In this document: positions 1 to 58,981 of the stretch, piece after piece
Layout of the letters: each line of letters starts with the position of its first letter
How positions within the stretch are numbered: the stretch's first letter is position 1
NCBI GenBank assembly: GCA_001799285.1
Contig: MGTD01000042.1
Span: 1 to 58,981 of the forward strand
DNA from: Deltaproteobacteria bacterium RIFOXYD12_FULL_56_24
GTDB lineage: Bacteria; Desulfobacterota; Desulfobulbia; Desulfobulbales; Desulfurivibrionaceae
Reading direction: 5' to 3'
Length of the DNA stretch: 58,981 nucleotides
The notes under the pieces: generated by a model
Seen by the model: only the letters and a program-made list of their open reading frames with translations
What the model was told of the DNA's origin: nothing
The model's database searches: none
Position numbers and translations under genes: made by a program

Positions 1-1
1 C

Positions 2-73
2 CGGTGGCTTGAGAAGTTCCGACGGTCTGTGTCTTGGCATGCCGACGGCATTATCCTGCCTGTCAGGGGATAA
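2..73 (+). CDS. Possible 3' end of a gene entering from the left
   Basis: An open frame runs from the window edge to a TAA at 71-73 and would encode about 23 residues (reading RWLEKFRRSVSW...). It is too short to identify. It could be the C-terminus of a gene truncated by the window edge, or a chance frame. It is about 50 bases upstream of the next start codon. Confidence 0.25.
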   Translation, partial: RWLEKFRRSVSWHADGIILPVRG

Positions 74-124
74 AATTGGCTTTTTCAGGGCCGACTATGC
101 TTAATTCACACGGAGAATCACACT

Positions 125-673
125 GTGGGCAAAGCTAAGCTTGTTAAATTTGAAGAACTTAATTCTGACACTCAAGCTGTGTACGATGTTCTGAACGGAG
201 AAAGTGATTTGCCATGCATTTTGATAGGAACAAATTTTTTAGATCAAATTCTTGCATCATTGGTGGAGCAAACATTCATTAAATCTTCCGTTGCGCAAAA
301 AATGTTAAACCCAAATGGTGGTTGCATAGGTACATTTTCTGCACGCACTGATCTTGCGTATTGTCTTGAGCTGATAAACAAAAAGCAATATCATGACCTT
401 GTTGCGATTGGCGAAATACGTAACAAATTTGCACACAGTCATTTGGCGCTATCATTTATGGATCAAGAAATAATGGAAAAATGCAATCAACTTGTTGCAT
501 GGCAAATTTTTACATTGGGGAATGCTGACGAACCGCAACCTGAAAACATTACAAATAAAATGCTAGGCATGGAGGCCAAAAATCAGTTCAAATTATCGGT
601 TGTGTTTTTAGGAAATCAGTTAAGCCTCAATTTCTTGGAAATCCGAAGAAAAAAAGGGACAAAGAGCGTATAA
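125..673 (+). CDS. MltR (mannitol repressor)-like protein
   Basis: A 182-residue protein with a GTG start preceded by CGGAGA. The central block GTFSARTDLAYCLELINKK, followed by IRNKFAHS about 20 residues later, matches the pattern of the MltR/MtlR family, in which the corresponding E. coli block is followed by ALREELNH. Family members include the E. coli mannitol operon repressor, but many homologues stand alone and have no known target. No mannitol genes are visible here, so a role in mannitol regulation should not be assumed. The gene is visibly richer in A+T than the rest of the window and lies about 60 bases from an insertion sequence, which suggests recent acquisition. Confidence 0.7.
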   Translation: MGKAKLVKFEELNSDTQAVYDVLNGESDLPCILIGTNFLDQILASLVEQTFIKSSVAQKMLNPNGGCIGTFSARTDLAYCLELINKKQYHDLVAIGEIRNKFAHSHLALSFMDQEIMEKCNQLVAWQIFTLGNADEPQPENITNKMLGMEAKNQFKLSVVFLGNQLSLNFLEIRRKKGTKSV

Positions 674-733
674 CCATGCAATCAAGCGAAAAACTATGCC
701 TGCGGCCCTAGTTTTTCGCTTATTTTGGTCTTT

Positions 734-2604
734 GAGCCTGTAGAAAAACCCAACTCATTGTAATTTCGACTTTATTTATGTGTAAAAGCACTGTACAATG
801 ACTGCAATATCCCGTAACAAAACCGCTTAACTACAGCACAAGGATATTGCATCATGGCCCGTTACAAACCCTACTCTTACGCCCAGGGCAAGTTCATCCC
901 CGTCCACTTTGCCAAGCAAATCCTGCCCGGCACCTTCGAGTACTCCCTGAATCACCTCATCGACCACGAGCTTGACCTGTCCCTGTTCGACGCTCGCTTC
1001 GGCAACGACGAGACCGGCGCCACGGCCTATGATCCCCGGATTCTTTTGAAGATCGTACTCTACGCCTATTCGCGGGGCATTGTCTCCAGCCGGAAGATCG
1101 AGCAGGCCTGTCGGGAAAACGTGATTTTCATGGCTCTGTCCGCCGACACCCGGCCCCATTTCACCACCATTGCCGATTTCATCTCCTCCATGGACAGGGG
1201 AATCATCCACCTGTTTCGGGATGTGCTGCTGGTTTGCGACGACCTGGGCCTGATCGGCAAGGAGATGTTCGCCATCGACGGCTGCAAGATGCCTTCGAAT
1301 GCCAGTAAGGAATGGAGCGGCACCAGGGCGGATTTTGAGAAAAAGGCGACCAAGTTGGAGAAGGCCATAGCGCATATCATCACCACCCACCGGGAACACG
1401 ACCGCAAGCAGACGGACAAGGATATCGTTGCCAAGGAAGAGCAGTATGTGGAAACCCTGCGGAAGCGGGCCAGGAAGATCAGGGAGTGGCTGAAAGACAA
1501 TAACGACAAACCGGGCAAAACCGGCAAACCGAAGAAGAGCAACATCACGGACAACGAGTCGGCCAAGATGAAGACCTCCCATGGCGTGATCCAGGGCTAC
1601 GATGGGGTAACCACCGTGGACGGCAAGCACCAGATCATCGTGCATGCCGAGGCGTTCGGCGAGGCCCAGGAGCATGATCTCCTGAAGCCGATGGTGGATG
1701 GAACCAGGAAGAACTTTCAGGCCATCGGCAGGAATGAGAATGTTTTCACGGAGGCCAAGCTCTCGGCGGACAGCGGCTTTCACACGGAAGAGAACATGAA
1801 GATGCTGTCTGAAGAGGAGGTAGACGCCTATGTGGCGGACAACCTTTTCCGGAAGCGCGATCCCCGTTTTGTGGGTGCCGACCGGTACAGGGAGCGGCAC
1901 CGGCAGGAACGGGCAAAACTGACGGGAGGAAGAAGCGGCCTGTTTTCAACGGCCGACTTTGTTTTCCCCGAGGATCTGAGCCACTGTCTCTGCCCGGCAG
2001 GTAAACGCCTGTACCGCAGCGGCAACAATGTCGTGGTGAGAAATTTTCTGGCGACCAAATTCAAGGGGTCGAAGTCTGCCTGTGTTCCCTGCAAGCTTCG
2101 CTCGCAATGCCTGCGGCATCCCGAGCGGACGGAAATCCGGCAGGTGGCCTACTTCCATGGCCGGTCCGCCAAGGGAAAAGAGACCTTCACGGAAAAGATG
2201 AAGCGAAAAATCGACTCCACCACAGGTCGAGCCCTGTACAGCATGCGGGTAGCCATCGCGGAACCGCCCTTTGCCAATATCTGCCACATCATGGGCCTGG
2301 ATCGTTTCACCTTGCGGGGCAAGAAGAAGGTGAACATTCAGTGGAACCTGTTCTGTATCGTCCACAACCTGAAAAAAGTGGCGAGATACGGGCCAAGTTT
2401 TGCGTGATCAGATCAGCAGAAAAAAGCTGAAACTGTTTGACAATAAAGCGGGTTCTGGCAAAGTAATGGAGCCAGGCGACAGGAGCAGGCAAGAAAGAAG
2501 CGGGAAACAGAACAGATAAACTGGGAAACTAAATCGGGAGCGGCGGAAAAATCAAACCGCCCTCATCCGGTGAACCCTTCCAAAACGGGTTTTTCTACAG
2601 GCTC
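734..2604 (+). mobile_element. Complete IS1182-family insertion sequence
   Basis: The element is bounded by perfect 18-bp terminal inverted repeats, GAGCCTGTAGAAAAACCC at 734-751 and its exact complement at 2587-2604. A single transposase gene (854-2407) fills most of the interior. TTT lies directly outside both ends (731-733 and 2605-2607), and TCTTT can be aligned if the right end is moved by two bases, so the target duplication is short or ambiguous. The intact repeats and open transposase frame suggest a recently active copy. The 180 bases between the transposase stop and the right repeat, and the following 124 bases up to 2728, contain no gene I can support. Confidence 0.9.
854..2407 (+). 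CDS. IS1182-family transposase
   Basis: A 517-residue DDE transposase. The N-terminal part (about residues 15-130, with YDPRILLKIVLYAYSRGI and IFMALSADTRPHFTTIADF) is the DUF772-like region typical of IS1182/IS5-related enzymes. Acidic residues compatible with the catalytic DDE set occur in MFAIDGCKMPSNAS (about 138) and LSADSGFHTEENM (about 303). A cysteine cluster (CPAGKRL...CVPCKLRSQC) precedes the C-terminal block, as in other family members. Its length is normal for the family and the frame is uninterrupted. It lies inside the 18-bp inverted repeats of the element and is its only gene. Confidence 0.92.
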   Translation: MARYKPYSYAQGKFIPVHFAKQILPGTFEYSLNHLIDHELDLSLFDARFGNDETGATAYDPRILLKIVLYAYSRGIVSSRKIEQACRENVIFMALSADTRPHFTTIADFISSMDRGIIHLFRDVLLVCDDLGLIGKEMFAIDGCKMPSNASKEWSGTRADFEKKATKLEKAIAHIITTHREHDRKQTDKDIVAKEEQYVETLRKRARKIREWLKDNNDKPGKTGKPKKSNITDNESAKMKTSHGVIQGYDGVTTVDGKHQIIVHAEAFGEAQEHDLLKPMVDGTRKNFQAIGRNENVFTEAKLSADSGFHTEENMKMLSEEEVDAYVADNLFRKRDPRFVGADRYRERHRQERAKLTGGRSGLFSTADFVFPEDLSHCLCPAGKRLYRSGNNVVVRNFLATKFKGSKSACVPCKLRSQCLRHPERTEIRQVAYFHGRSAKGKETFTEKMKRKIDSTTGRALYSMRVAIAEPPFANICHIMGLDRFTLRGKKKVNIQWNLFCIVHNLKKVARYGPSFA

Positions 2605-2728
2605 TTTAGGCGGATAAGGCTATCTACGTCGGAAAATTCAGGTAATCGCGGGTTTGTGTTACCTTGGGGCCACTGGCTTGCGGCAATTTTCTTCAAGAAA
2701 AAACTGACAGGATCAAGGCAACCGCAAA

Positions 2729-3391
2729 TCAACAACTCACATAGAGCATGTACTCTTCGCCGCCGATAATATAGCTGTTCCTGGGCAGAAAGGAATTATC
2801 GAGAATATGCGAGTGGACCGGGTTGTAATAAATTATGGCAATCTCTCTTGGCTTACTGCGCAGCGATTGCTGAATATTTTTCACCACCGCTTCAAGAACA
2901 ACATCGTCAAAAGGATTGAACAGAAAAAACACATTCTGGTCGTCTTCGATCTCGTAATGGGTAACATCCCCCTCGATCACCGAGATGTTCAGGCTAGCGC
3001 CGGTTGCCTGCTCGACAATCCTCACATTATTTCTCGCTATCTCGCATAGCTCCGGCGAAAACTCAATCCCCACCGCCTTTTTTATCCCCCGCAAGGCCGC
3101 AAGCAGCAAAACCCGCCCTTTGCCGCAACCGAAATCCACCAGAACACTTTCCGGCGGCAGGGGGATGGCGGCCAGGAGCCGATTAAACGACAGGGCCATG
3201 GTCGGTTGATAAAAAGAACCATGCTCCTTGTTCTCCCCGGTAACGGTGAGGTCTTCCAGGCTGATTCTATTATGGGTGTCGGTCTTGTATTTAAAGTCAA
3301 AATGAAAATCAAACATCCTGTTTGCAATTATGCTGATGGTACGAGTGATTCCTTTTTCCTGCAAATTCGCCCACATTGCCAACAGAGTCAT
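2729..3391 (-). CDS. Class I SAM-dependent methyltransferase
   Basis: A 220-residue protein starting at an ATG preceded by AAGGAGA. Motif I of the Rossmann-fold methyltransferases is VLVDFGCGKGRVLLLAA (about residues 83-99), followed by an acidic motif II (GIEFSPELCEIARNN) and a motif-IV-like FNPFDD near residue 157. The VDFGCGKGRVLL form is also seen in DOT1-like and other small-molecule or protein methyltransferases, so the substrate cannot be read. It is the last gene of the minus-strand run that begins upstream at speB and lies 39 bases beyond mtaD, so it may be cotranscribed. No membrane segment or signal peptide is seen. Confidence 0.75.
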   Translation of the reverse strand: MTLLAMWANLQEKGITRTISIIANRMFDFHFDFKYKTDTHNRISLEDLTVTGENKEHGSFYQPTMALSFNRLLAAIPLPPESVLVDFGCGKGRVLLLAALRGIKKAVGIEFSPELCEIARNNVRIVEQATGASLNISVIEGDVTHYEIEDDQNVFFLFNPFDDVVLEAVVKNIQQSLRSKPREIAIIYYNPVHSHILDNSFLPRNSYIIGGEEYMLYVSC

Positions 3392-3430
3392 TGATTCTCC
3401 TTACATATTAATGTCCGTCCGGATCTGGGG

Positions 3431-4762
3431 TTATCGCCGCCCAGATCTTACCAGTCCGGAAATCCGCGCGCCAATCTCGCGCAGCCGGTCCAGAACCGCC
3501 CCCTCGTCCATGGTAAGCAGCTTCCGGTCCCGCATCACCATCCGACCGTTGATCACCGAATGCACCACATCGCTCCCCCTGGCCGCATAGACCAGATGGG
3601 AAGGAATATTGTACATCGGGGTCAGGTGCGGCTTGTTCATGTCCAGCACGATGAGATCGGCCTTTTTCCCCGGCTCCAGGCTGCCGATCCGACTCCCCGC
3701 CCCTAGCAGCCTGGCGCTGCCCAGGGTGGCCAGCCGCAGGGTGGTCTCGGCGCTCATCACCGTGGGGTCGAGGCGATGCACCTTGTGCAGTTTGGCCGCA
3801 GAATCCATCTCGCCGAACATGTCCACATCATTGTTGCTGGCCGCGCCGTCGGTTCCCAGCCCCACCGTGACCCCGGCCGCCAGCAGCTCCACCACCGGGG
3901 CCACGCCCGAGGCAAGCTTCATGTTGCTTTCCGGGCAATGGGCCACCTTAACGCCCCGCTGGGCGAGCAGGTCGATCTCCGGCTCAGTCAGCACCACGCA
4001 ATGGTCAGCCACCACCTGGCTGTCGAGAACCCCCAGGGAATCAAGATGCATGACCGGGGTATGCCCGTATCTGGCCCGGCAATCTTCCACCTCCTCCCTG
4101 GTTTCGGAGAGGTGAATCACATAGGCGACCCCGTGCTTTTCCGCCACGTCCTTGAGCCGTTTGAGCAGTTCAGGAGAACAGGTGTACACGGCATGGGGAT
4201 CAACAGTGATGGAGATCAGCGGATGGTTACGGTATTCGGCCAGCAGCTCCTCCAGATAGACAAGACCGTTTTCCGGCGCGCCGTAGTTGGGCGAAGGGAA
4301 ATCGTACAGCACCTCGCCCAGCCAGCCTCGCATCCCGGAATCCGCCGTGGCCCGGGCTACTTCCTTGGCAAAGAGATACATGTCGCAGAAACTGGTGGTA
4401 CCGGACTTGATCATCTCGGCCATGGAGAGCATGGAGGAGTGGTAGACCATCTCGGGGTTGAGATTACCCTCCACCGGGAAGATATACTCGGTCAGCCAGG
4501 TCATCAGGGGCAGATCATCGGCCAGCCCCCGAAAGCAGGCCATAGCCGCGTGGGTGTGGCTGTTGACCAATCCCGGCATCACCAGGCCATGAGGCTGGAC
4601 TAGCTGCTCCACCCCAGGGTACCTGGCCGCCAGAGCTGCCCTCTCCCCTACCTCGACAATGGTGTCGCCGGCTATGACCACGGTGCCGTCTTCGATCACC
4701 GTGTTGTTGGGGTCCAGGGTCAGGATCTGGCCGCAGACCAGCAGGGTTGGCTTGGCGTTCAT
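3431..4762 (-). CDS. mtaD: 5-methylthioadenosine/S-adenosylhomocysteine deaminase
   Basis: A 443-residue amidohydrolase of the TRZ/ATZ group that deaminates methylthioadenosine and S-adenosylhomocysteine to inosine derivatives. The metal site is visible as VNSHTH (His69, His71), the later His of VIHLSETREE, the His of ADHCVVL and the Asp of GLGTDGAASNN. I chose the ATG at 4762 because it follows AGAGGAA with good spacing; the frame is open 12 codons further upstream but without a ribosome site. The gene follows a purine nucleoside phosphorylase, a pairing that makes sense for purine or methionine salvage. A related role for aminodeoxyfutalosine is possible, but a better candidate for that lies at 34356-35564. 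Confidence 0.88.
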   Translation of the reverse strand: MNAKPTLLVCGQILTLDPNNTVIEDGTVVIAGDTIVEVGERAALAARYPGVEQLVQPHGLVMPGLVNSHTHAAMACFRGLADDLPLMTWLTEYIFPVEGNLNPEMVYHSSMLSMAEMIKSGTTSFCDMYLFAKEVARATADSGMRGWLGEVLYDFPSPNYGAPENGLVYLEELLAEYRNHPLISITVDPHAVYTCSPELLKRLKDVAEKHGVAYVIHLSETREEVEDCRARYGHTPVMHLDSLGVLDSQVVADHCVVLTEPEIDLLAQRGVKVAHCPESNMKLASGVAPVVELLAAGVTVGLGTDGAASNNDVDMFGEMDSAAKLHKVHRLDPTVMSAETTLRLATLGSARLLGAGSRIGSLEPGKKADLIVLDMNKPHLTPMYNIPSHLVYAARGSDVVHSVINGRMVMRDRKLLTMDEGAVLDRLREIGARISGLVRSGRR

Positions 4763-4775
4763 GAGGTTCCTCTTT

Positions 4776-5600
4776 TTATATCTTGGAGAAAACGGCAAGC
4801 AGCAATCGCGCCAAGCGATCTTCCGCTCTTTTGGTTTCTGCGATGATCTCTTCCAGGATGATAGGTTTCAGATTATCCGGATCGTTGACGTTTGCCACCA
4901 CCGAGATCCCAAGCACCCGCATCCCGGCATGAATGGCGACAATCACCTCGGGCACGGTGGACATGCCCACAGCATCGGCGCCGCATTGCCTTAGATAGCG
5001 GGTTTCCGCCGGGGTTTCCAGGCTGGGGCCGGGGATAGCCGCGTAAACCCCGGAGACAACCCGCTCGATCCCTTCCCTGGCCGCACAGGCCAGGGCGGTA
5101 TCGAGGAGATGCAGGTTGTAGGGGGTGGAAAGGTCTGGGAAACGAGGCCCCCAGGCCTCAATATTGGGGCCGCGCAAGGGATTATCCGGAATAAAATTAA
5201 GATGGTCGCGCAGCACCATCAGAGTACCTGGTGCGAAAGCCGGATTAAGGCCACCTGCCGAATTGCAAACAATAAGGGCCGCAGCCCCGAGCAGCGAGAG
5301 AACCCTGATCGGCATGCTCAACTCACGGGCGGAATTGCCTTCGTAATAATGAAATCTGCCCTGCATCACTGCCACCGGCTTGCCGCAAAGCCTGCCGCAG
5401 ATCAGGTTGCCGGCATGGCTGGCCACGGTGGCCACAGGGAAATTGGGGATACTCGCATAGGGCAGGACAAGGGGCGCCTCAATTCTTTCCCCCAGGCCGC
5501 TCAGGCCGGTGCCGAGCACCAGGGCAATCTCCGGCGGCTCAGGCATACGTTCCCGCAAAAACAGAACCGCTTCATCAACCTTCTGTTTGAAAGTTTCCAT
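4776..5600 (-). CDS. Purine nucleoside phosphorylase (trimeric type)
   Basis: A 274-residue enzyme of the PNP/MTAP family that cleaves purine nucleosides with phosphate. Visible signatures are the phosphate-binding LGTGLSGL near residues 29-36, HAGNL near 64, QGRFHYYEG, the NSAGGLNP block near 115, and EAVGMSTVPE-like DAVGMSTVPEVIVA near the C-terminus. The ATG at 5600 is preferred over a GTG two codons earlier. It sits 21 bases downstream of thrC and 13 bases upstream of mtaD. With mtaD it would turn adenosine-type nucleosides first into inosine derivatives and then into base plus sugar phosphate. Whether it prefers inosine, guanosine or methylthioinosine cannot be read from the sequence. 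Confidence 0.9.
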   Translation of the reverse strand: METFKQKVDEAVLFLRERMPEPPEIALVLGTGLSGLGERIEAPLVLPYASIPNFPVATVASHAGNLICGRLCGKPVAVMQGRFHYYEGNSARELSMPIRVLSLLGAAALIVCNSAGGLNPAFAPGTLMVLRDHLNFIPDNPLRGPNIEAWGPRFPDLSTPYNLHLLDTALACAAREGIERVVSGVYAAIPGPSLETPAETRYLRQCGADAVGMSTVPEVIVAIHAGMRVLGISVVANVNDPDNLKPIILEEIIAETKRAEDRLARLLLAVFSKI

Positions 5601-5621
5601 TACCACCCATCCCCAAAAAAG

Positions 5622-7013
5622 CTACAAAGCGTGCCGCTCAACAAATTCCTGCACCGCTCCGACCTCGGCGGCCATCACCTCACAGCGCGTCTCTTTGCCG
5701 GCCAGCCCGGCAAGGCTTGTCGGCAACTCCGGCTCGTGGCCGATGGCGCGCCGTACCGCCTCGCCGAACTTGGCCGGATGGGCGGTGGCCAGACAGATCA
5801 TCGGCACTCCCGGCTCCCTGGCCGTCAGGCCGGCCTTGACCCCCACCGCGGTATGCGGATCAAGGACATAGTCGTGCTGCTGATAAAAATCGCGGATGGT
5901 GTCTTTTGTTTCCTCTTCGTTGACGCTGCGCGAAGCAAAATCAGCCCGCACCCGTTCCTGGGCAAGCTCGTCGAACTGAAGGTTACCGACGGCGGCAAAA
6001 CGCTCCATGTCCTGCCTGGTCCGGTTTGGATCCTCGCCGTTTAAGTAGTACAGATAGCGCTCAAAATTGCTGGCCAACTGAATATCCATGGAAGGACTTG
6101 AGGTTTGCCGCACCTGACCCAGGGAATAGTCGCCGTTTAAAACAAAACGGGTCAAGAGATTGTTTTCGTTGGTGGCCAGAATCAGGCGGCGGATCTGCGC
6201 GGGCAGCATGCGGCGGGCCACAAACCCTGCGAAGATGTCGCCGAAATTGCCGGTGGGCACTGAAAAATCCACTTTTGTCACGCCTTCCGAGCCGGTGAGC
6301 TTGAGGGCGGCATAAACATAGTAAACAACCTGAGCCACGATCCGGGCCCAGTTGATGGAGTTGATCGCCCCCAGCTGGTGCTTTTCCTTGAAGGAGAGAT
6401 CGTTAAAAATGGTCTTGACGATGGCCTGGCCGTCGTCAAAGGTGCCGCGCACCGCCAGATTAAAGACGTTGGCGTCGGTGACCGTGGTCATCTGTAATTC
6501 CTGAATCGGGCTTACCCGCTTGTAGGGGTGGAGGATGAAGATGTTGATCCGCTCCTTGCCCCGTACTCCGTAAATCGCAGCGCTTCCGGTATCGCCGGAG
6601 GTGGCGCCGAGGATGTTCATCCGGCCGCCGGATTTTTTGAGCAGGTACTCGAAAACATTGCCCAGAAACTGGAGGGCCACATCCTTGAAAGCCAGGGTCG
6701 GGCCGTGAAACAGCTCCAGGATGTGGGCATCGCCCTGCTTGACCAACGGGACGATCTCCCGATGGTTGAAGGTGCTGTACGATTTTGCCACCAGCTCGCG
6801 CAGGTCGTCCGTCGGGATATCGTCGATAAAGCGGCTGAGTACGGCAAAAGCCAGCTCCGGATAACTTAAGCCCCGCCATTGGGCCACGGTGTCGGCGGAG
6901 ATCTCGGGAATAGCCACGGGCAGCAGCAGGCCGCCGTCGTCGGCCAACCCCATCATCACGGCCTGCGTAAAGGAGATTGGGGCGATGCCGCCCCTGGTGC
7001 TGATGTATTGCAT
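5622..7013 (-). CDS. thrC: Threonine synthase
   Basis: A 463-residue pyridoxal-phosphate enzyme that converts O-phosphohomoserine to threonine. The cofactor lysine is in GPTLAFKDVALQF (Lys110), preceded by the typical N-terminal MQYISTRGG. Substrate and cofactor-binding blocks include GATSGDTGSAAI and VPTGNFGDIFAG. The length fits the longer threonine synthase class found in Proteobacteria. The ATG at 7013 follows AGGGGT; a GTG one codon upstream is also possible. The gene is embedded in a minus-strand housekeeping run between gpmI and the phosphorylase gene, with no amino-acid biosynthesis partners nearby. Confidence 0.95.
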   Translation of the reverse strand: MQYISTRGGIAPISFTQAVMMGLADDGGLLLPVAIPEISADTVAQWRGLSYPELAFAVLSRFIDDIPTDDLRELVAKSYSTFNHREIVPLVKQGDAHILELFHGPTLAFKDVALQFLGNVFEYLLKKSGGRMNILGATSGDTGSAAIYGVRGKERINIFILHPYKRVSPIQELQMTTVTDANVFNLAVRGTFDDGQAIVKTIFNDLSFKEKHQLGAINSINWARIVAQVVYYVYAALKLTGSEGVTKVDFSVPTGNFGDIFAGFVARRMLPAQIRRLILATNENNLLTRFVLNGDYSLGQVRQTSSPSMDIQLASNFERYLYYLNGEDPNRTRQDMERFAAVGNLQFDELAQERVRADFASRSVNEEETKDTIRDFYQQHDYVLDPHTAVGVKAGLTAREPGVPMICLATAHPAKFGEAVRRAIGHEPELPTSLAGLAGKETRCEVMAAEVGAVQEFVERHAL

Positions 7014-7045
7014 CACATGTTACCCCTAGTCGCTCTTTTTATCTT

Positions 7046-8626
7046 TTACTCTACATTTTTAACTTTTAATTTTTCACTGTACTCAAGCAAACTTGCGCTT
7101 ACCATCTCCGCCGGAATGGGCAAGCCCATCAGCGCAAGAATGGTAGGCGCGATATTGGTCAGGGTGCCGCCATCCTTCAGGCCAAGGTCCGGCCGGGCGC
7201 CGACCATGAGCAGGGGGACCGGATTGGTGGAATGCGCGGTCACCGGGCCGCCGGTTTCCTTGTCGATCATGACCTCGGCATTGCCGTGGTCTGCGGTGAT
7301 CAGCACCACCCCGCCGAGTTCGGTAAAACGTTCGACCAGCTGACCGATGCAGCGGTCCACGGTCTCCACCGCGGTGATGGCTGCGGCCATGATTCCGCTA
7401 TGCCCCACCATGTCGCAGTTGGCAAAATTGAGCACCACCAGGCTGTAGGGATTATCGACAAGCCGACGAAGCAGCTCCTCGGTAACCGCCTCCGCGCTCA
7501 TCTCCGGCTTGAGATCGTAGGTGGCCACTTCGCGGGGAGACGGAAGCAAGGCCCTATCTTCCAGAGGGTATGGGGCTTCGCGGCCGCCATTGAAAAAATA
7601 GGTGACGTGGGCGTATTTTTCCGTCTCGGCGATGCGCAGTTGCCTTAAGCCGTAACTGCTTACCTCTTCCCCCAGGATATGGGTGAGAGCGACCGGCGGA
7701 AAGGCCACGGGTAAAGCAAAGTCCTTCTCATACTCCGTGAAGGTAAGATAATCGGCCAGCTGAGGACGGCGCTGCACGGGAAAAACGGCAAATTCCCGGT
7801 CGATAAAGGCATGGGTCATCTGCCTGGCCCGGTCGGCCCGGAAATTAAAGAAGATAACCGAATCCCCATCGTTGATGGTGGCCAGCGGTTGGCCGTTATG
7901 CACGATCACTGTGGGCTTGATGAACTCATCGTTTTCGCCGCGTCCATAGGCTGCGGCCACTGCCTCGCCTGCGCTGCCGGCCGCATGCCGACCCCGGCCA
8001 TCCACCATGGCCTGCCAGGCCAGGGAAACCCGATCCCAGCGGTTGTCGCGGTCCATGGCATAATAGCGGCCGCAAACCGAAGCGACTTGGCCCACGCCGA
8101 TCCTGGCGATGGCCTCGGCAAGCTCGGCCAGGTATCCGGCCCCGCTCCGGGGCGGAGTGTCGCGGCCATCCATGAAGGCGTGGATATAAACCTCCTTGGT
8201 CAGCTCTGTTTTTTTAGCCATTTCCAGTAAGGCGATGAGATGGCGGAGATGGCTATGTACCCCGCCATCGGAAACGAGTCCGAGCAGATGCACCGCAGTT
8301 CCCTGCTCGGCGGCGCGACCAAATACCCCGGCCAGCTCTTCATTTTTGAAAAAATCCCCGGTTTCAATGGCCAGGTTGATCCGGGTAAAATCCTGGTAAA
8401 CAATGCGCCCGGCGCCGATATTGAGATGCCCCACCTCGGAATTGCCCATCTGGCCGGCAGGCAAACCCACCGCGCCATTGTGGGCAACCAGGGTCGTGGC
8501 GGGCCCGGTGGACTGCCAGCGGTCCATGTTGGGCGTTTTGGCAAGATGGATGGCGTTGCCTTTCCACGGTTCCCCAATCCCCCATCCGTCGAGAATAGCC
8601 AGCAATACCGGCGTGATCTTCTTCAT
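7046..8626 (-). CDS. gpmI: 2,3-bisphosphoglycerate-independent phosphoglycerate mutase
   Basis: A 526-residue glycolytic mutase that interconverts 3- and 2-phosphoglycerate through a phosphoserine intermediate with two metal ions. Visible are the N-terminal metal Asp in LAILDGWGIGEP, the catalytic serine in GNSEVGHLNIGAGR (Ser63), the phosphate-binding HAFMDGRDTPPRSG, and the metal block ITADHGNAE near the C-terminus. I chose the ATG at 8626 because GGAGA lies five bases upstream; the open frame continues 24 codons further but into the rsfS coding region. It lies directly downstream of rsfS with a 26-base spacer. Confidence 0.96.
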   Translation of the reverse strand: MKKITPVLLAILDGWGIGEPWKGNAIHLAKTPNMDRWQSTGPATTLVAHNGAVGLPAGQMGNSEVGHLNIGAGRIVYQDFTRINLAIETGDFFKNEELAGVFGRAAEQGTAVHLLGLVSDGGVHSHLRHLIALLEMAKKTELTKEVYIHAFMDGRDTPPRSGAGYLAELAEAIARIGVGQVASVCGRYYAMDRDNRWDRVSLAWQAMVDGRGRHAAGSAGEAVAAAYGRGENDEFIKPTVIVHNGQPLATINDGDSVIFFNFRADRARQMTHAFIDREFAVFPVQRRPQLADYLTFTEYEKDFALPVAFPPVALTHILGEEVSSYGLRQLRIAETEKYAHVTYFFNGGREAPYPLEDRALLPSPREVATYDLKPEMSAEAVTEELLRRLVDNPYSLVVLNFANCDMVGHSGIMAAAITAVETVDRCIGQLVERFTELGGVVLITADHGNAEVMIDKETGGPVTAHSTNPVPLLMVGARPDLGLKDGGTLTNIAPTILALMGLPIPAEMVSASLLEYSEKLKVKNVE

Positions 8627-8652
8627 CGTTTCTCCAGCGCCGTAAAGCTTGT

Positions 8653-9036
8653 CTAGTCTGTTTCCGGGGCTATCTCCACCCTGGGGGCATCGTGCCACAA
8701 CCCTTCAATGTCGTAAAAACTGCGGTCTTCATTGTAAAAGATATGCACGATTACATCGTTATAATCGAGCAGAACCCAATGCCCCTCGTTAAGGCCTTCG
8801 GTGTTGCCGTCCTTGACGTTTTTATGCCGCAGGGCCGCATCCACCGCCTGGGCCAGACCCTGGACATGCCGGGTGGAACGACCGCTCATGATGACGAAAA
8901 AATCGGCAATGGAAGAGAGGCCCCGCACATCAAGAATAACCAGGTCCTCCGCTTTTTTATCCAGGGCTGCCAGGGCGGCAAAACGGGCCAGCTCCATACT
9001 TGACGCATCCTGAAAATCCTTATGGACCTTTTTCAT
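8653..9036 (-). CDS. rsfS: Ribosomal silencing factor RsfS
   Basis: A 127-residue protein of the Iojap/YbeB/RsfS family, which binds ribosomal protein uL14 and blocks subunit joining when nutrients are low. Typical blocks are KKAEDLVILDVRGLSSIADFF, SGRSTRHVQG and WVLLDYNDVIVHIF. The start follows AGGAGT. In many Proteobacteria rsfS is adjacent to rlmH; here rlmH is the next gene upstream, but 355 bases with three nested repeats now separate them. The family fold and length are normal. Confidence 0.95.
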   Translation of the reverse strand: MKKVHKDFQDASSMELARFAALAALDKKAEDLVILDVRGLSSIADFFVIMSGRSTRHVQGLAQAVDAALRHKNVKDGNTEGLNEGHWVLLDYNDVIVHIFYNEDRSFYDIEGLWHDAPRVEIAPETD

Positions 9037-9056
9037 TATGACTCCTTGTTGGGATA

Positions 9057-9110
9057 AAGCTGAGTTGAGCAGCTCGTCTGCTCAAACGAAACTAATACCC
9101 TCTGGGTGCA
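9057..9110 (+). repeat. 54-bp palindromic element A, copy 1
   Basis: A complete copy of a 54-bp dispersed repeat. Its core can fold as TTGAGCAG-loop-CTGCTCAA followed by a small ACCC/GGGT hairpin. It starts 20 bases upstream of the rsfS start codon and leaves the rsfS ribosome site intact. A second, interrupted copy follows without a gap. Confidence 0.85.
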
Positions 9111-9270
9111 AAGCTGAGTTGAGCAGCTTGTCTGCGCAAACGAAACTCGATGAACTCGTAACAGCCGGAAAAGCTCACAGGCCCACCACGCTAAATCAAT
9201 CACTTACATTAATACCCGTTGTAATCGTGGCTTTTTACGATTTCAACAAACTTATACCCTCTGGGGGTAA
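9111..9270 (+). repeat. Element A, copy 2, interrupted by another insertion
   Basis: The first 37 bases of an A element occupy 9111-9147 and its last part resumes at 9248-9270. Between them lies a separate 100-bp element (9148-9247). The bases AAACT occur at both junctions (9143-9147 and 9248-9252), as expected for a target duplication made when the second element entered. Confidence 0.7.
9148..9247 (+). repeat. 100-bp element C inserted in element A
   Basis: The ends are imperfect inverted repeats: GATGAACTCGTAA at 9149-9161 and TTTTTACGATTTCAAC at 9232-9247. The insert splits an A copy and is flanked by AAACT on both sides. End-like fragments of the same motif appear near 22880-22896 (TTTTTACGAGACCATCAA) and at the ubiA stop codon (about 31156-31170). 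It has no coding capacity. Confidence 0.5.
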
Positions 9271-9391
9271 AACCCGCTGTAAGCAATGAATAAAATGGGA
9301 GCGCTATCATACTACAACAACGGGCAATCTGGCAATCGTAAGTTCCGCAAGTGATCACCGTTGGGGAAAATGCGCTGGAATTGAGAGGGCA

Positions 9392-9871
9392 CTACTTGTG
9401 ATATCCGGTCCCGGCCTTAATGGAAAAAGCCCGGTACAGCTGTTCCAGCACCAGCAGGCGCGCCATTTCGTGGGTAAAGGTCATCCGCGAGAGCGACAAC
9501 ACATAATCCGCCTTTTCGATCAGCTCCGGGGCAAGCCCGGTGGGACCGCCGATCAAAAAGACTATCTCCCGGACGCCCTGATCCTCCCAGCGGCAGAGCA
9601 GCTCAGCCAGATCTTCCGAGCTGAGCTGCCGACCTGTCGGAGCAAGGGCGACCAGCTTGACTGCCCCGCCGGAGGGCGGCAGACCAAAAAGAAGTATCTG
9701 CCCTTCCTCGTATTGTTGCCGCGCCGTATCTTCCTTGGCCGCGTTCTTCTTTTCCTTCAATACCGGCAGTTCAAACTGGACGAAACGCCTCAGCCGCCCG
9801 GCGAAATCATCGATGCCGGCGGCAAGGTACTGCTCCTTGGTTTTACCCAGGAGCGGCAAGATGATCTTCAT
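9392..9871 (-). CDS. rlmH: 23S rRNA pseudouridine-1915 N3-methyltransferase
   Basis: A 159-residue SPOUT-class methyltransferase that modifies pseudouridine 1915 in helix 69 of 23S rRNA on assembled ribosomes. The trefoil-knot region is visible as IVFLIGGPTGL (about 99-109) and the conserved C-terminus MTFTHEMARLLVLEQLYRA...YHK. The length is standard. Its start codon overlaps the stop of the upstream cysteine-cluster gene by four bases (ATGA), so the two are translationally coupled. Confidence 0.95.
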   Translation of the reverse strand: MKIILPLLGKTKEQYLAAGIDDFAGRLRRFVQFELPVLKEKKNAAKEDTARQQYEEGQILLFGLPPSGGAVKLVALAPTGRQLSSEDLAELLCRWEDQGVREIVFLIGGPTGLAPELIEKADYVLSLSRMTFTHEMARLLVLEQLYRAFSIKAGTGYHK

Positions 9872-10281
9872 CGCCTTTTCCCATATTTGCCTGTATCCTG
9901 CTGTTTGAGAAGCTCCGCCAGCCGGGAGCGGAATTCCTCATAGCCCATCTCCCCCTTAATACCGGGGCAGGATTGCCTTATGGTCTCGAAATTGTTCTGG
10001 TCGGTGAGCATGCTCGGATGCAAGGGCCACTGGCTGCAACGCCAGGGCTTGCCGGAATGCACCGTGCAGCCTTCGTTAAAAAAGATGCAATGGCCGTCCA
10101 CGATCTTCATCTGCACCACCTTGCCGGTAAGGCGCAGATATCTCTCCTGCACCTCGGCCAGGGGTAAATGCAGATAAGCGACCAGCCGGGCAAGATCCTC
10201 CGAGTCCAGAGAGACCGTGGTTTCGCCCTGGCAGCAATGGCCGCACTGCCGACACTGAAATATTTCCTGTTCCTCAACCAT
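9868..10281 (-). CDS. YkgJ-type zinc/iron cysteine-cluster protein
   Basis: A 137-residue protein with the YkgJ (CxxCxxCC-type) pattern: CRQCGHCCQG near the N-terminus, then CIFFNEGCTVHSGKPWRCSQWP about 65 residues later. The cysteines are expected to bind zinc or an iron-sulfur cluster; the cellular function of the family is not established. The ATG at 10281 has AGGTGA just upstream and is preferred over a GTG at 10290 that overlaps this ribosome site. The gene overlaps rlmH by four bases and lies 41 bases downstream of speB. Confidence 0.85.
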   Translation of the reverse strand: MVEEQEIFQCRQCGHCCQGETTVSLDSEDLARLVAYLHLPLAEVQERYLRLTGKVVQMKIVDGHCIFFNEGCTVHSGKPWRCSQWPLHPSMLTDQNNFETIRQSCPGIKGEMGYEEFRSRLAELLKQQDTGKYGKRR

Positions 10282-10322
10282 ACCAATCACCTGTTATTGA
10301 CTTATTTTCACAGCACCATACT

Positions 10323-11201
10323 TCATCCCTTTCCCGGTTGCCCTTCGCGAAAGACATACCCCAGGGTCCGGTAGATCAGCTTGGCCACGGTAAAGGCGGC
10401 ATGTTCCGCGCCGGGCCGCGGAGCCAATTCGACAAAATCCATCCCCACCAGGCGATGCTTTGCGGCAAGCGCCCGCAAGAGGTCGATGGTCTCCCGCCAG
10501 GTCAGGCCGTCCGGCTCAGGGGTGCCGGTGGCCGGGATGATCGCCGGGTCAAGCCCGTCCACATCGCAAGTGAGGTAAACAGGCCCCTTGATCCCAGCGC
10601 AGACCTGGGCGATCCAGTCCGCTTCCGCCCGGATCCGGTGCAGGAAAAATGGCCGTAGCCCCCTGGCCTTGACGAGCTCGTATTCCTCTCTCGAAAAAGA
10701 GCGGATACCGATCTGGGTAAAGGGAATGCCCAGATCATCAAGCCGCCGCATCACGCAGGCGTGGCTGTTTTCGTTGCCTTCATACTCCTGGCGCAGGTCA
10801 AGGTGAGCGTCGATCTGCACCACATGCAAGTCCGGGTATTTTGCCAGACAGGCCTTAACCGCAGGCACGGTCACGGTATGCTCGCCTCCCAGCAGCACCG
10901 GGAACATCCCCCCAGCCAGCTCCGCGGCCACGGCAGCCTGGATTTGCCGGCAGGCCTCGGCGGCGGTTATGGCCGTAAAATCCGGGCAAGGTCGGGTGGC
11001 GATGCCGAGCCGGACGGTCTCGGACAACAACTCGTCATCAAATACCTCCAGAGCCGGGGAGGCATCGATGATCGCCTGCGGCCCCAACTCGGTGCCGCCA
11101 AGCCAGCTCACCGAACTGGCCAGCGGCGCCGAGAGAATGGCAATGCGTTTTTCCAGGCCGAGATCGGCTTCTTCCCCGAGAAATTGTGAGATGTGTGTCA
11201 T
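10323..11201 (-). CDS. speB: Agmatinase
   Basis: A 292-residue ureohydrolase that hydrolyses agmatine to putrescine and urea with two manganese ions. The metal ligands are seen in GGEHTVTVPA, in DAHLDLRQEYEGN and in DVDGLDPAIIPATGTPEP. The ATG at 11201 follows AAGGAAA at proper distance; the open frame continues 39 codons upstream without a ribosome site. Arginase and formiminoglutamase are relatives, but the SHACVMRR block and the absence of a urea-cycle context favour agmatinase. No arginine decarboxylase is visible nearby. Confidence 0.88.
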   Translation of the reverse strand: MTHISQFLGEEADLGLEKRIAILSAPLASSVSWLGGTELGPQAIIDASPALEVFDDELLSETVRLGIATRPCPDFTAITAAEACRQIQAAVAAELAGGMFPVLLGGEHTVTVPAVKACLAKYPDLHVVQIDAHLDLRQEYEGNENSHACVMRRLDDLGIPFTQIGIRSFSREEYELVKARGLRPFFLHRIRAEADWIAQVCAGIKGPVYLTCDVDGLDPAIIPATGTPEPDGLTWRETIDLLRALAAKHRLVGMDFVELAPRPGAEHAAFTVAKLIYRTLGYVFREGQPGKG

Positions 11202-11248
11202 ATCTTTCCTTAAAACCCACAGACAAGCATTATAATACAACCATATAA

Positions 11249-11803
11249 TCAGGCCGAACCCACCACATCCCCAAACAAGGCGATGTCGATACCGTGCCGC
11301 TGTGCCGCCTTCTGCCATTTCAGCCTGTCCGGGGTATGGAAGATGATCTCGTCATCCGCCGGCAGGGTGAGCCAGCCGTCCACGGTGAGCTCTGCTTCCA
11401 GTTGCCCTGCCCCCCAACCGGAATAGCCCAGGGCCACCAGCAGATTTTCCGGACCATGCCCGGCGGCGAGATCATAAAGCAACTGCGGATCGCTCGTCAA
11501 ATGAACGCTTTTGCTCACCTCAAAAAAATTCTCTGCTCTGTATTCGGAGCTGTAGAGAAAAAAAGCGTTTGCCGCTTCCACCGGCCCTCCCATGTACAAT
11601 GGCGACAACTGGCGTGGCGGCACCGGGATCTTGACGCTTTTAAATACATCCTCCAGGCTGATCTCGGTCATGGGCTCATTCACCACCAGCCCCATGGCTC
11701 CCTCGTCATTGTGGGCGCAAAGATAGATAACCTTACCGGCGAAGCGGGGGTCCGGCATCTTGGGGGTGGCAATAAGGAAATAGCCTTGCAGGGTTTCGAT
11801 CAT
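11249..11803 (-). CDS. YqgE/AlgH family protein
   Basis: A 184-residue protein of the UPF0301/AlgH family. Conserved blocks are GYFLIATPKMPDPRFAGKVIYLCAHNDEGAMGLVVN at the N-terminus and LGYSGWGAGQLEAEL near residue 130. Homologues are called AlgH in Pseudomonas, where they were linked to alginate control, but the molecular function is unknown. There is no signal peptide or membrane segment. It lies 47 bases upstream of speB on the same strand and could head the run of genes that follows. Confidence 0.88.
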   Translation of the reverse strand: MIETLQGYFLIATPKMPDPRFAGKVIYLCAHNDEGAMGLVVNEPMTEISLEDVFKSVKIPVPPRQLSPLYMGGPVEAANAFFLYSSEYRAENFFEVSKSVHLTSDPQLLYDLAAGHGPENLLVALGYSGWGAGQLEAELTVDGWLTLPADDEIIFHTPDRLKWQKAAQRHGIDIALFGDVVGSA

Positions 11804-11883
11804 CCGGGTTAGAGCCCCATGTTTATGTTCCGGGTCGTTGACGGTTATCGCTTTAAAATTGCCATGTTAGGATGGGCACAACT

Positions 11884-11937
11884 TGCACCCAGAGGGTATA
11901 AGTTTCATTTGAGCAGGCAAGCTGCTCAACTCAGCTT
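11884..11937 (-). repeat. Element A, copy 3
   Basis: A complete 54-bp copy in reverse orientation, in the 305-base gap between the divergent algH and glgB genes. The rest of that gap shows no gene. A weak promoter-like TTGGAG...TAGTAT pair at 12010-12040 has a 19-base spacer and could serve glgB. Confidence 0.85.
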
Positions 11938-12108
11938 TAGCATTTGTCCATCCTGTCAGTCAAGAAATCCTGCACAGACAACAAATTTAGCCTCCACCCA
12001 GGAAAAGAGTTGGAGTTTCCCAACCGATCCGTGCTAGTATTTTATATCTCAGCTTTTGCAAAAGTAGCAAAGCCCCCAACAACCCATACCAGATAGAAAC
12101 CGTGACCT

Positions 12109-14304
12109 ATGACCACTGATATAAATTCCGAAATCAATCGGATTATTGCCTCCGAACACCACGATCCTTTTCAGGTTTTAGGCTTCCACTTTCTGAACCA
12201 CGATGCCGCCTCTGCGGTGATCAGAACCTTTCAGCCCAACGCCAACGCATGCTGGCTTATAGCCAACGGGGAAAAAAAGGAGATGTACAAGACAAGACCG
12301 GAAGGCTTTTTCGAGATTGTTATTGCCGATTGCAGCAAGCCTTTCCCCTATGAGTACGAAGCATCCTTTTACGACGAAAACCGCCATGTCTTCAAAGATC
12401 CGTACCGTTTCCTGCCCCAGATGTCCGAGTATGACCGCTATCTCTTCAACAACGGTACGAACTACGAAATTTATAATTCCCTTGGCGCCCAGCTGGTCAC
12501 GATTGACGGCATCAGCGGCACCATCTTCCGCGTCTGGGCGCCGAGCGCCAAGAGGGTCAGCATCCTGGGCAACTTCAATTACTGGGACGGCAGGGTCCAT
12601 CAGATGCGGGTTTTGGGCCAGTCCGGCATCTGGGAGCTGTTTCTCCCGGACATCGGTCAGGGCGAGCCATACAAGTTCGAAATCAAAACCCAGCAAGACG
12701 CACTGCTCGAAAAGGCGGACCCCTTCCAGTTTTTTGCCGAGATCCGGCCCAAAACCGCCTCGATTGTCTGGGGGCTGAATGGCTATGCCTGGAATGACAA
12801 TGCTTGGCTTAAGGCACGAAAAGAGCGAAAAAGCCATGAGCAGCCCATGTCCACCTACGAGGTCCACCTGGGCTCCTGGCGGCGCGACCCGGCAGATCCC
12901 CCGCGAATGCTCTCCTATCAGGAGCTTGCCGGCGCCCTGATCCCCTATGTCAAGGAAATGGGCTTCACCCACATCGAGCTGATGCCGATCATGGAGCATC
13001 CCCTTGATGAGTCCTGGGGATATCAGGTTACCGGCTATTACGCGGCGACCAGCCGCCACGGCTCGCCCCAGGATTTCATGTACTTCGTGGACCAGTGCCA
13101 TCAGCACGGGATCGGGGTTATCCTCGACTGGGTGCCCTCCCATTTCCCCTCCGACGGCCACGGCTTAAGCCGCTTCGACGGCACCGCCCTCTACGAGCAC
13201 GAAGACCCGAGGCAGGGTGCACACCCCGAGTGGGGCACCCTGATCTTCAATTACGGCCGCAAGGAGGTGCAGAACTTCCTCATTGCCAACGCCCTCTTCT
13301 GGATGGACAAGTTCCACCTCGACGGCCTGCGGGTCGATGCGGTGGCCTCCATGCTCTACCTCGACTATGCCCGCCACGAAGGGGACTGGCTACCGAACAT
13401 TTACGGCGGCAAGGAAAACATCGAGGCCATTGAGTTCATCAAACACATGAACGCCATCATCTACAGCCGCTATCCCGACATCCAGATGATCGCCGAGGAA
13501 TCGACCAGCTTCTACGGTGTCTCAAAGCCCCTGGACTGGGGCGGTCTGGGCTTTGGCTACAAATGGAACATGGGCTGGATGAATGACATCCTGGGCTATT
13601 TCAGCAAGGAGCCGCTCTTCCGCAAATACCATCACAACGCCCTCACCTTTTCCCTGCTCTACGCCTTCACCGAAAACTTTATCCTGCCCATGTCCCACGA
13701 CGAAGTGGTACACGGCAAGCGCTCTCTGCTCTTCAAGATGCCCGGCGATATGTGGCAGAAATTCGCCAACCTGCGGTTGCTTTTCTTTTTTCTCTGGACC
13801 CATCCGGGCAAAAAACTCCTCTTCATGGGAGGTGAATTCGGCCAGATCTCCGAGTGGTACTGCAAGGTAAGCCTTGACTGGCATCTCACCGAACAAGACA
13901 CCCTGCACAAGCAGCTGCAGAAATTCGTCCGGCAGTTGAACGCGGTCTACAAGGATAGCCGCCCCCTCTGGGAGATTGATTTCTCCTACGACGGCTTCCG
14001 GTGGCTGGATTTCAAGGATGTGGACAACAGCATCGTCGTATTCTGCCGCCAGGGCAAAGACCCCAAGGACCATGTGGTCTGCCTGCTAAACTTCACCCCC
14101 CAGGTCCTGCACGACTACAAACTCGGAGTGCCGGCCCCGGGCTGGTATCAGGAAATCCTCTCCAGCGATAGCGCCGAGTTCGGGGGGAGCAATGTGTTCA
14201 ACCCGGACCGCAAGCAGACCATTGCCGAGCCTTTCGGCGAGGCACCCTGCCACATCCTGGTTTCGGTTCCGCCCCTTGGCGGCATCCTGGTAAAACCTGT
14301 GTAA
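12109..14304 (+). CDS. glgB: 1,4-alpha-glucan branching enzyme
   Basis: A 731-residue GH13 enzyme that makes alpha-1,6 branches in glycogen. An N-terminal carbohydrate-binding (CBM48) region, with FRVWAPSAKRVSILGNFNYWDG near residues 138-161, precedes the catalytic barrel. GH13 motifs are visible: DWVPSHFP, GLRVDAVASMLYLDY (nucleophile Asp), AEEST (acid/base Glu) and PMSHDEVVHGKRSL. Full length. There is no strong ribosome site before the ATG. No other glycogen genes are in the window. The TAA stop (14302-14304) lies within the terminal GTAAC of a repeat that starts at 14301, so the native C-terminus may have been altered slightly. Confidence 0.96.
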   Translation: MTTDINSEINRIIASEHHDPFQVLGFHFLNHDAASAVIRTFQPNANACWLIANGEKKEMYKTRPEGFFEIVIADCSKPFPYEYEASFYDENRHVFKDPYRFLPQMSEYDRYLFNNGTNYEIYNSLGAQLVTIDGISGTIFRVWAPSAKRVSILGNFNYWDGRVHQMRVLGQSGIWELFLPDIGQGEPYKFEIKTQQDALLEKADPFQFFAEIRPKTASIVWGLNGYAWNDNAWLKARKERKSHEQPMSTYEVHLGSWRRDPADPPRMLSYQELAGALIPYVKEMGFTHIELMPIMEHPLDESWGYQVTGYYAATSRHGSPQDFMYFVDQCHQHGIGVILDWVPSHFPSDGHGLSRFDGTALYEHEDPRQGAHPEWGTLIFNYGRKEVQNFLIANALFWMDKFHLDGLRVDAVASMLYLDYARHEGDWLPNIYGGKENIEAIEFIKHMNAIIYSRYPDIQMIAEESTSFYGVSKPLDWGGLGFGYKWNMGWMNDILGYFSKEPLFRKYHHNALTFSLLYAFTENFILPMSHDEVVHGKRSLLFKMPGDMWQKFANLRLLFFFLWTHPGKKLLFMGGEFGQISEWYCKVSLDWHLTEQDTLHKQLQKFVRQLNAVYKDSRPLWEIDFSYDGFRWLDFKDVDNSIVVFCRQGKDPKDHVVCLLNFTPQVLHDYKLGVPAPGWYQEILSSDSAEFGGSNVFNPDRKQTIAEPFGEAPCHILVSVPPLGGILVKPV

Positions 14305-14407
14305 CTTGTTCAGCAGCACCACATCTGCTTTGTCATCGGCCTGCCTGTGTGCAATAGCACACTTCGCAAATCTCTTCCTAGCATCTGCGGCACTGCTGAA
14401 CAGTTAC
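14301..14407 (+). repeat. GTAAC...GTTAC element M, hairpin core (glgB 3' end)
   Basis: A 107-base imperfect palindrome. Its arms are GTAACTTGTTCAGCAG and CTGCTGAACAGTTAC, with further pairing inward (GCACCACATCTGC with GCATCTGCGGC). It matches the cores of the other M copies at 25.9, 30.9 and 33.4 kb. The stem could also act as a factor-independent or Rho-assisted 3' end for glgB. The roughly 45-base linker found in complete copies may be present in decayed form to its right. Confidence 0.8.
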
Positions 14408-14468
14408 ATTCCGTGATTCTCGTTTTTTATCGGCAAATTGCAACCCGAGGGAAAAAAGGAAGGGAGAG

Positions 14469-14660
14469 ATGACCGGTGACCGCAGACTGCCGACCGGCAG
14501 CGACAAGGTGAAAAAGGCTCTATGCTGGATGGGCGGGGAGCTGCTCAATAATCCGCGAAAAAAACGAGCCACGGTGATCCGGGAAGCGGAGATTCGCTTT
14601 GATCTGTCTCCGGCGGAATGTGAATTTCTCTCAAAAAACTTTGCTGAATCAGCCCCCTGA
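14469..14660 (+). CDS. Small conserved-looking hypothetical protein
   Basis: A 63-residue, lysine- and arginine-rich protein with ATG preceded by GAAGGGAGAG, a good ribosome site. It reads KKALCWMGGELLNNPRKKR in the middle and ends with an acidic helix-like AECEFLSKNFAE. I do not recognise the family. The strong ribosome site and the codon pattern support it as real. It converges with the glycosyltransferase gene at 14681, ending 20 bases from its stop. Confidence 0.55.
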   Translation: MTGDRRLPTGSDKVKKALCWMGGELLNNPRKKRATVIREAEIRFDLSPAECEFLSKNFAESAP

Positions 14661-14680
14661 CCTTTCTGCCGCCGCTTCGT

Positions 14681-15763
14681 TTATCCCCGAGCTGCAAACC
14701 ATTTCTGGTAACTGCCTGCCAGTTCCGGCCAGGAAAAACGGCTGGTCAAGGTGCGGGCCTCCTGTAATCCCAGCCGTCTCGCCTCCATGGCCGCCCTCAG
14801 TTTCCGGGCAAAAGCAGCATCCTCGTAGCGGAAAGCCGGGGCAAAAAGCTCCCGATACGAGAGCCGATCCGGCACCAGGGGCTGACAGCCGCCGCGCACT
14901 GCTTCAATAACCGCCATCCCGTAAAACTCGTGCCGGGCGGTGGAAACGACGATATCCCCCTGGCAGAGCAACCTACAATACTCCTGCCGGTCCGACACGT
15001 AGCCAAAATGGACGATATGCCGGGCAAGCCTCTTAGCTGCCTGGGCAAAAATCGGCGGCTGACTCCTGAATGATTGCCCCAGCACGATCAAACGAAAGGG
15101 AACCCCTTGCTCTGCAAGGTCGTACAGGGTGTTGAAGAATAGTTCTGGATTCTTGTCGTACTCCCAGCGGTGGTTCCAGACCAGAACCGGGGCGAGTCCA
15201 GCCTGCCTCTCATCATGGCAGGGATCAATTTCGCTGAAATCCAGGCCTGGGTGGAGGATAATCGCCTTGGCGCGGATCGCCTCCTCATAACCTGGCAAAG
15301 ACATGTCCGGCATCTTCGCCAGCAGTTCCCGACAGCCCGCCAGAAAAGAATCCAAGTTATATTGTGAGTTGAAGGCCAGCCCGTCCGAGGCCAAAGCCGT
15401 GGTGAGATTGGTCAGGCCGAAATGCACATCCCGTGCCTCAGACAGCTGCACCGGGTAGGCAAACTGGTTTTCGTGGAAATAGGTCAGAAAAGGGAGGTTG
15501 CGCAAGTTTGCCGGCAACAGGCCGCGCAGGGCGGCGACATCGACCAGGGAGGAGCAGAGAATCCGGTCGTAGCTCTTGGCCTTAAACTGCGGATCACTCT
15601 GCAAAACCCCGGCAAAATGCGGGGCCGCAAGGCGCATCCGCCATTTCCAGCTGTGGGCTGGCAGGGTCAACAGGTCAAAGGCATAGGGAAGCTGCCGGAT
15701 CAGCCCGGCCAGAAACGCCTTATGCGAACCGCCGTAATAGGGTTCAAGAACAAGGATGTTCAT
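14681..15763 (-). CDS. tRNA-queuosine alpha-mannosyltransferase-like glycosyltransferase
   Basis: A 360-residue GT-B glycosyltransferase. The N-terminus (MNILVLEPYYGGSHKAFL, then HSWKWRMRLAAPHFA about 35 residues later) is diagnostic of the DUF3524/GTDC1 group, whose human member (QTMAN) mannosylates queuosine in tRNA-Asp. The C-terminal half holds the nucleotide-sugar region (WNHRWEYDKNPELFF, then VSTARHEFYGMAVIEAVRGG with the glutamate typical of GT4-like enzymes). Activity on bacterial tRNA is inferred from homology only. It is the last gene of the minus-strand ispH-ftsY-djlA run, 17 bases after the J-domain gene. Confidence 0.75.
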   Translation of the reverse strand: MNILVLEPYYGGSHKAFLAGLIRQLPYAFDLLTLPAHSWKWRMRLAAPHFAGVLQSDPQFKAKSYDRILCSSLVDVAALRGLLPANLRNLPFLTYFHENQFAYPVQLSEARDVHFGLTNLTTALASDGLAFNSQYNLDSFLAGCRELLAKMPDMSLPGYEEAIRAKAIILHPGLDFSEIDPCHDERQAGLAPVLVWNHRWEYDKNPELFFNTLYDLAEQGVPFRLIVLGQSFRSQPPIFAQAAKRLARHIVHFGYVSDRQEYCRLLCQGDIVVSTARHEFYGMAVIEAVRGGCQPLVPDRLSYRELFAPAFRYEDAAFARKLRAAMEARRLGLQEARTLTSRFSWPELAGSYQKWFAARG

Positions 15764-15779
15764 GGCAGCCCCGCCCTGC

Positions 15780-16613
15780 TCAAACAGTCTTTAGATGCTG
15801 GTAGGCCTCATTCAGCTCCTTCATCTTCTCCTCGGCCACCCGCCGGAACTCCTCGCCCAGATGCGTTACCTTGTCTGGATGATACTGCATGCTCAGCTTC
15901 CGGTAGGCACTTTTGATCTCCTCTGCCGAGGCCCCCGGCGCCAAGCCGAGGATTTCATAATACTGGGTTTCGCTCCGTCCCTGGCCGGGAAAGGTGCGAC
16001 CATGGCCGGCGCCGACATATTTGCTCCGAATGGCATGATGGTCATAGGCGGTAATCCCGAGAAAATCGGCAATGGTCTGCACCATGGCCAGCTCCTGGGC
16101 GGAGACCTGGGCATTGGTGTAGAGCACCTGATAGATGAGCTCCACCAGAATCAGCCGGGGCTCATAGGCAAACCGGCCCTTGAATTCGGCGAGCAGGGCA
16201 TCGAGGGAGGCCTGGGAGGCAAGGGCCTCCTTGATCAAATCGCGCACCCAGTAGATCTGGCTCTGGTTGTAGCGAAGATGAACCCGAAAGAAATTTTCGA
16301 TGGGGGCAAGCTCGGCCTTGGTGACGACCCCGTCCACCTGGGCAATGCGGATCAGGATATTGACCAGCAGAAAAACGAACTGGTTGTGGCTTTCCGTCTG
16401 CGATTGCTCGTAGCGGCTCGCCATTCGCCGGATATACTGGGAAAATCCCCATATCCCGACAAAGACCAGAAGGACCAGAAATACCCCGCTGAAAAAGAGA
16501 AAGCCCAGCACTTCAAAAAGGAGAGGGGCGCCGCCCAAGGCCAGAAGAAGCAAAATAACAACCAGTAAACACCCGCCACAGCCGGGCGGCTTATGCTGAC
16601 GATAGACGATCAT
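15780..16613 (-). CDS. DjlA-like membrane-anchored TerB/J-domain co-chaperone
   Basis: A 277-residue protein. Residues about 14-55 form one or two hydrophobic segments ([17 protein letters not shown], then [14 protein letters not shown]). Residues about 75-205 resemble a TerB-like helical domain ([17 protein letters not shown]). Residues about 215-277 are a J domain with [21 protein letters not shown] (HPD motif) and a closing helix. This order matches DjlA, which recruits DnaK to the inner membrane. The ATG overlaps the ftsY stop by four bases, so the gene is coupled to the SRP receptor gene. Confidence 0.85.
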
Positions 16614-17653
16614 TCCCTTTCCGCCTCACCCTCGGCAAACAGTGCCTCGACAAACTCGTTTGGCTCAAAATCGCGCAGATCTTCCATCTGTTCCCCGATG
16701 CCGATGAAACGAAGGGGAATATTGAACTCGTGGCAGATATTGATCACAATACCCCCCTTGGCCGTGCCGTCAAGCTTGGTCAGGGCCAGACCGGTAACCT
16801 CCACGGCCTCATTGAACAGGCGGACCTGGGAAATGGCGTTCTGGCCGGTGGTGGCGTCAAGCACCAGCAGGATTTCATGGGGTGCGCCGGGGATCTTTTT
16901 ATCCATGACCCGCTTGATTTTTTTCAGCTCTTCCATGAGGTTGACCTTGGTGTGCAAGCGGCCCGCCGTGTCCACCAGCACCACATCAAAATTTCGCGGC
17001 CGGGCATAATCCAGGGCATCATACACCACGGAGGAAGGGTCAGCACCTGCCTGCTGGGCCACAACCTCCACCCCGACCCGCTGGCCCCAGATCTGCAGCT
17101 GTTCGCTGGCCGCGGCCCGGAAAGTGTCGGCGGCCACCAGCAAAACCTTCTGCCCGGCCTGGGTGAACTTGTGGGCCAGTTTGCCGATAGTCGTGGTCTT
17201 GCCCACCCCATTGACCCCCAGCACCATGATGACAAAAGGGCCATGCAACGGCATGACCCGATCCGCCGGCTGGTCCGCCCTGCGCAGATAGCCGAGGATC
17301 ATCTCTTTGAGAGCCTCTTTGAGGGCCAGGGCATCGCCCAGGGCATCGCGCTTGACCTGCTCCCGGGTTTTCTCAAGCAGCTCCTGTGTTGTAGCGGCGC
17401 CGATATCGGCCATGATCAGAATCTCTTCAAGCTCATCCAGAAGTTCGGCGTCAATCTTCCTTTTGCCGAGGAAAAGAGCGTCAAGCTGATGAACAAAGGT
17501 TTTCCTCGTGCGGGACAACCCTTTCTTGAGCCGCGAAAAAAACCTGGGTTCCTCGCTAGCCTGCTGCTGGATCTGGACCGCTGATGATTCAGTGCCCTGC
17601 CCCTGCCGATGCTCCTGCGCACCTCCAAGTTTCTTCTTAAACCAGCTCAGCAT
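16610..17653 (-). CDS. ftsY: Signal recognition particle receptor FtsY
   Basis: A 347-residue SRP GTPase that docks ribosome-SRP complexes at the membrane. A short charged N-terminal segment replaces the long A domain of E. coli. The N domain (about 45-125) is followed by the G domain with [15 protein letters not shown] (146-160), [17 protein letters not shown] and [10 protein letters not shown]. The N-terminal [11 protein letters not shown] could bind membrane as an amphipathic helix. It lies 12 bases downstream of ispH and overlaps the J-domain gene by four bases. Confidence 0.96.
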
Positions 17654-17665
17654 TCTTCCTTCTCC

Positions 17666-18514
17666 TTAAATGGGAATTTTCTTTATATTTTCCAATACTT
17701 CTACAATCCGGCCGATCACCCAGTTCGGGGTGGAGGCGCCGGCCGTAACCCCTACCCGCCCATAGCCCTGCAAAGCCTTAGGCTCAAGATCCGTTTCCGA
17801 CTCCACCATAAACACCGGGCAACCAAGACTTTCGGCAATCTCACCAAGCCGTTTGGTGTTGGCGCTGGTTTTTCCACCCACCACCACCAGTGCGTTAACC
17901 TCCTGGCAGAGCTGACGAACCTCCTCCTGCCTTTTATGGGTGGAATCACAGATAGTGTTGAACACCTCGCCCCCGGGATATTTTTGCAGAATCGCTTCCT
18001 TGAGCCTCTCAAAAAGATACTCGTCCTGAGTGGTTTGGCTGACGATGATGTACGGCCCGTCAAGCCGCAAGATCGCTACATCCGTCTCGCTGTTCACCAC
18101 CTGCCCGGTGTTGCCTGCATAACCCATGAGCCCTTCCACCTCGGCATGCTCCCGGTCGCCGATGATCACCGTTGAGTAACCTTCTTTTTTGTATCTGGCA
18201 ATAATCGCCTGCACCTTAAGAACCCGCGGACAGGTGGCATCCTCCACCCGGGCGCCGGTGGCTTCCAGCTTCTTTTTCTCTTCCGGGGGAATGCCGTGAG
18301 CCCGGATGATTATGGCGCCGGTGGCCTGGGCCGGAATTTCCGTAAGAATCTTCACCCCCTGCTCCTCGAGCAGTTTCAGAACCTGCGGGTTGTGGATCAG
18401 AGGCCCAAAGGTGGCAATGGCGGTTTCGTCCTTCTTGACCATGCCGAGGGTAGTCTCGACTGCCCTCCGCACCCCCATGCAAAAACCTGCGTTCTTGGCA
18501 AGCACCACTTCCAT
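17666..18514 (-). CDS. ispH: 4-hydroxy-3-methylbut-2-enyl diphosphate reductase
   Basis: A 282-residue iron-sulfur enzyme that performs the last step of the MEP isoprenoid pathway. The three cluster cysteines are in KNAGFCMGVRRA (Cys12), DATCPRV and ICDSTHKRQ. Other conserved blocks are ATFGPLIHNPQV, IIRAHGIPP, GDREHAEVEGLMG and ASTPNWVI. I chose the ATG at 18514, preceded by AGGTGA; the frame is open 65 codons further but that extension lacks a ribosome site. It is the first gene of the run ispH-ftsY-djlA-like-glycosyltransferase. Confidence 0.95.
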   Translation of the reverse strand: MEVVLAKNAGFCMGVRRAVETTLGMVKKDETAIATFGPLIHNPQVLKLLEEQGVKILTEIPAQATGAIIIRAHGIPPEEKKKLEATGARVEDATCPRVLKVQAIIARYKKEGYSTVIIGDREHAEVEGLMGYAGNTGQVVNSETDVAILRLDGPYIIVSQTTQDEYLFERLKEAILQKYPGGEVFNTICDSTHKRQEEVRQLCQEVNALVVVGGKTSANTKRLGEIAESLGCPVFMVESETDLEPKALQGYGRVGVTAGASTPNWVIGRIVEVLENIKKIPI

Positions 18515-18622
18515 AACGTCACCTTTTTTCAGGAGGAAGGCCCTCCAAATTTTTTTCATCCGCCTACCGCAACAAGCCAGACAATCTATACGGATTTTCC
18601 GGTATTTGCAAGAAAAGCAACT

Positions 18623-18733
18623 TAAGCGATCACAGGGCACCACATCTCGCGGCGATCGGCCCGGCTCACGTACAAAGAAAGGTACGCATCGCCAGCCCGC
18701 TTGCCGCAACCTGCGGCACCCTGTGACCGCTTT
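18623..18733 (+). repeat. Element M, variant core upstream of ispH
   Basis: A 111-base imperfect hairpin with arms AAGCGATCACAGGG and CCCTGTGACCGCTT and an inner part (GCGATCGGCCCGGCTCACGTAC) like that of the M copies at 28.5 and 55.2 kb. An A element follows at once (18734-18788), and GGTTAC at 18828-18833 may be the end of a decayed linker, so this may be a complete M copy carrying an A insert. It fills most of the 407-base gap between ispH and the DUF2156 gene; I see no gene there. Confidence 0.6.
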
Positions 18734-18788
18734 TAGCTGAGTTGAGCAGCTTGTCTGCTCAATACGAAACTTATACCCGAAGGGTGAA
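18734..18788 (+). repeat. Element A, copy 4
   Basis: A 55-base copy with one extra base in its centre and ACCCGAAGGGT in place of the usual ACCCTCTGGGT, so the second small stem is conserved although the loop differs. Confidence 0.85.
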
Positions 18789-18921
18789 TCCGTGGTTATT
18801 TGACCTTTGTGGGCTTACCCCGTAATTGGTTACAAAGCAACTCGTTTGCGGCATGGAAATATTTGCAGGAATCCCACCGCGCCTTTATACTGATCCTGCC
18901 CACACATCCACAGGAACCCCC

Positions 18922-19809
18922 ATGACCCTGCGCCCGCTCACCCTTGATGACAGACTGTTCGTTAGCGAATATCTCCGGCGGTTCCCCCCGGAGATATCGG
19001 AACTGACCTTCACGAATCTCTTTGCCTGGCGACACACCCGCCCGGTCTGGATGGACGAGTTCAGCGAATCGCTCCTCTTTTTCGCCGAGACGAAAAAAGG
19101 CCTGGTTCTCCTGGGAAACCCGGTGGGTCCGGCACACCTTACCGATATTTTCAGGGAATACGGCAACAGAATTTCGGGAGTGGAACGCTTTCCCAAAGAG
19201 AAGCTTGCAGATCAGGACATCCCGGAGGGGGTGATTATCGTTGACCGCGACAACGCCGACTATGTCTATCGCAGGGAAGATCTGGCAACCCTGGCAGGGA
19301 GACATTTCACCAAAAAAAGGAACCACATCAACCAGTGCCTTGCCGCATACGATTGTCAGTATGAAATCATCACGAAAAGAAACATCCCTGAATGCCTGGC
19401 CATGCAGGATCGCTGGTGTGCCGCCCGAAGCTGCAAGGCCGAGCCGGGGTTGTGCGGAGAATATCAGGCAATAGAAGAAACCCTGAGCCGCTACGGGGAA
19501 TTACCCCTGACCGGCTGCGCCATCCGGATTGAGGGGAACATCGAGGCCTTTACCGTGGGCGAAGCGCTCAATCCCTCAACCGCGGTCACCCATTTCGAGA
19601 AGGCCATGCCACAGTTTAATGGCCTGGCCCAGCTGATCAACCAGTGGTTTGCCCAAAACAATCTTGGCGATTTTGCCTATGTCAACCGGGAACAAGATCT
19701 TGGGATTCCCGGCCTGCGCAAGGCCAAAGAAACCTACGCTCCGGAACATATGGTCGAAAAGGTTCGGATCATCCTACTTGGGTCGGATTCGGACATAAAA
19801 AAAGCGTAA
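18922..19809 (+). CDS. DUF2156 / phosphatidylglycerol lysyltransferase C-terminal-like protein
   Basis: A 295-residue soluble protein with the GNAT-like DUF2156 (LPG-synthase C-terminal) pattern: RPLTLDDRLFVSEYL at the start, TFTNLFAWR, LAGRHFTKKRNHINQC near residue 135, FTVGEALNPSTAVTHFEKA near 215, and YVNREQDLGIPGLRKAK near the end. Such domains transfer amino acids from aminoacyl-tRNA in lysyl-phosphatidylglycerol synthases, but free-standing versions are uncharacterised. The ATG at 18922 follows AGGAA; the open frame begins 32 codons earlier. The stop TAA (19807-19809) lies in a GTAAC that begins a truncated M repeat, so its 3' end may have been reshaped by an insertion. Confidence 0.8.
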   Translation: MTLRPLTLDDRLFVSEYLRRFPPEISELTFTNLFAWRHTRPVWMDEFSESLLFFAETKKGLVLLGNPVGPAHLTDIFREYGNRISGVERFPKEKLADQDIPEGVIIVDRDNADYVYRREDLATLAGRHFTKKRNHINQCLAAYDCQYEIITKRNIPECLAMQDRWCAARSCKAEPGLCGEYQAIEETLSRYGELPLTGCAIRIEGNIEAFTVGEALNPSTAVTHFEKAMPQFNGLAQLINQWFAQNNLGDFAYVNREQDLGIPGLRKAKETYAPEHMVEKVRIILLGSDSDIKKA

Positions 19810-19852
19810 CTGATCACAATGGTCACCCTGAAGTAAGCGATCACAGGGTGCC
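19806..19852 (+). repeat. Truncated element M between DUF2156 gene and lon
   Basis: GTAACTGATCAC at 19806 followed by GTAAGCGATCACAGGGTGCC (19833-19852) matches the outer end, linker and inner arm of the M variant at 18.6 kb; the rest is missing. The segment also contains CACCCTG (19823-19829) and CAGGGTG (19844-19850), which can pair as a stem between these two converging genes. Confidence 0.55.
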
Positions 19853-19881
19853 AGGCCTGTGCCTGAGGATATTTCGGCCGG

Positions 19882-22278
19882 TCATTTCTCCTTGGCCAGC
19901 AGCACGGCAAGCGCCTCTTTGATGTCCTGCACCAGATGAAAACGGACATCCTCTTTCACGTTATCCGGAATCTCCATCACATCCTTCTCATTAAGCGCCG
20001 GCAAAACAATCTCCTTGATCCCGGCCCGCACCGCAGCCAAAACCTTCTCTTTGATCCCGCCCACCGGCAGCACATCGCCGCGCAGGGTGATCTCCCCGGT
20101 CATGGCCATGTCCTTGCTCACCGTCCGCCCGGTAAGCAGCGAGGTCAGGGCGGTGACCATGGCCACCCCGGCCGAAGGCCCGTCCTTGGGGATGGCTCCC
20201 TCCGGCACATGAATGTGCAGGTCGATCCTGGCAAAGATCCCTTCATCCACCCCCAGTTCCTTGGCATGGGAGCGAATGTAGGTAAGGGCGGCGGTGGCCG
20301 ACTCCTTCATCACTTCGCCCAACTTGCCGGTCATGGTGAGGCCGCCCTTTCCCTTCATTTTGGCAACCTCGATGAACAGGAGCTCCCCACCCACCGGGGT
20401 CCAGGCCAGGCCGGTGGCCAACCCCGGCCCCCAGCTCCTGGCCTTGGTTTCGGGGAAAAATTGAATGGGTCCGAGATAGGTGGCAAGATTGGCCGAATCG
20501 ATCAGGGTGGTGCCGGTCTTGCCGGTGACGATTTCCTTGGCCACCCCACGGCAGATCGCGGCCAGCCTGCGCTCCAGATTTCTGACCCCGGCCTCTCGGG
20601 TATACGAGCGGATTACCGACCGCATTGCCTGATCATCAATTTTCAGATCATCATCGCTGATGGCGTGCGCCTCCAACTGCTTAGGGAGAAGGTGCCGCCT
20701 GGCGATATTGAGTTTTTCATCCTGAGTATAGCCGGACAGCTCGATAACCTCCATCCGATCACGCAACGGGCCGGGAATGTTGTCAAGGAGATTGGCCGTG
20801 GTGATGAACATCACCTTGGAGAGATCAAAAGGTATCTCCAGGTAGTGATCTGCAAAGGTGAAGTTCTGCTCCGGGTCAAGAACCTCCAGCAGAGCCGAGG
20901 AGGGGTCGCCCCGAAAATCCATGCCCAGCTTGTCGATCTCATCGAGCATGAAAAGCGGATTGTTGGCCCCAGCCTTGCGCAGGCTCTGAATGATACGCCC
21001 TGGAAGAGCGCCGATATAGGTGCGCCGATGACCGCGGATCTCAGCCTCGTCCCGCACGCCGCCCAGGGAGATGCGGATGAATTTCCGCCCCATGGACCGG
21101 GCGATGGATTGGCCGAGCGAGGTCTTGCCCACCCCGGGCGGTCCCACAAAACAGAGGATCGGCCCGTGCATGTCCTGCTTGAGCTTGCGCACCGCGAGAA
21201 ACTCGATGATCCGTTTCTTGATCTCCGCCAGGCCGTAATGGTCTTCGTCCATCACTTTCTGGGCCTTGACGATATCCAGGGAGTCGGGGGTGGAAGTCAG
21301 CCAGGGCAGGTCGAGAAGCCAGTCAAGATAGGTCCGGGAAACCGTATATTCCGGCGAGGACGGCGAGATACGGGCCAGGCGGTCAAGCTCCTTTTCCGCT
21401 GTTTTTTGGGCCTCTGCGGGCAGCTCGATATGGGCGAACTTTTCCCGCAACTCCTTGAGATCGAGGTTTTCCTCCTCCTCACCAAGCTCCTTGCGGATCG
21501 CCTTGAGCTGTTGGCGCAGAAAGAATTCCCGCTGTTTTTGATCCGTATCCTCCTTGATGCTTTTCTGGATATCCTGGCTCATCTCCGCCGTTTCCAAACG
21601 TTTGTTGAGTTCGCGGGCGGTCCGGTGCATCAAGGCCTTGCCCTGCTCAATCTCAAGAATTTCCTGCTCCTGGGCCGGAGTTATATTGAGCTGAGAAATC
21701 ACCAGATAGGAGATATAAAAAGGATCTGACAGGGCCTCGATGGTGCTGACGAGTTCAACCGGCAACGATAACATCTCCGCCAGCTTTTTAAACTGGGTTC
21801 GGATATTGAGGACCAGCGCCTCGTTTTCCTTGTCTTCTTCCACCGCCATGGGAATAACGGCAACTTTGGCCGCCAGGTATGGCTCTTCCTGGACAAATTC
21901 AACAAGCTCCAGTTTTTTAATGGCACTGATCAAAACCTGGTACCCGCCGCCCTCTTTTACCTTGACCAGTTTGTGGATGTAACCCAATACCCCTATCCGG
22001 TAGAGGTTTCGGGGTTCAACCCGCTCCTGTTTATCCTCGGCAGATTCCCGGTGACTGACAATGGCAACCAGACGGTCTTTCAGAATCGACTCGTCTATGA
22101 GCTTCTGGGAGGCGGAATGCAGAATATTCATCGGGAAACCCATGCCGGGGAAAAAAACAAAGCCATGCAAGGGCAGCACCGGCAGGATCTCCGGCACCGG
22201 CAAGTCCTTGGGATTTCCGCGCTGCTCAGCTTTTTGCTCCTTAATTTCCGCTTCTTTTTGCTTGTCGTCGTCGCTCAT
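19882..22278 (-). CDS. lon: ATP-dependent protease Lon
   Basis: A 798-residue LonA protease that degrades misfolded and regulatory proteins. An N-terminal substrate-binding domain ([19 protein letters not shown] from about residue 35) and a coiled-coil region precede the AAA+ module with [13 protein letters not shown] (about 376), MLDEIDKLG and later [18 protein letters not shown]. The proteolytic domain has the serine in [11 protein letters not shown] (about 698) and the catalytic lysine region of [10 protein letters not shown]. The ATG at 22278 (MSDDDKQK) is preferred to the upstream extension. A perfect 28-base palindrome lies just upstream, and a small heat-shock gene precedes it on the same strand. 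Confidence 0.97.
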
Positions 22279-22292
22279 GATTTCAAACCCTG

Positions 22293-22320
22293 GTAGGGGC
22301 ACGGCATGCCGTGCCCCTAC
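22293..22320. repeat. Perfect 28-base palindrome upstream of lon
   Basis: The left half GTAGGGGCACGGCA is followed directly by its exact complement, with no loop. It occupies the 62-base gap between the hsp20 stop and the lon start, 14 bases before the lon ATG on the coding strand. It could be a transcript stem, a protein site or a mobile REP-like sequence. It is unlike the A, M and C elements and I saw only one copy. Confidence 0.8.
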
Positions 22321-22340
22321 GGAAAACTTTTGCTTACCGC

Positions 22341-22763
22341 CTATCTTACAATAATCGTGAATATCCCTGGATCGAGCCGTAACGGTAAGGTGATCTGCAG
22401 AAACCCGTTGCTGCTTTCCGAGACCGCCCTGGAAACATCAACCGCTTTGGGCAAGGAGATAGATCGCTCAAAATACCCGCGTTCAATCTCCAGTTGATGA
22501 ATACACAACATCGTGCCCTGCGGCGCATAGCCCCGTTCTCCGGAAACAGTGACCCGCGATTCCTCGACCATTACGGCAAGTGAGTGCGGCTTGATGCCGG
22601 AGATATCCATGTGGACGATAATCGCCGATTCGGTCTCATAAATATCCGCAGCCGGGAACCAGTTCCCGGCATGAAACATAGAGCCCACGCCTCGCAAAAC
22701 CATAATCCGTGCCAGTCCGCCGGGCACTCTGTCAGAAGGATGTTTCTTTCTAAACTGATTCAT
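22341..22763 (-). CDS. Small heat shock protein (Hsp20/alpha-crystallin)
   Basis: A 140-residue protein with an alpha-crystallin domain (about 40-130): WFPAADIYETESAIIVHMDISGI, then VEESRVTVSGERG and FERSISLPKAVD. It lacks a clear C-terminal IxI anchor; the end reads PGIFTIIVR, which could partly serve. Small heat shock proteins hold unfolded proteins for refolding or degradation. It lies immediately upstream of lon on the same strand, which fits shared stress control. The ATG at 22763 follows AGGGAAA and is preferred to a GTG seven codons earlier. Confidence 0.85.
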   Translation of the reverse strand: MNQFRKKHPSDRVPGGLARIMVLRGVGSMFHAGNWFPAADIYETESAIIVHMDISGIKPHSLAVMVEESRVTVSGERGYAPQGTMLCIHQLEIERGYFERSISLPKAVDVSRAVSESSNGFLQITLPLRLDPGIFTIIVR

Positions 22764-23023
22764 GGCCGTATTTCCCTTATCCACCCAATTTTGTTAAAAT
22801 CGCAAAAAGCCGCAATTTTAACGGTTGTCACTGCGTAACCCTTTGATTTTGTGTCTCGGACCTGTGACCTTTTTCCCTTTTTACGAGACCATCAATTTTC
22901 GCGAAAAACTCCCGCAGCTAAACGTTTACAACAAAGCCGGCACAAGTTTATCATCCCGCCTAAAAAAGTATGGAACAGAGCCAGAGGGATGTCAAGGGGA
23001 TGAGAAAAGCTGACAGCCATCCC

Positions 23024-23788
23024 TTACGCCCCCTCGGCATGGCGGCAGGCATGCGCCACCATAATCTTTTTAGCCAGGCCGGCGTTGATGGCCAGTCGTG
23101 TCCCCTTGCTTGCTACAATAAGAGGCCCGGAGGAATGATTGCTGACAATCTCAAGACATGTCCCCACGGTAAGCCCCATATCACTCAACCTGGTCTGAAC
23201 CTCCCGGCCGCCCAAAATCGTGACAATCCGCACCCGTTCGCCGTTTGCGGCATACTGCAGGGAGAGGGCCGGTTCCCGCTGCGCCATGCAGGAGGCGCAA
23301 AGCCCGTAGATCTCCATCTTGTGCTGGAGAGGATGGAACTGGAACTGCCGGGCGATTTCGTGCTGGAGCCTTTCAAGATTATGATTGGCAAACTCCTGAA
23401 TCTTGCCGCAGCGGGTACAGATAAAATGGTCATGGTGCATGCCGAGGTGGAGATGTTCGTAAACCGCCTCCTGGGTTTCAAACAGCTGTTTGTGGGCAAA
23501 ACCGAACTGGCAGAACATCTCCATGGTTTCCTTGAGAAATTCCCGGTCCAGCAAGGCCGGCATTTTCTCCTTGATGATCACCTCCAACCCGGTCAAACTT
23601 AAGTGATCTTCCACGGAAAGAAAGATATCCAGCACCTGCAACCGCTCTTCGATGCGGGAGGCGTTGAAGGTTTGCAGCACTTCCTGAAACTGTTCCCGCT
23701 CCTGCTGGTGCTGGGTCTGGGGATCAAGTCCTTTCTGGGCAGGGTCTTGGTCTTCCCTGCTTTTTGCCGACCGAAAAAATCCAAACAT
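23024..23788 (-). CDS. Fur-family regulator fused to a FeoA domain
   Basis: A 254-residue fusion. Residues 1-30 are a polar, glutamine-rich leader. Residues about 34-170 are Fur-like: helical N-terminal part, then MHHDHFICTRCGKIQEF with Cys124/Cys127 and a second pair Cys164/Cys167 (LCASC), the structural zinc site of Fur proteins. Residues about 177-246 are FeoA-like (VRIVTILGGREVQTRLSDMGL, then KGTRLAINAGLAKKIMV), an SH3-type domain also found at the C-terminus of DtxR regulators. The N-terminal DNA-binding helices are not a close match to canonical Fur, so DNA binding is inferred. No feoB is nearby. A GTG two codons upstream is an alternative start. Confidence 0.8.
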   Translation of the reverse strand: MFGFFRSAKSREDQDPAQKGLDPQTQHQQEREQFQEVLQTFNASRIEERLQVLDIFLSVEDHLSLTGLEVIIKEKMPALLDREFLKETMEMFCQFGFAHKQLFETQEAVYEHLHLGMHHDHFICTRCGKIQEFANHNLERLQHEIARQFQFHPLQHKMEIYGLCASCMAQREPALSLQYAANGERVRIVTILGGREVQTRLSDMGLTVGTCLEIVSNHSSGPLIVASKGTRLAINAGLAKKIMVAHACRHAEGA

Positions 23789-23809
23789 TGTCACCTGCTC
23801 CTTTGTGCA

Positions 23810-24592
23810 TTAATCAACCTGAATCCACGTCCCATTCAGCAACAGACAGTGGGGACGGAACCGAGCCTTGTAGGCCATGGCCGCAACCTCCTCTATCCAA
23901 TAGCCAAGATAAAGATATTCACACTGTTCACGCCTGGCAAGCTCATTAAGATAGAGAATATTGAAGGTCCCCGGGCTTCTTTTCTCAAAGACCGGGTCAA
24001 AATAAAAATACACCGCGCTCAGGCTATGCTCCGCCAGATCGACAATAGACACCCCCACCAGCTCTCCGGAGAGACGGAAGGATATCTCCATGCTCTGGAC
24101 CAGGGAGTTGAAGAAAAAGCCACGGTAATAATCAAGCGCGGTATTTGCCCGGCCGGGATACCGACTGTTCAGGAAGCGATCCAGCAATTGAAGCTTTTCC
24201 GGCGTCACGTCGAGGGGGCCAAGACTGATATCCAAATCCTGGTTCCGTTCCCAAACCCGCCGCATGTTCCGGGAGGGGCGAAAGGTTGCCAAGTCAAGCC
24301 GGATGGGCACACAGGCCTTACATTCCGGACAGTGCATGCCATAGATGGTATTGCCGTTGCGCCGGTAGCCCGCGGCGAGCAACTCGTCCAGTATGGTCGG
24401 AGGCAAAAAACCTAAGCCAGCCTGATGATAGACCGCCAGGCAGTTGAGGCCATACGGGCACTCTGCAGGAATATCCACAAAATATGAAGAGAGCCTGGCG
24501 ATACACCCAGAGGGTATAAGTTTCGTATGAGTAGGCAAGCTGCTCAACTCAGCTATAAACCGACCGGAGTCCTTAGCATCAACGGTGGTCAT
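23810..24592 (-). CDS. Aminoacyl-tRNA-protein transferase (Ate/Bpt) carrying an 18-residue repeat insert
   Basis: A 260-residue enzyme of the arginyl/leucyl-tRNA-protein transferase family, which adds Arg or Leu to N-terminal acidic residues to create N-degrons. Conserved blocks are CPYGLNCL, GYRRNGNTIYGMHCPECKACVPIRLD, FFFNSLVQ-type contacts, and YLYLGYWIEEVAAMAYKARFRPHCLL. Residues about 14-31 (AELSSLPTHTKLIPSGCI) are encoded exactly by a 54-bp element A; removing it restores a continuous RFIARLSSYF. The ATG at 24592 follows GGTGAG, and there is no ATG, GTG or TTG with a ribosome site after the insert, so the repeat must be translated. Confidence 0.85.
   Translation of the reverse strand: MTTVDAKDSGRFIAELSSLPTHTKLIPSGCIARLSSYFVDIPAECPYGLNCLAVYHQAGLGFLPPTILDELLAAGYRRNGNTIYGMHCPECKACVPIRLDLATFRPSRNMRRVWERNQDLDISLGPLDVTPEKLQLLDRFLNSRYPGRANTALDYYRGFFFNSLVQSMEISFRLSGELVGVSIVDLAEHSLSAVYFYFDPVFEKRSPGTFNILYLNELARREQCEYLYLGYWIEEVAAMAYKARFRPHCLLLNGTWIQVD
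24502..24555 (-). repeat. Element A, copy 5, in frame within the transferase gene
   Basis: A full 54-bp copy lying wholly inside coding sequence and read in the one frame that has no stop codon (GCT GAG TTG AGC AGC...). Because 54 is divisible by three, the host frame is kept on both sides. TAT occurs at both junctions, but a nested copy at 33.4 kb shows that insertion leaves at most one duplicated base. Confidence 0.9.
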
Positions 24593-24613
24593 TTCTCACC
24601 CTGAGAGATCCTA

Positions 24614-25780
24614 TTACCTGTAGAGGAAATATTTTTGCCGGATCTCGGCAAACGCGTCAAGACCCGGCTGCCAAGCCAGCTCCAGCTCACAAAGATCCGC
24701 ACCTGCCGCCAGTTGATGCCGGAGAGTACTGTCGCCCAGAATCAGATCAAGGGGCGTTCGCTCGAATTCGTACTCATAGGGCGGAGCCTTGAGGGCGAAC
24801 TGTTCCGGGTAGCAGCGCAGGAAAGCCTGGAGCAGGGCGAGCGAGGTGCGATAAGGCAGAAACGCCCTCGGCTCCGTGACATGGAGCTGGAAGCCCTTGC
24901 AGGTTTGCCCGGCCCATTTGTTGGCCGTGGGCTCAAAGGCCAGGGGCCGCAAAAAGCAACCGGGCAAAGGCACCTGCATGCCGGTCAAAACCGTCTGCCA
25001 GTCCAGAAACGGGGCGCCGAACAGCTCAAAGGGCAAGGAGGTGCCCCTCCCTTCGGAGATGTTGGTCCCTTCAAAGATCACCTGCCCCGGATAGACCAAG
25101 GCCGTGGTCGGGTTCGGCATGTTGGGCGAGGGAAAAACCCAGGGCAGGCCGGTGTCGGCAAAAAGCATTTCCCGCCGCCAGCCTGGCATGGCCACCACCT
25201 CAAGATCCGCGCCAATGCCGTACTCAAGGTTTAGCAGCCGGGCCAGCTCGCCAAAAGTGAGGCCATGGCGCATGGGCAGCGGATACAAGCCGACAAAGGA
25301 ACGGCAATCATCCTGCAACAGATTGCCTTCGACCGCCTCCCCGCCCACGGGGTTAGGGCGGTCCAGCACCACCACCTTCTTGCCGTGGCGGGCTGCCTCC
25401 TCCAGGCAGTAGGCCAGGGTGTAAAGAAAGGTATAAACCCTGGTCCCCACATCAACAATATCCACGAGCAGCACGTCAAAATACTCATACATGGCGGCGG
25501 GGGGCCTCCGCACCTCGCCGTAGAGGCTGAACACCGGCAGACCGCTGACCGGATCGATCATATGGGCCGACTCGATCATGTTATCCTGTTTTTCCGCAAA
25601 AAAACCGTGCTGAGGGGTGAACAGGCAGGTTAACTGACCAGGAAATGCGGCCATGATCAGATCCCGGCTGTGGCGGAGGTGGCGATCGGTGGAGGCCTGA
25701 TTACAGAGCAGGGCCAGCCGCTTGCCGGCCAGATAGGCAGGAGGTGACGTTAAGAGGTTCTCAATTCCAAGGGTAACCAT
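24614..25780 (-). CDS. Exo-beta-N-acetylmuramidase NamZ-like (DUF1343)
   Basis: A 388-residue protein of the DUF1343 family, whose Bacillus member NamZ removes terminal N-acetylmuramic acid from peptidoglycan fragments. Typical blocks are LALLCNQAS, LFTPQHGFFAEKQDNM, FDVLLVDIVDVGTRVYTF, VLDRPNPVGG and FEGTNISEGRGT. There is no signal peptide, so the enzyme would act in the cytoplasm on recycled wall fragments, unlike secreted versions. The start follows AGGAGA. It lies 21 bases upstream of the transferase gene on the same strand and may be cotranscribed with it. Confidence 0.82.
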   Translation of the reverse strand: MVTLGIENLLTSPPAYLAGKRLALLCNQASTDRHLRHSRDLIMAAFPGQLTCLFTPQHGFFAEKQDNMIESAHMIDPVSGLPVFSLYGEVRRPPAAMYEYFDVLLVDIVDVGTRVYTFLYTLAYCLEEAARHGKKVVVLDRPNPVGGEAVEGNLLQDDCRSFVGLYPLPMRHGLTFGELARLLNLEYGIGADLEVVAMPGWRREMLFADTGLPWVFPSPNMPNPTTALVYPGQVIFEGTNISEGRGTSLPFELFGAPFLDWQTVLTGMQVPLPGCFLRPLAFEPTANKWAGQTCKGFQLHVTEPRAFLPYRTSLALLQAFLRCYPEQFALKAPPYEYEFERTPLDLILGDSTLRHQLAAGADLCELELAWQPGLDAFAEIRQKYFLYR

Positions 25781-25808
25781 GGTTCTCCTAGTTTCAAGTG
25801 GATGGAAT

Positions 25809-25960
25809 GTAATCGTTCACCATGAACAAAAAAACGTGACTAAACCTCTGGGTTGTAAACGTTCAGCAGTGCCGCAGATGCGCGAAAGAGGTCTGCGAAG
25901 TGTGCTGGTGCACATGAGCAGGCCGATGACAAAGCAGATGCGGTGCTGCTGAACGTTTAC
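25809..25960 (+). repeat. Complete element M with 8-bp target duplication
   Basis: A 152-base element from GTAATCGTTCACC to GAACGTTTAC. A 46-base linker precedes the 106-base hairpin core (25855-25960; arms GTAAACGTTCAGCAG and CTGCTGAACGTTTAC). The bases GATGGAAT lie directly outside both ends (25801-25808 and 25961-25968). It occupies the 348-base gap between namZ and cooC. No gene is present there. Confidence 0.85.
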
Positions 25961-26027
25961 GATGGAATAACCGGCAACGGCAACGAACACCATTTTTTTC
26001 TTTGCACTTTGCCAAGGGCTGATTAGT

Positions 26028-26056
26028 TTAACCTTTGTTGGGTAAGTGAATATAAT
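26028..26056 (+). promoter_or_regulatory. Candidate sigma-70 promoter for cooC
   Basis: A consensus -10 box TATAAT at 26051-26056 stands 17 bases after TTAACC (26028-26033), which matches four of six -35 positions. It is 73 bases upstream of the cooC ATG and beyond the M element, so the element would not be transcribed with cooC. Confidence 0.45.
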
Positions 26057-26128
26057 CGAACCTGTCTCCATCGTGCATCAAAAAGAAGACAGGCACACAA
26101 CATGATCTATAAAGAGAAAGGATCCGGG

Positions 26129-26884
26129 ATGAAGATTGCAATCAGCGGCAAAGGCGGGGTGGGCAAAACCACGATCATGGCCATGCTGGCCAAATATCTT
26201 CAGAAACACGGCAAGGAAGTGCTGGTAATCGACGCGGACTCCAGCCCCCACATGGCCCAAAGCCTCGGCTTGGCAGAGGATGAAAAAATCACCCCCATCG
26301 CCGAGATGAAGGAGCTGCTGGTCGAGCGTTCCGGCAAGGTGGACGGCTCGCCCTTTTACAATATCAACCCCCAGGTGGACGATCTGCTGGCCCGGTTCAT
26401 CGTGGAAAAGGACGGCATCAAGCTTATGGTCCTCGGCGCCATCCAAACCGCCAAGGGAGGCTGCGCCTGCCCGGAAAGCAACGTGCTGAAAAGGATGCTC
26501 ACCAAACTGCTGCTTTCGCCAAGTCAGGTGGTGCTGCTCGACATGGAGGCCGGGGTTGAACACCTGGGCCGGGGCACCATCGCCGGGGTGGATCATCTGC
26601 TGATCGTGGTGATCCCCTCAAAATCCGGGGTGCGCACCGCGCTGAAGATCAAAAAACTTGCCGAGGAATCGGGCATCCCCCGGATCTCCTTTGTCGGCAA
26701 CCTGGTTCAGGATGACGACGACCGGGCTTTTCTGGCCGAAGCCCTAGGAGAGCCACCTTTGGCCTGCTTCCCTGATTCCGCCGCGATCCGAAAAACGGAA
26801 CGGTCTGGCCTGCCGATTACCGGGGCGCTGGGTGAGGTTGAGGAGTCGGCAGCCGTGGTGGTACGGCAGATCATCATGCCGTAA
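26129..26884 (+). CDS. cooC: CooC-like nickel-insertion ATPase
   Basis: A 251-residue MinD-type ATPase with the deviant Walker A KGGVGKTT (8-15), DADSSPHMAQSLGL and DMEAGVEHLGRGT. Cys112 and Cys114 form the CxC of GGCACPE, the dimer metal site known in CooC, which loads nickel into carbon monoxide dehydrogenase. The ATG at 26129 follows AAAGGAT and is preferred to an ATG nine codons upstream with no ribosome site. No carbon monoxide dehydrogenase gene is in the window, so its client is elsewhere. The gene ends before a strong 16-bp hairpin. Confidence 0.85.
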   Translation: MKIAISGKGGVGKTTIMAMLAKYLQKHGKEVLVIDADSSPHMAQSLGLAEDEKITPIAEMKELLVERSGKVDGSPFYNINPQVDDLLARFIVEKDGIKLMVLGAIQTAKGGCACPESNVLKRMLTKLLLSPSQVVLLDMEAGVEHLGRGTIAGVDHLLIVVIPSKSGVRTALKIKKLAEESGIPRISFVGNLVQDDDDRAFLAEALGEPPLACFPDSAAIRKTERSGLPITGALGEVEESAAVVVRQIIMP

Positions 26885-26913
26885 GCCACCATTACTTCCC
26901 GGTAACCATCCAG

Positions 26914-26954
26914 CTGCACCGCACCTGCGGCAAATTGTCGCAGGTGCGGTGCAG
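26914..26954 (+). repeat. Perfect 16-bp hairpin after cooC
   Basis: CTGCACCGCACCTGCG (26914-26929) pairs exactly with 26939-26954 across a 9-base loop. GTAACCATCCAGC at 26902 just before it resembles the end of an M element, so it may be a remodelled M copy. No T-run follows on either strand, so it is not a classical intrinsic terminator, but it may protect the cooC 3' end. Confidence 0.6.
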
Positions 26955-27069
26955 AAGAAAGATGCGCTTCAACTTCCCGCTGAATAATGGTATGCAACAC
27001 TGGTTATTTTCGGCATGATGAGCCGTCGGCAAACGCGGCTGCGGTTTTCTGCAAAAATGTGGCTATTCG

Positions 27070-28434
27070 ATGCATACTGCCGTCCAAAATAATAATTTGA
27101 GCGAAGAGGCAAAAAACACCGCCTCGGCCAGAATAGCCTTTGCCTGGCTGCTGCACTTGCGCTGGGGCGCGGTGGCGGCCCAGGTTCTCCTGGTGCTGAT
27201 CACTCTCTTTTTTCTCGAAATCAGCCTCCCCTACGGGATTATTTTCGGCATCCTCGCTTTTGAAATCATCAGCAATTTTCTGTTCGCCTTTCTGCAAAAG
27301 AAAGAAACAGCCATAGCCGCCCGGCTTTTCGCACTGGTAATGTTTCTTGACATCGCCCTGCTCACCGGACTCATCTACTATTCCGGCGGCCCCATGAACC
27401 CCTTCACCTTTCTCTATCTTGTGCATATCACTCTGGGGGCCATCCTCATGCCGCCAGGCTGGTCATGGAGCCTGGCCTTTTTCACCACCGGCTGTTATGC
27501 CGCCCTTTTCATGCTGCCCACGGAAGGAAGAAGCCTGAATCAGCCTTGCCATCCGGACCCGGCAATAATAGACACCCTGAGCGACCCGCTGAAGATCCAT
27601 CTCCAAGGCATGTGGGTAGCCTTTGCCGTAACCGCATTTTTCATTGTTTTTTTTGTCAGCCGTATTCAGCTGGCTCTGGCCAGACACCAGAAGACCCTGA
27701 CTGATCTCCAGGATGAAAAGGCGAAAAGCGAACGAATGGCCTCCCTCGCTACCCTGGCCGCCGGCGCGGCCCACGAATTTTCCACCCCCTTGTCCACAAT
27801 TGCCGTGGCGGCCGGCGAGATGCTTCATACCCTGAAAAATAACAACGGGGCAGACTCGCCGGAACTTCTCGACGATATCAACCTGATCCGCGCTCAGGTT
27901 GCCAGGTGCAAGGACATCCTTTTTCACCTGGCCGCCGACGCCGGAGACCAGATGGGCGAACCCTTCACGGATTTCGCTCTGGACGAACTCATGGAAAATC
28001 TCCTCCAGGCCTTGCCTGATTCCCTCAAAAATCAGGTACACTATAACAACAGGACCGGCGACCTATTGGTCAGAATGCCGCTGCGCACCCTGCGCCGCAT
28101 TATCCGGGGGCTGATCAAGAATGCTCTCGACGCAGACCCGAACTCCCCTGTGCTGGTGGAATGCCGGCTGGACGCAACCAGACTCTATATTGAAATCACG
28201 GACAAGGGGTCCGGTATGGTCCCGGAGGTTGCCGCCCGGGCTACGGAACCGTTTTTCACCACCAAGGAGCCGGGCAATGGGCTGGGGCTTGGCCTCTTTC
28301 TTGCCAAGTCTACAGCCGAAAGGTTTGGCGGGGGACTGACTCTGATTTCCGCGCCTGGCACGGGCTCGAAGGTAACGCTTTTCCTGGCTCTGCAACAGAT
28401 CAAGGCCGATGCTCCTGAGGTGTTTCATGGATAG
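27070..28434 (+). CDS. regB: RegB/PrrB-type redox sensor histidine kinase
   Basis: A 454-residue membrane kinase. Six hydrophobic segments occupy about residues 25-200. The quinone-site motif GGPMNPFTF follows residue 105. The phosphoacceptor His235 is in GAAHEFSTPL, and the redox-active cysteine region of RegB is seen as QVARCKDILFHL (Cys280). An HATPase domain ends the protein with GSGM and GNGLGLGLFLAKS. In other bacteria RegB senses quinone redox state and oxygen and phosphorylates RegA. The stop codon lies at 28432-28434. An M element directly follows, and the ancestral stop overlapped the regA start. Confidence 0.92.
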   Translation: MHTAVQNNNLSEEAKNTASARIAFAWLLHLRWGAVAAQVLLVLITLFFLEISLPYGIIFGILAFEIISNFLFAFLQKKETAIAARLFALVMFLDIALLTGLIYYSGGPMNPFTFLYLVHITLGAILMPPGWSWSLAFFTTGCYAALFMLPTEGRSLNQPCHPDPAIIDTLSDPLKIHLQGMWVAFAVTAFFIVFFVSRIQLALARHQKTLTDLQDEKAKSERMASLATLAAGAAHEFSTPLSTIAVAAGEMLHTLKNNNGADSPELLDDINLIRAQVARCKDILFHLAADAGDQMGEPFTDFALDELMENLLQALPDSLKNQVHYNNRTGDLLVRMPLRTLRRIIRGLIKNALDADPNSPVLVECRLDATRLYIEITDKGSGMVPEVAARATEPFFTTKEPGNGLGLGLFLAKSTAERFGGGLTLISAPGTGSKVTLFLALQQIKADAPEVFHG

Positions 28435-28593
28435 GTAAGTAACTAGCTTAATGCCGAAAATAACTCGAACCACCAAACCGTAACTATTCAGCAGTGCCCC
28501 AGGTTGCGGTAAGCGGGGCGGCGAAGCGTACATCAAGATCAAGTACGTGAGCCGGCCTGATCGCCGCAAGATGGGGTGCTGCTGGATAGTTTC
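28435..28593 (+). repeat. Element M inserted at the regB-regA junction
   Basis: About 159 bases: an outer GTAAGTAACTAGC end and linker, then a hairpin core with arms GTAACTATTCAGCAG and CTGCTGGATAGTTTC. ATGGATAG lies directly outside both ends (28427-28434 and 28594-28601). The matching stretch extends to 14 bases (GTTTCATGGATAGG), partly because the element end resembles the target. Confidence 0.9.
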
Positions 28594-29130
<537 letters not shown>

Positions 29131-29160
29131 TCACCGCAACCCTCACACGGAGACACACTC

Positions 29161-29712
29161 ATGTACACCAAACAGACTGGCAACACTCCCAAAAGACGTC
29201 TTGTCCTCGCGATTGGCGCGGCAATGCTGCTTACCTGCACTCTGACCTTTGCCGCGGGCCCACCCCACCAGACAATCAGCGAAGGAATGAGATGCGCAAC
29301 CTGCGGCATGTATCCGCATCGCTATCCCCAATGGCAGACCCAGGTCATCTTCACGGATGGAACCATATCCGCCTTTGACGGCAGCAAGTGCATGTTCGGC
29401 TTTCTTCTTGAGATGAAAAAATACGCGCCCGAACGCAAGGCGGAGCAGGTGGCGGCAGTGTGGGTGAAGGATTTCAAAACCGGCAAGTGGCTTGACGGCA
29501 AGACGGCCCATTATGTGATCGCCAGCCAGGAGATGGGCCCGATGGGCAAAGAGCTTATTCCCTTTGCCACCCGTGATGCCGCGGAAGAATTCCAGAAGGC
29601 CAAGGGCGGGACCATCGAGACCTACGCCAACATAAACACAGCCACCCTGAAGTCGCTCATGGGAGGAATGCAGCACATGCAGATGAAGATGCCCCACCCT
29701 TCGATGCACTGA
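29161..29712 (+). CDS. NosL-family copper-binding protein
   Basis: A 183-residue exported protein. Residues 1-32 form a signal peptide (KRR, then a hydrophobic stretch ending TFAAG); there is no lipobox cysteine at the cleavage point. The NosL signature CATCGMYPHRYPQW (Cys45, Cys48, Met50) follows, with AFDGSKCMFGFLLEM later. The C-terminus is rich in Met and His (GGMQHMQMKMPHPSMH), fitting copper binding. NosL delivers copper to nitrous oxide reductase in denitrifiers; no nos genes are visible, so the client could be another cuproprotein. The ATG follows GGAG. It lies 30 bases after regA and is probably in that operon. Confidence 0.85.
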   Translation: MYTKQTGNTPKRRLVLAIGAAMLLTCTLTFAAGPPHQTISEGMRCATCGMYPHRYPQWQTQVIFTDGTISAFDGSKCMFGFLLEMKKYAPERKAEQVAAVWVKDFKTGKWLDGKTAHYVIASQEMGPMGKELIPFATRDAAEEFQKAKGGTIETYANINTATLKSLMGGMQHMQMKMPHPSMH

Positions 29713-29728
29713 GACACCCTCCGAAAAG

Positions 29729-29763
29729 CAAAAAAATGGGCCATGGCGTAAAAACCATGGCCC
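29729..29763 (-). terminator. Intrinsic terminator between nosL and the parvulin gene
   Basis: GGGCCATGG (29738-29746) and CCATGGCCC (29755-29763) form a 9-bp stem with an 8-base A-rich loop. Read on the minus strand it is followed by ATTTTTTTG, a classical terminator for the parvulin gene. On the plus strand the stem follows nosL with an A-run before it, so it may work in both directions. Confidence 0.8.
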
Positions 29764-29790
29764 CGGATTCACCTTGATTCCAGGCGAAAA

Positions 29791-30792
29791 TTATTTTTTT
29801 GCCGTGGGGCTTAGGACCTTGATGGTCGCCTTGCCTTTGGCCTCGGCGAGAAAAGCCTCGATATTGGCGGTAACTTTTTCCTGGGCGAGATAGCCGGTAA
29901 TTTTGCCCTTTGCCTCCTCAAAGCTCACGGTATTGGCAGGCCTTTTCTCCTCAAGTTTGATCAGGTGGTAGCCGAATTCCGTCTCCACGATATCGCTGAC
30001 CTCGCCGGACTTCATCTTGAAAACTGCATCAGCAAAAGGCTTCACCATCTGGCCTCTGGGGAAAAAACCCAGATCTCCGCCCTTCTCCTTGCTGGGGCAA
30101 TCTGAAGACTGCTTGGCCAATTCGGCGAAATCAGCGCCGCCTTTCAGCTGTTTTTGGATCTGGACAAGTTTTGCCCTCTTGCGATCCTTATCCGCCTTGG
30201 GCTCTGTTTCCTTGGCCGCGATAAGGATATGCCGGGCATGCGCCAGTTCCGGCTGGGAAAATTTACTCTGATTATTGTTGTAGAAATCCTTGGCTTCCTG
30301 CTCAGTAACCTGGGCCTTGCCCTTGAACTTGGTATCGATTAATTTCTTGATGCCCAGGTTTTTACCGATCTGCTTGCGCAAAAAAGCCTCTGTGATGCCT
30401 GCCTCGCTAAGCGCCTTGGCAAAGGCTTTGTCATCGGCAAAACCTTTCTTGTATCCTTTCAACTCGTTTTCAATCTCGGTGCTGCTGACGACAATCCCCG
30501 CTTTCTTGCTATGCTGACTCAACAATTCGAGCTTGATCATTTTGTCGAGAACCGTTTCCCGGAGCGAGGCCATTTCCGCCTCGCTGGGTTTGCGGCCCTG
30601 TTCCTGAAAACGGGCCACAATCCCCTTTATCTCTCCCTGCACAGCCGAGGCAGCAATAGGCTGCCCATTAACCAGGGCCGCGACCTCGTCCGCCTTCTTT
30701 TCCGTTTTGGCCCAGACGCTGGCGGCAAAAATAACGGTGACCCCAAGGGCTAAGGAAACCAAAACGGCTTTATTAACTTTTATAAATTGCAT
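29791..30792 (-). CDS. Periplasmic parvulin-type peptidyl-prolyl isomerase
   Basis: A 333-residue SurA/PrsA-like chaperone. A signal peptide covers about residues 1-29 (hydrophobic VLVSLALGVTVIFAASVWA). A SurA-N-like helical part (VAALVNGQPIAASAVQGEI to about residue 150) precedes the PPIC domain (about 170-265: HARHILIAAKE, FAELAKQSSDCPSKEKGGDLGFF, FGYHLIKLEEKRP) and a C-terminal helix. The ATG at 30792 follows AAGGAA. An M element ends 25 bases upstream, close enough to affect its leader or promoter. Confidence 0.88.
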   Translation of the reverse strand: MQFIKVNKAVLVSLALGVTVIFAASVWAKTEKKADEVAALVNGQPIAASAVQGEIKGIVARFQEQGRKPSEAEMASLRETVLDKMIKLELLSQHSKKAGIVVSSTEIENELKGYKKGFADDKAFAKALSEAGITEAFLRKQIGKNLGIKKLIDTKFKGKAQVTEQEAKDFYNNNQSKFSQPELAHARHILIAAKETEPKADKDRKRAKLVQIQKQLKGGADFAELAKQSSDCPSKEKGGDLGFFPRGQMVKPFADAVFKMKSGEVSDIVETEFGYHLIKLEEKRPANTVSFEEAKGKITGYLAQEKVTANIEAFLAEAKGKATIKVLSPTAKK

Positions 30793-30817
30793 AACAGTTC
30801 CTTTATGATAAAATTTT

Positions 30818-30970
30818 GTAACTATCCAGCAGCACCGCATCTGCGTTGTTATCAGCCTGCTAATGGGCATCAGCACATTTCGCAAAATTCTGCTTAGCAG
30901 CTACAGCACTGCTGGATAGTTACGGTTTGGGTTGTTTTTGTTCGTTTCCGGCCTTTAGCTGGATAGTTAC
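30818..30970 (-). repeat. Complete element M upstream of the parvulin gene
   Basis: A 153-base copy in reverse orientation relative to those at 25.8 and 33.3 kb. The hairpin core is 30818-30925 and the linker, reading GGTTTGGGTTGTTTTTG, ends with a third copy of the end motif AGCTGGATAGTTAC at 30957-30970. The outside bases AAAATTTT and GAATTTTT agree at six of eight positions. An A element lies 49 bases beyond. Together these fill most of the 366-base gap; no gene is present. Confidence 0.85.
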
Positions 30971-31019
30971 GAATTTTTTCTGACCAAGCTACTTAATGTT
31001 GAACTCGCAGGTCATTTTT

Positions 31020-31073
31020 TACACCCAGAGGGTATAAGTTTCGTATGAGCAGGTAAGCTGCTCAACTCAGCTT
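31020..31073 (-). repeat. Element A, copy 6
   Basis: A full 54-bp copy in reverse orientation between element M and the ubiA 3' end. The stem reads TGAGCAG/CTGCTCA with one weakened pair. Confidence 0.85.
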
Positions 31074-31158
31074 TAACGCAGATGCGCAAAGTTTTAATCC
31101 TTTTATTTAAACATGTTGCCTTTGCGCCTCCGCTTCTTGGCGTTACGTTTTTTAGTTG

Positions 31159-32016
31159 TTACGAGTCCATCACTAATGAAAGCCAGGTTGCCACAAACAT
31201 GGTGAAACTAATCAGCCCGTTCATGGTAAAAAAAGAAAGCTGAATCCGGGACAGATCCTGGGGATTGACCACCAGGTGCTGATAAAAAAGAGCCCCGGCC
31301 GTGAGAGCAATCCCCAGATAATAATAAATATTCAACTCTGCAACTATACCAGTGAGAGCGAACAAAATAAAGGCCAGGCCATGAAAAAAAACCGCGAACC
31401 TAAAAGCTTTTTTCCTGCCGAAGCGGGCTGGCAAGGAATAGAGCCCGGCCTGTCGGTCGAAGTCCGCATCGAGGCAGGCATAAACCGTGTCGAAACCTGC
31501 CACCCAGAAGAGGACTCCCAGAGATAGAGACAAAGGAAAGCCGGCAAAAGTTCCCTTTACCGCAACCCAGCCACCCAGGGGCGAAAAAGCCAGGGCAATG
31601 CCGAGAACCACATGGCAGAGCCAGGTGAAACGTTTGGTCAGAGAATAGATAAAAGTAAGCCCCAGCGCGAAGGGGGATAGCTTCAGGGTAAGCGAGTTGA
31701 GCTGAGAGCAGGCGACAAAATACAGCAGGGTAAAAAAAACAACCATGGCCCAGGCTTCCCCCAGCCCCACTGCACCGGTCGGGATAGCCCGATCCGCGGT
31801 ACGGGGGTTGGCGGCGTCGAATTTCCGGTCGGCGATGCGGTTGAAGCCCATGGCCGCGGTCCTGGCCCCGACCATAGCCAGGATGATCCAGCCAAAGGTG
31901 GCAACCTCGGGAATCCCGCGCCTTGCCAGGAATGCGCCGATCAAGGCAAAGGGCAGGGCAAAAATGGTATGCCCGAACTGGATCATCTCAAGCAGATCCT
32001 TGACCTTGCGCAGCAT
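31159..32016 (-). CDS. UbiA-family prenyltransferase for menaquinone (MqnP-like)
   Basis: A 285-residue membrane enzyme with eight or nine predicted helices. The two prenyl-diphosphate/magnesium motifs are NRIADRKFDAANPRTADRA (about 57-75) and the DADFDRQAGLYSLP region (about 180). In bacteria using the futalosine route a UbiA homologue attaches the isoprenoid tail to 1,4-dihydroxy-6-naphthoate, and the gene's place behind mqnA, menG and ubiX supports that role over ubiquinone synthesis. The ATG overlaps the ubiX stop (TGATG) and follows AGGAAGAG. The stop codon lies in GACTCGTAAC, which resembles a C-element end. Confidence 0.88.
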   Translation of the reverse strand: MLRKVKDLLEMIQFGHTIFALPFALIGAFLARRGIPEVATFGWIILAMVGARTAAMGFNRIADRKFDAANPRTADRAIPTGAVGLGEAWAMVVFFTLLYFVACSQLNSLTLKLSPFALGLTFIYSLTKRFTWLCHVVLGIALAFSPLGGWVAVKGTFAGFPLSLSLGVLFWVAGFDTVYACLDADFDRQAGLYSLPARFGRKKAFRFAVFFHGLAFILFALTGIVAELNIYYYLGIALTAGALFYQHLVVNPQDLSRIQLSFFTMNGLISFTMFVATWLSLVMDS

Positions 32017-32591
32017 CACTCTTCCTTCCCGGCAAGACCCTGCCACCGGGGCAGATCCGCAACCTCGATCCCGAGCAGTTCCGCCACCCGGCCCGCAAAA
32101 AAACGGGCCATCTCTTCGATGCTCCGCGGCCGGTGGTAGAGGGCGGGCATGGGCGGACAGATGATGGCCCCAGCCTCGTACGCCTTCAACATATTGGTGA
32201 GGTGGGTTCTATTCAAGGGTGTTTCCCGAACCGCCAGCACAAGGGGACGCCGCTCCTTGAGCATTACATCGGCGGCCCGGTGGATGAGATTGCCGCAAAC
32301 TCCGTTGGCAATGGCGGCGAGGCTCCCCATGGTGCAGGGCAAGACCGCCATGCCGGAAAAATCGCTGGAGCCGCTGGACATGGGCGCGGCAAAATCATGC
32401 ACCTCATGCCACTTGGCCACATAGGGATCAAGATCCCGGCGGGTCAGGTCAAGCTCCAGCTTAAGCACCTGGGCGCCGGCCTCGGAAAGAAGGCCATGCA
32501 CCTCGACCTCAAGATGACGGCAGAGCTTGAGAAACTCCAGGGCATATACCGCGCCGGTGGCCCCGGATATGGCCAGGACGATTTTTCTCAT
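32016..32591 (-). CDS. ubiX: UbiX-family flavin prenyltransferase
   Basis: A 191-residue enzyme that makes prenylated FMN, the cofactor of UbiD-type decarboxylases. Seen are AISGATGAVYALEFLK at the flavin site, LPCTMGSLAAIANGVCGNLIHRAADVMLKERRPLVLAVRETPL, and PPMPALYHRP. Menaquinone made by the futalosine route needs a UbiD-like decarboxylase (MqnL), which is not in this window. The gene overlaps menG by four bases and ubiA by one. Confidence 0.93.
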   Translation of the reverse strand: MRKIVLAISGATGAVYALEFLKLCRHLEVEVHGLLSEAGAQVLKLELDLTRRDLDPYVAKWHEVHDFAAPMSSGSSDFSGMAVLPCTMGSLAAIANGVCGNLIHRAADVMLKERRPLVLAVRETPLNRTHLTNMLKAYEAGAIICPPMPALYHRPRSIEEMARFFAGRVAELLGIEVADLPRWQGLAGKEE

Positions 32592-33295
32592 TTAACCCCC
32601 ACATAGACCGTCACTACTCCGAAGGTCAGCGGTCGATGGTAGGTTCTGGCAAACCCGGCCTGCCGCATCATGGCCAGCAGTTCATCCGGTGCATAAAATT
32701 CGGCGATGGAACGGGCCAGATATTCATAAGCCTCGGTGTCGCCGGAAACAAGCCCGGCAATCTTCGGCAACACCCGGTTGAGATAAAAATTATAAACCGT
32801 CTTGACCAGCGGATTCCGCGGCCGGGAAAATTCGAGGATCAACAGCTTACCGCCGGTCTTCAGCACCCGGTGCATCTCCCTCAAGCCCTGCTGGGTTCTC
32901 GCCAGGTTCCTAACCCCGAAGGCCACGGTGACCCCACAAACCGAGCCGGTCTTCACGGGAAGCTGCTCCCCGTCGCCGCACACCGGAACAATCCGCTCCT
33001 TCCGGTCATCGGCCGGAAGATGTCGCACCCCGGCGCGGAGCATGTCTTCACAAAAATCCACGGCCAGCACCTGCCGCTTTCTGGCCTGCCGGGTCAATTC
33101 AAGAGACAAGGGCAGGGTTCCGGCGCAAAGGTCGAGTACCACCCCCTCGGGAAACTCCTGCAACTCCCGGGTGGTAACCCAGCGCCAGTAGCGATCGATC
33201 TGAAAACTCAACACCGAATTAAGGAAATCATATTTCCCGCTAATCGAGGAAAATTTTTCCTGAACAAATCTCTTTTTTTCGTCTGGATTCTGCAT
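32588..33295 (-). CDS. menG: Demethylmenaquinone C-methyltransferase
   Basis: A 235-residue methyltransferase of the UbiE/MenG family. Motif I is VVLDLCAGTLPLSLEL; others are the VDFCEDMLRAG acidic loop, VTVAFGVRNLARTQQGLREMHRVLKTGGKLLILEFSRP and the C-terminal FGVVTVYVGVK. It would methylate the naphthoquinone ring after prenylation. The ATG at 33295 is poorly served by a ribosome site. An M element carrying an A element now lies just upstream (33318-33524); without it the mqnA stop would be only four bases from this ATG, so the insertion probably broke translational coupling. Confidence 0.9.
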   Translation of the reverse strand: MQNPDEKKRFVQEKFSSISGKYDFLNSVLSFQIDRYWRWVTTRELQEFPEGVVLDLCAGTLPLSLELTRQARKRQVLAVDFCEDMLRAGVRHLPADDRKERIVPVCGDGEQLPVKTGSVCGVTVAFGVRNLARTQQGLREMHRVLKTGGKLLILEFSRPRNPLVKTVYNFYLNRVLPKIAGLVSGDTEAYEYLARSIAEFYAPDELLAMMRQAGFARTYHRPLTFGVVTVYVGVK

Positions 33296-33317
33296 ATTGT
33301 TATTGTGTCCCACAGAT

Positions 33318-33524
33318 GTAACTGTCCAGCTTAAGGCCGGAAACGAACAAAAACAACCCAAACCGTAACTATCCTGCAGTGCCGTAGCTGCTAGGCAGAA
33401 GCCTGCGAAGTGTGCTGGTGCCCATGAGCAGGCTGATATAGCTGAGTTGGGCAGCTTGTCTGCCCAAACGAAACTTATGCCCTTTGGGTGCAACAACGCA
33501 GATGCGGTGCTGCTGGATAGTTAC
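33318..33524 (+). repeat. Element M carrying a nested element A, between mqnA and menG
   Basis: A 207-base composite: GTAACTGTCCAGC end and linker (33318-33359), hairpin core from GTAACTATCCTGCAG to CTGCTGGATAGTTAC, and within the core the A insert at 33439-33492. Without the A insert its length is 153 bases, like other complete copies. CCACAGA(T/C) lies outside both ends (33310-33317 and 33525-33532), or an exact CCCACAGA if the ends are shifted one base. TTA of the right end is the mqnA stop codon. Confidence 0.9.
33439..33492 (+). repeat. Element A, copy 7, nested in element M
   Basis: Comparison with the uninterrupted M copy at 30.8 kb (GGCTGATAACAACGCAG in the matching strand) shows the insertion exactly: GGCTGATA, then 54 bases, then ACAACGCAG. 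So the unit is 54 bp and duplicates no more than one base. The stem has changed on both sides (TTGGGCAG/CTGCCCAA), a compensatory change. Confidence 0.9.
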
Positions 33525-34351
33525 CCACAGACCTTTAGGGGAAGCGCCGTAGCGGGAACCTCGCCACGGGAAATAAGATACTCGAAAAATCGCTTCAGCG
33601 CCTCCTGCTTTTCACTGCCCAAATCATATTCGATACCTTGCAGAAACCGGTAGCAGGCCTCCTTGTCCATGGGGACCCGCCCCGCCACCTTGGCGCTGAT
33701 CTCCCGCAGCTGCGCCCTTCCCTGGTGCAGACAACGCTGCAACTCCAGATGAATGGCCAAAACCGTATCCGGATCTGACCGGCAAAAATCCTCCCGCACG
33801 GCCCAGACCGCGAAAACAAAAGGCAGACCGGTTCGAACCTGCCAAGCATCGCCAAGATCTAGCCTGTATGGATAGCGTCCTTCCGCAGCCAGTCGCAAGG
33901 CCTCGTCGCCGATGGCCAGCACCGCCGCAGGCTTTTCCAGAGCGCTGGTTTCCGCAAGCCGGCCGACCCGATAGCGGGGCTGAATTTGATAAAAATCCTC
34001 CAGAATGATCTTGACCAGGCTTACCGAGGTTTGCGATTGGGAACTGAGCAGGATAAGCCTTTCCCCCAATTGGGCAAAGGGCGTTTGCGAAAAGAGCAAA
34101 ACGCTGCCCACCGGACCAGTGGCCGAGATGGAGAGATCGCTTAAAATCCGGTACTCCCCTGGATGCAGGGCATATTCCTGGGAAGAGACAAACCCCAAGT
34201 CAAGCTCGTTTTCATGGAGCAGCCGGTTGAGCACCGCAGGCGGCGCCTCGGTCACCTGCCAGTCGGCACGACGCACGGTCTGCTGCCACACCTCGTAAAG
34301 GGGCGCGGTGTTGATGAAGTTCACCATCCCGATTCTGGCCGTGATTTTCAT
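33521..34351 (-). CDS. mqnA: Chorismate dehydratase
   Basis: A 276-residue enzyme of the MqnA/MqnD periplasmic-binding-protein fold that converts chorismate to 3-enolpyruvylbenzoate, the first step of futalosine menaquinone synthesis. Typical features are IGMVNFINTAPLY at the start, LGFVSSQEYALHPGEY, SVLLFS, LLSSQSQTSVSLVK and LAIGDEALR. The ATG at 34351 lies four bases after the upstream stop. The terminal residues LKVCG and the TAA come from the edge of an inserted M element; the ancestral end would have been two residues longer (TQ, then TAA). Confidence 0.9.
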   Translation of the reverse strand: MKITARIGMVNFINTAPLYEVWQQTVRRADWQVTEAPPAVLNRLLHENELDLGFVSSQEYALHPGEYRILSDLSISATGPVGSVLLFSQTPFAQLGERLILLSSQSQTSVSLVKIILEDFYQIQPRYRVGRLAETSALEKPAAVLAIGDEALRLAAEGRYPYRLDLGDAWQVRTGLPFVFAVWAVREDFCRSDPDTVLAIHLELQRCLHQGRAQLREISAKVAGRVPMDKEACYRFLQGIEYDLGSEKQEALKRFFEYLISRGEVPATALPLKVCG

Positions 34352-34355
34352 TACG

Positions 34356-35564
34356 CTACTCAAGCCACTCAAGTTTGATATCCGCGCCGGCCGAGGTGAG
34401 ATAATCAAAAACCTCGGCCTCGTTTTTCGCCGGACAGCGCACCACCGGCAGAGAGGAACAAACGCCGGGAGCGATAACGCCAAGCCTTGCCGAAATCCCG
34501 AGCAGACGCGCACCATTGCTCGAGGCCATGGCAAAAACCGCCTCGGGGGGAAGAGCCGGATGCTCTTGCCGCAAGATCTGCATTTCCCGCCAGAGGCTTA
34601 AGTTGGGATTGCTGGCCAGGCTGTCCGTCCCCAGCACCAGGGGGATGCCATGGGCGAGCATTTTTTCCACCGGCGCTGTCCCCACCCCCATAAAACGGTT
34701 ACTGCCGGGGCAAAGGCAGACCGCGGCCCCGCGGGCGGCCAGAAGGGAAATCTCCTCATCCTCCACCTGCACGGTATGGACGCAGAGGGTCTGCGCATCC
34801 AGCACCCCCAGGGAATCCAGATAAGCGATTGCCCCCAGGCCTGGCGCGGTGAAGGAGGCAACCTCCACGCCCCGCTCCCCAAGAAAATCGGCAAACGGGC
34901 CGGAGCCGGTGTGCAAAAACTCGATCTCCTGGGCAGACTCGGCCACATGCAGGGTAAACAGGCTCTTGCCGGCCAGGGCTCTGTCCTTTAAAGCCCGGAT
35001 CAGCCTCGGCCCAGCCGAATAAGGGGCATGAGCGGTGCAGCGCCGATCTCCCTCGATCCCGGCCAGGGCTGCCAGGGCCGCTTCCTCGGAAGCACCGCAC
35101 AGCCCGAGCATTTCGAGAAAAAAGAAAACCTCGCTTTTGAAACCCTCTCCCAGAAATAAGCTTTCCGGCCGGTTGCCGATGTCGGCCACGGCCCGGCAAC
35201 CCCCGGCATAAAGTCGGGCCAGGGCCAGGCGCGCGGCATCACAAATAATTTCCGGGTCGTCAATTTCAGCCTGGGCGGCAAGCAGACCCCTGATCCAGCC
35301 GGTCATATCGCCGGACGTCGGAGCATCTCCGGCCAGGCCGGCCAGATGGGAAAGTTCGAGATGGGCGTGGCAGTTGACCATGGCCGGGGTAATGACGTAC
35401 CCCTCATACTCTTCCACCTGCGCGTCAACGCCTTTGAGGTCGGCGTACGCTCCCACCGCCGTCACCTGGCCGTCTTCGGTGAGCACGGCGCCGTCGGCGA
35501 TGACCGGACCATAGCCAGGCACGACAAAGGACGCCCGATAGAGGTAGCGAAGATATTCGTGCAT
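34356..35564 (-). CDS. mqnX: Aminodeoxyfutalosine deaminase
   Basis: A 402-residue amidohydrolase. Metal-site blocks are VNCHAHLELSHLAGL, CTAHAPYSAGP, LHVAESAQEIEF, CVHTVQVEDEE and LGTDSLASNPNLSLW. Its position between mqnC and mqnA identifies it as the enzyme that deaminates aminodeoxyfutalosine made by MqnE, the branch used by many Epsilon- and Deltaproteobacteria instead of direct hydrolysis. The ATG at 35564 sits one base after the mqnC stop; the frame is open 39 codons upstream within mqnC. A later nucleosidase step (MqnB-type) is not encoded here. Confidence 0.83.
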   Translation of the reverse strand: MHEYLRYLYRASFVVPGYGPVIADGAVLTEDGQVTAVGAYADLKGVDAQVEEYEGYVITPAMVNCHAHLELSHLAGLAGDAPTSGDMTGWIRGLLAAQAEIDDPEIICDAARLALARLYAGGCRAVADIGNRPESLFLGEGFKSEVFFFLEMLGLCGASEEAALAALAGIEGDRRCTAHAPYSAGPRLIRALKDRALAGKSLFTLHVAESAQEIEFLHTGSGPFADFLGERGVEVASFTAPGLGAIAYLDSLGVLDAQTLCVHTVQVEDEEISLLAARGAAVCLCPGSNRFMGVGTAPVEKMLAHGIPLVLGTDSLASNPNLSLWREMQILRQEHPALPPEAVFAMASSNGARLLGISARLGVIAPGVCSSLPVVRCPAKNEAEVFDYLTSAGADIKLEWLE

Positions 35565-35565
35565 C

Positions 35566-36615
35566 TTACACCAGGGAGTAGTCCATGCGGCGTTGTCTGG
35601 GCACACAGCCCGCGCCTTCGACCAGGGCCCGGATCTCCTGCTCGGAGAGGCGAAAGCCCACCCCGGCCGCGGCCACCACATTCTCTTCGATCATGGTGCT
35701 GCCGAAATCATTGGCCCCGAAAAACAGGGAGAGCTGAGCGATTTTGGGCCCCTGGGTCACCCAGGAGGCCTGGATATTATCAATATTGTCGAGAAAAATC
35801 CGCGACATGGCCAGCATCTTCAGATACTGAAAGGCGGTGGTCTTGGGGAGATGGGCAAGCGCGGTGTTGTCCGGCTGGAAGGGCCAGGGGATAAAGGCGG
35901 TGAAGCCGCCGGTCTTGTCCTGCAAGGCCCGGACCCTGGCCAGGTGCTCAATCCGCTCGGCATAAGTTTCAAGATGCCCGAACATCATGGTCGCGGTGGT
36001 CCGCATCCCCAGGCCGTGCGCCTCTTCCATCACCCCAAGCCAGGCATCGGTTAAACATTTACGCGGCGCGGTTTCCCGGCGCACCCGGTCGCAAAGGATC
36101 TCTGCTCCGCCGCCGGGGATGGAATCAAGGCCAGCTTGTTGCAGACGGATAAGAATCTCCCGCACAGGCAGACCGGAGAGAGAAGCAAAATGGCAGACCT
36201 CGGGCGGAGAAAACCCATGGATATGGATCCCATGTCCCTTGATAAAACGAAGCATTTCTTCATAGAACTCCAGGGGCTTGTCCGGATGGAGCCCGCCTTG
36301 CAAAAGGATCTGGGTACCTCCCAGGGCCTTGGTTTCCTCGATCTTCCCGCCAAGCTCGGCAAAGGAGAGCACCGAGCCGGCCGGGTCTTCCGGGACCTTG
36401 AAAAAGGCGCAGAACTTGCAGGCGGAGATGCAGATATCGGTGTAGTTGATATTGCGGTCGACCACATAGGTGACCACCGGCTCAGGGTGCTTGCGCCTGC
36501 GGATGGCGTTGGCCAGAAAACCCAGCTGGTAGAGATCACCGTGTACCAGAAGAGCCAAGCCCTCGTCCGCCGTAAGCCGCTCGCCGGCCAGAATTTTGTC
36601 GTTCATCTGTTCCAT
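35566..36615 (-). CDS. mqnC: Cyclic dehypoxanthinylfutalosine synthase (radical SAM)
   Basis: A 349-residue radical-SAM enzyme. The cluster motif CISACKFCAF has Cys62, Cys66 and Cys69. GLDSIPGGGAEIL and the C-terminal GANDFGSTMIEENVVAAAG separate MqnC from its relatives CofH and MqnE. It cyclises dehypoxanthine futalosine. The ATG at 36615 is chosen because it matches MqnE's MEQM start and follows AGAG; a TTG five codons earlier and an ATG three codons later are alternatives. Confidence 0.92.
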   Translation of the reverse strand: MEQMNDKILAGERLTADEGLALLVHGDLYQLGFLANAIRRRKHPEPVVTYVVDRNINYTDICISACKFCAFFKVPEDPAGSVLSFAELGGKIEETKALGGTQILLQGGLHPDKPLEFYEEMLRFIKGHGIHIHGFSPPEVCHFASLSGLPVREILIRLQQAGLDSIPGGGAEILCDRVRRETAPRKCLTDAWLGVMEEAHGLGMRTTATMMFGHLETYAERIEHLARVRALQDKTGGFTAFIPWPFQPDNTALAHLPKTTAFQYLKMLAMSRIFLDNIDNIQASWVTQGPKIAQLSLFFGANDFGSTMIEENVVAAAGVGFRLSEQEIRALVEGAGCVPRQRRMDYSLV

Positions 36616-36627
36616 GTTCAATCTCTT

Positions 36628-36709
36628 CAAGCTATCAGCTATAAGCTATAAGCCTTCAGTCTTTAGCTGACAGCTGACAGCTGAAGACTGAGAGCTGATA
36701 ACTGTCCCT
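36628..36709 (+). repeat. Short AGCTGACAGCTG-type tandem and inverted repeats
   Basis: The gap between mqnE and mqnC contains repeated AGCTATA and AGCTGAC units and an 8-bp stem TCAGTCTT (36656-36663)/AAGACTGA (36684-36691). It would form a hairpin in the operon transcript. I see no promoter or gene. Confidence 0.5.
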
Positions 36710-37804
36710 TTAATACTCCCTGAGCACGTTGTACAGGGTGTCCCGCTCCAGCGGCTGCCGACCGGCATCCCGGATCAGCCGGATCAACTCGGTGTCGGCC
36801 ATGGTCCCGCCGGCCTCTCCCCCGGCCATGTGGGTGATCAGCTCCTCCTTGACCGTGCCGTCCACATCGTCGGCGCCGAAGGAAAGGGCGACCTGGGCCA
36901 GCTTGGGGCCGATCATCACCCAGTAGGCCTTGATGTGCGGAAAGTTGTCGAGAAAACAGCGGGCCACCGCGATATTTTTGAGATCGTCAAGGCCGGTGGT
37001 CCTGGCCAGTTCGTGCAGTTCGGTGTTCTTGGGGTGAAAGGCCAGGGGGATAAAGGTGAGAAAGCCGCCGGTTTCATCCTGCGCCTCCCTAAGGGCGGCA
37101 AGATGCTCGACCCGCTCCTCCACGGTTTCAATATGGCCGTAAAGCATGGTGGCGTTGCTCTTTAGTCCGAGCCGGTGGGCACCCTTGGCAACCTCGAGCC
37201 AGCCCTCGCCGGAAAGCTTCTTCTCACAGGTCCGCTGCCTGATCCGGGGGCTGAACACCTCGGCCCCGCCGCCGGGGATCGAGCCCAACCCGGCCGCAAC
37301 CAGTTCCTTGAGGGTTTCGGCAACGGATTTTCCAGCCAAGGTGGCCAAGTGGGCGATCTCCACGCAGGTAAAGGCCTGGATATGAATCTGCGGCCGCACC
37401 TCCTTGATGCCGCGCAACATGTCTAGATAATACTGGTAGGGCAGATCCGGATGAATGCCGCCTACCACATGCACCTCGGTGATCGGTTCGGCCAGCCGCT
37501 CCCGCACCTTGGCCTTGACCTGCTCCACCGTCATCTCATAGGCCTGCGCCGACTCCTTGTCCTTGCCGAAGGCGCAGAATTTACAGAGATTGGTACAGAT
37601 GTTTGAGTAGTTGATATGCTGGTTGTATATGAAATAGGCGCGGTTGCCGTTGAGCCGCTCCCGCACGATATTGGCCAGATAGCCCACCGCCAGGATATCG
37701 TTGCTTTTATAGAGCCTGACCCCGTCCGCAAAGCCGAGCCGTTCCCCGGCCTTGACCTTTTCCAGGATATCGCCAAGCCCGGCGGCAACCACCATCTGTT
37801 CCAT
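36710..37804 (-). CDS. mqnE: Aminofutalosine synthase (radical SAM)
   Basis: A 364-residue radical-SAM enzyme that joins 3-enolpyruvylbenzoate with the adenosyl part of SAM to make aminofutalosine. The motif ICTNLCKFCAFGKD has Cys70, Cys74 and Cys77; EVHVVGGIHPDLPYQYY, LGSIPGGGAEVF and the closing GADDVDGTVKEELITHMAG are typical of MqnE. The ATG follows AGGAGA and overlaps the tetR stop (TAATG), so it is coupled to the regulator gene. With mqnC, mqnX and mqnA it gives the early futalosine pathway except the nucleosidase and MqnD. Confidence 0.93.
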   Translation of the reverse strand: MEQMVVAAGLGDILEKVKAGERLGFADGVRLYKSNDILAVGYLANIVRERLNGNRAYFIYNQHINYSNICTNLCKFCAFGKDKESAQAYEMTVEQVKAKVRERLAEPITEVHVVGGIHPDLPYQYYLDMLRGIKEVRPQIHIQAFTCVEIAHLATLAGKSVAETLKELVAAGLGSIPGGGAEVFSPRIRQRTCEKKLSGEGWLEVAKGAHRLGLKSNATMLYGHIETVEERVEHLAALREAQDETGGFLTFIPLAFHPKNTELHELARTTGLDDLKNIAVARCFLDNFPHIKAYWVMIGPKLAQVALSFGADDVDGTVKEELITHMAGGEAGGTMADTELIRLIRDAGRQPLERDTLYNVLREY

Positions 37805-38478
37805 TACTTATCTCCTATATCTGAGGGTTGCAGGCCGGTACGCAGCACCGCAACCATACTGTCAATCTCCTCATGCAGCCGGGCGGCGGACATCCCGGCC
37901 AGCGCCAGCCCCCCGTCGAGATACGGCTGAGCATATCCCTGCAGGAAGCGGTCCAGCATCGCATCCAGAATAAAGACCACCTTGGGCACCGGGATATCGT
38001 TGCGCAACAAGCCTTGGCCCATGGCCAGATCCGCCAAGGGCCCGAAATATTCCAGGGAAAAAAGCCGGACCCGGGCCACCAGCTCTTCCCGGCGGGGGAC
38101 ATCCCGCTCAAACAGCACCTTGAGATACACCTGAAAATATTCCGGGTGGTTGTCGATGAAGGCTATCCCCGCCAGCAAGACCTGTCTGGCCGCAACAAAA
38201 AAATCGTTCGGGCTGTTGCCTGCCATCGACTCCCGGACCTGCCGCTTCACCTGCTGGGTAAAGTGGTCAAACACATGCAGGAACAGGGCTTCCTTGTTGT
38301 CGAAATACTGGTAAAGCGAGCCCTTGGATATCCCCAATCGCCTGACGATACTGTTAAGACTTGCCCGCTGGTACCCCTGTTCGGCAAACTCGGCCACCGC
38401 CGCACGCACGATGCTTTCGCGCTTTTCCGGCGGCAGGTTAGCGAAGGTTTGTTTAGGTTGAGCAAGAAGGGTATCCAT
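37804..38478 (-). CDS. TetR-family regulator heading the menaquinone operon
   Basis: A 224-residue regulator. The N-terminal helix-turn-helix (about 20-65) reads IVRAAVAEFAEQGYQRASLNSIVRRLGISKGSLYQYFDNKEALF, a very clear TetR pattern. The ligand-binding C-terminal domain is unassigned. Its stop overlaps the mqnE start, so it is the first gene of the operon. A palindromic operator-like sequence lies five bases upstream of the ATG, suggesting autorepression and control of menaquinone synthesis. No ribosome site is evident between this site and the ATG, so translation may be leaderless or weak. Confidence 0.85.
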   Translation of the reverse strand: MDTLLAQPKQTFANLPPEKRESIVRAAVAEFAEQGYQRASLNSIVRRLGISKGSLYQYFDNKEALFLHVFDHFTQQVKRQVRESMAGNSPNDFFVAARQVLLAGIAFIDNHPEYFQVYLKVLFERDVPRREELVARVRLFSLEYFGPLADLAMGQGLLRNDIPVPKVVFILDAMLDRFLQGYAQPYLDGGLALAGMSAARLHEEIDSMVAVLRTGLQPSDIGDK

Positions 38479-38482
38479 AATA

Positions 38483-38496
38483 TGACCAGGCGGTCA
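38483..38496. promoter_or_regulatory. TetR-type operator before the menaquinone operon
   Basis: TGACC-AGGC-GGTCA is a perfect 5-bp inverted repeat with a 4-base centre, close to the TGACCGNNCGGTCA form bound by several TetR-family proteins. It lies between 38479 and 38500, directly before the tetR start codon. Binding by the neighbouring regulator is inferred. Confidence 0.65.
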
Positions 38497-38612
38497 CATT
38501 AGGAAAAATAGAAATTCTCTGCAAGATATTTTTTCAGTGAAAAAATATTCTGTGTTGTCCGGGTGGACTTTTGCCTGGCGCGTTTGCCATACAAAATTTC
38601 CACTCCGACATA

Positions 38613-38796
38613 CTGAAACATTCAGTGATTAGAATTACCACGATCATCACTATCCGGCATGAAGTTTTTGCTGGGGCTTCATATACCATCTTCCCGAGTT
38701 GGCCAGCTTCCGTGAGAGGATGAACGGATGCCCGAAACTCCAACTCGAGCTCTGAGTTCCAAAAAAGCTGATTTTCAAGACCTGGCCCCGCTTATT
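38613..38796 (+). repeat. 184-bp direct repeat, left copy
   Basis: Runs from CTGAAACATTCAGTGATT to GCCCCGCTTATT and matches 41532-41714 in the same orientation over its full length with scattered differences. The shared core includes CTTCCCGAGTTGGCCAGC and, further on, CAACTCGAGCTC, which can pair. The rest of the gap 38497-38852 has no gene I can support. Confidence 0.85.
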
Positions 38797-38852
38797 CGAT
38801 TTTCCAGACCCCGCTTATTCTTCCAAACCCGACAAACTGTCCATGCCTCATT

Positions 38853-40292
38853 TTATTGCCGCCAAGCCGCGCAGATCACCCGATCCCGGATCTGGATCCG
38901 GTTGCGCCCCTGTTCCTTGGCCTGATAGAGTGCCTTGTCCGCCTCATTGAGCAGCTCGGTAATAAGCTGACCACTGACCTCACTCCCCGTACAGGGCTGC
39001 CGACAATCGCAGCAAGCTATCCCGATGCTGATGGTCACCTTGGCTGGACCATCGGCGTCGGCCACTGCCAGGCGGATCTTTTCCGCCACCAGCCCGGCAC
39101 TCTCCCCGGAGGCTTCCGGCAACAGGACAAGAAACTCCTCGCCGCCGAAACGGCTGGCGATATCAGCCTCCCGGATATTGGCCATGATGGTGGCGCCGAT
39201 CCGCTGCAAAACCCGATCTCCCTCGATATGGCCCAGGGTATCGTTAACTTCTTTAAAATGATCCACATCAAGCATCAGGCAACTGATAACCCCCTGCTGG
39301 CGATGGGTGGCAGCCAGCTGCTTCTCCAGCCATTCGAAGGCAAAGCGCCGGCTGTACAGACCGGTGAGATCGTCGGTCATCGCCAGATGGCGCAACTCCT
39401 CGGTACGCAACCTGACCTTCTCCTCCAGAGAGGCATTGACCCGACGCAGGGCTTCCCCTGCGTTGTAACGGTAGATCATGACGTAAGCGATTCCGGCGGC
39501 GAGGATAATGGCCACCAGATAGAGGGCCAGGCGGTGGTTGTTGGCACTGGCCAGGGCTCGCAGGTAGCCCTTCTGGTAATGGTGGTTAATATCCAGCAAG
39601 ACCTTGCTGGTCGGGAGATTGAGGGTGGCGATGGTGGTTTGATCCAGTTGCCGCTTGTAGTTGATGATAATCTCGGCATGGCGCATATTGCGTTCCCAGC
39701 CGGGATGGTCCGATAAGCGGGGACGTTTTCCTGGCCGGCGCAGTTTGGCCAACCGTTGCTCCAACCGGGGCAGGATCTCGTGGTGAGAGTAAAGATTGTA
39801 CATGAAAATATCACGCAGCAGATCCTGGAGCTCTCTCGCCAGTCGTGGCTCCCGCCCCATGATTCGTTCCGCCGATTCACTGGCGGCGATGGGAAAAAAG
39901 CTCAGGGAGTTGTGGAGAATCGCGTTGTCGGATTTGAAGCGTTCACTCAGCTCCTGCCGTTGCACCGCCAGTTTCTCGTAATCGGCCAGCAGCCCCCGCA
40001 ACGCCATACGTTCATCAGCGCTCAAGAAGCCAGGCAGCACGGTCAGCTCGGCTGCGATACTCCCCAGGCGCGCCAGCACCTCCACCAGGGGATCGTAGTT
40101 GGCCAGATAGGCATGGCGGGAGCGGAGGATAGTCTCGTTGAAGGCCACCTCAAGCTCCTGGAGCTGGGCAATGGTGCCAAGATAGCCGTAATGCTCATCG
40201 GAATCGACCATCCGCGAGCGGGTCAGCAGAAACCCCAGCAGGGCCAAAATCAGCATCCCCAGCAGCAGATTACGGAAGAAGCCGGGCTTCAC
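38853..40292 (-). CDS. Membrane diguanylate cyclase with periplasmic DAHL-like domain
   Basis: A 479-residue protein. A membrane helix at about 6-24, an all-helical extracytoplasmic region to about 250 (with LRSRHAYLANYDPLVEVLARL, resembling the double all-helical ligand-binding DAHL domain), a second membrane helix at about 257-277 and a GGDEF domain with DDLTGLYSRR, DVDHFKEVND and the active-site RFGGEEFLVLLP. An RxxD inhibitory site is not obvious before GGEEF. The start overlaps the stop of the cytochrome c peroxidase gene by four bases, which suggests a joint role in sensing periplasmic redox or peroxide conditions. Confidence 0.88.
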   Translation of the reverse strand: MKPGFFRNLLLGMLILALLGFLLTRSRMVDSDEHYGYLGTIAQLQELEVAFNETILRSRHAYLANYDPLVEVLARLGSIAAELTVLPGFLSADERMALRGLLADYEKLAVQRQELSERFKSDNAILHNSLSFFPIAASESAERIMGREPRLARELQDLLRDIFMYNLYSHHEILPRLEQRLAKLRRPGKRPRLSDHPGWERNMRHAEIIINYKRQLDQTTIATLNLPTSKVLLDINHHYQKGYLRALASANNHRLALYLVAIILAAGIAYVMIYRYNAGEALRRVNASLEEKVRLRTEELRHLAMTDDLTGLYSRRFAFEWLEKQLAATHRQQGVISCLMLDVDHFKEVNDTLGHIEGDRVLQRIGATIMANIREADIASRFGGEEFLVLLPEASGESAGLVAEKIRLAVADADGPAKVTISIGIACCDCRQPCTGSEVSGQLITELLNEADKALYQAKEQGRNRIQIRDRVICAAWRQ

Positions 40293-41326
40293 AGGGGCTC
40301 CCCTCGATACTCCCCGGTCAGGGTCTTGAGAAACTCGATGATCAACTTGGCCTCATCCTCTTGCAGCTTTCGCCCCAGTTGACTGCTCCACATCACCTCG
40401 AGAACCCCCCGAAGAGTGGCGACCGAGCCATCATGGAGATAGGGAAAGGTCAGGGCGATGTTGCGGAGGGTGGGAACCTTGAACTGGTGCATGTTCCAGG
40501 CTCGGCCGGTGACATTGTAGCGCCCCCGGTCGGCTTTGGTGATGGGGCGATGGGCGAAGTAGTTCTCCAACACCCCCACGGTCTGGAACATATTGCCACC
40601 GATATTGACCCCTTGGTGGCAGGCAACGCAGCCGAATTCCTTAAAGAGCCGGTAACCCTCCCGGGCCGCCGGGCCGATCGCCTCATTTTCGCCCCGCAGG
40701 TAGCGATCAAAGGGGGAGTTTGGGGTGATCAGCGATTTCTCAAAGGTGCCAATGGCGTCGGTAATATTCACGGCGGTGATCCCATCGGGGTAGGAAGCGG
40801 CGAAAAACTGCCGGAAAAAGGGGTCCGCCCCGAGTTTGGCGATCACCTCCGGCCAGCTGCTGCCCATCTCCGACGGATTGTGGATCGGCCCGGCCGCCTG
40901 CTCCTCCAGGGTCCGGGCTCGACCGTCCCAGAACTGGACGAAATTGAAGCCGCTGTTGAAGGTAGTCGGCGAGTTGATTCCCCCCAGACGGCCGCCGATC
41001 CCCCGCGACAAGGGCAACTGATCGGTGCCCCCCTTGGCGAGATCGTGGCAACTGGCGCAGGAGACGGTGTCATCGCCGGAGAGACGGGGGTCGTGGTAGA
41101 GTTTCTCCCCCAGCGTCACCTTGGCCGGATCCAGCACCAAGGTAAGGGGGATGGGCAAAATCGGCTCCCGCTGGTCTTCGATCACCAGGGGCACCGACGC
41201 TTGCAAAGTCTTGATCGCCTGGCCGGTGAGGTGAAAATCATAAATCGCCAGGGCGGTACCCAGCACCACAAAGATCCCGATCGCCAAGTGCTGGGTCCAG
41301 GTAATTTTATTGACCATCTCGTCCAT
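40289..41326 (-). CDS. Membrane-anchored dihaem cytochrome c peroxidase (MauG/CcpA type)
   Basis: A 345-residue periplasmic protein held by an N-terminal helix (LAIGIFVVLGTALAIYDF). Two haem sites are CASCH (about residue 104) and CVACH (about 248). LGEKLYHDPRLSGDDTVSCASCH, FWDGRARTLEEQAAGP and FKVPTLRNIALTFPYLHDGSV are typical of bacterial cytochrome c peroxidases, which reduce hydrogen peroxide. The start is uncertain: ATG at 41326 is used, 41317 and 41416 are possible, and none has a strong ribosome site. It is coupled to the downstream diguanylate cyclase. Confidence 0.9.
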   Translation of the reverse strand: MDEMVNKITWTQHLAIGIFVVLGTALAIYDFHLTGQAIKTLQASVPLVIEDQREPILPIPLTLVLDPAKVTLGEKLYHDPRLSGDDTVSCASCHDLAKGGTDQLPLSRGIGGRLGGINSPTTFNSGFNFVQFWDGRARTLEEQAAGPIHNPSEMGSSWPEVIAKLGADPFFRQFFAASYPDGITAVNITDAIGTFEKSLITPNSPFDRYLRGENEAIGPAAREGYRLFKEFGCVACHQGVNIGGNMFQTVGVLENYFAHRPITKADRGRYNVTGRAWNMHQFKVPTLRNIALTFPYLHDGSVATLRGVLEVMWSSQLGRKLQEDEAKLIIEFLKTLTGEYRGEPL

Positions 41327-41531
41327 AATCGACCAATCGCCAAAAGCTACCCTACGGGCTTGATGCCCCAAGGAAGTGACGGGGAGCAACGCCTTCCGAA
41401 AACCTTCTGTAAACATCTAATTATTAACATATAAGGGGCCGAGGGTCAAAGGGGCCGAGGTCTTGAAAAGCCACATTTTTTCCGCTCATTACCAAAAAGC
41501 GACCCTCAAGTTCTCCAACTAACCCGCCTGC

Positions 41532-41714
41532 CTGAAACCTTCAGCGATTAAAATTACCACGATCATCACCATCCGCAGGAAGTTTTTGCTGGGGGTTTAT
41601 ATTCCACCTTCCCGAGTTGGCCAGCTTCCGTGAGAGGATGGACGGATACCCGAAAATCCAACCCGAGCTCGGAGTTTCAAAAAAGCTGATTTTCCTGACC
41701 TGACCACACTTATT
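41532..41714 (+). repeat. 184-bp direct repeat, right copy
   Basis: Second copy of the repeat at 38613-38796, same orientation, with roughly one difference every eight to ten bases by eye. It lies between the peroxidase gene and fic and fills most of the 427-base gap, in which I see no gene. Confidence 0.85.
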
Positions 41715-41753
41715 TAGGCCAAAAGCGGAGAAGCCGAAGCCAATCTTCTCTCA

Positions 41754-42872
41754 TCAATCCGGCCAGGCCAAATCATAGCTGACACTTCTTCCCTTGCCAG
41801 GGTTCTGGATGAGTATCTTTTTGCTTAGCAGATCGCTGATTTCCCGAAAACTGGTAGCCCTACTGGTCTTGGTCATGCCGGCATATTTTTTGGTCGTCAG
41901 TCCCCCCGCAAACCCTTGAGGCCCGGCATCGAGCAAGCGATTTATCACCTTGCGCTGACGCTCAGTCAACGGCGCCAGGCTGTGAATCTCCCAAAAACTG
42001 ACTTTCCGCAGGACCTTGCCGAGAAGATTGTCAGATTTGCTAAGCGCGCGCTCAAAGCAACCGAGAAACCAGACCAGCCACTCGCTGATATCCAGACCGC
42101 TCTTTTGGCACTTTTCCAGTGACTCGTAATAGGCCTTGCGCTCTTCCATGATTTGCATGGAAAGGCTGTAATAGCGAACGGCAAGTTTTTCGTCCTGGGC
42201 CAGCGCCATGTCGGTAATTGCCCTGGCCAGGCGACCATTCCCATCTTCATAAGGATGGATGGAGACAAACCAGAACCCGGCAATGGCCGCGCGCAAGATA
42301 CCGTCGATCGTACCCTGTTTTTCTTGCCACCACTGGAGAAACCTTGCCATCTCCATTGCCAGCGCGTTGCTCGGAGGGGCTTCATAATGAATTTTTTCCC
42401 GTCCAAGTGGCCCGGACAGCACCTGCATGGCTGCATCACCCCGAAACTCTCCGACCGCGAGCCGATGCAATCCTGAAAACCCGGTAGGAAAAAGTGCCGC
42501 CTGCCAGCCGTGGAGCCTTTCCACCGTCAATGGCTGAGCGTAATTACGGGTGGCATCAAGGAGAACCTCAACCAGCCCTTCGGTATAGCGATCAGGCCCG
42601 GAGACCCCGGCATCCGGCAAACCAAGGCGCCTGGCCACCGAGGAACGTACCGAGTCAGGACTTAAAGAGTGGCCTTCAATGGCTGAAGTCTGCATAACCT
42701 CGGCCGCCAGGACCTCGGCCTGCGCCTCCAGCCCCAGCTCCATACCAAGGGAGGCTACCCGCCCCAAAAGCTTGCCCCGCTTGAAGTTGCACCTGCTGAG
42801 CGCGTCTATCAGCGCATCGTTTTGCCAGGTAAAGAGCGGCCATTTTTCCTCTTGCCAGATGTAATGAGTCAT
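41754..42872 (-). CDS. Fic-family adenylyltransferase with N-terminal inhibitory motif
   Basis: A 372-residue Fic protein with a DUF4172-like N-terminal domain (YIWQEEKWPLFTWQND). The active-site loop is HPYEDGNGRLAR (about 206-217). TSAIEG near residue 65 fits the (S/T)xxxE(G/N) inhibitory helix, which places it in the class that carries its own inhibitor. A C-terminal winged-helix-like region (KVINRLLDAGPQGFAGGLTTKKYAGMTKTS) may bind DNA. Fic enzymes transfer AMP to protein hydroxyls; the target is unknown. The ATG follows GGGGGTG. Confidence 0.9.
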   Translation of the reverse strand: MTHYIWQEEKWPLFTWQNDALIDALSRCNFKRGKLLGRVASLGMELGLEAQAEVLAAEVMQTSAIEGHSLSPDSVRSSVARRLGLPDAGVSGPDRYTEGLVEVLLDATRNYAQPLTVERLHGWQAALFPTGFSGLHRLAVGEFRGDAAMQVLSGPLGREKIHYEAPPSNALAMEMARFLQWWQEKQGTIDGILRAAIAGFWFVSIHPYEDGNGRLARAITDMALAQDEKLAVRYYSLSMQIMEERKAYYESLEKCQKSGLDISEWLVWFLGCFERALSKSDNLLGKVLRKVSFWEIHSLAPLTERQRKVINRLLDAGPQGFAGGLTTKKYAGMTKTSRATSFREISDLLSKKILIQNPGKGRSVSYDLAWPD

Positions 42873-43178
42873 TTGCACCCCCTAATCGCTTCAATATAAG
42901 AAGCAATTATAGGCGGTAATCATCTCACGTGCAACCGGATTTTGCTTTCCTCCATCCCCTGATCCCCGGAATAACTCGAGGAGGAAATATCGCCTGCATC
43001 TTTGTTCATCTCGTAACGAAACCCAAACTTTTTCCTCCCCACCTCCTCCCCTCCCGAATCAAATCATATTGCAAATTTAACACACCGCTCACAGAAAGCA
43101 CTTATAGCTATCTTAAGAAAAGAGGATTACGGCAGACCGCCAATAATGATGAACTCGCAAAAATAAAGGAGTAAAAAG
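42873..43178. other. Intergenic region between fic and the unknown 799-residue gene
   Basis: A 306-base gap between divergent genes. It ends with AAGGAG seven bases before the TTG start at 43179. CTTATAGCTATCTTAAG at 43100-43116 is A+T-rich and could hold a -10 box, but I find no convincing -35. GATGAACTCGCAAAAA at 43148 resembles a C-element end. No gene or strong hairpin is seen. Confidence 0.4.
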
Positions 43179-45578
43179 TTGAGCAGGCTTTCCTTTGCAG
43201 ACCTTTCCCTGTCCCAGTCAGGGGCGGTGCAAAACCCCAGACCCACGGAGCGCGAATGCATCGCCCTGCTCGGTCTTGATGCCAATTGCCCTGCCAGTCT
43301 GCCATTTTTCGGCTCCGACGCCACCACCGGCTGTGAAAACGAGCTGCAGGTGGCGGTGGGCGGCCGCCGCGAGGCGGCGGATCTGCCCAGAGCCATCGAG
43401 CAGTCAAGTTATTACGCCAACATCATCAAACGGACTGCTCGGGGCGACACCTCGCCCCGGCTCCGTCGGAACCTGGAGCGCTATCTCGACGACAACGTTG
43501 AGCAGGTCTGGGAAAACAGCTGGGTGCGTTTTCCTCTCTCCAGTCTGCACCCCAATGCGATGAATATCCTGGCTGTTGACCTCCTGGCCAACAAACAAAA
43601 TCCCGCTGGCGGCGAACGCTCTGACAGCGCCCGCTTCTTTGTGGAGGAGGGGGGAAAAAGGCATCTGCGCATCCCTATCAGCTATCTGCTCAAGCTGGCC
43701 TTGGCCGATGTGCTCGGCGAAGGCGGCGGCCACGAAACGGTGCGAAAAACCGGCAACCGGCTACTCACTCACTTGCTGAGCGATAACACCTCGCCGGAGA
43801 CCTTTTCTTTTCATGTCACCACCATGCACCCCCACACCGGCTACGGCATGGCTCTGGCCCGGGAAACCGCCAAGCGCTTCCTTTTTACCCAGCTGCTGAT
43901 CATGTATGCTAATGAAAAGTTCGGCCTGGTCCGGCTGGGGCAAAAGGCGATGCTCTTTTTCTCCCCGCATCCGCCGATGCGGCAGCGGGCTCTGAACGAA
44001 TGCATCTCCGACGCCTTCTATCGAAAGCTGTTCATGAGCCCCTGCCTCTCCGGCTGGGACGAAGGCGAGGCTAAGCACCAGTATATGATTCTTTGTCATC
44101 AGGTCTTGAGCCGCAGCCACCTGAACGCGGTGATGAAGATGCGCGAGGCAGGGATCATCACCACCAATCTGGTGATGCTGCCCCACACCTCCAACATCAG
44201 CCTGGCCAACAATGGCACCCATGTCAGCATGGGCAGCCGCAAGCTGGGCCGGTTGTTGCGCGATCCCGCCTCCGGCTTTACCCCCCGCCACGAGAAATGT
44301 ATGGGCGACCTGGTGGCCAAGATCATGGAGCACTTCCTGCCCCTTTTTGTCACCACTTACAGCGCCGCGCCCTACCGCCTGGCCTTCGAGGACTTCCACC
44401 CGGAGCAGGCCTTAAGCTTTCTCCCGCACCAGTTGGATTATACCCACCTGCGCATGCTCTGGCGGCGCTGGCGGAAAAAGGCGAAGAACAAGTTCTGCGG
44501 CCAGGCCCTCACCCCCTTCGGGCCGCAGCAGCTCGACCAGATCGTCGGAGGGCTCTGCCGCTGTCAGGGGGATTTTGTTCCGGATTTTCGGCTCATCGAT
44601 TACCCGGTGGCCCTGCTTTCCACCGAGCAAAGCGCCAGCCAGGACGGTCGACTGCACAATGACAGACGTCTCAAGGAAGACCTGGATATGCTTGGCATCT
44701 TCGACAAGCGGATGTCGGTCTATCTGCCGTACAAGCTGCGGGAATTCGAGGTCATGGGCTTTTCCGGCTTCGAGGCCAGGCACTACTCGCTTTTCGAGCA
44801 GTTCGCCGGCGATCTGGGCCGGGCCACCGACCTACAGATGCTGCTCAATGCCCTGGCCTTCAAGCTCATCGCCTCAGGCAGTTGCAGCCATCACCAGATT
44901 CCCGACACCCCCTTTGTCGAAAGCGAACGGCGCCAGATTATGTTCGGCACGGCCATCGGCATCCCCACTTTTTTCGTCCACAAGGATACACCCAACCTCT
45001 TTCTGCGTTCCATTCTGAAAAAGACCAAAAACACCCGCACCAGCCACCGCTACCCCGGCTATCTGCGGGTACTGCACCAGGAGTACCGCCTCGCCCTGCT
45101 TGAGGTCATCCGCGAAGAGGCGGCCGACCTGGTGGAGGGTTTCGACTTTACCGACCTGCTGGCCGATCTGGAGCTGCGCCTGCGGGAACCTGCCCAATAC
45201 GGGGCCTCTGGCCGACTGACCAGCGGAATCCTCGCCAAGGGGGGCGCCGAGTCTCCCTATGACATGTCGGCCAAGGAGTTCAATCTGACGGCGGAGCGTT
45301 ATTACCGCGAGGAGCTGCGGCAGACGCAAATCAAAGAAGGCTGGCAATATGTGGCCGAGGATATCAAGGCCATGGCTGTCGGTGAGATCCCGCTTTCCTT
45401 GGAGGTTCGCGCCGAAGTGGCCGCCATCCTCGGCAAGCAGGAGATCGACGCCTTCCTCCGCCAGACCCAGGATGAACTACTGGCGGATTGTCTTGCCCCG
45501 GCAAGCGCGGCGCGGCTGCTGCAACTCATGATCATCGCCGAGGATCTTGACGGCAAGCGGCAGAAACAGACTCTTTAG
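43179..45578 (+). CDS. Large unknown cytoplasmic protein
   Basis: A 799-residue protein that I do not recognise. TTG start with AAGGAG seven bases upstream. No signal peptide, membrane segment or classical nucleotide motif is evident. Segments rich in His and aromatic residues stand out: TTMHPHTGYGMALARETAKRF (about 212-232), AGIITTNLVMLPHTSNISLANNGTHVSMGSRKLGRLL (about 325-361) and HQLDYTHLRMLWRRWRKKAKN. The C-terminal third is predicted helical and charged. It is followed after 10 bases by a phosphatidylserine decarboxylase-like gene with a good ribosome site, so the pair is likely an operon, and a lipid-related role is a guess from context only. Confidence 0.75.
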   Translation: MSRLSFADLSLSQSGAVQNPRPTERECIALLGLDANCPASLPFFGSDATTGCENELQVAVGGRREAADLPRAIEQSSYYANIIKRTARGDTSPRLRRNLERYLDDNVEQVWENSWVRFPLSSLHPNAMNILAVDLLANKQNPAGGERSDSARFFVEEGGKRHLRIPISYLLKLALADVLGEGGGHETVRKTGNRLLTHLLSDNTSPETFSFHVTTMHPHTGYGMALARETAKRFLFTQLLIMYANEKFGLVRLGQKAMLFFSPHPPMRQRALNECISDAFYRKLFMSPCLSGWDEGEAKHQYMILCHQVLSRSHLNAVMKMREAGIITTNLVMLPHTSNISLANNGTHVSMGSRKLGRLLRDPASGFTPRHEKCMGDLVAKIMEHFLPLFVTTYSAAPYRLAFEDFHPEQALSFLPHQLDYTHLRMLWRRWRKKAKNKFCGQALTPFGPQQLDQIVGGLCRCQGDFVPDFRLIDYPVALLSTEQSASQDGRLHNDRRLKEDLDMLGIFDKRMSVYLPYKLREFEVMGFSGFEARHYSLFEQFAGDLGRATDLQMLLNALAFKLIASGSCSHHQIPDTPFVESERRQIMFGTAIGIPTFFVHKDTPNLFLRSILKKTKNTRTSHRYPGYLRVLHQEYRLALLEVIREEAADLVEGFDFTDLLADLELRLREPAQYGASGRLTSGILAKGGAESPYDMSAKEFNLTAERYYREELRQTQIKEGWQYVAEDIKAMAVGEIPLSLEVRAEVAAILGKQEIDAFLRQTQDELLADCLAPASAARLLQLMIIAEDLDGKRQKQTL

Positions 45579-45588
45579 GAGAGCAGCC

Positions 45589-46587
45589 ATGCATCAATAT
45601 GTCGAACGCTTAAGCGGCACGGTGATTAACGAGGAACTCTTCGGCGACCGGATCGTGCGTTTCCTGTACTCCCGAACCCGGGAAAAGGCCCCTTTTCTCT
45701 TCCGTCTGGCCACCTCGGCCCGCATGTCGAGCCTGCTCGGTTTGTATCATTTTGATCTGGCCCTGGGGCCGAGATTGAACGGCAACTCCCGCTTTCTAGC
45801 GCGCTGCGGCGTTGATCTTGCTGAATGCCTGGCGCCGCGAACCCACTTCACCACCCCCCGCCGGATCTTTGAGCGACAGATCCGCTATTGGCAGTGCCGA
45901 CCCATGCCGCAGCTGGAAGCGGCAGTGGTCTCCCCCGCCGATGCCCGGGTGGCGCTGGGGGCCCTGGCTTCCGATTCCCCGCTGTTTCTCAAGGACAAAT
46001 TTTTTGACTACGAGGAGTTGCTGGGCGCCAAACATCCCCTCTGGCTTGAGCTCTTCCGCCATGGGGACTACGCCGTCTTCCGGCTGACCCCGGACAAGTA
46101 CCACTACAACCACACTCCGGTCTCCGGCCTGGTGGTGGAACACTACACCCTGGACGGCGTGTACCATTCCTGCAATCCCGGCGCGGTGGTGGAGGTGATC
46201 ACCCCGTATTCCAAAAACAAACGGGTGGTCACCATTATCGACACCGACGTGGAAGGCGGAACCGGAATAGGGTATGTGGCGATGATTGAGGTGGTGGCCA
46301 TGATGATCGGCGACATCGTGCAATGCTACAGCGATACCGGCTATGATCACCCGCTGCGGGTTCGGCCCGGCATGTTTCTGCACAAGGGACAGCCCAAAAG
46401 TCTTTACCGGCCAGGGAGCAGCACCGACATCCTGATTTTTGAAAAGGACCGAATCAGTTTTGCCGGGGATCTTCTGGACAAGGGAAAGCGGACCGATGTG
46501 CACAGCCGCTTCAGCCTCGGTTTCGGCCGTCCCTTGGTAGAGGTCGAGGTCCAGGCGCGCTCCCTCATCGCCATGGCAAAAAAGTAG
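45589..46587 (+). CDS. Phosphatidylserine decarboxylase-like protein
   Basis: A 332-residue protein of the pyruvoyl-dependent phosphatidylserine decarboxylase family. The N-terminal VERLSGTVINEELFG and the central DYAVFRLTPDKYHYNHTPVSG match family blocks; the usual YHRxHxP is YHYNHTP. The self-cleavage site, normally a Gly-Ser in (L)GST, is PGSST here (Gly276-Ser277), so pyruvoyl formation remains plausible. DTDVEGGTGIGYVAMIEV follows the central block. The ATG at 45589 follows AGGAGAG. The family makes phosphatidylethanolamine, but the partner genes on each side suggest a specialised paralogue with a different phospholipid-like or serine-derived substrate. Confidence 0.8.
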   Translation: MHQYVERLSGTVINEELFGDRIVRFLYSRTREKAPFLFRLATSARMSSLLGLYHFDLALGPRLNGNSRFLARCGVDLAECLAPRTHFTTPRRIFERQIRYWQCRPMPQLEAAVVSPADARVALGALASDSPLFLKDKFFDYEELLGAKHPLWLELFRHGDYAVFRLTPDKYHYNHTPVSGLVVEHYTLDGVYHSCNPGAVVEVITPYSKNKRVVTIIDTDVEGGTGIGYVAMIEVVAMMIGDIVQCYSDTGYDHPLRVRPGMFLHKGQPKSLYRPGSSTDILIFEKDRISFAGDLLDKGKRTDVHSRFSLGFGRPLVEVEVQARSLIAMAKK

Positions 46588-46626
46588 GGGATCTTTTGAT
46601 AATTCCTTCGACCAAGGAGAAATGAG

Positions 46627-47685
46627 ATGAGCAACTCCCTTTTCATTTTGATTCTGGGGCTGGCGCTGCTTCCCCTGCTGCTGTGGGCCTACAGGGTTCT
46701 GCCCCGGGAAGAGTGGCAGATCATCGCCGCGCTTCCAACCAGAAAGAGCGAGACAACGGACGGCAGCTGGCACGGCACCAACCTCACCTATTACGGGGCG
46801 CTGCTGGCCACCGGCAGCCTTTTCGGGGCGATGATCTTTTTTCTCCTCCTAGCCAGTCTGGGCGTACCAATGTGGGGGATCATCGGCCTGCTCCTCGGGG
46901 TGATGGGCTGCTCGACGGCCGCGGCCAAGCTGCTCGCCATGGCGGTGGAAAAGAAACGGAACACCTTCACCGTGGGCGGCGCCGCCATCATCGGCCTGCT
47001 GAGCATGCCTCCGGCAGTGGCGGTCTATAACGGACTGGCCCTGCGGTGGGACGTGCCTCCAGTCTCCCTTATCCCGGTGCTGGGTGCCCTGGCGGTCGCC
47101 TATCTACTGGGCGAAGGGATCGGCCGGCTTGCCTGCCTCAGCTTTGGCTGCTGTTACGGCAAGCCCTTGTCCGAGCTGGGCCCGAAAGCGCGTCGATTCT
47201 TTACCCCCTTCGCCGCCACCTTTCACGGCGCCACCAAGAAGATTGCCTACGCCTCAGGCCTGGCCGGGGTCGAGGTGGTGCCGATTCAGGCCATCACCTC
47301 ATTGCTCTCGGTGACCTTCGGCCTATCGGCCATGTATCTTTTTCTGGAGGGACATTTCAGAACGGCTTTTTTGCTCGCCGGCATCTTCGCCCTTGCCTGG
47401 CGGATCCTCTCCGAGTACTTTCGCGCCGACTACCGGGGCGAGGGGAAATTTTCCGCCTATCAACAAATGGCTCTGTTAGGGGTCGGTTACTGCTCTCTTC
47501 TGGGACTATATGGCGGTAACAGCTCAGGCAGCCAGACCAACCTGGGGGCCGGGTTTGCCGCACTCTGGAATCCCGCATCCTTGCTTTTTTTTCAGGCCCT
47601 TTGGCTGCTGCTGTTCATCTATACGGGATTCAGCTCGGTGACCGGCGCCACGCTTTCCTTCCACGTGCGCCAGGAAAAGATCTAA
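46627..47685 (+). CDS. Lgt-like polytopic membrane protein
   Basis: A 352-residue protein with about eight hydrophobic segments. GEGIGRLACLSFGCCYGKPL (about 162-181) and RILSEYFRADYRGEGKFSAYQQ (about 258-279) match the two best-conserved regions of prolipoprotein diacylglyceryl transferase relatives (GR-GN-x-NGCCYG and RF-EF-RxD). The Asn of the Lgt signature is replaced (GRLACL), and no HGG-type motif is seen, so it may not be a true lipoprotein transferase. The ATG follows AAGGAG. It is the third gene of the plus-strand cluster, 39 bases after the decarboxylase-like gene, and suggests transfer of a lipid group. Confidence 0.75.
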   Translation: MSNSLFILILGLALLPLLLWAYRVLPREEWQIIAALPTRKSETTDGSWHGTNLTYYGALLATGSLFGAMIFFLLLASLGVPMWGIIGLLLGVMGCSTAAAKLLAMAVEKKRNTFTVGGAAIIGLLSMPPAVAVYNGLALRWDVPPVSLIPVLGALAVAYLLGEGIGRLACLSFGCCYGKPLSELGPKARRFFTPFAATFHGATKKIAYASGLAGVEVVPIQAITSLLSVTFGLSAMYLFLEGHFRTAFLLAGIFALAWRILSEYFRADYRGEGKFSAYQQMALLGVGYCSLLGLYGGNSSGSQTNLGAGFAALWNPASLLFFQALWLLLFIYTGFSSVTGATLSFHVRQEKI

Positions 47686-47714
47686 AAAAAACAAATCACC
47701 CTTCACTTCAGACT

Positions 47715-47930
47715 TTAGATACTTCCCCCTGAAAATCTGTCACGCACCATGCGCATGGCAAAGATAGAGACAAAATCCTTGACCACCGCCCTTGCCGTGA
47801 GTTCCCGGTAGGCGCACATCAATATCGGCCTGATTGTTTCCGTCTCGACCTGAAGTTGCCTGGCCAGATCAGTGATAATGCTCTCCAACTTTATGGCGTC
47901 GGGGTCTTGCCCGTTGTTTGGCTTGTCCAT
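47715..47930 (-). CDS. Small helical protein, DUF3562-like
   Basis: A 71-residue acidic protein. The pattern IITDLARQLQVETETIRPILMCAYRELTARAVVKDFVSIFAMRMVRDRF, a Vxxxy-type helix followed by a V-K-DF-xx-I-xxxxVR helix, resembles DUF3562 proteins of unknown function. It lies 29 bases downstream of the CofD-like gene on the same strand and may be the last gene of the GAK cluster. A ribosome site AGGAAGGAAAG precedes its ATG. Confidence 0.6.
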   Translation of the reverse strand: MDKPNNGQDPDAIKLESIITDLARQLQVETETIRPILMCAYRELTARAVVKDFVSIFAMRMVRDRFSGGSI

Positions 47931-47959
47931 TCTTTCCTCCTTCCTCTATCACGATCCGG

Positions 47960-49153
47960 TTACGTCAGCGAGAGCAGCAGGGGAACAAGCAGCCCGGGCT
48001 CGCAATAGGGGGCGCTTTCCTCGCTGACCAGCGGACAGTCGAGCAATTGAATGCCAAGTTTCGCAAGCCTTTCCTGGTCCACTTCCCCGGAGTATTCACC
48101 ATTTTTTGAGTCAACGAGAACACAGTTAAGTACCTGATGGGTCGGGATTTCAGGTCTGTTTTTCTTCAGGTAGTGCAGCAGGGTTTCGATCTGGTCCATG
48201 AGGGTAAGGCCAACAGCCTCCGGATCCCTGCCCATGCTGGGAATATAGATTTTTGGGCAGACGTTTTTCTGGATGGCTTCGGTCACTCCCCCCGGCAGCA
48301 GGCTGGCGATGAGGCTGGAGTAGAAGCTCCCCATGGGATAACAGATCAGTTGGGCGGAGAGGATCAGCTCGGGGAGCTTGTCGCGCACCCTTGGCCAGAC
48401 CTCGCCCTTGCTGGTAGCCGAGGTTGTCATGGTCAGAAAAAGGCGGACGATTTTTTTATTCAGGGGCGGAGCCTCCTTGCCGGTGAGCAGGTGCTGGCCC
48501 ACCACCACCTGACCGTCGGCAAGCATCGCCCCCAGGTGAAGATAACGGTTGAGCACCGGCCGGACCGTGCCCCGCGCCGCGACCAGTTTTGAAAAAAGAA
48601 AAATCATCGGGTCGAGGTGCCGGCCGTTGTCCAGGTATCCGGCAGTGAGCACCAAATTTCCGATACTGGCCCCTCGCAGGTCGAAGTCTTGGGGCATCCG
48701 GGTAAGAAAGATTTTCAGGTGATGGCGGACAATCTTGCGCAAGGGATCGGGGATGGCCGCCACCAAGCGGTGCCGACCGCCAATCATGGTCCGCAGCTCC
48801 GCAAGGAGCGATTCCAGTTCCGTCTCTTTGGGGAAGCGGTAGGCAAAGAGTCGATACATCTCCGGGTTGCCCTGCACACTCTGGTCGGCCAAGTCCATGA
48901 GCCGGGCTCGGATATCGCCGATGGAGGGCATGGAAAAGGCCTGGCGCAGAATGGCGGAACTGCCCCCGGAATCGACGGCGGTCATGATGTGGCAGGAGTT
49001 GTGGGTGTAGTGGATCAGCTCCCGGCTCAGCCCCCGCAGGGCGCTGCCGCCGCTGAAGAAGAGCAGGCGCGGCCCCAGCTCGGGGGTGCGTCGGTAGAGT
49101 TCCACCCGGACTGGGTCCGGCAGGGTTATCTCCCTGCATACCTTGATTTTCAT
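47960..49153 (-). CDS. GAK-system CofD/YvcK-like protein
   Basis: A 397-residue protein. LLFFSGGSALRGL (about 33), TAVDSGGSSAILR (about 58) and GDIRARLMDLAD match the CofD/YvcK family, in which CofD transfers a phospholactyl group to make coenzyme F420 and YvcK binds UDP-sugars. GASIGNLVLTAGYLDN matches the second conserved block. I recognise it as the CofD-related member of the GAK cluster. The ATG at 49153 is preferred; the frame is open 46 codons further into the kinase gene. Its reaction is unknown; F420 genes are absent here. Confidence 0.85.
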   Translation of the reverse strand: MKIKVCREITLPDPVRVELYRRTPELGPRLLFFSGGSALRGLSRELIHYTHNSCHIMTAVDSGGSSAILRQAFSMPSIGDIRARLMDLADQSVQGNPEMYRLFAYRFPKETELESLLAELRTMIGGRHRLVAAIPDPLRKIVRHHLKIFLTRMPQDFDLRGASIGNLVLTAGYLDNGRHLDPMIFLFSKLVAARGTVRPVLNRYLHLGAMLADGQVVVGQHLLTGKEAPPLNKKIVRLFLTMTTSATSKGEVWPRVRDKLPELILSAQLICYPMGSFYSSLIASLLPGGVTEAIQKNVCPKIYIPSMGRDPEAVGLTLMDQIETLLHYLKKNRPEIPTHQVLNCVLVDSKNGEYSGEVDQERLAKLGIQLLDCPLVSEESAPYCEPGLLVPLLLSLT

Positions 49154-49175
49154 GGGATAATATCCGGGTCGTCCG

Positions 49176-50264
49176 TCAATGGTCTCGGCATTCGGCCAGG
49201 ATCCCCAGGCAGGCGTGACAGGCCCGGTCGAAATCGATGCCGCCACTGATCTCGTACACCCGTGTTTTTGCGAGGAGTTCCAGATAGGCATCCTCGGAAT
49301 GATCGATCTCTTCGCCGTACTCCTGGAGAAAGAAAAGGCCGGCGGATTTCATAAAGGCAGGAAGAAGGTCCCGGCGTAGCCGGATATCAACTTCCCGCAC
49401 CACGGTAGGCGCAGAGCCCCGTTGCCAATTGAGGACCACCAGCCCAGCCATGGAGGCGGCCAGGGTAAAACGGCCGGGGCCAAAGCAGTGGTCGAGGAAC
49501 ACGTCGTATTTGTGTTCCAGGTTCCAGAGCTCCTCCGGGGCGAGATCGGAGAATCGTTCCCGGTCCTGGGGCGGAATGACCCCGGCCAGGTCGGGGTTAT
49601 TGAGCGCCGTGCCGGGGTTGATGCGGGGAAGTTTAGCCACTCCGTTCATGAAGAGTCCGGCGGTATCCTCCCTGAGCAGCAGTCTATCGTTGCTGATAAA
49701 GTCCACCCCCCGGCTCATCAGGTGCAGGGCCAGGGTGGACTTGCCCATGCCCGAGAAGCCGGCCAGGGCCAGGCCGCAGCCGTGCAGGCCGACGCCGGCG
49801 GCATGGCCCAGCAGGCAGCCCTGCCGGAGTTTCCAGCTGATGAAGCGATTGTTGATGAAGTTGATCACCTGGTTGGCGTTGGCCAGGCAGGGGCCGATGG
49901 CCAGGCTATCATCGCCGCCGAAGACGAAAACCATGCCGGTGAGGCGCTTGCGTACCACGCGACCATCGGCCAGTTCGACATACTCCTCCTTAACCTTGTT
50001 CTTGCCGGGGTCCGGCTCCTTGGTAGTGAAGAGGTGGGGAAGTTCGGGCGGCTCCGCCTCATGGGCGGTGATCAGCATGTCCCAGACCGGAGCGTCGGAG
50101 AGAAAATCGCTGAAGTACTCCCGCAGAGTATTGGTCAAGGCGAGGGAATTGGTCCGCACCCCGATCCGGCAGTCATCAAAGGCGAGGACAAGCCGTTGGT
50201 CAGGCGGGAATTCCGCCCGGAGGCGCTGCACCATCTCATGACGTTCCGTGGACTTCCCGCTCAT
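49176..50264 (-). CDS. GAK-system HprK-related kinase (type B)
   Basis: A 362-residue P-loop protein. The Walker A motif GFSGMGKST (169-177) follows CLLGHAAGVGLHG, and VDFISNDRLLLR is the acidic second motif, as in HPr kinase/phosphorylase relatives. The N-terminal 110 residues are separate and unassigned. HPr kinases phosphorylate or dephosphorylate a serine in a carrier protein; this branch belongs to GAK clusters and its target is not known. The ATG overlaps the stop of the ATP-grasp gene by four bases. Confidence 0.87.
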   Translation of the reverse strand: MSGKSTERHEMVQRLRAEFPPDQRLVLAFDDCRIGVRTNSLALTNTLREYFSDFLSDAPVWDMLITAHEAEPPELPHLFTTKEPDPGKNKVKEEYVELADGRVVRKRLTGMVFVFGGDDSLAIGPCLANANQVINFINNRFISWKLRQGCLLGHAAGVGLHGCGLALAGFSGMGKSTLALHLMSRGVDFISNDRLLLREDTAGLFMNGVAKLPRINPGTALNNPDLAGVIPPQDRERFSDLAPEELWNLEHKYDVFLDHCFGPGRFTLAASMAGLVVLNWQRGSAPTVVREVDIRLRRDLLPAFMKSAGLFFLQEYGEEIDHSEDAYLELLAKTRVYEISGGIDFDRACHACLGILAECRDH

Positions 50265-51136
50265 GCCTCAATCCTCCCACAGACATAGTCCGTATAATGT
50301 CGGGCCGCGTCGATGCCGCAGGCCTCCTGAATGCCCCGAAACCCCCCGAAGGCGGATACCTCAAACACCCGAGGTCCCTCGTCGGTCTCCACCACATCGA
50401 CGCAGGTGAAGTCAAGGTCAAAGGGGGCCTGGGCTTTGCGGGCCAGGGCAATGATCTCCTTCGACGGCTCGTGGTGCTGATACCTGCCGCCGGAGGCGGT
50501 GGTAGTGTTCCATGATTCGTTGCGGGTGGTGCGGGCATAGGTGGTGAGATACTGGCCGCCCAGGAATACCACCCCCAGGTCGCGGCCGTTCAGCTCGATC
50601 TTTTTCTGGATATACATGATCCGGTGCTCGGCTTTATACTCCTCGATAACCGCGCGGGTCTCCTTGCCGGGCCGCAGCACGATCATGCCCCGCGCCTTGG
50701 TGGAGTAAAGCGGCTTGAAGACCGCCTCGCCGTATTGCGCCACCGCCTCCAGAGCCACGTCCACCTCTTCGGTGATGGTCAGCGGCGGCATGGGGATCCC
50801 GGCAAGTTGCAGGGTAATGGTGCAGGTGAGCCGGTCCATTACCCGGATGATATTCACGGGGTTGGAAAAGACCGGCAGCCCCTTTTCGGCCAGAAAACGG
50901 AAAACCTCCAGCCGGTCGAGCAGGTCTGGAGAGTAGTTCTTGCCGATCTTTTTGATGATCAGGCCGTCCAGAGAATTAAGCTCCACCTCGCCGGAGAGCA
51001 CCCGGCCCGAGGGCAAATCAAGCCGCACCGCGCTTGGATCCACCAACAGGCGGAAACCGGTGCGTTCCGCCACCGCATCGGCAAGTTTCTCGGATGACCA
51101 ACCGCCAGGAATGCCGACAACGCCTATTTTTTTCAA
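50261..51136 (-). CDS. GAK-system ATP-grasp (RimK-like) ligase
   Basis: A 291-residue ATP-grasp enzyme. IGVVGIPGGWSSEKLADAV opens the protein; MDRLTCTITLQLAGIPMPPL, AVFKPLYSTKARGMIVL (ATP-lysine region), IQKKIELNGRDLGVVFLGG and PFDLDFTCVDVVETDEGPRVFEVSAFGGFRG (metal-binding end) follow the RimK/glutamate ligase order. Such enzymes join an amine to a carboxylate by acyl phosphate. I chose a TTG start at 51136 because AGAGGT lies seven bases upstream; earlier starts would run into the PhoU-kinase gene, whose stop is at 51160. Confidence 0.87.
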   Translation of the reverse strand: MKKIGVVGIPGGWSSEKLADAVAERTGFRLLVDPSAVRLDLPSGRVLSGEVELNSLDGLIIKKIGKNYSPDLLDRLEVFRFLAEKGLPVFSNPVNIIRVMDRLTCTITLQLAGIPMPPLTITEEVDVALEAVAQYGEAVFKPLYSTKARGMIVLRPGKETRAVIEEYKAEHRIMYIQKKIELNGRDLGVVFLGGQYLTTYARTTRNESWNTTTASGGRYQHHEPSKEIIALARKAQAPFDLDFTCVDVVETDEGPRVFEVSAFGGFRGIQEACGIDAARHYTDYVCGRIEA

Positions 51137-51159
51137 GAAAAGACCTCTTTTGAGAAATA

Positions 51160-52809
51160 TCAGTAGTACATGATGCCGGAAGGCAGGGAAAAGGTGTGCC
51201 ATGGGCTGTCCTGATGCGCCAATACTTTTTCCAGCAGGAAGTGGGAACGCAGAAACATCTCATGGGCAAAATCGTTATTCCACTCAAAACGGGTGGAGGT
51301 GTAAAAAGAGCGAGCCAAGGCCAGGGCCATGCGCACTTCGAAGGTTTCATCACCCTGTTCGACGGCAAACTCACGCGCCATCTGGTACATATTCCGGGTG
51401 ATCCAGTTGAGCCGGTCACGCAGGTGCGTTTTAAAGACCGGCTGCCTGAAGTTGGAGACGATGAACACCGACACGTCCTGGATGTAGTCCGCTTCCCGGG
51501 ATCGGTAGAGATCGATTAGCTGAATGCGCTCCCTGGCCGCGTTGTAAATGATGTTGTTGACATTGAAATCGCCGTGGATGAAGACCGAGAAGGGGGCGGC
51601 CAGTTTTTCTTCGATGTGGCGGCACTTGGCAAGCAACTCGTCGGTGGGCATTACCTCCGAGGAACCGATATCCTGGCGGGCTCGGAGAAAATCGGGATGC
51701 ACACTAAGCACGCTGTGCATCCGGGCCATGATCTGCGGGATGAAGTTGGCCTTGACCGGCATCTCTTTTTTGGTCCGTTTCCATATCTCCCGAACCGTGG
51801 AGTGCAGCAGCAGACAAACCGTTTCCAACTCGGCGGGGTCGCCCTTAAGGAGAATAGCCTCAAAGGTCCGGCCAGGGAGAAACTCCACCAGCAGGGAGGC
51901 GGTCTCCTCCGATTCCTGATGACTGAACAACCTGGGGGTCAGGCCGGGGAAGATCTCGTGCCAGCGCTCCAGATTTTTCTTCTCGGTCAGGATCTTCTCC
52001 TTGTTGCCCTCCTTGAAGATGCTGCTCTGCGTCTGGGGGATGATCTGCGGTTGCTCATTATGGCCATGAACCTTGCGAATGCGACAGCCGGAACGGCTTC
52101 CCAGGATGGAGGAAAATCCCACCTCGGCCAGGTTGGTGCGCAGGCCGGACTTGCTCAGGGTTTCCTCCAGGGCCTGGAACTGTTCGATCTTGATCTTTTC
52201 GCCCAAAATGGAAAGGAGCAAGGCCTCGCCGATATTGAGCAGTGAATCGCCCATCCGCTCCAGGTAACGAAAGATAAAGAGTACGGTAACCAGATTTTCT
52301 ATCTCCTTGCCGCTCCGGAGGGCCTCCATGATTTTGTCGAAATTTTCCTTGTAGATGTCATCGATCTGGTTTTCGGCCCGACAGATGGCGAGGGCTTTGC
52401 CCATGTCGCCGTTCTTGAGCACCGGGATGACCTCCTGCAAGTGTTCGGCAAGGAGGTCGAAGATCCGCTGATAATCGAAATGCTGGAGAATGGCGTGATT
52501 GTTGAGATAGTGGAGCTGGTCCGCGGCGCTGACGCAGAAGTCGCCGATACGCTCCAGATTGACGCAGATAGTGTGGGTTGCCCGAATGCTGTCCCTTTCC
52601 CTTTGGGTGATGGACCGGGCCTCGCTCAAGGTGGTAAAACAGCAGTTCTCGATCACCGTTTTGAGGTTGTCGATGTAGTCGTCCCGGCTGTTAATTTTCT
52701 GGAAGGCGGCCACCTCGCCGCTTGCCAGAAAATCGAAGGTCTCGTCGAGCTGACGCGCCACCTCGACCACCATAAAGCTGAGATTTTCCTTGAGCGCGGC
52801 GGTCAGCAT
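51160..52809 (-). CDS. PhoU domain fused to an aminoglycoside-phosphotransferase-type kinase
   Basis: A 549-residue two-domain protein. Residues about 1-215 are two PhoU-like helical repeats with the ERIGD and ERMGD signatures (VNLERIGDFC, RYLERMGDSLLNIG). Residues about 265-520 resemble an APH/choline-kinase fold: SIFKEGNKEKILTEKKNLERW at the nucleotide lobe, then the catalytic FIHGDFNVNN (about 413) and the magnesium aspartate in LIDLYRS. PhoU domains sense or signal phosphate with metal clusters. The fusion in a GAK cluster suggests phosphorylation of a small molecule under phosphate control, which is inference. Confidence 0.8.
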   Translation of the reverse strand: MLTAALKENLSFMVVEVARQLDETFDFLASGEVAAFQKINSRDDYIDNLKTVIENCCFTTLSEARSITQRERDSIRATHTICVNLERIGDFCVSAADQLHYLNNHAILQHFDYQRIFDLLAEHLQEVIPVLKNGDMGKALAICRAENQIDDIYKENFDKIMEALRSGKEIENLVTVLFIFRYLERMGDSLLNIGEALLLSILGEKIKIEQFQALEETLSKSGLRTNLAEVGFSSILGSRSGCRIRKVHGHNEQPQIIPQTQSSIFKEGNKEKILTEKKNLERWHEIFPGLTPRLFSHQESEETASLLVEFLPGRTFEAILLKGDPAELETVCLLLHSTVREIWKRTKKEMPVKANFIPQIMARMHSVLSVHPDFLRARQDIGSSEVMPTDELLAKCRHIEEKLAAPFSVFIHGDFNVNNIIYNAARERIQLIDLYRSREADYIQDVSVFIVSNFRQPVFKTHLRDRLNWITRNMYQMAREFAVEQGDETFEVRMALALARSFYTSTRFEWNNDFAHEMFLRSHFLLEKVLAHQDSPWHTFSLPSGIMYY

Positions 52810-52822
52810 GGTTTGGGCGCCA

Positions 52823-53095
52823 TCACGAGCCGATGCTCATGGAGGAAGCGCGCTCGTCCTTGATGACCGGCTTGATCTCCGACCAGGATAATTTAATGGA
52901 AAGCTTGTTTTGTCCGTCCTTCTTCTTGGCCTGTACCGAAAACTTCATCAGATCATCGACCCGCATGGCCATCTCCTCGCCATTGGACTTGAGGATGATG
53001 CGCCCCTTTTCGATGGAGTCGATCAGGGAGACCAGATAGGTCTTGATGGAGTGGGCGTCCTGCAATGATTCGTAGTCAAACTTTTTGGTGGACAT
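52823..53095 (-). CDS. Amphi-Trp domain protein (GAK system)
   Basis: A 90-residue protein with the amphi-Trp arrangement: a helical SLQDAHSIKTYLVSLIDSIEKGRI, a strand ending in KSNGEEMAMRV, then FSVQAKKKDGQNKLSIKLSW with the alternating polar/nonpolar pattern and the tryptophan that names the family. The family gives GAK its A. A carrier or scaffold role phosphorylated by the HprK-like kinase is an attractive guess. The ATG follows GAGGT. It lies 13 bases upstream of the PhoU-kinase gene. Confidence 0.85.
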   Translation of the reverse strand: MSTKKFDYESLQDAHSIKTYLVSLIDSIEKGRIILKSNGEEMAMRVDDLMKFSVQAKKKDGQNKLSIKLSWSEIKPVIKDERASSMSIGS

Positions 53096-53153
53096 GCTCG
53101 TACCTCGATTTTTTTGATGGTCTCGTGAAAATCTTCAACATAAGAACCGCTGG

Positions 53154-54320
53154 TCATCCTGCCAGTCTGGCCTTGTATTCTTCCAGCACGTCATGTTTGT
53201 CCATGTGGGCCACCACCAGCTTTTTGCGGATGGCCTGATCACTCCAAGGCGGCTGCACCCCGATCTCCCGGGAGACCTTAAGGAGGTCGCGTTCATGCGG
53301 CGGCCTGGTCTTTTCACTCAGGTGGGTGTCGTCCCCCATAAAAACCAGGAGCCGTCTTTTTGAGAGGCCGGCTTCGCGGTTCTTCCGGTTGAGCACAGTG
53401 ATGAGAAAGTCGGTATATTCCCAGGACTGGGGGTTCCAGACCTCATAGCCGTCCACATCATAGTCGGCCAGGAGAATGGGCCAGAACTGCTCCGGATGGG
53501 GAATGACCACCCCCGCCCCCAGCCCACGGGCTTCCTCGATGATTTCCGAGGTGCGGTAGAAATATTGGGGGGAGAAGTTCCGTTTGACGATCTCCTTGAC
53601 CGCTTTCAGAAAGGCCTGGGCCCGGTTGATGACCGTATCGCCGTAATCCGGGCGCAGGGCGTCGAAGAAGTCGCGCAGCAGCTTGTTCTTGATGCTGTCC
53701 GGAGGCACCTGGTCCATATGACGGTCCAGCAGATCATTGATCTTTTGCACATAGATGCGGACAAAACCGACCAGCTCCGCATCGGCTCCGGTTTCTCCGG
53801 CAGCCTCGTCGAGCCGCTCCTCCACCGGATTGGTGATAGTGTGGATGAAGTCAAAGAGCTGGGAGGCCCGGTACTGGCGGGTATGGGCCAATTGCGCCTT
53901 TAGAACTCCGGCCCGCTCAAGGCGGCTCGTCGCAAAATGGAGCAGCAGCTGCACCTTGCGGTTGAATCCCCGCGAGTAACAGTCCACCTCGACCCCGCTG
54001 TAATTTCCGTAGCTCATCAGCATGTTGTGCTGGGTGGGGATGATCAGTTCCTCCTTCCGGTTTGGAAAGGTGGCATTGATCCGCTGCTCAATCAGCGCCA
54101 TGGGGACGAATTCCGGATGCCAATGAAGCGCCATGACCCCCTGCTGCCGGGGGTAGACCTTTTCCGGGGTGAGTACCAGTCGGATCTGTTCAGGCGCCAG
54201 CTCTGTCGCGATGATGGCAAAAAAACGCTGCGCATCGCTCTCGGTGATCTCCTCCGGAATTACATCCGGCAGGTCGTGAGGAACCACTTCCGATCTATGT
54301 TTTGGTTTGACCAGTTTCAT
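53154..54320 (-). CDS. PHP-type metallophosphoesterase in the GAK cluster
   Basis: A 388-residue protein. The PHP metal site can be followed in order: HWHPEFVP (about residue 66, HxH), QHNMLMS (about 98), GVEVD (about 108), IPHPEQFW (about 276) and GDDTHLS (about 333), the last corresponding to the GSDxH of PHP proteins. A long helical insert occupies about 130-260. PHP enzymes hydrolyse phosphate esters. I have no record of this subgroup as a named GAK member, but its position between the XXXCH and amphi-Trp genes argues for a role. ATG at 54320 chosen; a TTG 20 codons upstream is possible. Confidence 0.72.
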   Translation of the reverse strand: MKLVKPKHRSEVVPHDLPDVIPEEITESDAQRFFAIIATELAPEQIRLVLTPEKVYPRQQGVMALHWHPEFVPMALIEQRINATFPNRKEELIIPTQHNMLMSYGNYSGVEVDCYSRGFNRKVQLLLHFATSRLERAGVLKAQLAHTRQYRASQLFDFIHTITNPVEERLDEAAGETGADAELVGFVRIYVQKINDLLDRHMDQVPPDSIKNKLLRDFFDALRPDYGDTVINRAQAFLKAVKEIVKRNFSPQYFYRTSEIIEEARGLGAGVVIPHPEQFWPILLADYDVDGYEVWNPQSWEYTDFLITVLNRKNREAGLSKRRLLVFMGDDTHLSEKTRPPHERDLLKVSREIGVQPPWSDQAIRKKLVVAHMDKHDVLEEYKARLAG

Positions 54321-54398
54321 GGACAATGTCTGCTCCGTGGCTTGGCTGTGTCGGCGGGAATCACCTGCGAAGTTAAACAAATGATTTGGTCTTGGGGA

Positions 54399-54947
54399 TT
54401 ATTTGTACTGCTCATGGCAGAGCTTCTTCATCGCCTTGAGTTCGGCGTATTTTTCCTGCATGGCCACAAGGTTGCCATTTTCGCAGGCCACGTTGAGCTG
54501 AACACAGAGCTTGGCGTACTGGTCATAGTGCTCGTCGCCATAGCCCGGATAAGCCACCATGAGTTCCGAATCGGCAATGAACGCAGCCATCTCACCCTTC
54601 TCGGGCATGATCCCTTTCTTGAGCGCCTCGCCCATGGACTTGAAGCACTTGTCCATCCGTTTCTTCACTGTTTTGTACTTGGGCTTGCCGTCGGCTTCCG
54701 TCTCTTCGCCGATCCCCTCGCCACAGACCATCCCAGGCACGATGGACTTCACCTTAGCCTTCAGATAAAGCTGATCCCCTTCGCGTTTCAATTCGAGCTT
54801 CATCTTCTTGAGGTCATCGAAGGACAAGTCGAATTCCTTCAACTCCTCCATGTTGCCGTGTTCGATCATTTGAGCCAGGACGCGAAGAAAATCCGCAGCA
54901 TTCTTGAAGGGCATCGTCTTCTCGAATTTCATCTCTTTGCCGGACAT
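54399..54947 (-). CDS. XXXCH-type GAK protein
   Basis: A 182-residue acidic, lysine-rich protein. The N-terminal MKFEKTMPFKNAADFLRVLAQMIEHG and the following LSFDDLKKMKLELKREGDQLYLKAKVK resemble an amphi-Trp-like fold, and the C-terminus MKKLCHEQYK carries the LCH motif of XXXCH proteins. GYGDEHYDQYAKLCVQLN just before it is helical. It is the first gene of the GAK cluster. The ATG follows AGGGGA. Other cysteines: Cys in VCGEG and DKCFKS and ACENG. Its role may be as a modified carrier, but this is not shown. Confidence 0.78.
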   Translation of the reverse strand: MSGKEMKFEKTMPFKNAADFLRVLAQMIEHGNMEELKEFDLSFDDLKKMKLELKREGDQLYLKAKVKSIVPGMVCGEGIGEETEADGKPKYKTVKKRMDKCFKSMGEALKKGIMPEKGEMAAFIADSELMVAYPGYGDEHYDQYAKLCVQLNVACENGNLVAMQEKYAELKAMKKLCHEQYK

Positions 54948-55084
54948 GATTTGTTCCCCTTGTTGTGAGTGGATGATTGTAAGGCGCCCAATACGCCGAA
55001 TATGTTAAGACCATACCTGGCGATGGTTAATAACTGGTTAGCTTTTGGTTAGTTTATCTTTATGGTTTTAGATGCAGATTTTAC

Positions 55085-55240
55085 GTAACCGTTCACCGGG
55101 GCGGTCACCAAAACACCAATAACCGCCGGACTGTAACCGTTCAACAGTGCCGCAGATTTGGACAAGCGGATCGGCGCTGCGTACCTCGTGTACGTAAGCC
55201 GGGCCGATCGTCCGAAGATGTGGTGCTGCTGAACGGTTAC
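55085..55240 (+). repeat. Complete element M upstream of the GAK cluster
   Basis: A 156-base copy: end and linker from GTAACCGTTCACC (55085), hairpin core from GTAACCGTTCAACAG to CTGCTGAACGGTTAC (55240). The outside octamers GATTTTAC (55077-55084) and GATTTAAC (55241-55248) agree at seven of eight positions. It is 137 bases upstream of the XXXCH start in a 393-base gap; the remaining sequence holds no visible gene, but the GAK promoter should lie there. Confidence 0.85.
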
Positions 55241-55340
55241 GATTTAACGGCCAAGAACAATTGCCGTGGAGTGCGTCTGCCCCAATGTGAAGGAAATTGG
55301 GTTCCCTGGAGAAGTGAAACCTACTCTCCTGTTTTCCCGC

Positions 55341-57212
55341 TCATGCCGCTTTTCCGTCTTCCGCGGGGCTCAAAGAGCGGACAGCCTCCCGCCGGTTGCG
55401 GACAATGGCCGAGCCTTTTTCCTTCTTGGCTGCCCGCTTCACCCCGGAGGCGAGGAAGGCCAGCTCCGCATAGGAATTCACCGGGCATTCCTCGGTGCTC
55501 ACGATGCCGATGGAGAGCGAAAGCAGGGCAAACCGCCGCTGTTCCCCTTGCCGATCGCGGGCATAATAATGGCCATCGTGCACCTCCTGCTCCCCATGAA
55601 ATTCCGGCAGCAATTTTTGCAGCTCCTCGATAATTTGTCGGCAGATTTGCTGGGAGGCATAGGGCCGGGTGATGACGATAAAATCATCCCCCCCGATGTG
55701 GCCGACAAAACGAAAACGGTCGTCGCCGCCGGGTTGAACGAGATCGACAATGGCCTGACCGAGCCTCTTGATGACCAGATCCCCCTTTTCAAAGCCGTAA
55801 TAATCGTTATAGGGCTTGAAATCGTCGATATCTATATAGCAGACGTCGAAATGGACCTTACGCTGGAGCAGCGTAGCTACAGTTCGCTGGATGAATTCGT
55901 TGCCAGGCAGCCCTGACAGGGGGTTCGCCCCCTTGGCCAGACGAAGGCTTTTCTGGGTAATGGCCTCGAGCAGGGCGTTGATGGCCACGGTGCCGAGGTA
56001 TTTGCCGTTTCTGGTCACGCAGATATCGTCATACAGATGTCTGCCCCTCCGATTCTTGATCTTCCGCACCACCTCTTCCATGGGTGTTGCCGCCTCAACC
56101 AGGAGGAAGTCATCGCCAAGCACATCCTTGACCGCTCGGTGGGCGGAGAGGGCAAAGCCATAGCCATGGGGGCCGACCATCTGTTTCTCCAGAAAATGCA
56201 TCCGGTTCAGCATGCCAAGAACCCTTTCCTCGTCCACAACCGGGAGGCCCTGCAAATTGACATTTTCCATGAACCGTTGATGGGCGATCATGAGCGACTG
56301 TTGGAGCGTAAGGGGCTCAACATACTTGACGGTGGCGCTTATGGTACAGGATTCCCCCGGAGCCTCGGCACAATAGGAGGCATCAAGGGCAACCAGCGGA
56401 GCAAGGCGCTGCCGGCTTAAGTTCGGCCCCGGTCGTTCCAGGAGGAAGCCCTGAAGCAGATCAATATCAAAGCGGGCCACGGTCTCCAGCTCTTCCGGCC
56501 TCTCGATCCCCTCGGCAATGATGGTGATGCCCAGCTTGTGGCATACCGTGGCAATGGCGTCCACCAGATTATGCTTAAAGGAGTCCTGGTCGATATTGGT
56601 GATGAAATGCCGGTCCACCTTGACATAGTCCGGCTCGATGACCGAAAGCATCTTCAGCCCGCCGTAACCGACCCCGAAGTCGTCGATGGCAATCTTGTAT
56701 CCCCGTCTCCGGTAGTATTCCACCGATCTTTTAAAAAGATCGTAGTTCCGAATCGCGTCCTGCTCGGTGATCTCCAGAATAATCCTTTCCTTGGCTATGC
56801 CGTATTCCTCGGCCATCCGGTCTGTCTCGCCGCTCCGGTGATGATGCATAAGGGTGGCCGGACAGATATTCACATAGAGGTAGGCGTTTCTCTCGGCGAA
56901 ACCCAGCTCCGCCGCACGAGAAAAGGCATTTTCCCGGCAGATCATATCAAGGGTTGGAATGATGCCTTCGGCCTGGGCTTTTTGAAAAAGCTCTCCGATA
57001 TCAAGGGGCGGGGTCCTGGCCTCCCGCAGTCTGGCCAAAGCCTCATAGCCGAAAACCTCCCCGGTTCGCCGGGAAAAGACCGGCTGAAACCAGGCGGTGA
57101 GGCCATTATTGTCCAGCAGGTCAAGGATCTCCGCCTGGGTTAAGCCGCTCGACTGAATCCCGCTGCGCTCCGCCTCGTCTTCCAGCATAAAGATCTCCGC
57201 CGACTGGCTCAT
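55341..57212 (-). CDS. EAL-CBS-GGDEF c-di-GMP protein
   Basis: A 623-residue cytoplasmic protein with three parts. EAL domain (about 25-275): GYEALARLR (EAL at 57-59), NICPATL, EITE, IDDFGVGYGGL and DYVKVDRHF, a set consistent with active phosphodiesterase. CBS pair (about 300-440): LTLQQSLMIAHQRFMENVNLQGLPVVDEERVLG. GGDEF domain (about 460-615) with DDFKPYNDYYGFEKGD and HIGGDDFIVI; GGDDF departs from GGDEF, so cyclase activity is uncertain. The ATG at 57212 follows GGTGG and overlaps the stop of the chemoreceptor gene by four bases, so they are coupled. Confidence 0.9.
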   Translation of the reverse strand: MSQSAEIFMLEDEAERSGIQSSGLTQAEILDLLDNNGLTAWFQPVFSRRTGEVFGYEALARLREARTPPLDIGELFQKAQAEGIIPTLDMICRENAFSRAAELGFAERNAYLYVNICPATLMHHHRSGETDRMAEEYGIAKERIILEITEQDAIRNYDLFKRSVEYYRRRGYKIAIDDFGVGYGGLKMLSVIEPDYVKVDRHFITNIDQDSFKHNLVDAIATVCHKLGITIIAEGIERPEELETVARFDIDLLQGFLLERPGPNLSRQRLAPLVALDASYCAEAPGESCTISATVKYVEPLTLQQSLMIAHQRFMENVNLQGLPVVDEERVLGMLNRMHFLEKQMVGPHGYGFALSAHRAVKDVLGDDFLLVEAATPMEEVVRKIKNRRGRHLYDDICVTRNGKYLGTVAINALLEAITQKSLRLAKGANPLSGLPGNEFIQRTVATLLQRKVHFDVCYIDIDDFKPYNDYYGFEKGDLVIKRLGQAIVDLVQPGGDDRFRFVGHIGGDDFIVITRPYASQQICRQIIEELQKLLPEFHGEQEVHDGHYYARDRQGEQRRFALLSLSIGIVSTEECPVNSYAELAFLASGVKRAAKKEKGSAIVRNRREAVRSLSPAEDGKAA

Positions 57213-58783
57213 GCGGCCACCAGCCGGGGGAAGAGCCGTCCGGACTCCTCCTGCCACCGTTCCTCTGCCACCGCCGCTTCCTCCTGTCCGTTGATCAAGG
57301 TAATCAGCGCCCCCGAGATAAGCCGCAGCTCCACCGCCTGGGTCCGCAATTCCGCCGCGGTTCTCGCGGCCTCTCCCGCCTCGACCGAGGCCGCCAGACT
57401 CACCGTGTCGATCTCACCCATGGCCGCGCCCACCTGCCTAATGCCGATAACCTGCTCGGCGCTGGCCACCGCGATGTTCTGTACCTCCTCATCAACTCTG
57501 GCGATACCCTGGTGGATCTCGACAAACGCCTTGTCCAGACTTTCACAGAGCACGCTGCCCTGCTTGACCTTCTCGATATTATTTTTAATGATTTCGCCGG
57601 TTTCCTTGGCGGAAGAGGCCACATTATGAGCCAGCCTCCTGATCTCCTCGGCAACCACGCCGAAACCGGACCCGGCCTCTCCGGCCCTGGCCGCTTCCAC
57701 GGCAGCGTTGAGCGCCAGCATGTTGGTCTGAAAAGCGATGTCGTTGATGTTCTTGATGATCTTCATTACCCCGGCAGACTGGCCTTCTATCTCCTGCATG
57801 GCCTGGAGCATCATGGCCATCTGCGCCCCGCCATCCAGCACCACCCGTTGCATGTCATTAGAAAGAGCGCCGGCCTGCCGGGCGCTTTCGTTGTTGGCCT
57901 GGGTCTGGCCGAAGAGCTGTTCGATGGCGGCGCCGGTCTCTTCCACCCCGGCAGCCTGCCGCCCCTTCCCCTCCGCCAGGCTCAGGCTTGAAGCGGAAAG
58001 CAGGGTTGACTCCTCATAGACCTGCTCCACCACGCCCTGCAATCTTTCCTTGATCTGCAGCAAAGGCTGCATCACCTTGCGGCCAAGATAAAAAAGGATG
58101 AACAGAAAGACGCCGAAAACGCCAAGCCCGGAGCCGAGAAAGGCGAGGAGGGAATAATTCTTCGCCTTCCGGAACAAGGCCTCATGCTCGGTTCCCACTG
58201 CGGCAATGACCACGCCGGCCCGCACCCCTGTCTGTTTGGCGACATGCTCGGCCAGGGTCCGGGCCAGGGTGACGGCCTGCACAGCCTGGTCACCGGTATA
58301 CTGATCAGCGGCCCGGATGCCATCGGAATACTTCTCCTGAAACTCGATCATGCCCTGACCGACGGTGAGTTGCCGCTTGAACTTGTCATATTCCCCGGAA
58401 ATCTGTTGCAAGAGCTGCAAGGCCGCCGGATCCCGCGCCAGGGCCTTTTGCCCGGCCCCCAGCATGGTGGTGATCCTGACATCACCCTTTGCCAGCTCCT
58501 GGGCGTACTTGGCCCGCATGTCCAGAAACTGGCCCCGGATCAGAAAATTTTTCCACTGCAACATCTGCTCCAGCAGGGCTGCCTGCAGCTCCCGGACCAG
58601 AAGCACATGGTCGATACCGTTTTCGCCGGAAACCTGGATCCCTTCGTTTGCCTGACGCGCTCCCAAAATGAGCTCTTCCTGGGTGTTTACCGAAATGGTG
58701 TACAGCACACTCATCCCAACCCCTGCGGCCAGCATGATAAAGACAAAGAAAAAACCAAGCCTGTTTTTCAAGTTCCGACGCAT
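57209..58783 (-). CDS. Methyl-accepting chemotaxis protein
   Basis: A 524-residue receptor. Membrane helices at about 9-31 and 212-234 enclose a mostly helical periplasmic sensor domain. The signalling hairpin is clear: IIKNINDIAFQTNMLALNAAVEAARAGEAGSGFGVVAEEIRRLA. FGVVAEEI replaces the commoner FAVVA-EV. Glutamine/glutamate-rich adaptation sites flank it (EETGAAIEQLFGQT). No NWETF-type CheR tail is seen. It is coupled by overlap to the EAL-CBS-GGDEF gene, hinting that the receptor pathway or its ligand also controls c-di-GMP. The 198 bases upstream to the window end show no gene. Confidence 0.92.
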   Translation of the reverse strand: MRRNLKNRLGFFFVFIMLAAGVGMSVLYTISVNTQEELILGARQANEGIQVSGENGIDHVLLVRELQAALLEQMLQWKNFLIRGQFLDMRAKYAQELAKGDVRITTMLGAGQKALARDPAALQLLQQISGEYDKFKRQLTVGQGMIEFQEKYSDGIRAADQYTGDQAVQAVTLARTLAEHVAKQTGVRAGVVIAAVGTEHEALFRKAKNYSLLAFLGSGLGVFGVFLFILFYLGRKVMQPLLQIKERLQGVVEQVYEESTLLSASSLSLAEGKGRQAAGVEETGAAIEQLFGQTQANNESARQAGALSNDMQRVVLDGGAQMAMMLQAMQEIEGQSAGVMKIIKNINDIAFQTNMLALNAAVEAARAGEAGSGFGVVAEEIRRLAHNVASSAKETGEIIKNNIEKVKQGSVLCESLDKAFVEIHQGIARVDEEVQNIAVASAEQVIGIRQVGAAMGEIDTVSLAASVEAGEAARTAAELRTQAVELRLISGALITLINGQEEAAVAEERWQEESGRLFPRLVAA

Positions 58784-58981
58784 GACGTGCCCCCTCTATG
58801 CTGCTTGAATGAGTTCCTGGTTCTTCTGCCGGTTGATTTGTATACTGCTGTTCCCGGCGGGAATACGGCTTTCCCTTGCCTGACATCCCGCCCCAGAGGA
58901 GCAAAGATAGGCAGGGCAAACGATGTGTCTGCCGCTTTGGCAAAACCTTTCCACCTCACCCAGGCTGGGAACGTACGGAGA

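Follow-up and report, generated by a model that had tools for sequence, protein, structure and literature searches.

Results

Eight minus-strand genes form a GAK cluster

The window, a stretch of 58,981 nucleotides analysed as a whole, carries between positions 47715 and 54947 eight minus-strand genes that form a GAK cluster (Table 1). They run in the order XXXCH, PHP, amphi-Trp, PhoU-kinase, ATP-grasp, HprK-like and CofD/YvcK-like, followed by a small three-helix ORF. Five of the proteins score above the curated NCBIfam cut-offs of GAK-associated families, and all five models (TIGR04354–TIGR04358) are thus represented within one operon. The earlier note had described a complete GAK cluster of seven genes on one strand; this description holds for completeness, strand and order, and the seven genes are real, but the list lacked the eighth ORF. 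That ORF, matched by a three-helix dimerization domain model, occupies this position in just 4/88 loci, all of them close relatives. The note had also described several four-base overlaps, of which only the ATP-grasp/HprK junction (50261–50264) is one of exactly four bases.

Table 1. Genes of the GAK cluster, in window positions; the starts of the PHP, ATP-grasp and CofD/YvcK-like genes are estimates downstream of the ORF start.
Feature	Position	Strand	Basis or remark
XXXCH protein, 182 aa	54399..54947	-	TIGR04358, 94.9 bits (cut-off 40)
PHP-type metal phosphoesterase, predicted	~53154..54320 (ORF from TTG at 54380)	-	fold and conserved residues
Amphi-Trp protein, 90 aa, GAK-specific motif FDYESLQD, candidate substrate	52823..53095	-	TIGR04354
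PhoU domain fused to APH-type kinase, 549 aa	51160..52809	-	PF01895 and PF01636
GAK ATP-grasp enzyme, RimK/LysX/MptN-like	~50261..51142 (ORF from 51202)	-	TIGR04356
HprK-related kinase B (HprK-B)	49176..50264	-	TIGR04355; four-base overlap with ligase gene
GAK CofD/YvcK-like protein	~47960..49153 (ORF from 49291)	-	TIGR04357
Small three-helix protein, 71 aa	47715..47930	-	NF046112, 26.4 bits (cut-off 25)

GAK is a system already named in NCBIfam, without an assigned function, and the window holds a further member of it. A search of open-licence PMC papers returned none recognisable as treating the system.

The gene set is inherited as a unit

A scan of a genome collection returned 455 relatives of the GAK ligase. 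The 80 loci to which we gave names are part of these, among the matches listed; presence counts refer to 53 of the 80, the other 27 having insufficient flank. Loci L032 and L035–L041, which are copies of or additions to named loci, do not enter the conservation, motif, serine and presence counts.

Ligase and HprK-B score over cut-off in the identical 10/192 genomes of the class, and both are present in 33/33 GAK genomes; within the phylum, GAK occurs in 24/395 genomes. The order XXXCH-PHP-amphi-Trp-PhoU-kinase-ATP-grasp-HprK-CofD is seen again in many genomes, a repetition beyond chance, and active-site motifs are kept in at least 93% of aligned relatives. Two members without a GAK name in Pfam or NCBIfam, the PHP protein and the kinase with the fused PhoU domain, are nevertheless found in 46/53 and 52/53 loci, respectively. 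The CofD-like gene is absent from 7/53 loci, and some ligase loci are without HprK or amphi-Trp (L074, L094). The ligase is also carried by five plasmids, and GAK loci occur in worm symbionts (L109, L111, L117, L119). In Tritonibacter mobilis a plasmid-borne copy of the cluster has no XXXCH gene. We conclude that the gene set is inherited as a unit. Because the genes co-occur in other genomes, both in the identical set of the class and in the counts over 53 loci, the objection that the earlier note had itself raised, namely that they might not do so, falls away.

Kinases, ligase and CofD-like protein

The PhoU-kinase matches both PF01895 (PhoU; E 6.3e-24) and PF01636 (APH; E 5.9e-10), with a PDB PhoU match at E 1.2e-8, and its residues H412-G-D414, N416, N419 and D433 are conserved.

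HprK-B scores 531.9 bits against its own family model (cut-off 200). It shares with HprK/P the P-loop and the Asp region, and its kinase-specific residues are conserved, but the two align only around the P-loop, over ∼60 residues (PDB HprK, E 0.0012, aligned with 1ko7), and its 29.1 bits on TIGR00679 lie far under the 240-bit equivalog cut-off. The P-loop (169–177, G169xSGxGKST), H154 and D193, presumably the catalytic Asp, are conserved, the first and last of these in 93% or more of 72 sequences. HprK/P phosphorylates a serine of HPr, and the reversal of this reaction is Pi-dependent. According to a published account, Pi inhibits the kinase and itself serves as substrate in the phosphorylase reaction (PMC2937029). 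The GAK operon contains no HPr-like gene.

The ATP-grasp protein scores 459.3 bits on TIGR04356 (grasp_GAK; cut-off 300). Its next-best family is the tetrahydromethanopterin glutamate ligase MptN (E 3.9e-42), followed by matches to the RimK family (E 1.6e-29) and PF08443 (E 2.8e-12). The ATP-grasp core is shared with RimK, LysX and MptN, solved LysX and RimK structures being matched from E 2.2e-17, yet the GAK ligase falls under every one of their cut-offs. Where LysX-type chains have E-x-N (E-V-N or E-L-N), the GAK enzyme has E281-V-S283, kept in 93% or more of 81 sequences; the E-x-N of RimK/LysX-type ligases we take to be a metal-site motif.

The CofD/YvcK-like protein scores 514.7 bits on TIGR04357 (CofD_rel_GAK; cut-off 340) and matches the Pfam CofD family (E 2.2e-36) and a YvcK-type model (E 1.5e-30). 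PDB matches are solely to UPF0052-type chains (E 3.1e-19). At 106.7 bits against the YvcK cut-off of 196, it differs from YvcK/GlmR and belongs to a GAK-specific family.

A predicted PHP phosphoesterase is exchanged for other phosphatases

Neither the window's PHP protein, scanned against Pfam, NCBIfam and PDB sequence profiles, nor any of 15 family members scanned gave a sequence-profile match. The structural model (pLDDT 84; Foldseek E 8.2e-6) aligns with the PHP 3o0f/3e0f group at Z 15.8 and with RNase AM at Z 15.4, while the first unrelated structure appears at Z 4.8. Across RNase AM, 3o0f and 2yb1 the fold is shared over 240–245 aligned residues (Z 14.7–15.8), but the GAK protein is only 15–20% identical to them and has an extra helical insert. 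H86, H88, H118, E131, H148, H295, D351 and H353, assigned to a metal site from the motif rather than by superposition, are kept in 53 aligned sequences, that of the window included. The phosphoesterase named by the earlier note is supported by predicted fold and conserved, metal-site-like residues, though not by any sequence profile.

A histidine phosphatase together with a metallophosphatase was found in 6/7 loci that lack PHP and in 0/46 loci that carry it. A phosphatase is therefore almost always present. The loci with this substitution are proteobacterial, and the exchange tracks phylum.

Amphi-Trp is the near-universal small partner

The earlier note had put forward the XXXCH and amphi-Trp proteins together as the small partners of the enzymes. 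Both are present in the window, but amphi-Trp is found in 51/53 loci as against 35/53 for XXXCH; the near-universal small partner is amphi-Trp, and XXXCH looks optional. The window's amphi-Trp protein scores 63.5 bits (cut-off 31), and comparison with Pfam and NCBIfam profiles gave no match to the HPr family.

The GAK form of amphi-Trp carries the motif Fxx[ED]SxQD, with serine in 63/66 sequences; L083 and L183 have Ala instead, and a third aligned row has Gly. Six loci (L176, L177, L185, L186, L191, L192) were omitted from this count as presumed duplicates or close copies, and ten rows that it classes as 'other' carry the motif; nine of these are first-position rows of the ESxQD count, and the tenth, in L178, lies between PHP and the PhoU-kinase. 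ESxQD itself occurs in 47/55 first-position rows (L104 contributing a second paralogue) and in 5/6 proteobacterial rows, against 0/40 downstream and 0/13 stand-alone copies; ten more rows classed as 'other' have the motif in three.

XXXCH resembles cytochrome c'

The N-terminal part of XXXCH is amphi-Trp-like (a weak TIGR04354 match, E 0.006), and the remainder is modelled as a four-helix, cytochrome c'-like bundle with a CHxxYK end (pLDDT 81). Profile comparison aligned XXXCH with cytochrome c' at E 0.002, the CH falling in register, and Foldseek ranked cytochrome c' first for the model (best E 0.043). Structural alignment with VIA-align gave Z ∼11 to cytochromes c', and likewise to designed bundles and BRIL. 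The fold comparison thus points to four-helix bundles of several kinds, and the profile match is separate support for a likeness to cytochrome c'. The domain looks like an optional part of GAK. Unlike class II cytochromes c, it has no first heme Cys in any of 29 sequences, which leaves CxxCH incomplete; the His is kept in 29/29 and the second Cys in 28/29. The highest 19-residue hydropathy is 0.76, so that no export signal is apparent. Stand-alone XXXCH proteins likewise end four residues past the CHxxYK His in 13/16 cases. This fixed end may be the site of a ligase-added tail or simply the end of the bundle.

GAK adjoins phosphate-uptake genes more often than expected

In 5/33 GAK genomes a PstB gene is found no more than 10 kb from the ligase, against 0.19 expected (Poisson P 2e-6, or 5e-5 with two congeners counted once); the expected value was calculated from genome sizes and the numbers of PstB genes, and kinship was considered for one pair only. 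GAK thus adjoins phosphate-uptake genes more often than chance predicts, an observation that is new relative to the earlier note. In the other 28 of the 33, the window's own genome among them, no Pst gene lies within 10 kb, some contigs ending sooner. Nor was a Pst gene seen around stand-alone XXXCH and amphi-Trp genes, whose 32 loci are few and short, and thus a weak control. The ABC genes of L059 were discounted as Pst, being molybdate-like by eye, as were PstS matches in L083 and L084 that do not adjoin the cluster. Phosphate islands that combine pst and phoU with a SixA phosphatase are the subject of PMC10734472, whose passages contain neither 'grasp' nor 'nudix' and which does not enter the argument here.

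The largest clusters of recurring neighbours (26 and 10 loci), which by eye look like sensor-like and ABC ATPases, are unspecific and scattered on both sides, and some of the smaller clusters are reverse-strand shadows of real genes.

Discussion

Computation shows that the genes are inherited together in a recurring order, that their catalytic motifs are conserved, that the phosphatases are exchanged and that Pst genes are linked to the cluster. The earlier note had read the set as a post-translational or conjugate-building pathway; judged by the protein families, that reading fits the parts, and a small-molecule pathway is nearly as likely. We tentatively favour, at clearly less than even chance, the view that GAK is an HprK-type switch linked to phosphate, with the amphi-Trp protein as its target. 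This reading rests on the co-inheritance, the constancy and motif of amphi-Trp, the near-constant phosphatase, the Pst linkage and the effect of Pi on HprK/P. HprK-B, perhaps with the PhoU-fused kinase, would phosphorylate amphi-Trp at Fxx[ED]SxQD, most likely on the serine. In most Desulfobacterota loci PHP would erase the mark, whereas in proteobacterial ones this would fall to the histidine phosphatase and metallophosphatase; like HprK/P, HprK-B itself might also remove it by Pi-dependent phosphorolysis. The PhoU domain and the YvcK-like protein may report phosphate or nucleotide-sugar status, and XXXCH may serve as an optional heme or redox input. In the weakest step, the RimK/LysX-like ATP-grasp enzyme would attach an amino acid to one of the small partners.

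Several observations were counted against such a switch: the variants at the motif serine, the ligase loci without HprK or amphi-Trp, the 28/33 genomes without nearby Pst, the fact that the phosphatase exchange follows phylum, and the restriction of the likeness between HprK-B and HprK to the P-loop.

The main rival is a small-molecule pathway, itself possible but tentative, in which the GAK enzymes make and turn over a phosphorylated molecule that serves as cofactor or second messenger. A kinase would act on a small substrate, the CofD/YvcK-like protein would give a phosphodiester or nucleotidyl intermediate, and the MptN/RimK-like ATP-grasp enzyme would add an amino acid, much as F420 or tetrahydromethanopterin is tailed. 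Degradation of the product would fall to the PHP, Nudix and histidine phosphatases, with the small proteins acting as effectors or chaperones. The CofD family forms a phosphodiester in F420 synthesis, and the best match of the ligase outside its own family is MptN. Proteobacterial loci include Nudix and SixA-Nudix genes, and 2yb1, solved with AMP and phosphate, is among the nearest PHP folds. GlmR, a relative of YvcK, makes UDP-GlcNAc, according to PMC10128056. Against this pathway, no scaffold-making or activating enzyme is found among the recurring neighbours, CofD is missing from some loci, and amphi-Trp is as constant as the enzymes, which a pathway for a free metabolite would not need.

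Two further explanations are unlikely, to a similar degree. GAK could be a paralogue of the Gram-positive HprK-Crh-YvcK control, in which HprK-B, a Crh-like amphi-Trp and the YvcK-like protein adjust carbon flow or envelope synthesis and the Pst linkage is secondary. Kinase and YvcK-type protein do share one operon, a Nudix gene adjoins CofD in some proteobacterial loci, and the yvcI-yvcN gene order of B. subtilis includes crh; but amphi-Trp is without an HPr-family match, and the PhoU domain and Pst linkage point toward phosphate. Alternatively, the enzymes could manage polyphosphate or phosphate granules, processing polyphosphate-bound proteins or storing phosphate, with amphi-Trp binding the granules. 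The PhoU domain, the Pst linkage and the SixA-like and Nudix genes suit this idea, but inspection of the recurring neighbours by eye revealed none recognisable as a polyphosphate kinase, exopolyphosphatase or CHAD gene, and amphi-Trp genes are found also at a distance from phosphate genes. An anti-phage defence cassette, suggested by the patchy spread and the plasmids, is very improbable, since PADLOC matched none of the eight proteins, none of the recurring neighbours was recognisable as a defence gene and the Pst linkage speaks against it.

A bolder form of the phosphate-linked switch can be drawn, and is improbable as a whole. GAK would then be a new kind of intracellular circuit for phosphate status, in which a Pi-responsive HprK-type kinase/phosphorylase marks amphi-Trp, a new class of substrate; the RimK-like enzyme tails XXXCH at its fixed C-terminus, XXXCH being a descendant of cytochrome c' that lies in the cytoplasm, binds heme and joins redox state to phosphate supply; and unrelated phosphatases, swapped between phyla, erase the mark.

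What is new here is the Pst linkage, the phosphatase exchange, the private motif of amphi-Trp and the likeness of XXXCH to cytochrome c'. The first three make a named system without a function testable. If the phosphate-linked switch is correct, GAK would be a phosphate-linked protein-modification circuit operating alongside PhoR-PhoB.

Composition and co-inheritance of the cluster

Five of the window proteins score above the NCBIfam cut-offs of GAK-associated families (XXXCH, amphi-Trp, GAK ATP-grasp, HprK-related kinase B and GAK CofD-like), and the fourth gene in order encodes a PhoU domain fused with an APH-type phosphotransferase (Pfam). The three-helix protein of the eighth reading frame was found in 4 of 88 loci examined, all of them closest relatives.

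Coordinates of the cluster, its surroundings and a further XXXCH gene of the same genome
Feature	Position	Strand	Basis
GAK cluster, eight genes	54947-47715	minus	ORFs and profile searches
Small three-helix protein, eighth ORF	47930-47715	minus	NCBIfam profile
Upstream flank: EAL-CBS-GGDEF protein and MCP	55341-58783	minus	
Downstream flank: phosphatidylserine decarboxylase and prolipoprotein diacylglyceryl transferase-like gene	45547-47685	plus	
Fic-domain protein with DUF4172	41754-42878		
Second, divergent XXXCH gene (30 bits)	G000:C38:8809-9078 (L138:4659-5285)		

The earlier note took these genes to form one set that would recur in other genomes, and this is borne out: the ligase and HprK-B exceed their cut-offs in the same 10 of 192 genomes of the class, and CofD_GAK does so in 8 of those 10 and nowhere else among the 192, with a partial copy below cut-off in G143. 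XXXCH and amphi-Trp also occur outside GAK, since 34 and 45 of the 192 genomes, respectively, have them above cut-off. In the phylum draw, HprK-B is present in 24 of 395 genomes. All 33 GAK genomes from the class and phylum draws contain the ligase, which exceeds its cut-off in 32 of them.

A scan of the genome collection with the ligase gave 455 relatives, of which 80 loci were listed; among these matches, 53 had enough flank for presence counts. PhoU-kinase is present in 52 of the 53, amphi-Trp in 51, HprK in 49, PHP and CofD in 46 each and XXXCH in 35. HprK and amphi-Trp are both absent from the stretch in L074 and L094, L091 lacks PhoU-kinase and HprK, and L116 lacks HprK. Two related genomes, G458 and G567, each with a single ligase place, divide the cluster between a locus with ligase, HprK and CofD and another with XXXCH, PHP, amphi-Trp, PhoU-kinase and a second HprK. 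Desulfamplus magnetovallimortis also has two loci (L053 and L074), one with a full GAK set and the other with just PHP, PhoU-kinase and ligase.

Linkage to phosphate-uptake genes

PstB exceeds its cut-off near GAK in L032, L040, L062, L063 and L184, and PstS, PstC and PstA do so in L181, where pstS-pstC-pstA runs directly into PHP, amphi-Trp, PhoU-kinase, ligase, HprK and CofD. The adjoining regulator in L181 is PhoB-like (best model PhoB, 261 bits, below the cut-off of 296). In a less selective test, PstB was searched across all 33 GAK genomes and found at 36 places in 30 genomes. Five places (G029, G038, G160, G277 and G512) lie within 10 kb of the ligase, where 0.19 were expected (Poisson P 2e-6, or 5e-5 if four are counted, two of the genomes being congeners); the PstB carried by L042 is taken as the one counted for G029. 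The absence of Pst genes from the window, and of PstB within 10 kb of the ligase in 28 of the 33 genomes (some contigs end sooner), count against a phosphate link. The window's genome has two PstB places, both on contigs other than the window. Its divergent XXXCH gene has PstB about 15 kb off on the same contig, and the stand-alone XXXCH gene of L140 adjoins a PHO4 phosphate permease.

Conservation of the enzymes

The P-loop, H154 and D193 of HprK-B (72 sequences), the HGD...N...D motif of the PhoU-kinase (70) and the core of the ligase (81) are each kept in at least 93%. At an aligned site LysX-type chains have E-x-N, whereas the GAK ligase has E-V-S. The CofD-like protein is closer to YvcK: its PDB matches are of the UPF0052 type, and it falls below the cut-off of the YvcK model despite an E value of 1.5e-30. 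Pi inhibits the kinase of HprK/P and serves as substrate of its phosphorylase reaction (PMC2937029), which makes a Pi-linked HprK relative plausible.

Searches with sequence profiles of Pfam, NCBIfam and PDB gave no match for the product of gene 2. The structure predicted for it (pLDDT 84) has a PHP fold; the best Foldseek match is RNase AM (E 7.8e-6), and in structural alignment the Z scores for 3o0f, RNase AM and 2yb1 are 15.8, 15.4 and 14.7, the first unrelated row reaching only 4.8. On this model we assign it as a PHP protein. In an alignment of 53 sequences that includes the window copy, its metal-site-like His, Asp and Glu are each kept in 93% or more.

A second version of the cassette

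Proteobacterial loci (tubeworm symbionts, Enterovibrio and Roseibium) and three Rhodobacterales plasmids carry a second version, in the order PhoU-kinase, ligase, HprK, histidine phosphatase, calcineurin-like metallophosphatase, amphi-Trp; Nudix or SixA-Nudix genes are frequent there. Among the matches listed, both phosphatases (BLAST E 1e-6, within 5.5 kb) occur in 6 of 7 loci lacking PHP vs 0 of 46 with it; the seventh, L083, has neither. It looks as if one function has been taken over by unrelated enzymes; as a caveat, the pattern follows phylum. A SixA-type phosphatase is followed by a Nudix domain in a single reading frame at L117:11999-12787 and L086:9024-9998; the latter gene lies between PhoU-kinase and ligase, and Pfam passes its Nudix part only.

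The two small proteins

Beside the PhoU-kinase, amphi-Trp proteins carry Fxx[ED]SxQD ahead of their helix. ESxQD occurs in 47 of 55 first-position rows and 5 of 6 proteobacterial rows, in none of 40 downstream copies or 13 stand-alone proteins, and in 3 of 10 unplaced rows; all three plasmid copies retain S-L-Q-D. From the alignments, this motif is the best candidate for a modification site. Its Ser is kept in 63 of 66 aligned sequences, the exceptions being one Gly and two Ala; the Ala variants argue against an obligate phospho-Ser. The stand-alone amphi-Trp genes of L156, L159 and L160 precede a small operon with, by eye, fatty-acid-type reductase and dehydratase genes.

The XXXCH protein appears cytochrome c'-like. 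Its profile aligns with cytochrome c' at a best E of 0.002 with CH in register, and Foldseek ranks cytochrome c' first (E 0.043, with no match below 0.001); VIA-align gives Z of about 11, as it does for designed bundles, and such helical-bundle scores are not decisive. Unlike cytochrome c', all 29 XXXCH proteins have lost the first heme Cys; the His of CH is kept in 29 of 29 and Met98 in 28, and every one terminates four residues beyond that His. Stand-alone proteins retain CH in 16 of 16 and Met98 in just 6. Those of L142, L144 and L146 have a similar small neighbour protein starting, by eye, MKI..D.NLV...PE...E...LW.

Meaning of the cluster

GAK is an already named system; we found no paper on its function in the open-licence PMC literature, of which coverage was partial. 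The present analysis adds a link to phosphate, a motif in amphi-Trp, the exchange of phosphatases, and the assignments of gene 2 as PHP and of XXXCH as cytochrome c'-like. Computation supplies the linkage, composition and conservation, whereas each reaction step we infer. That the cluster makes or converts a small molecule is likewise a tentative reading, and comes a close second. The best single account, itself tentative, is that GAK may be a switch that is linked to phosphate and works by protein modification, its substrate being the amphi-Trp protein.
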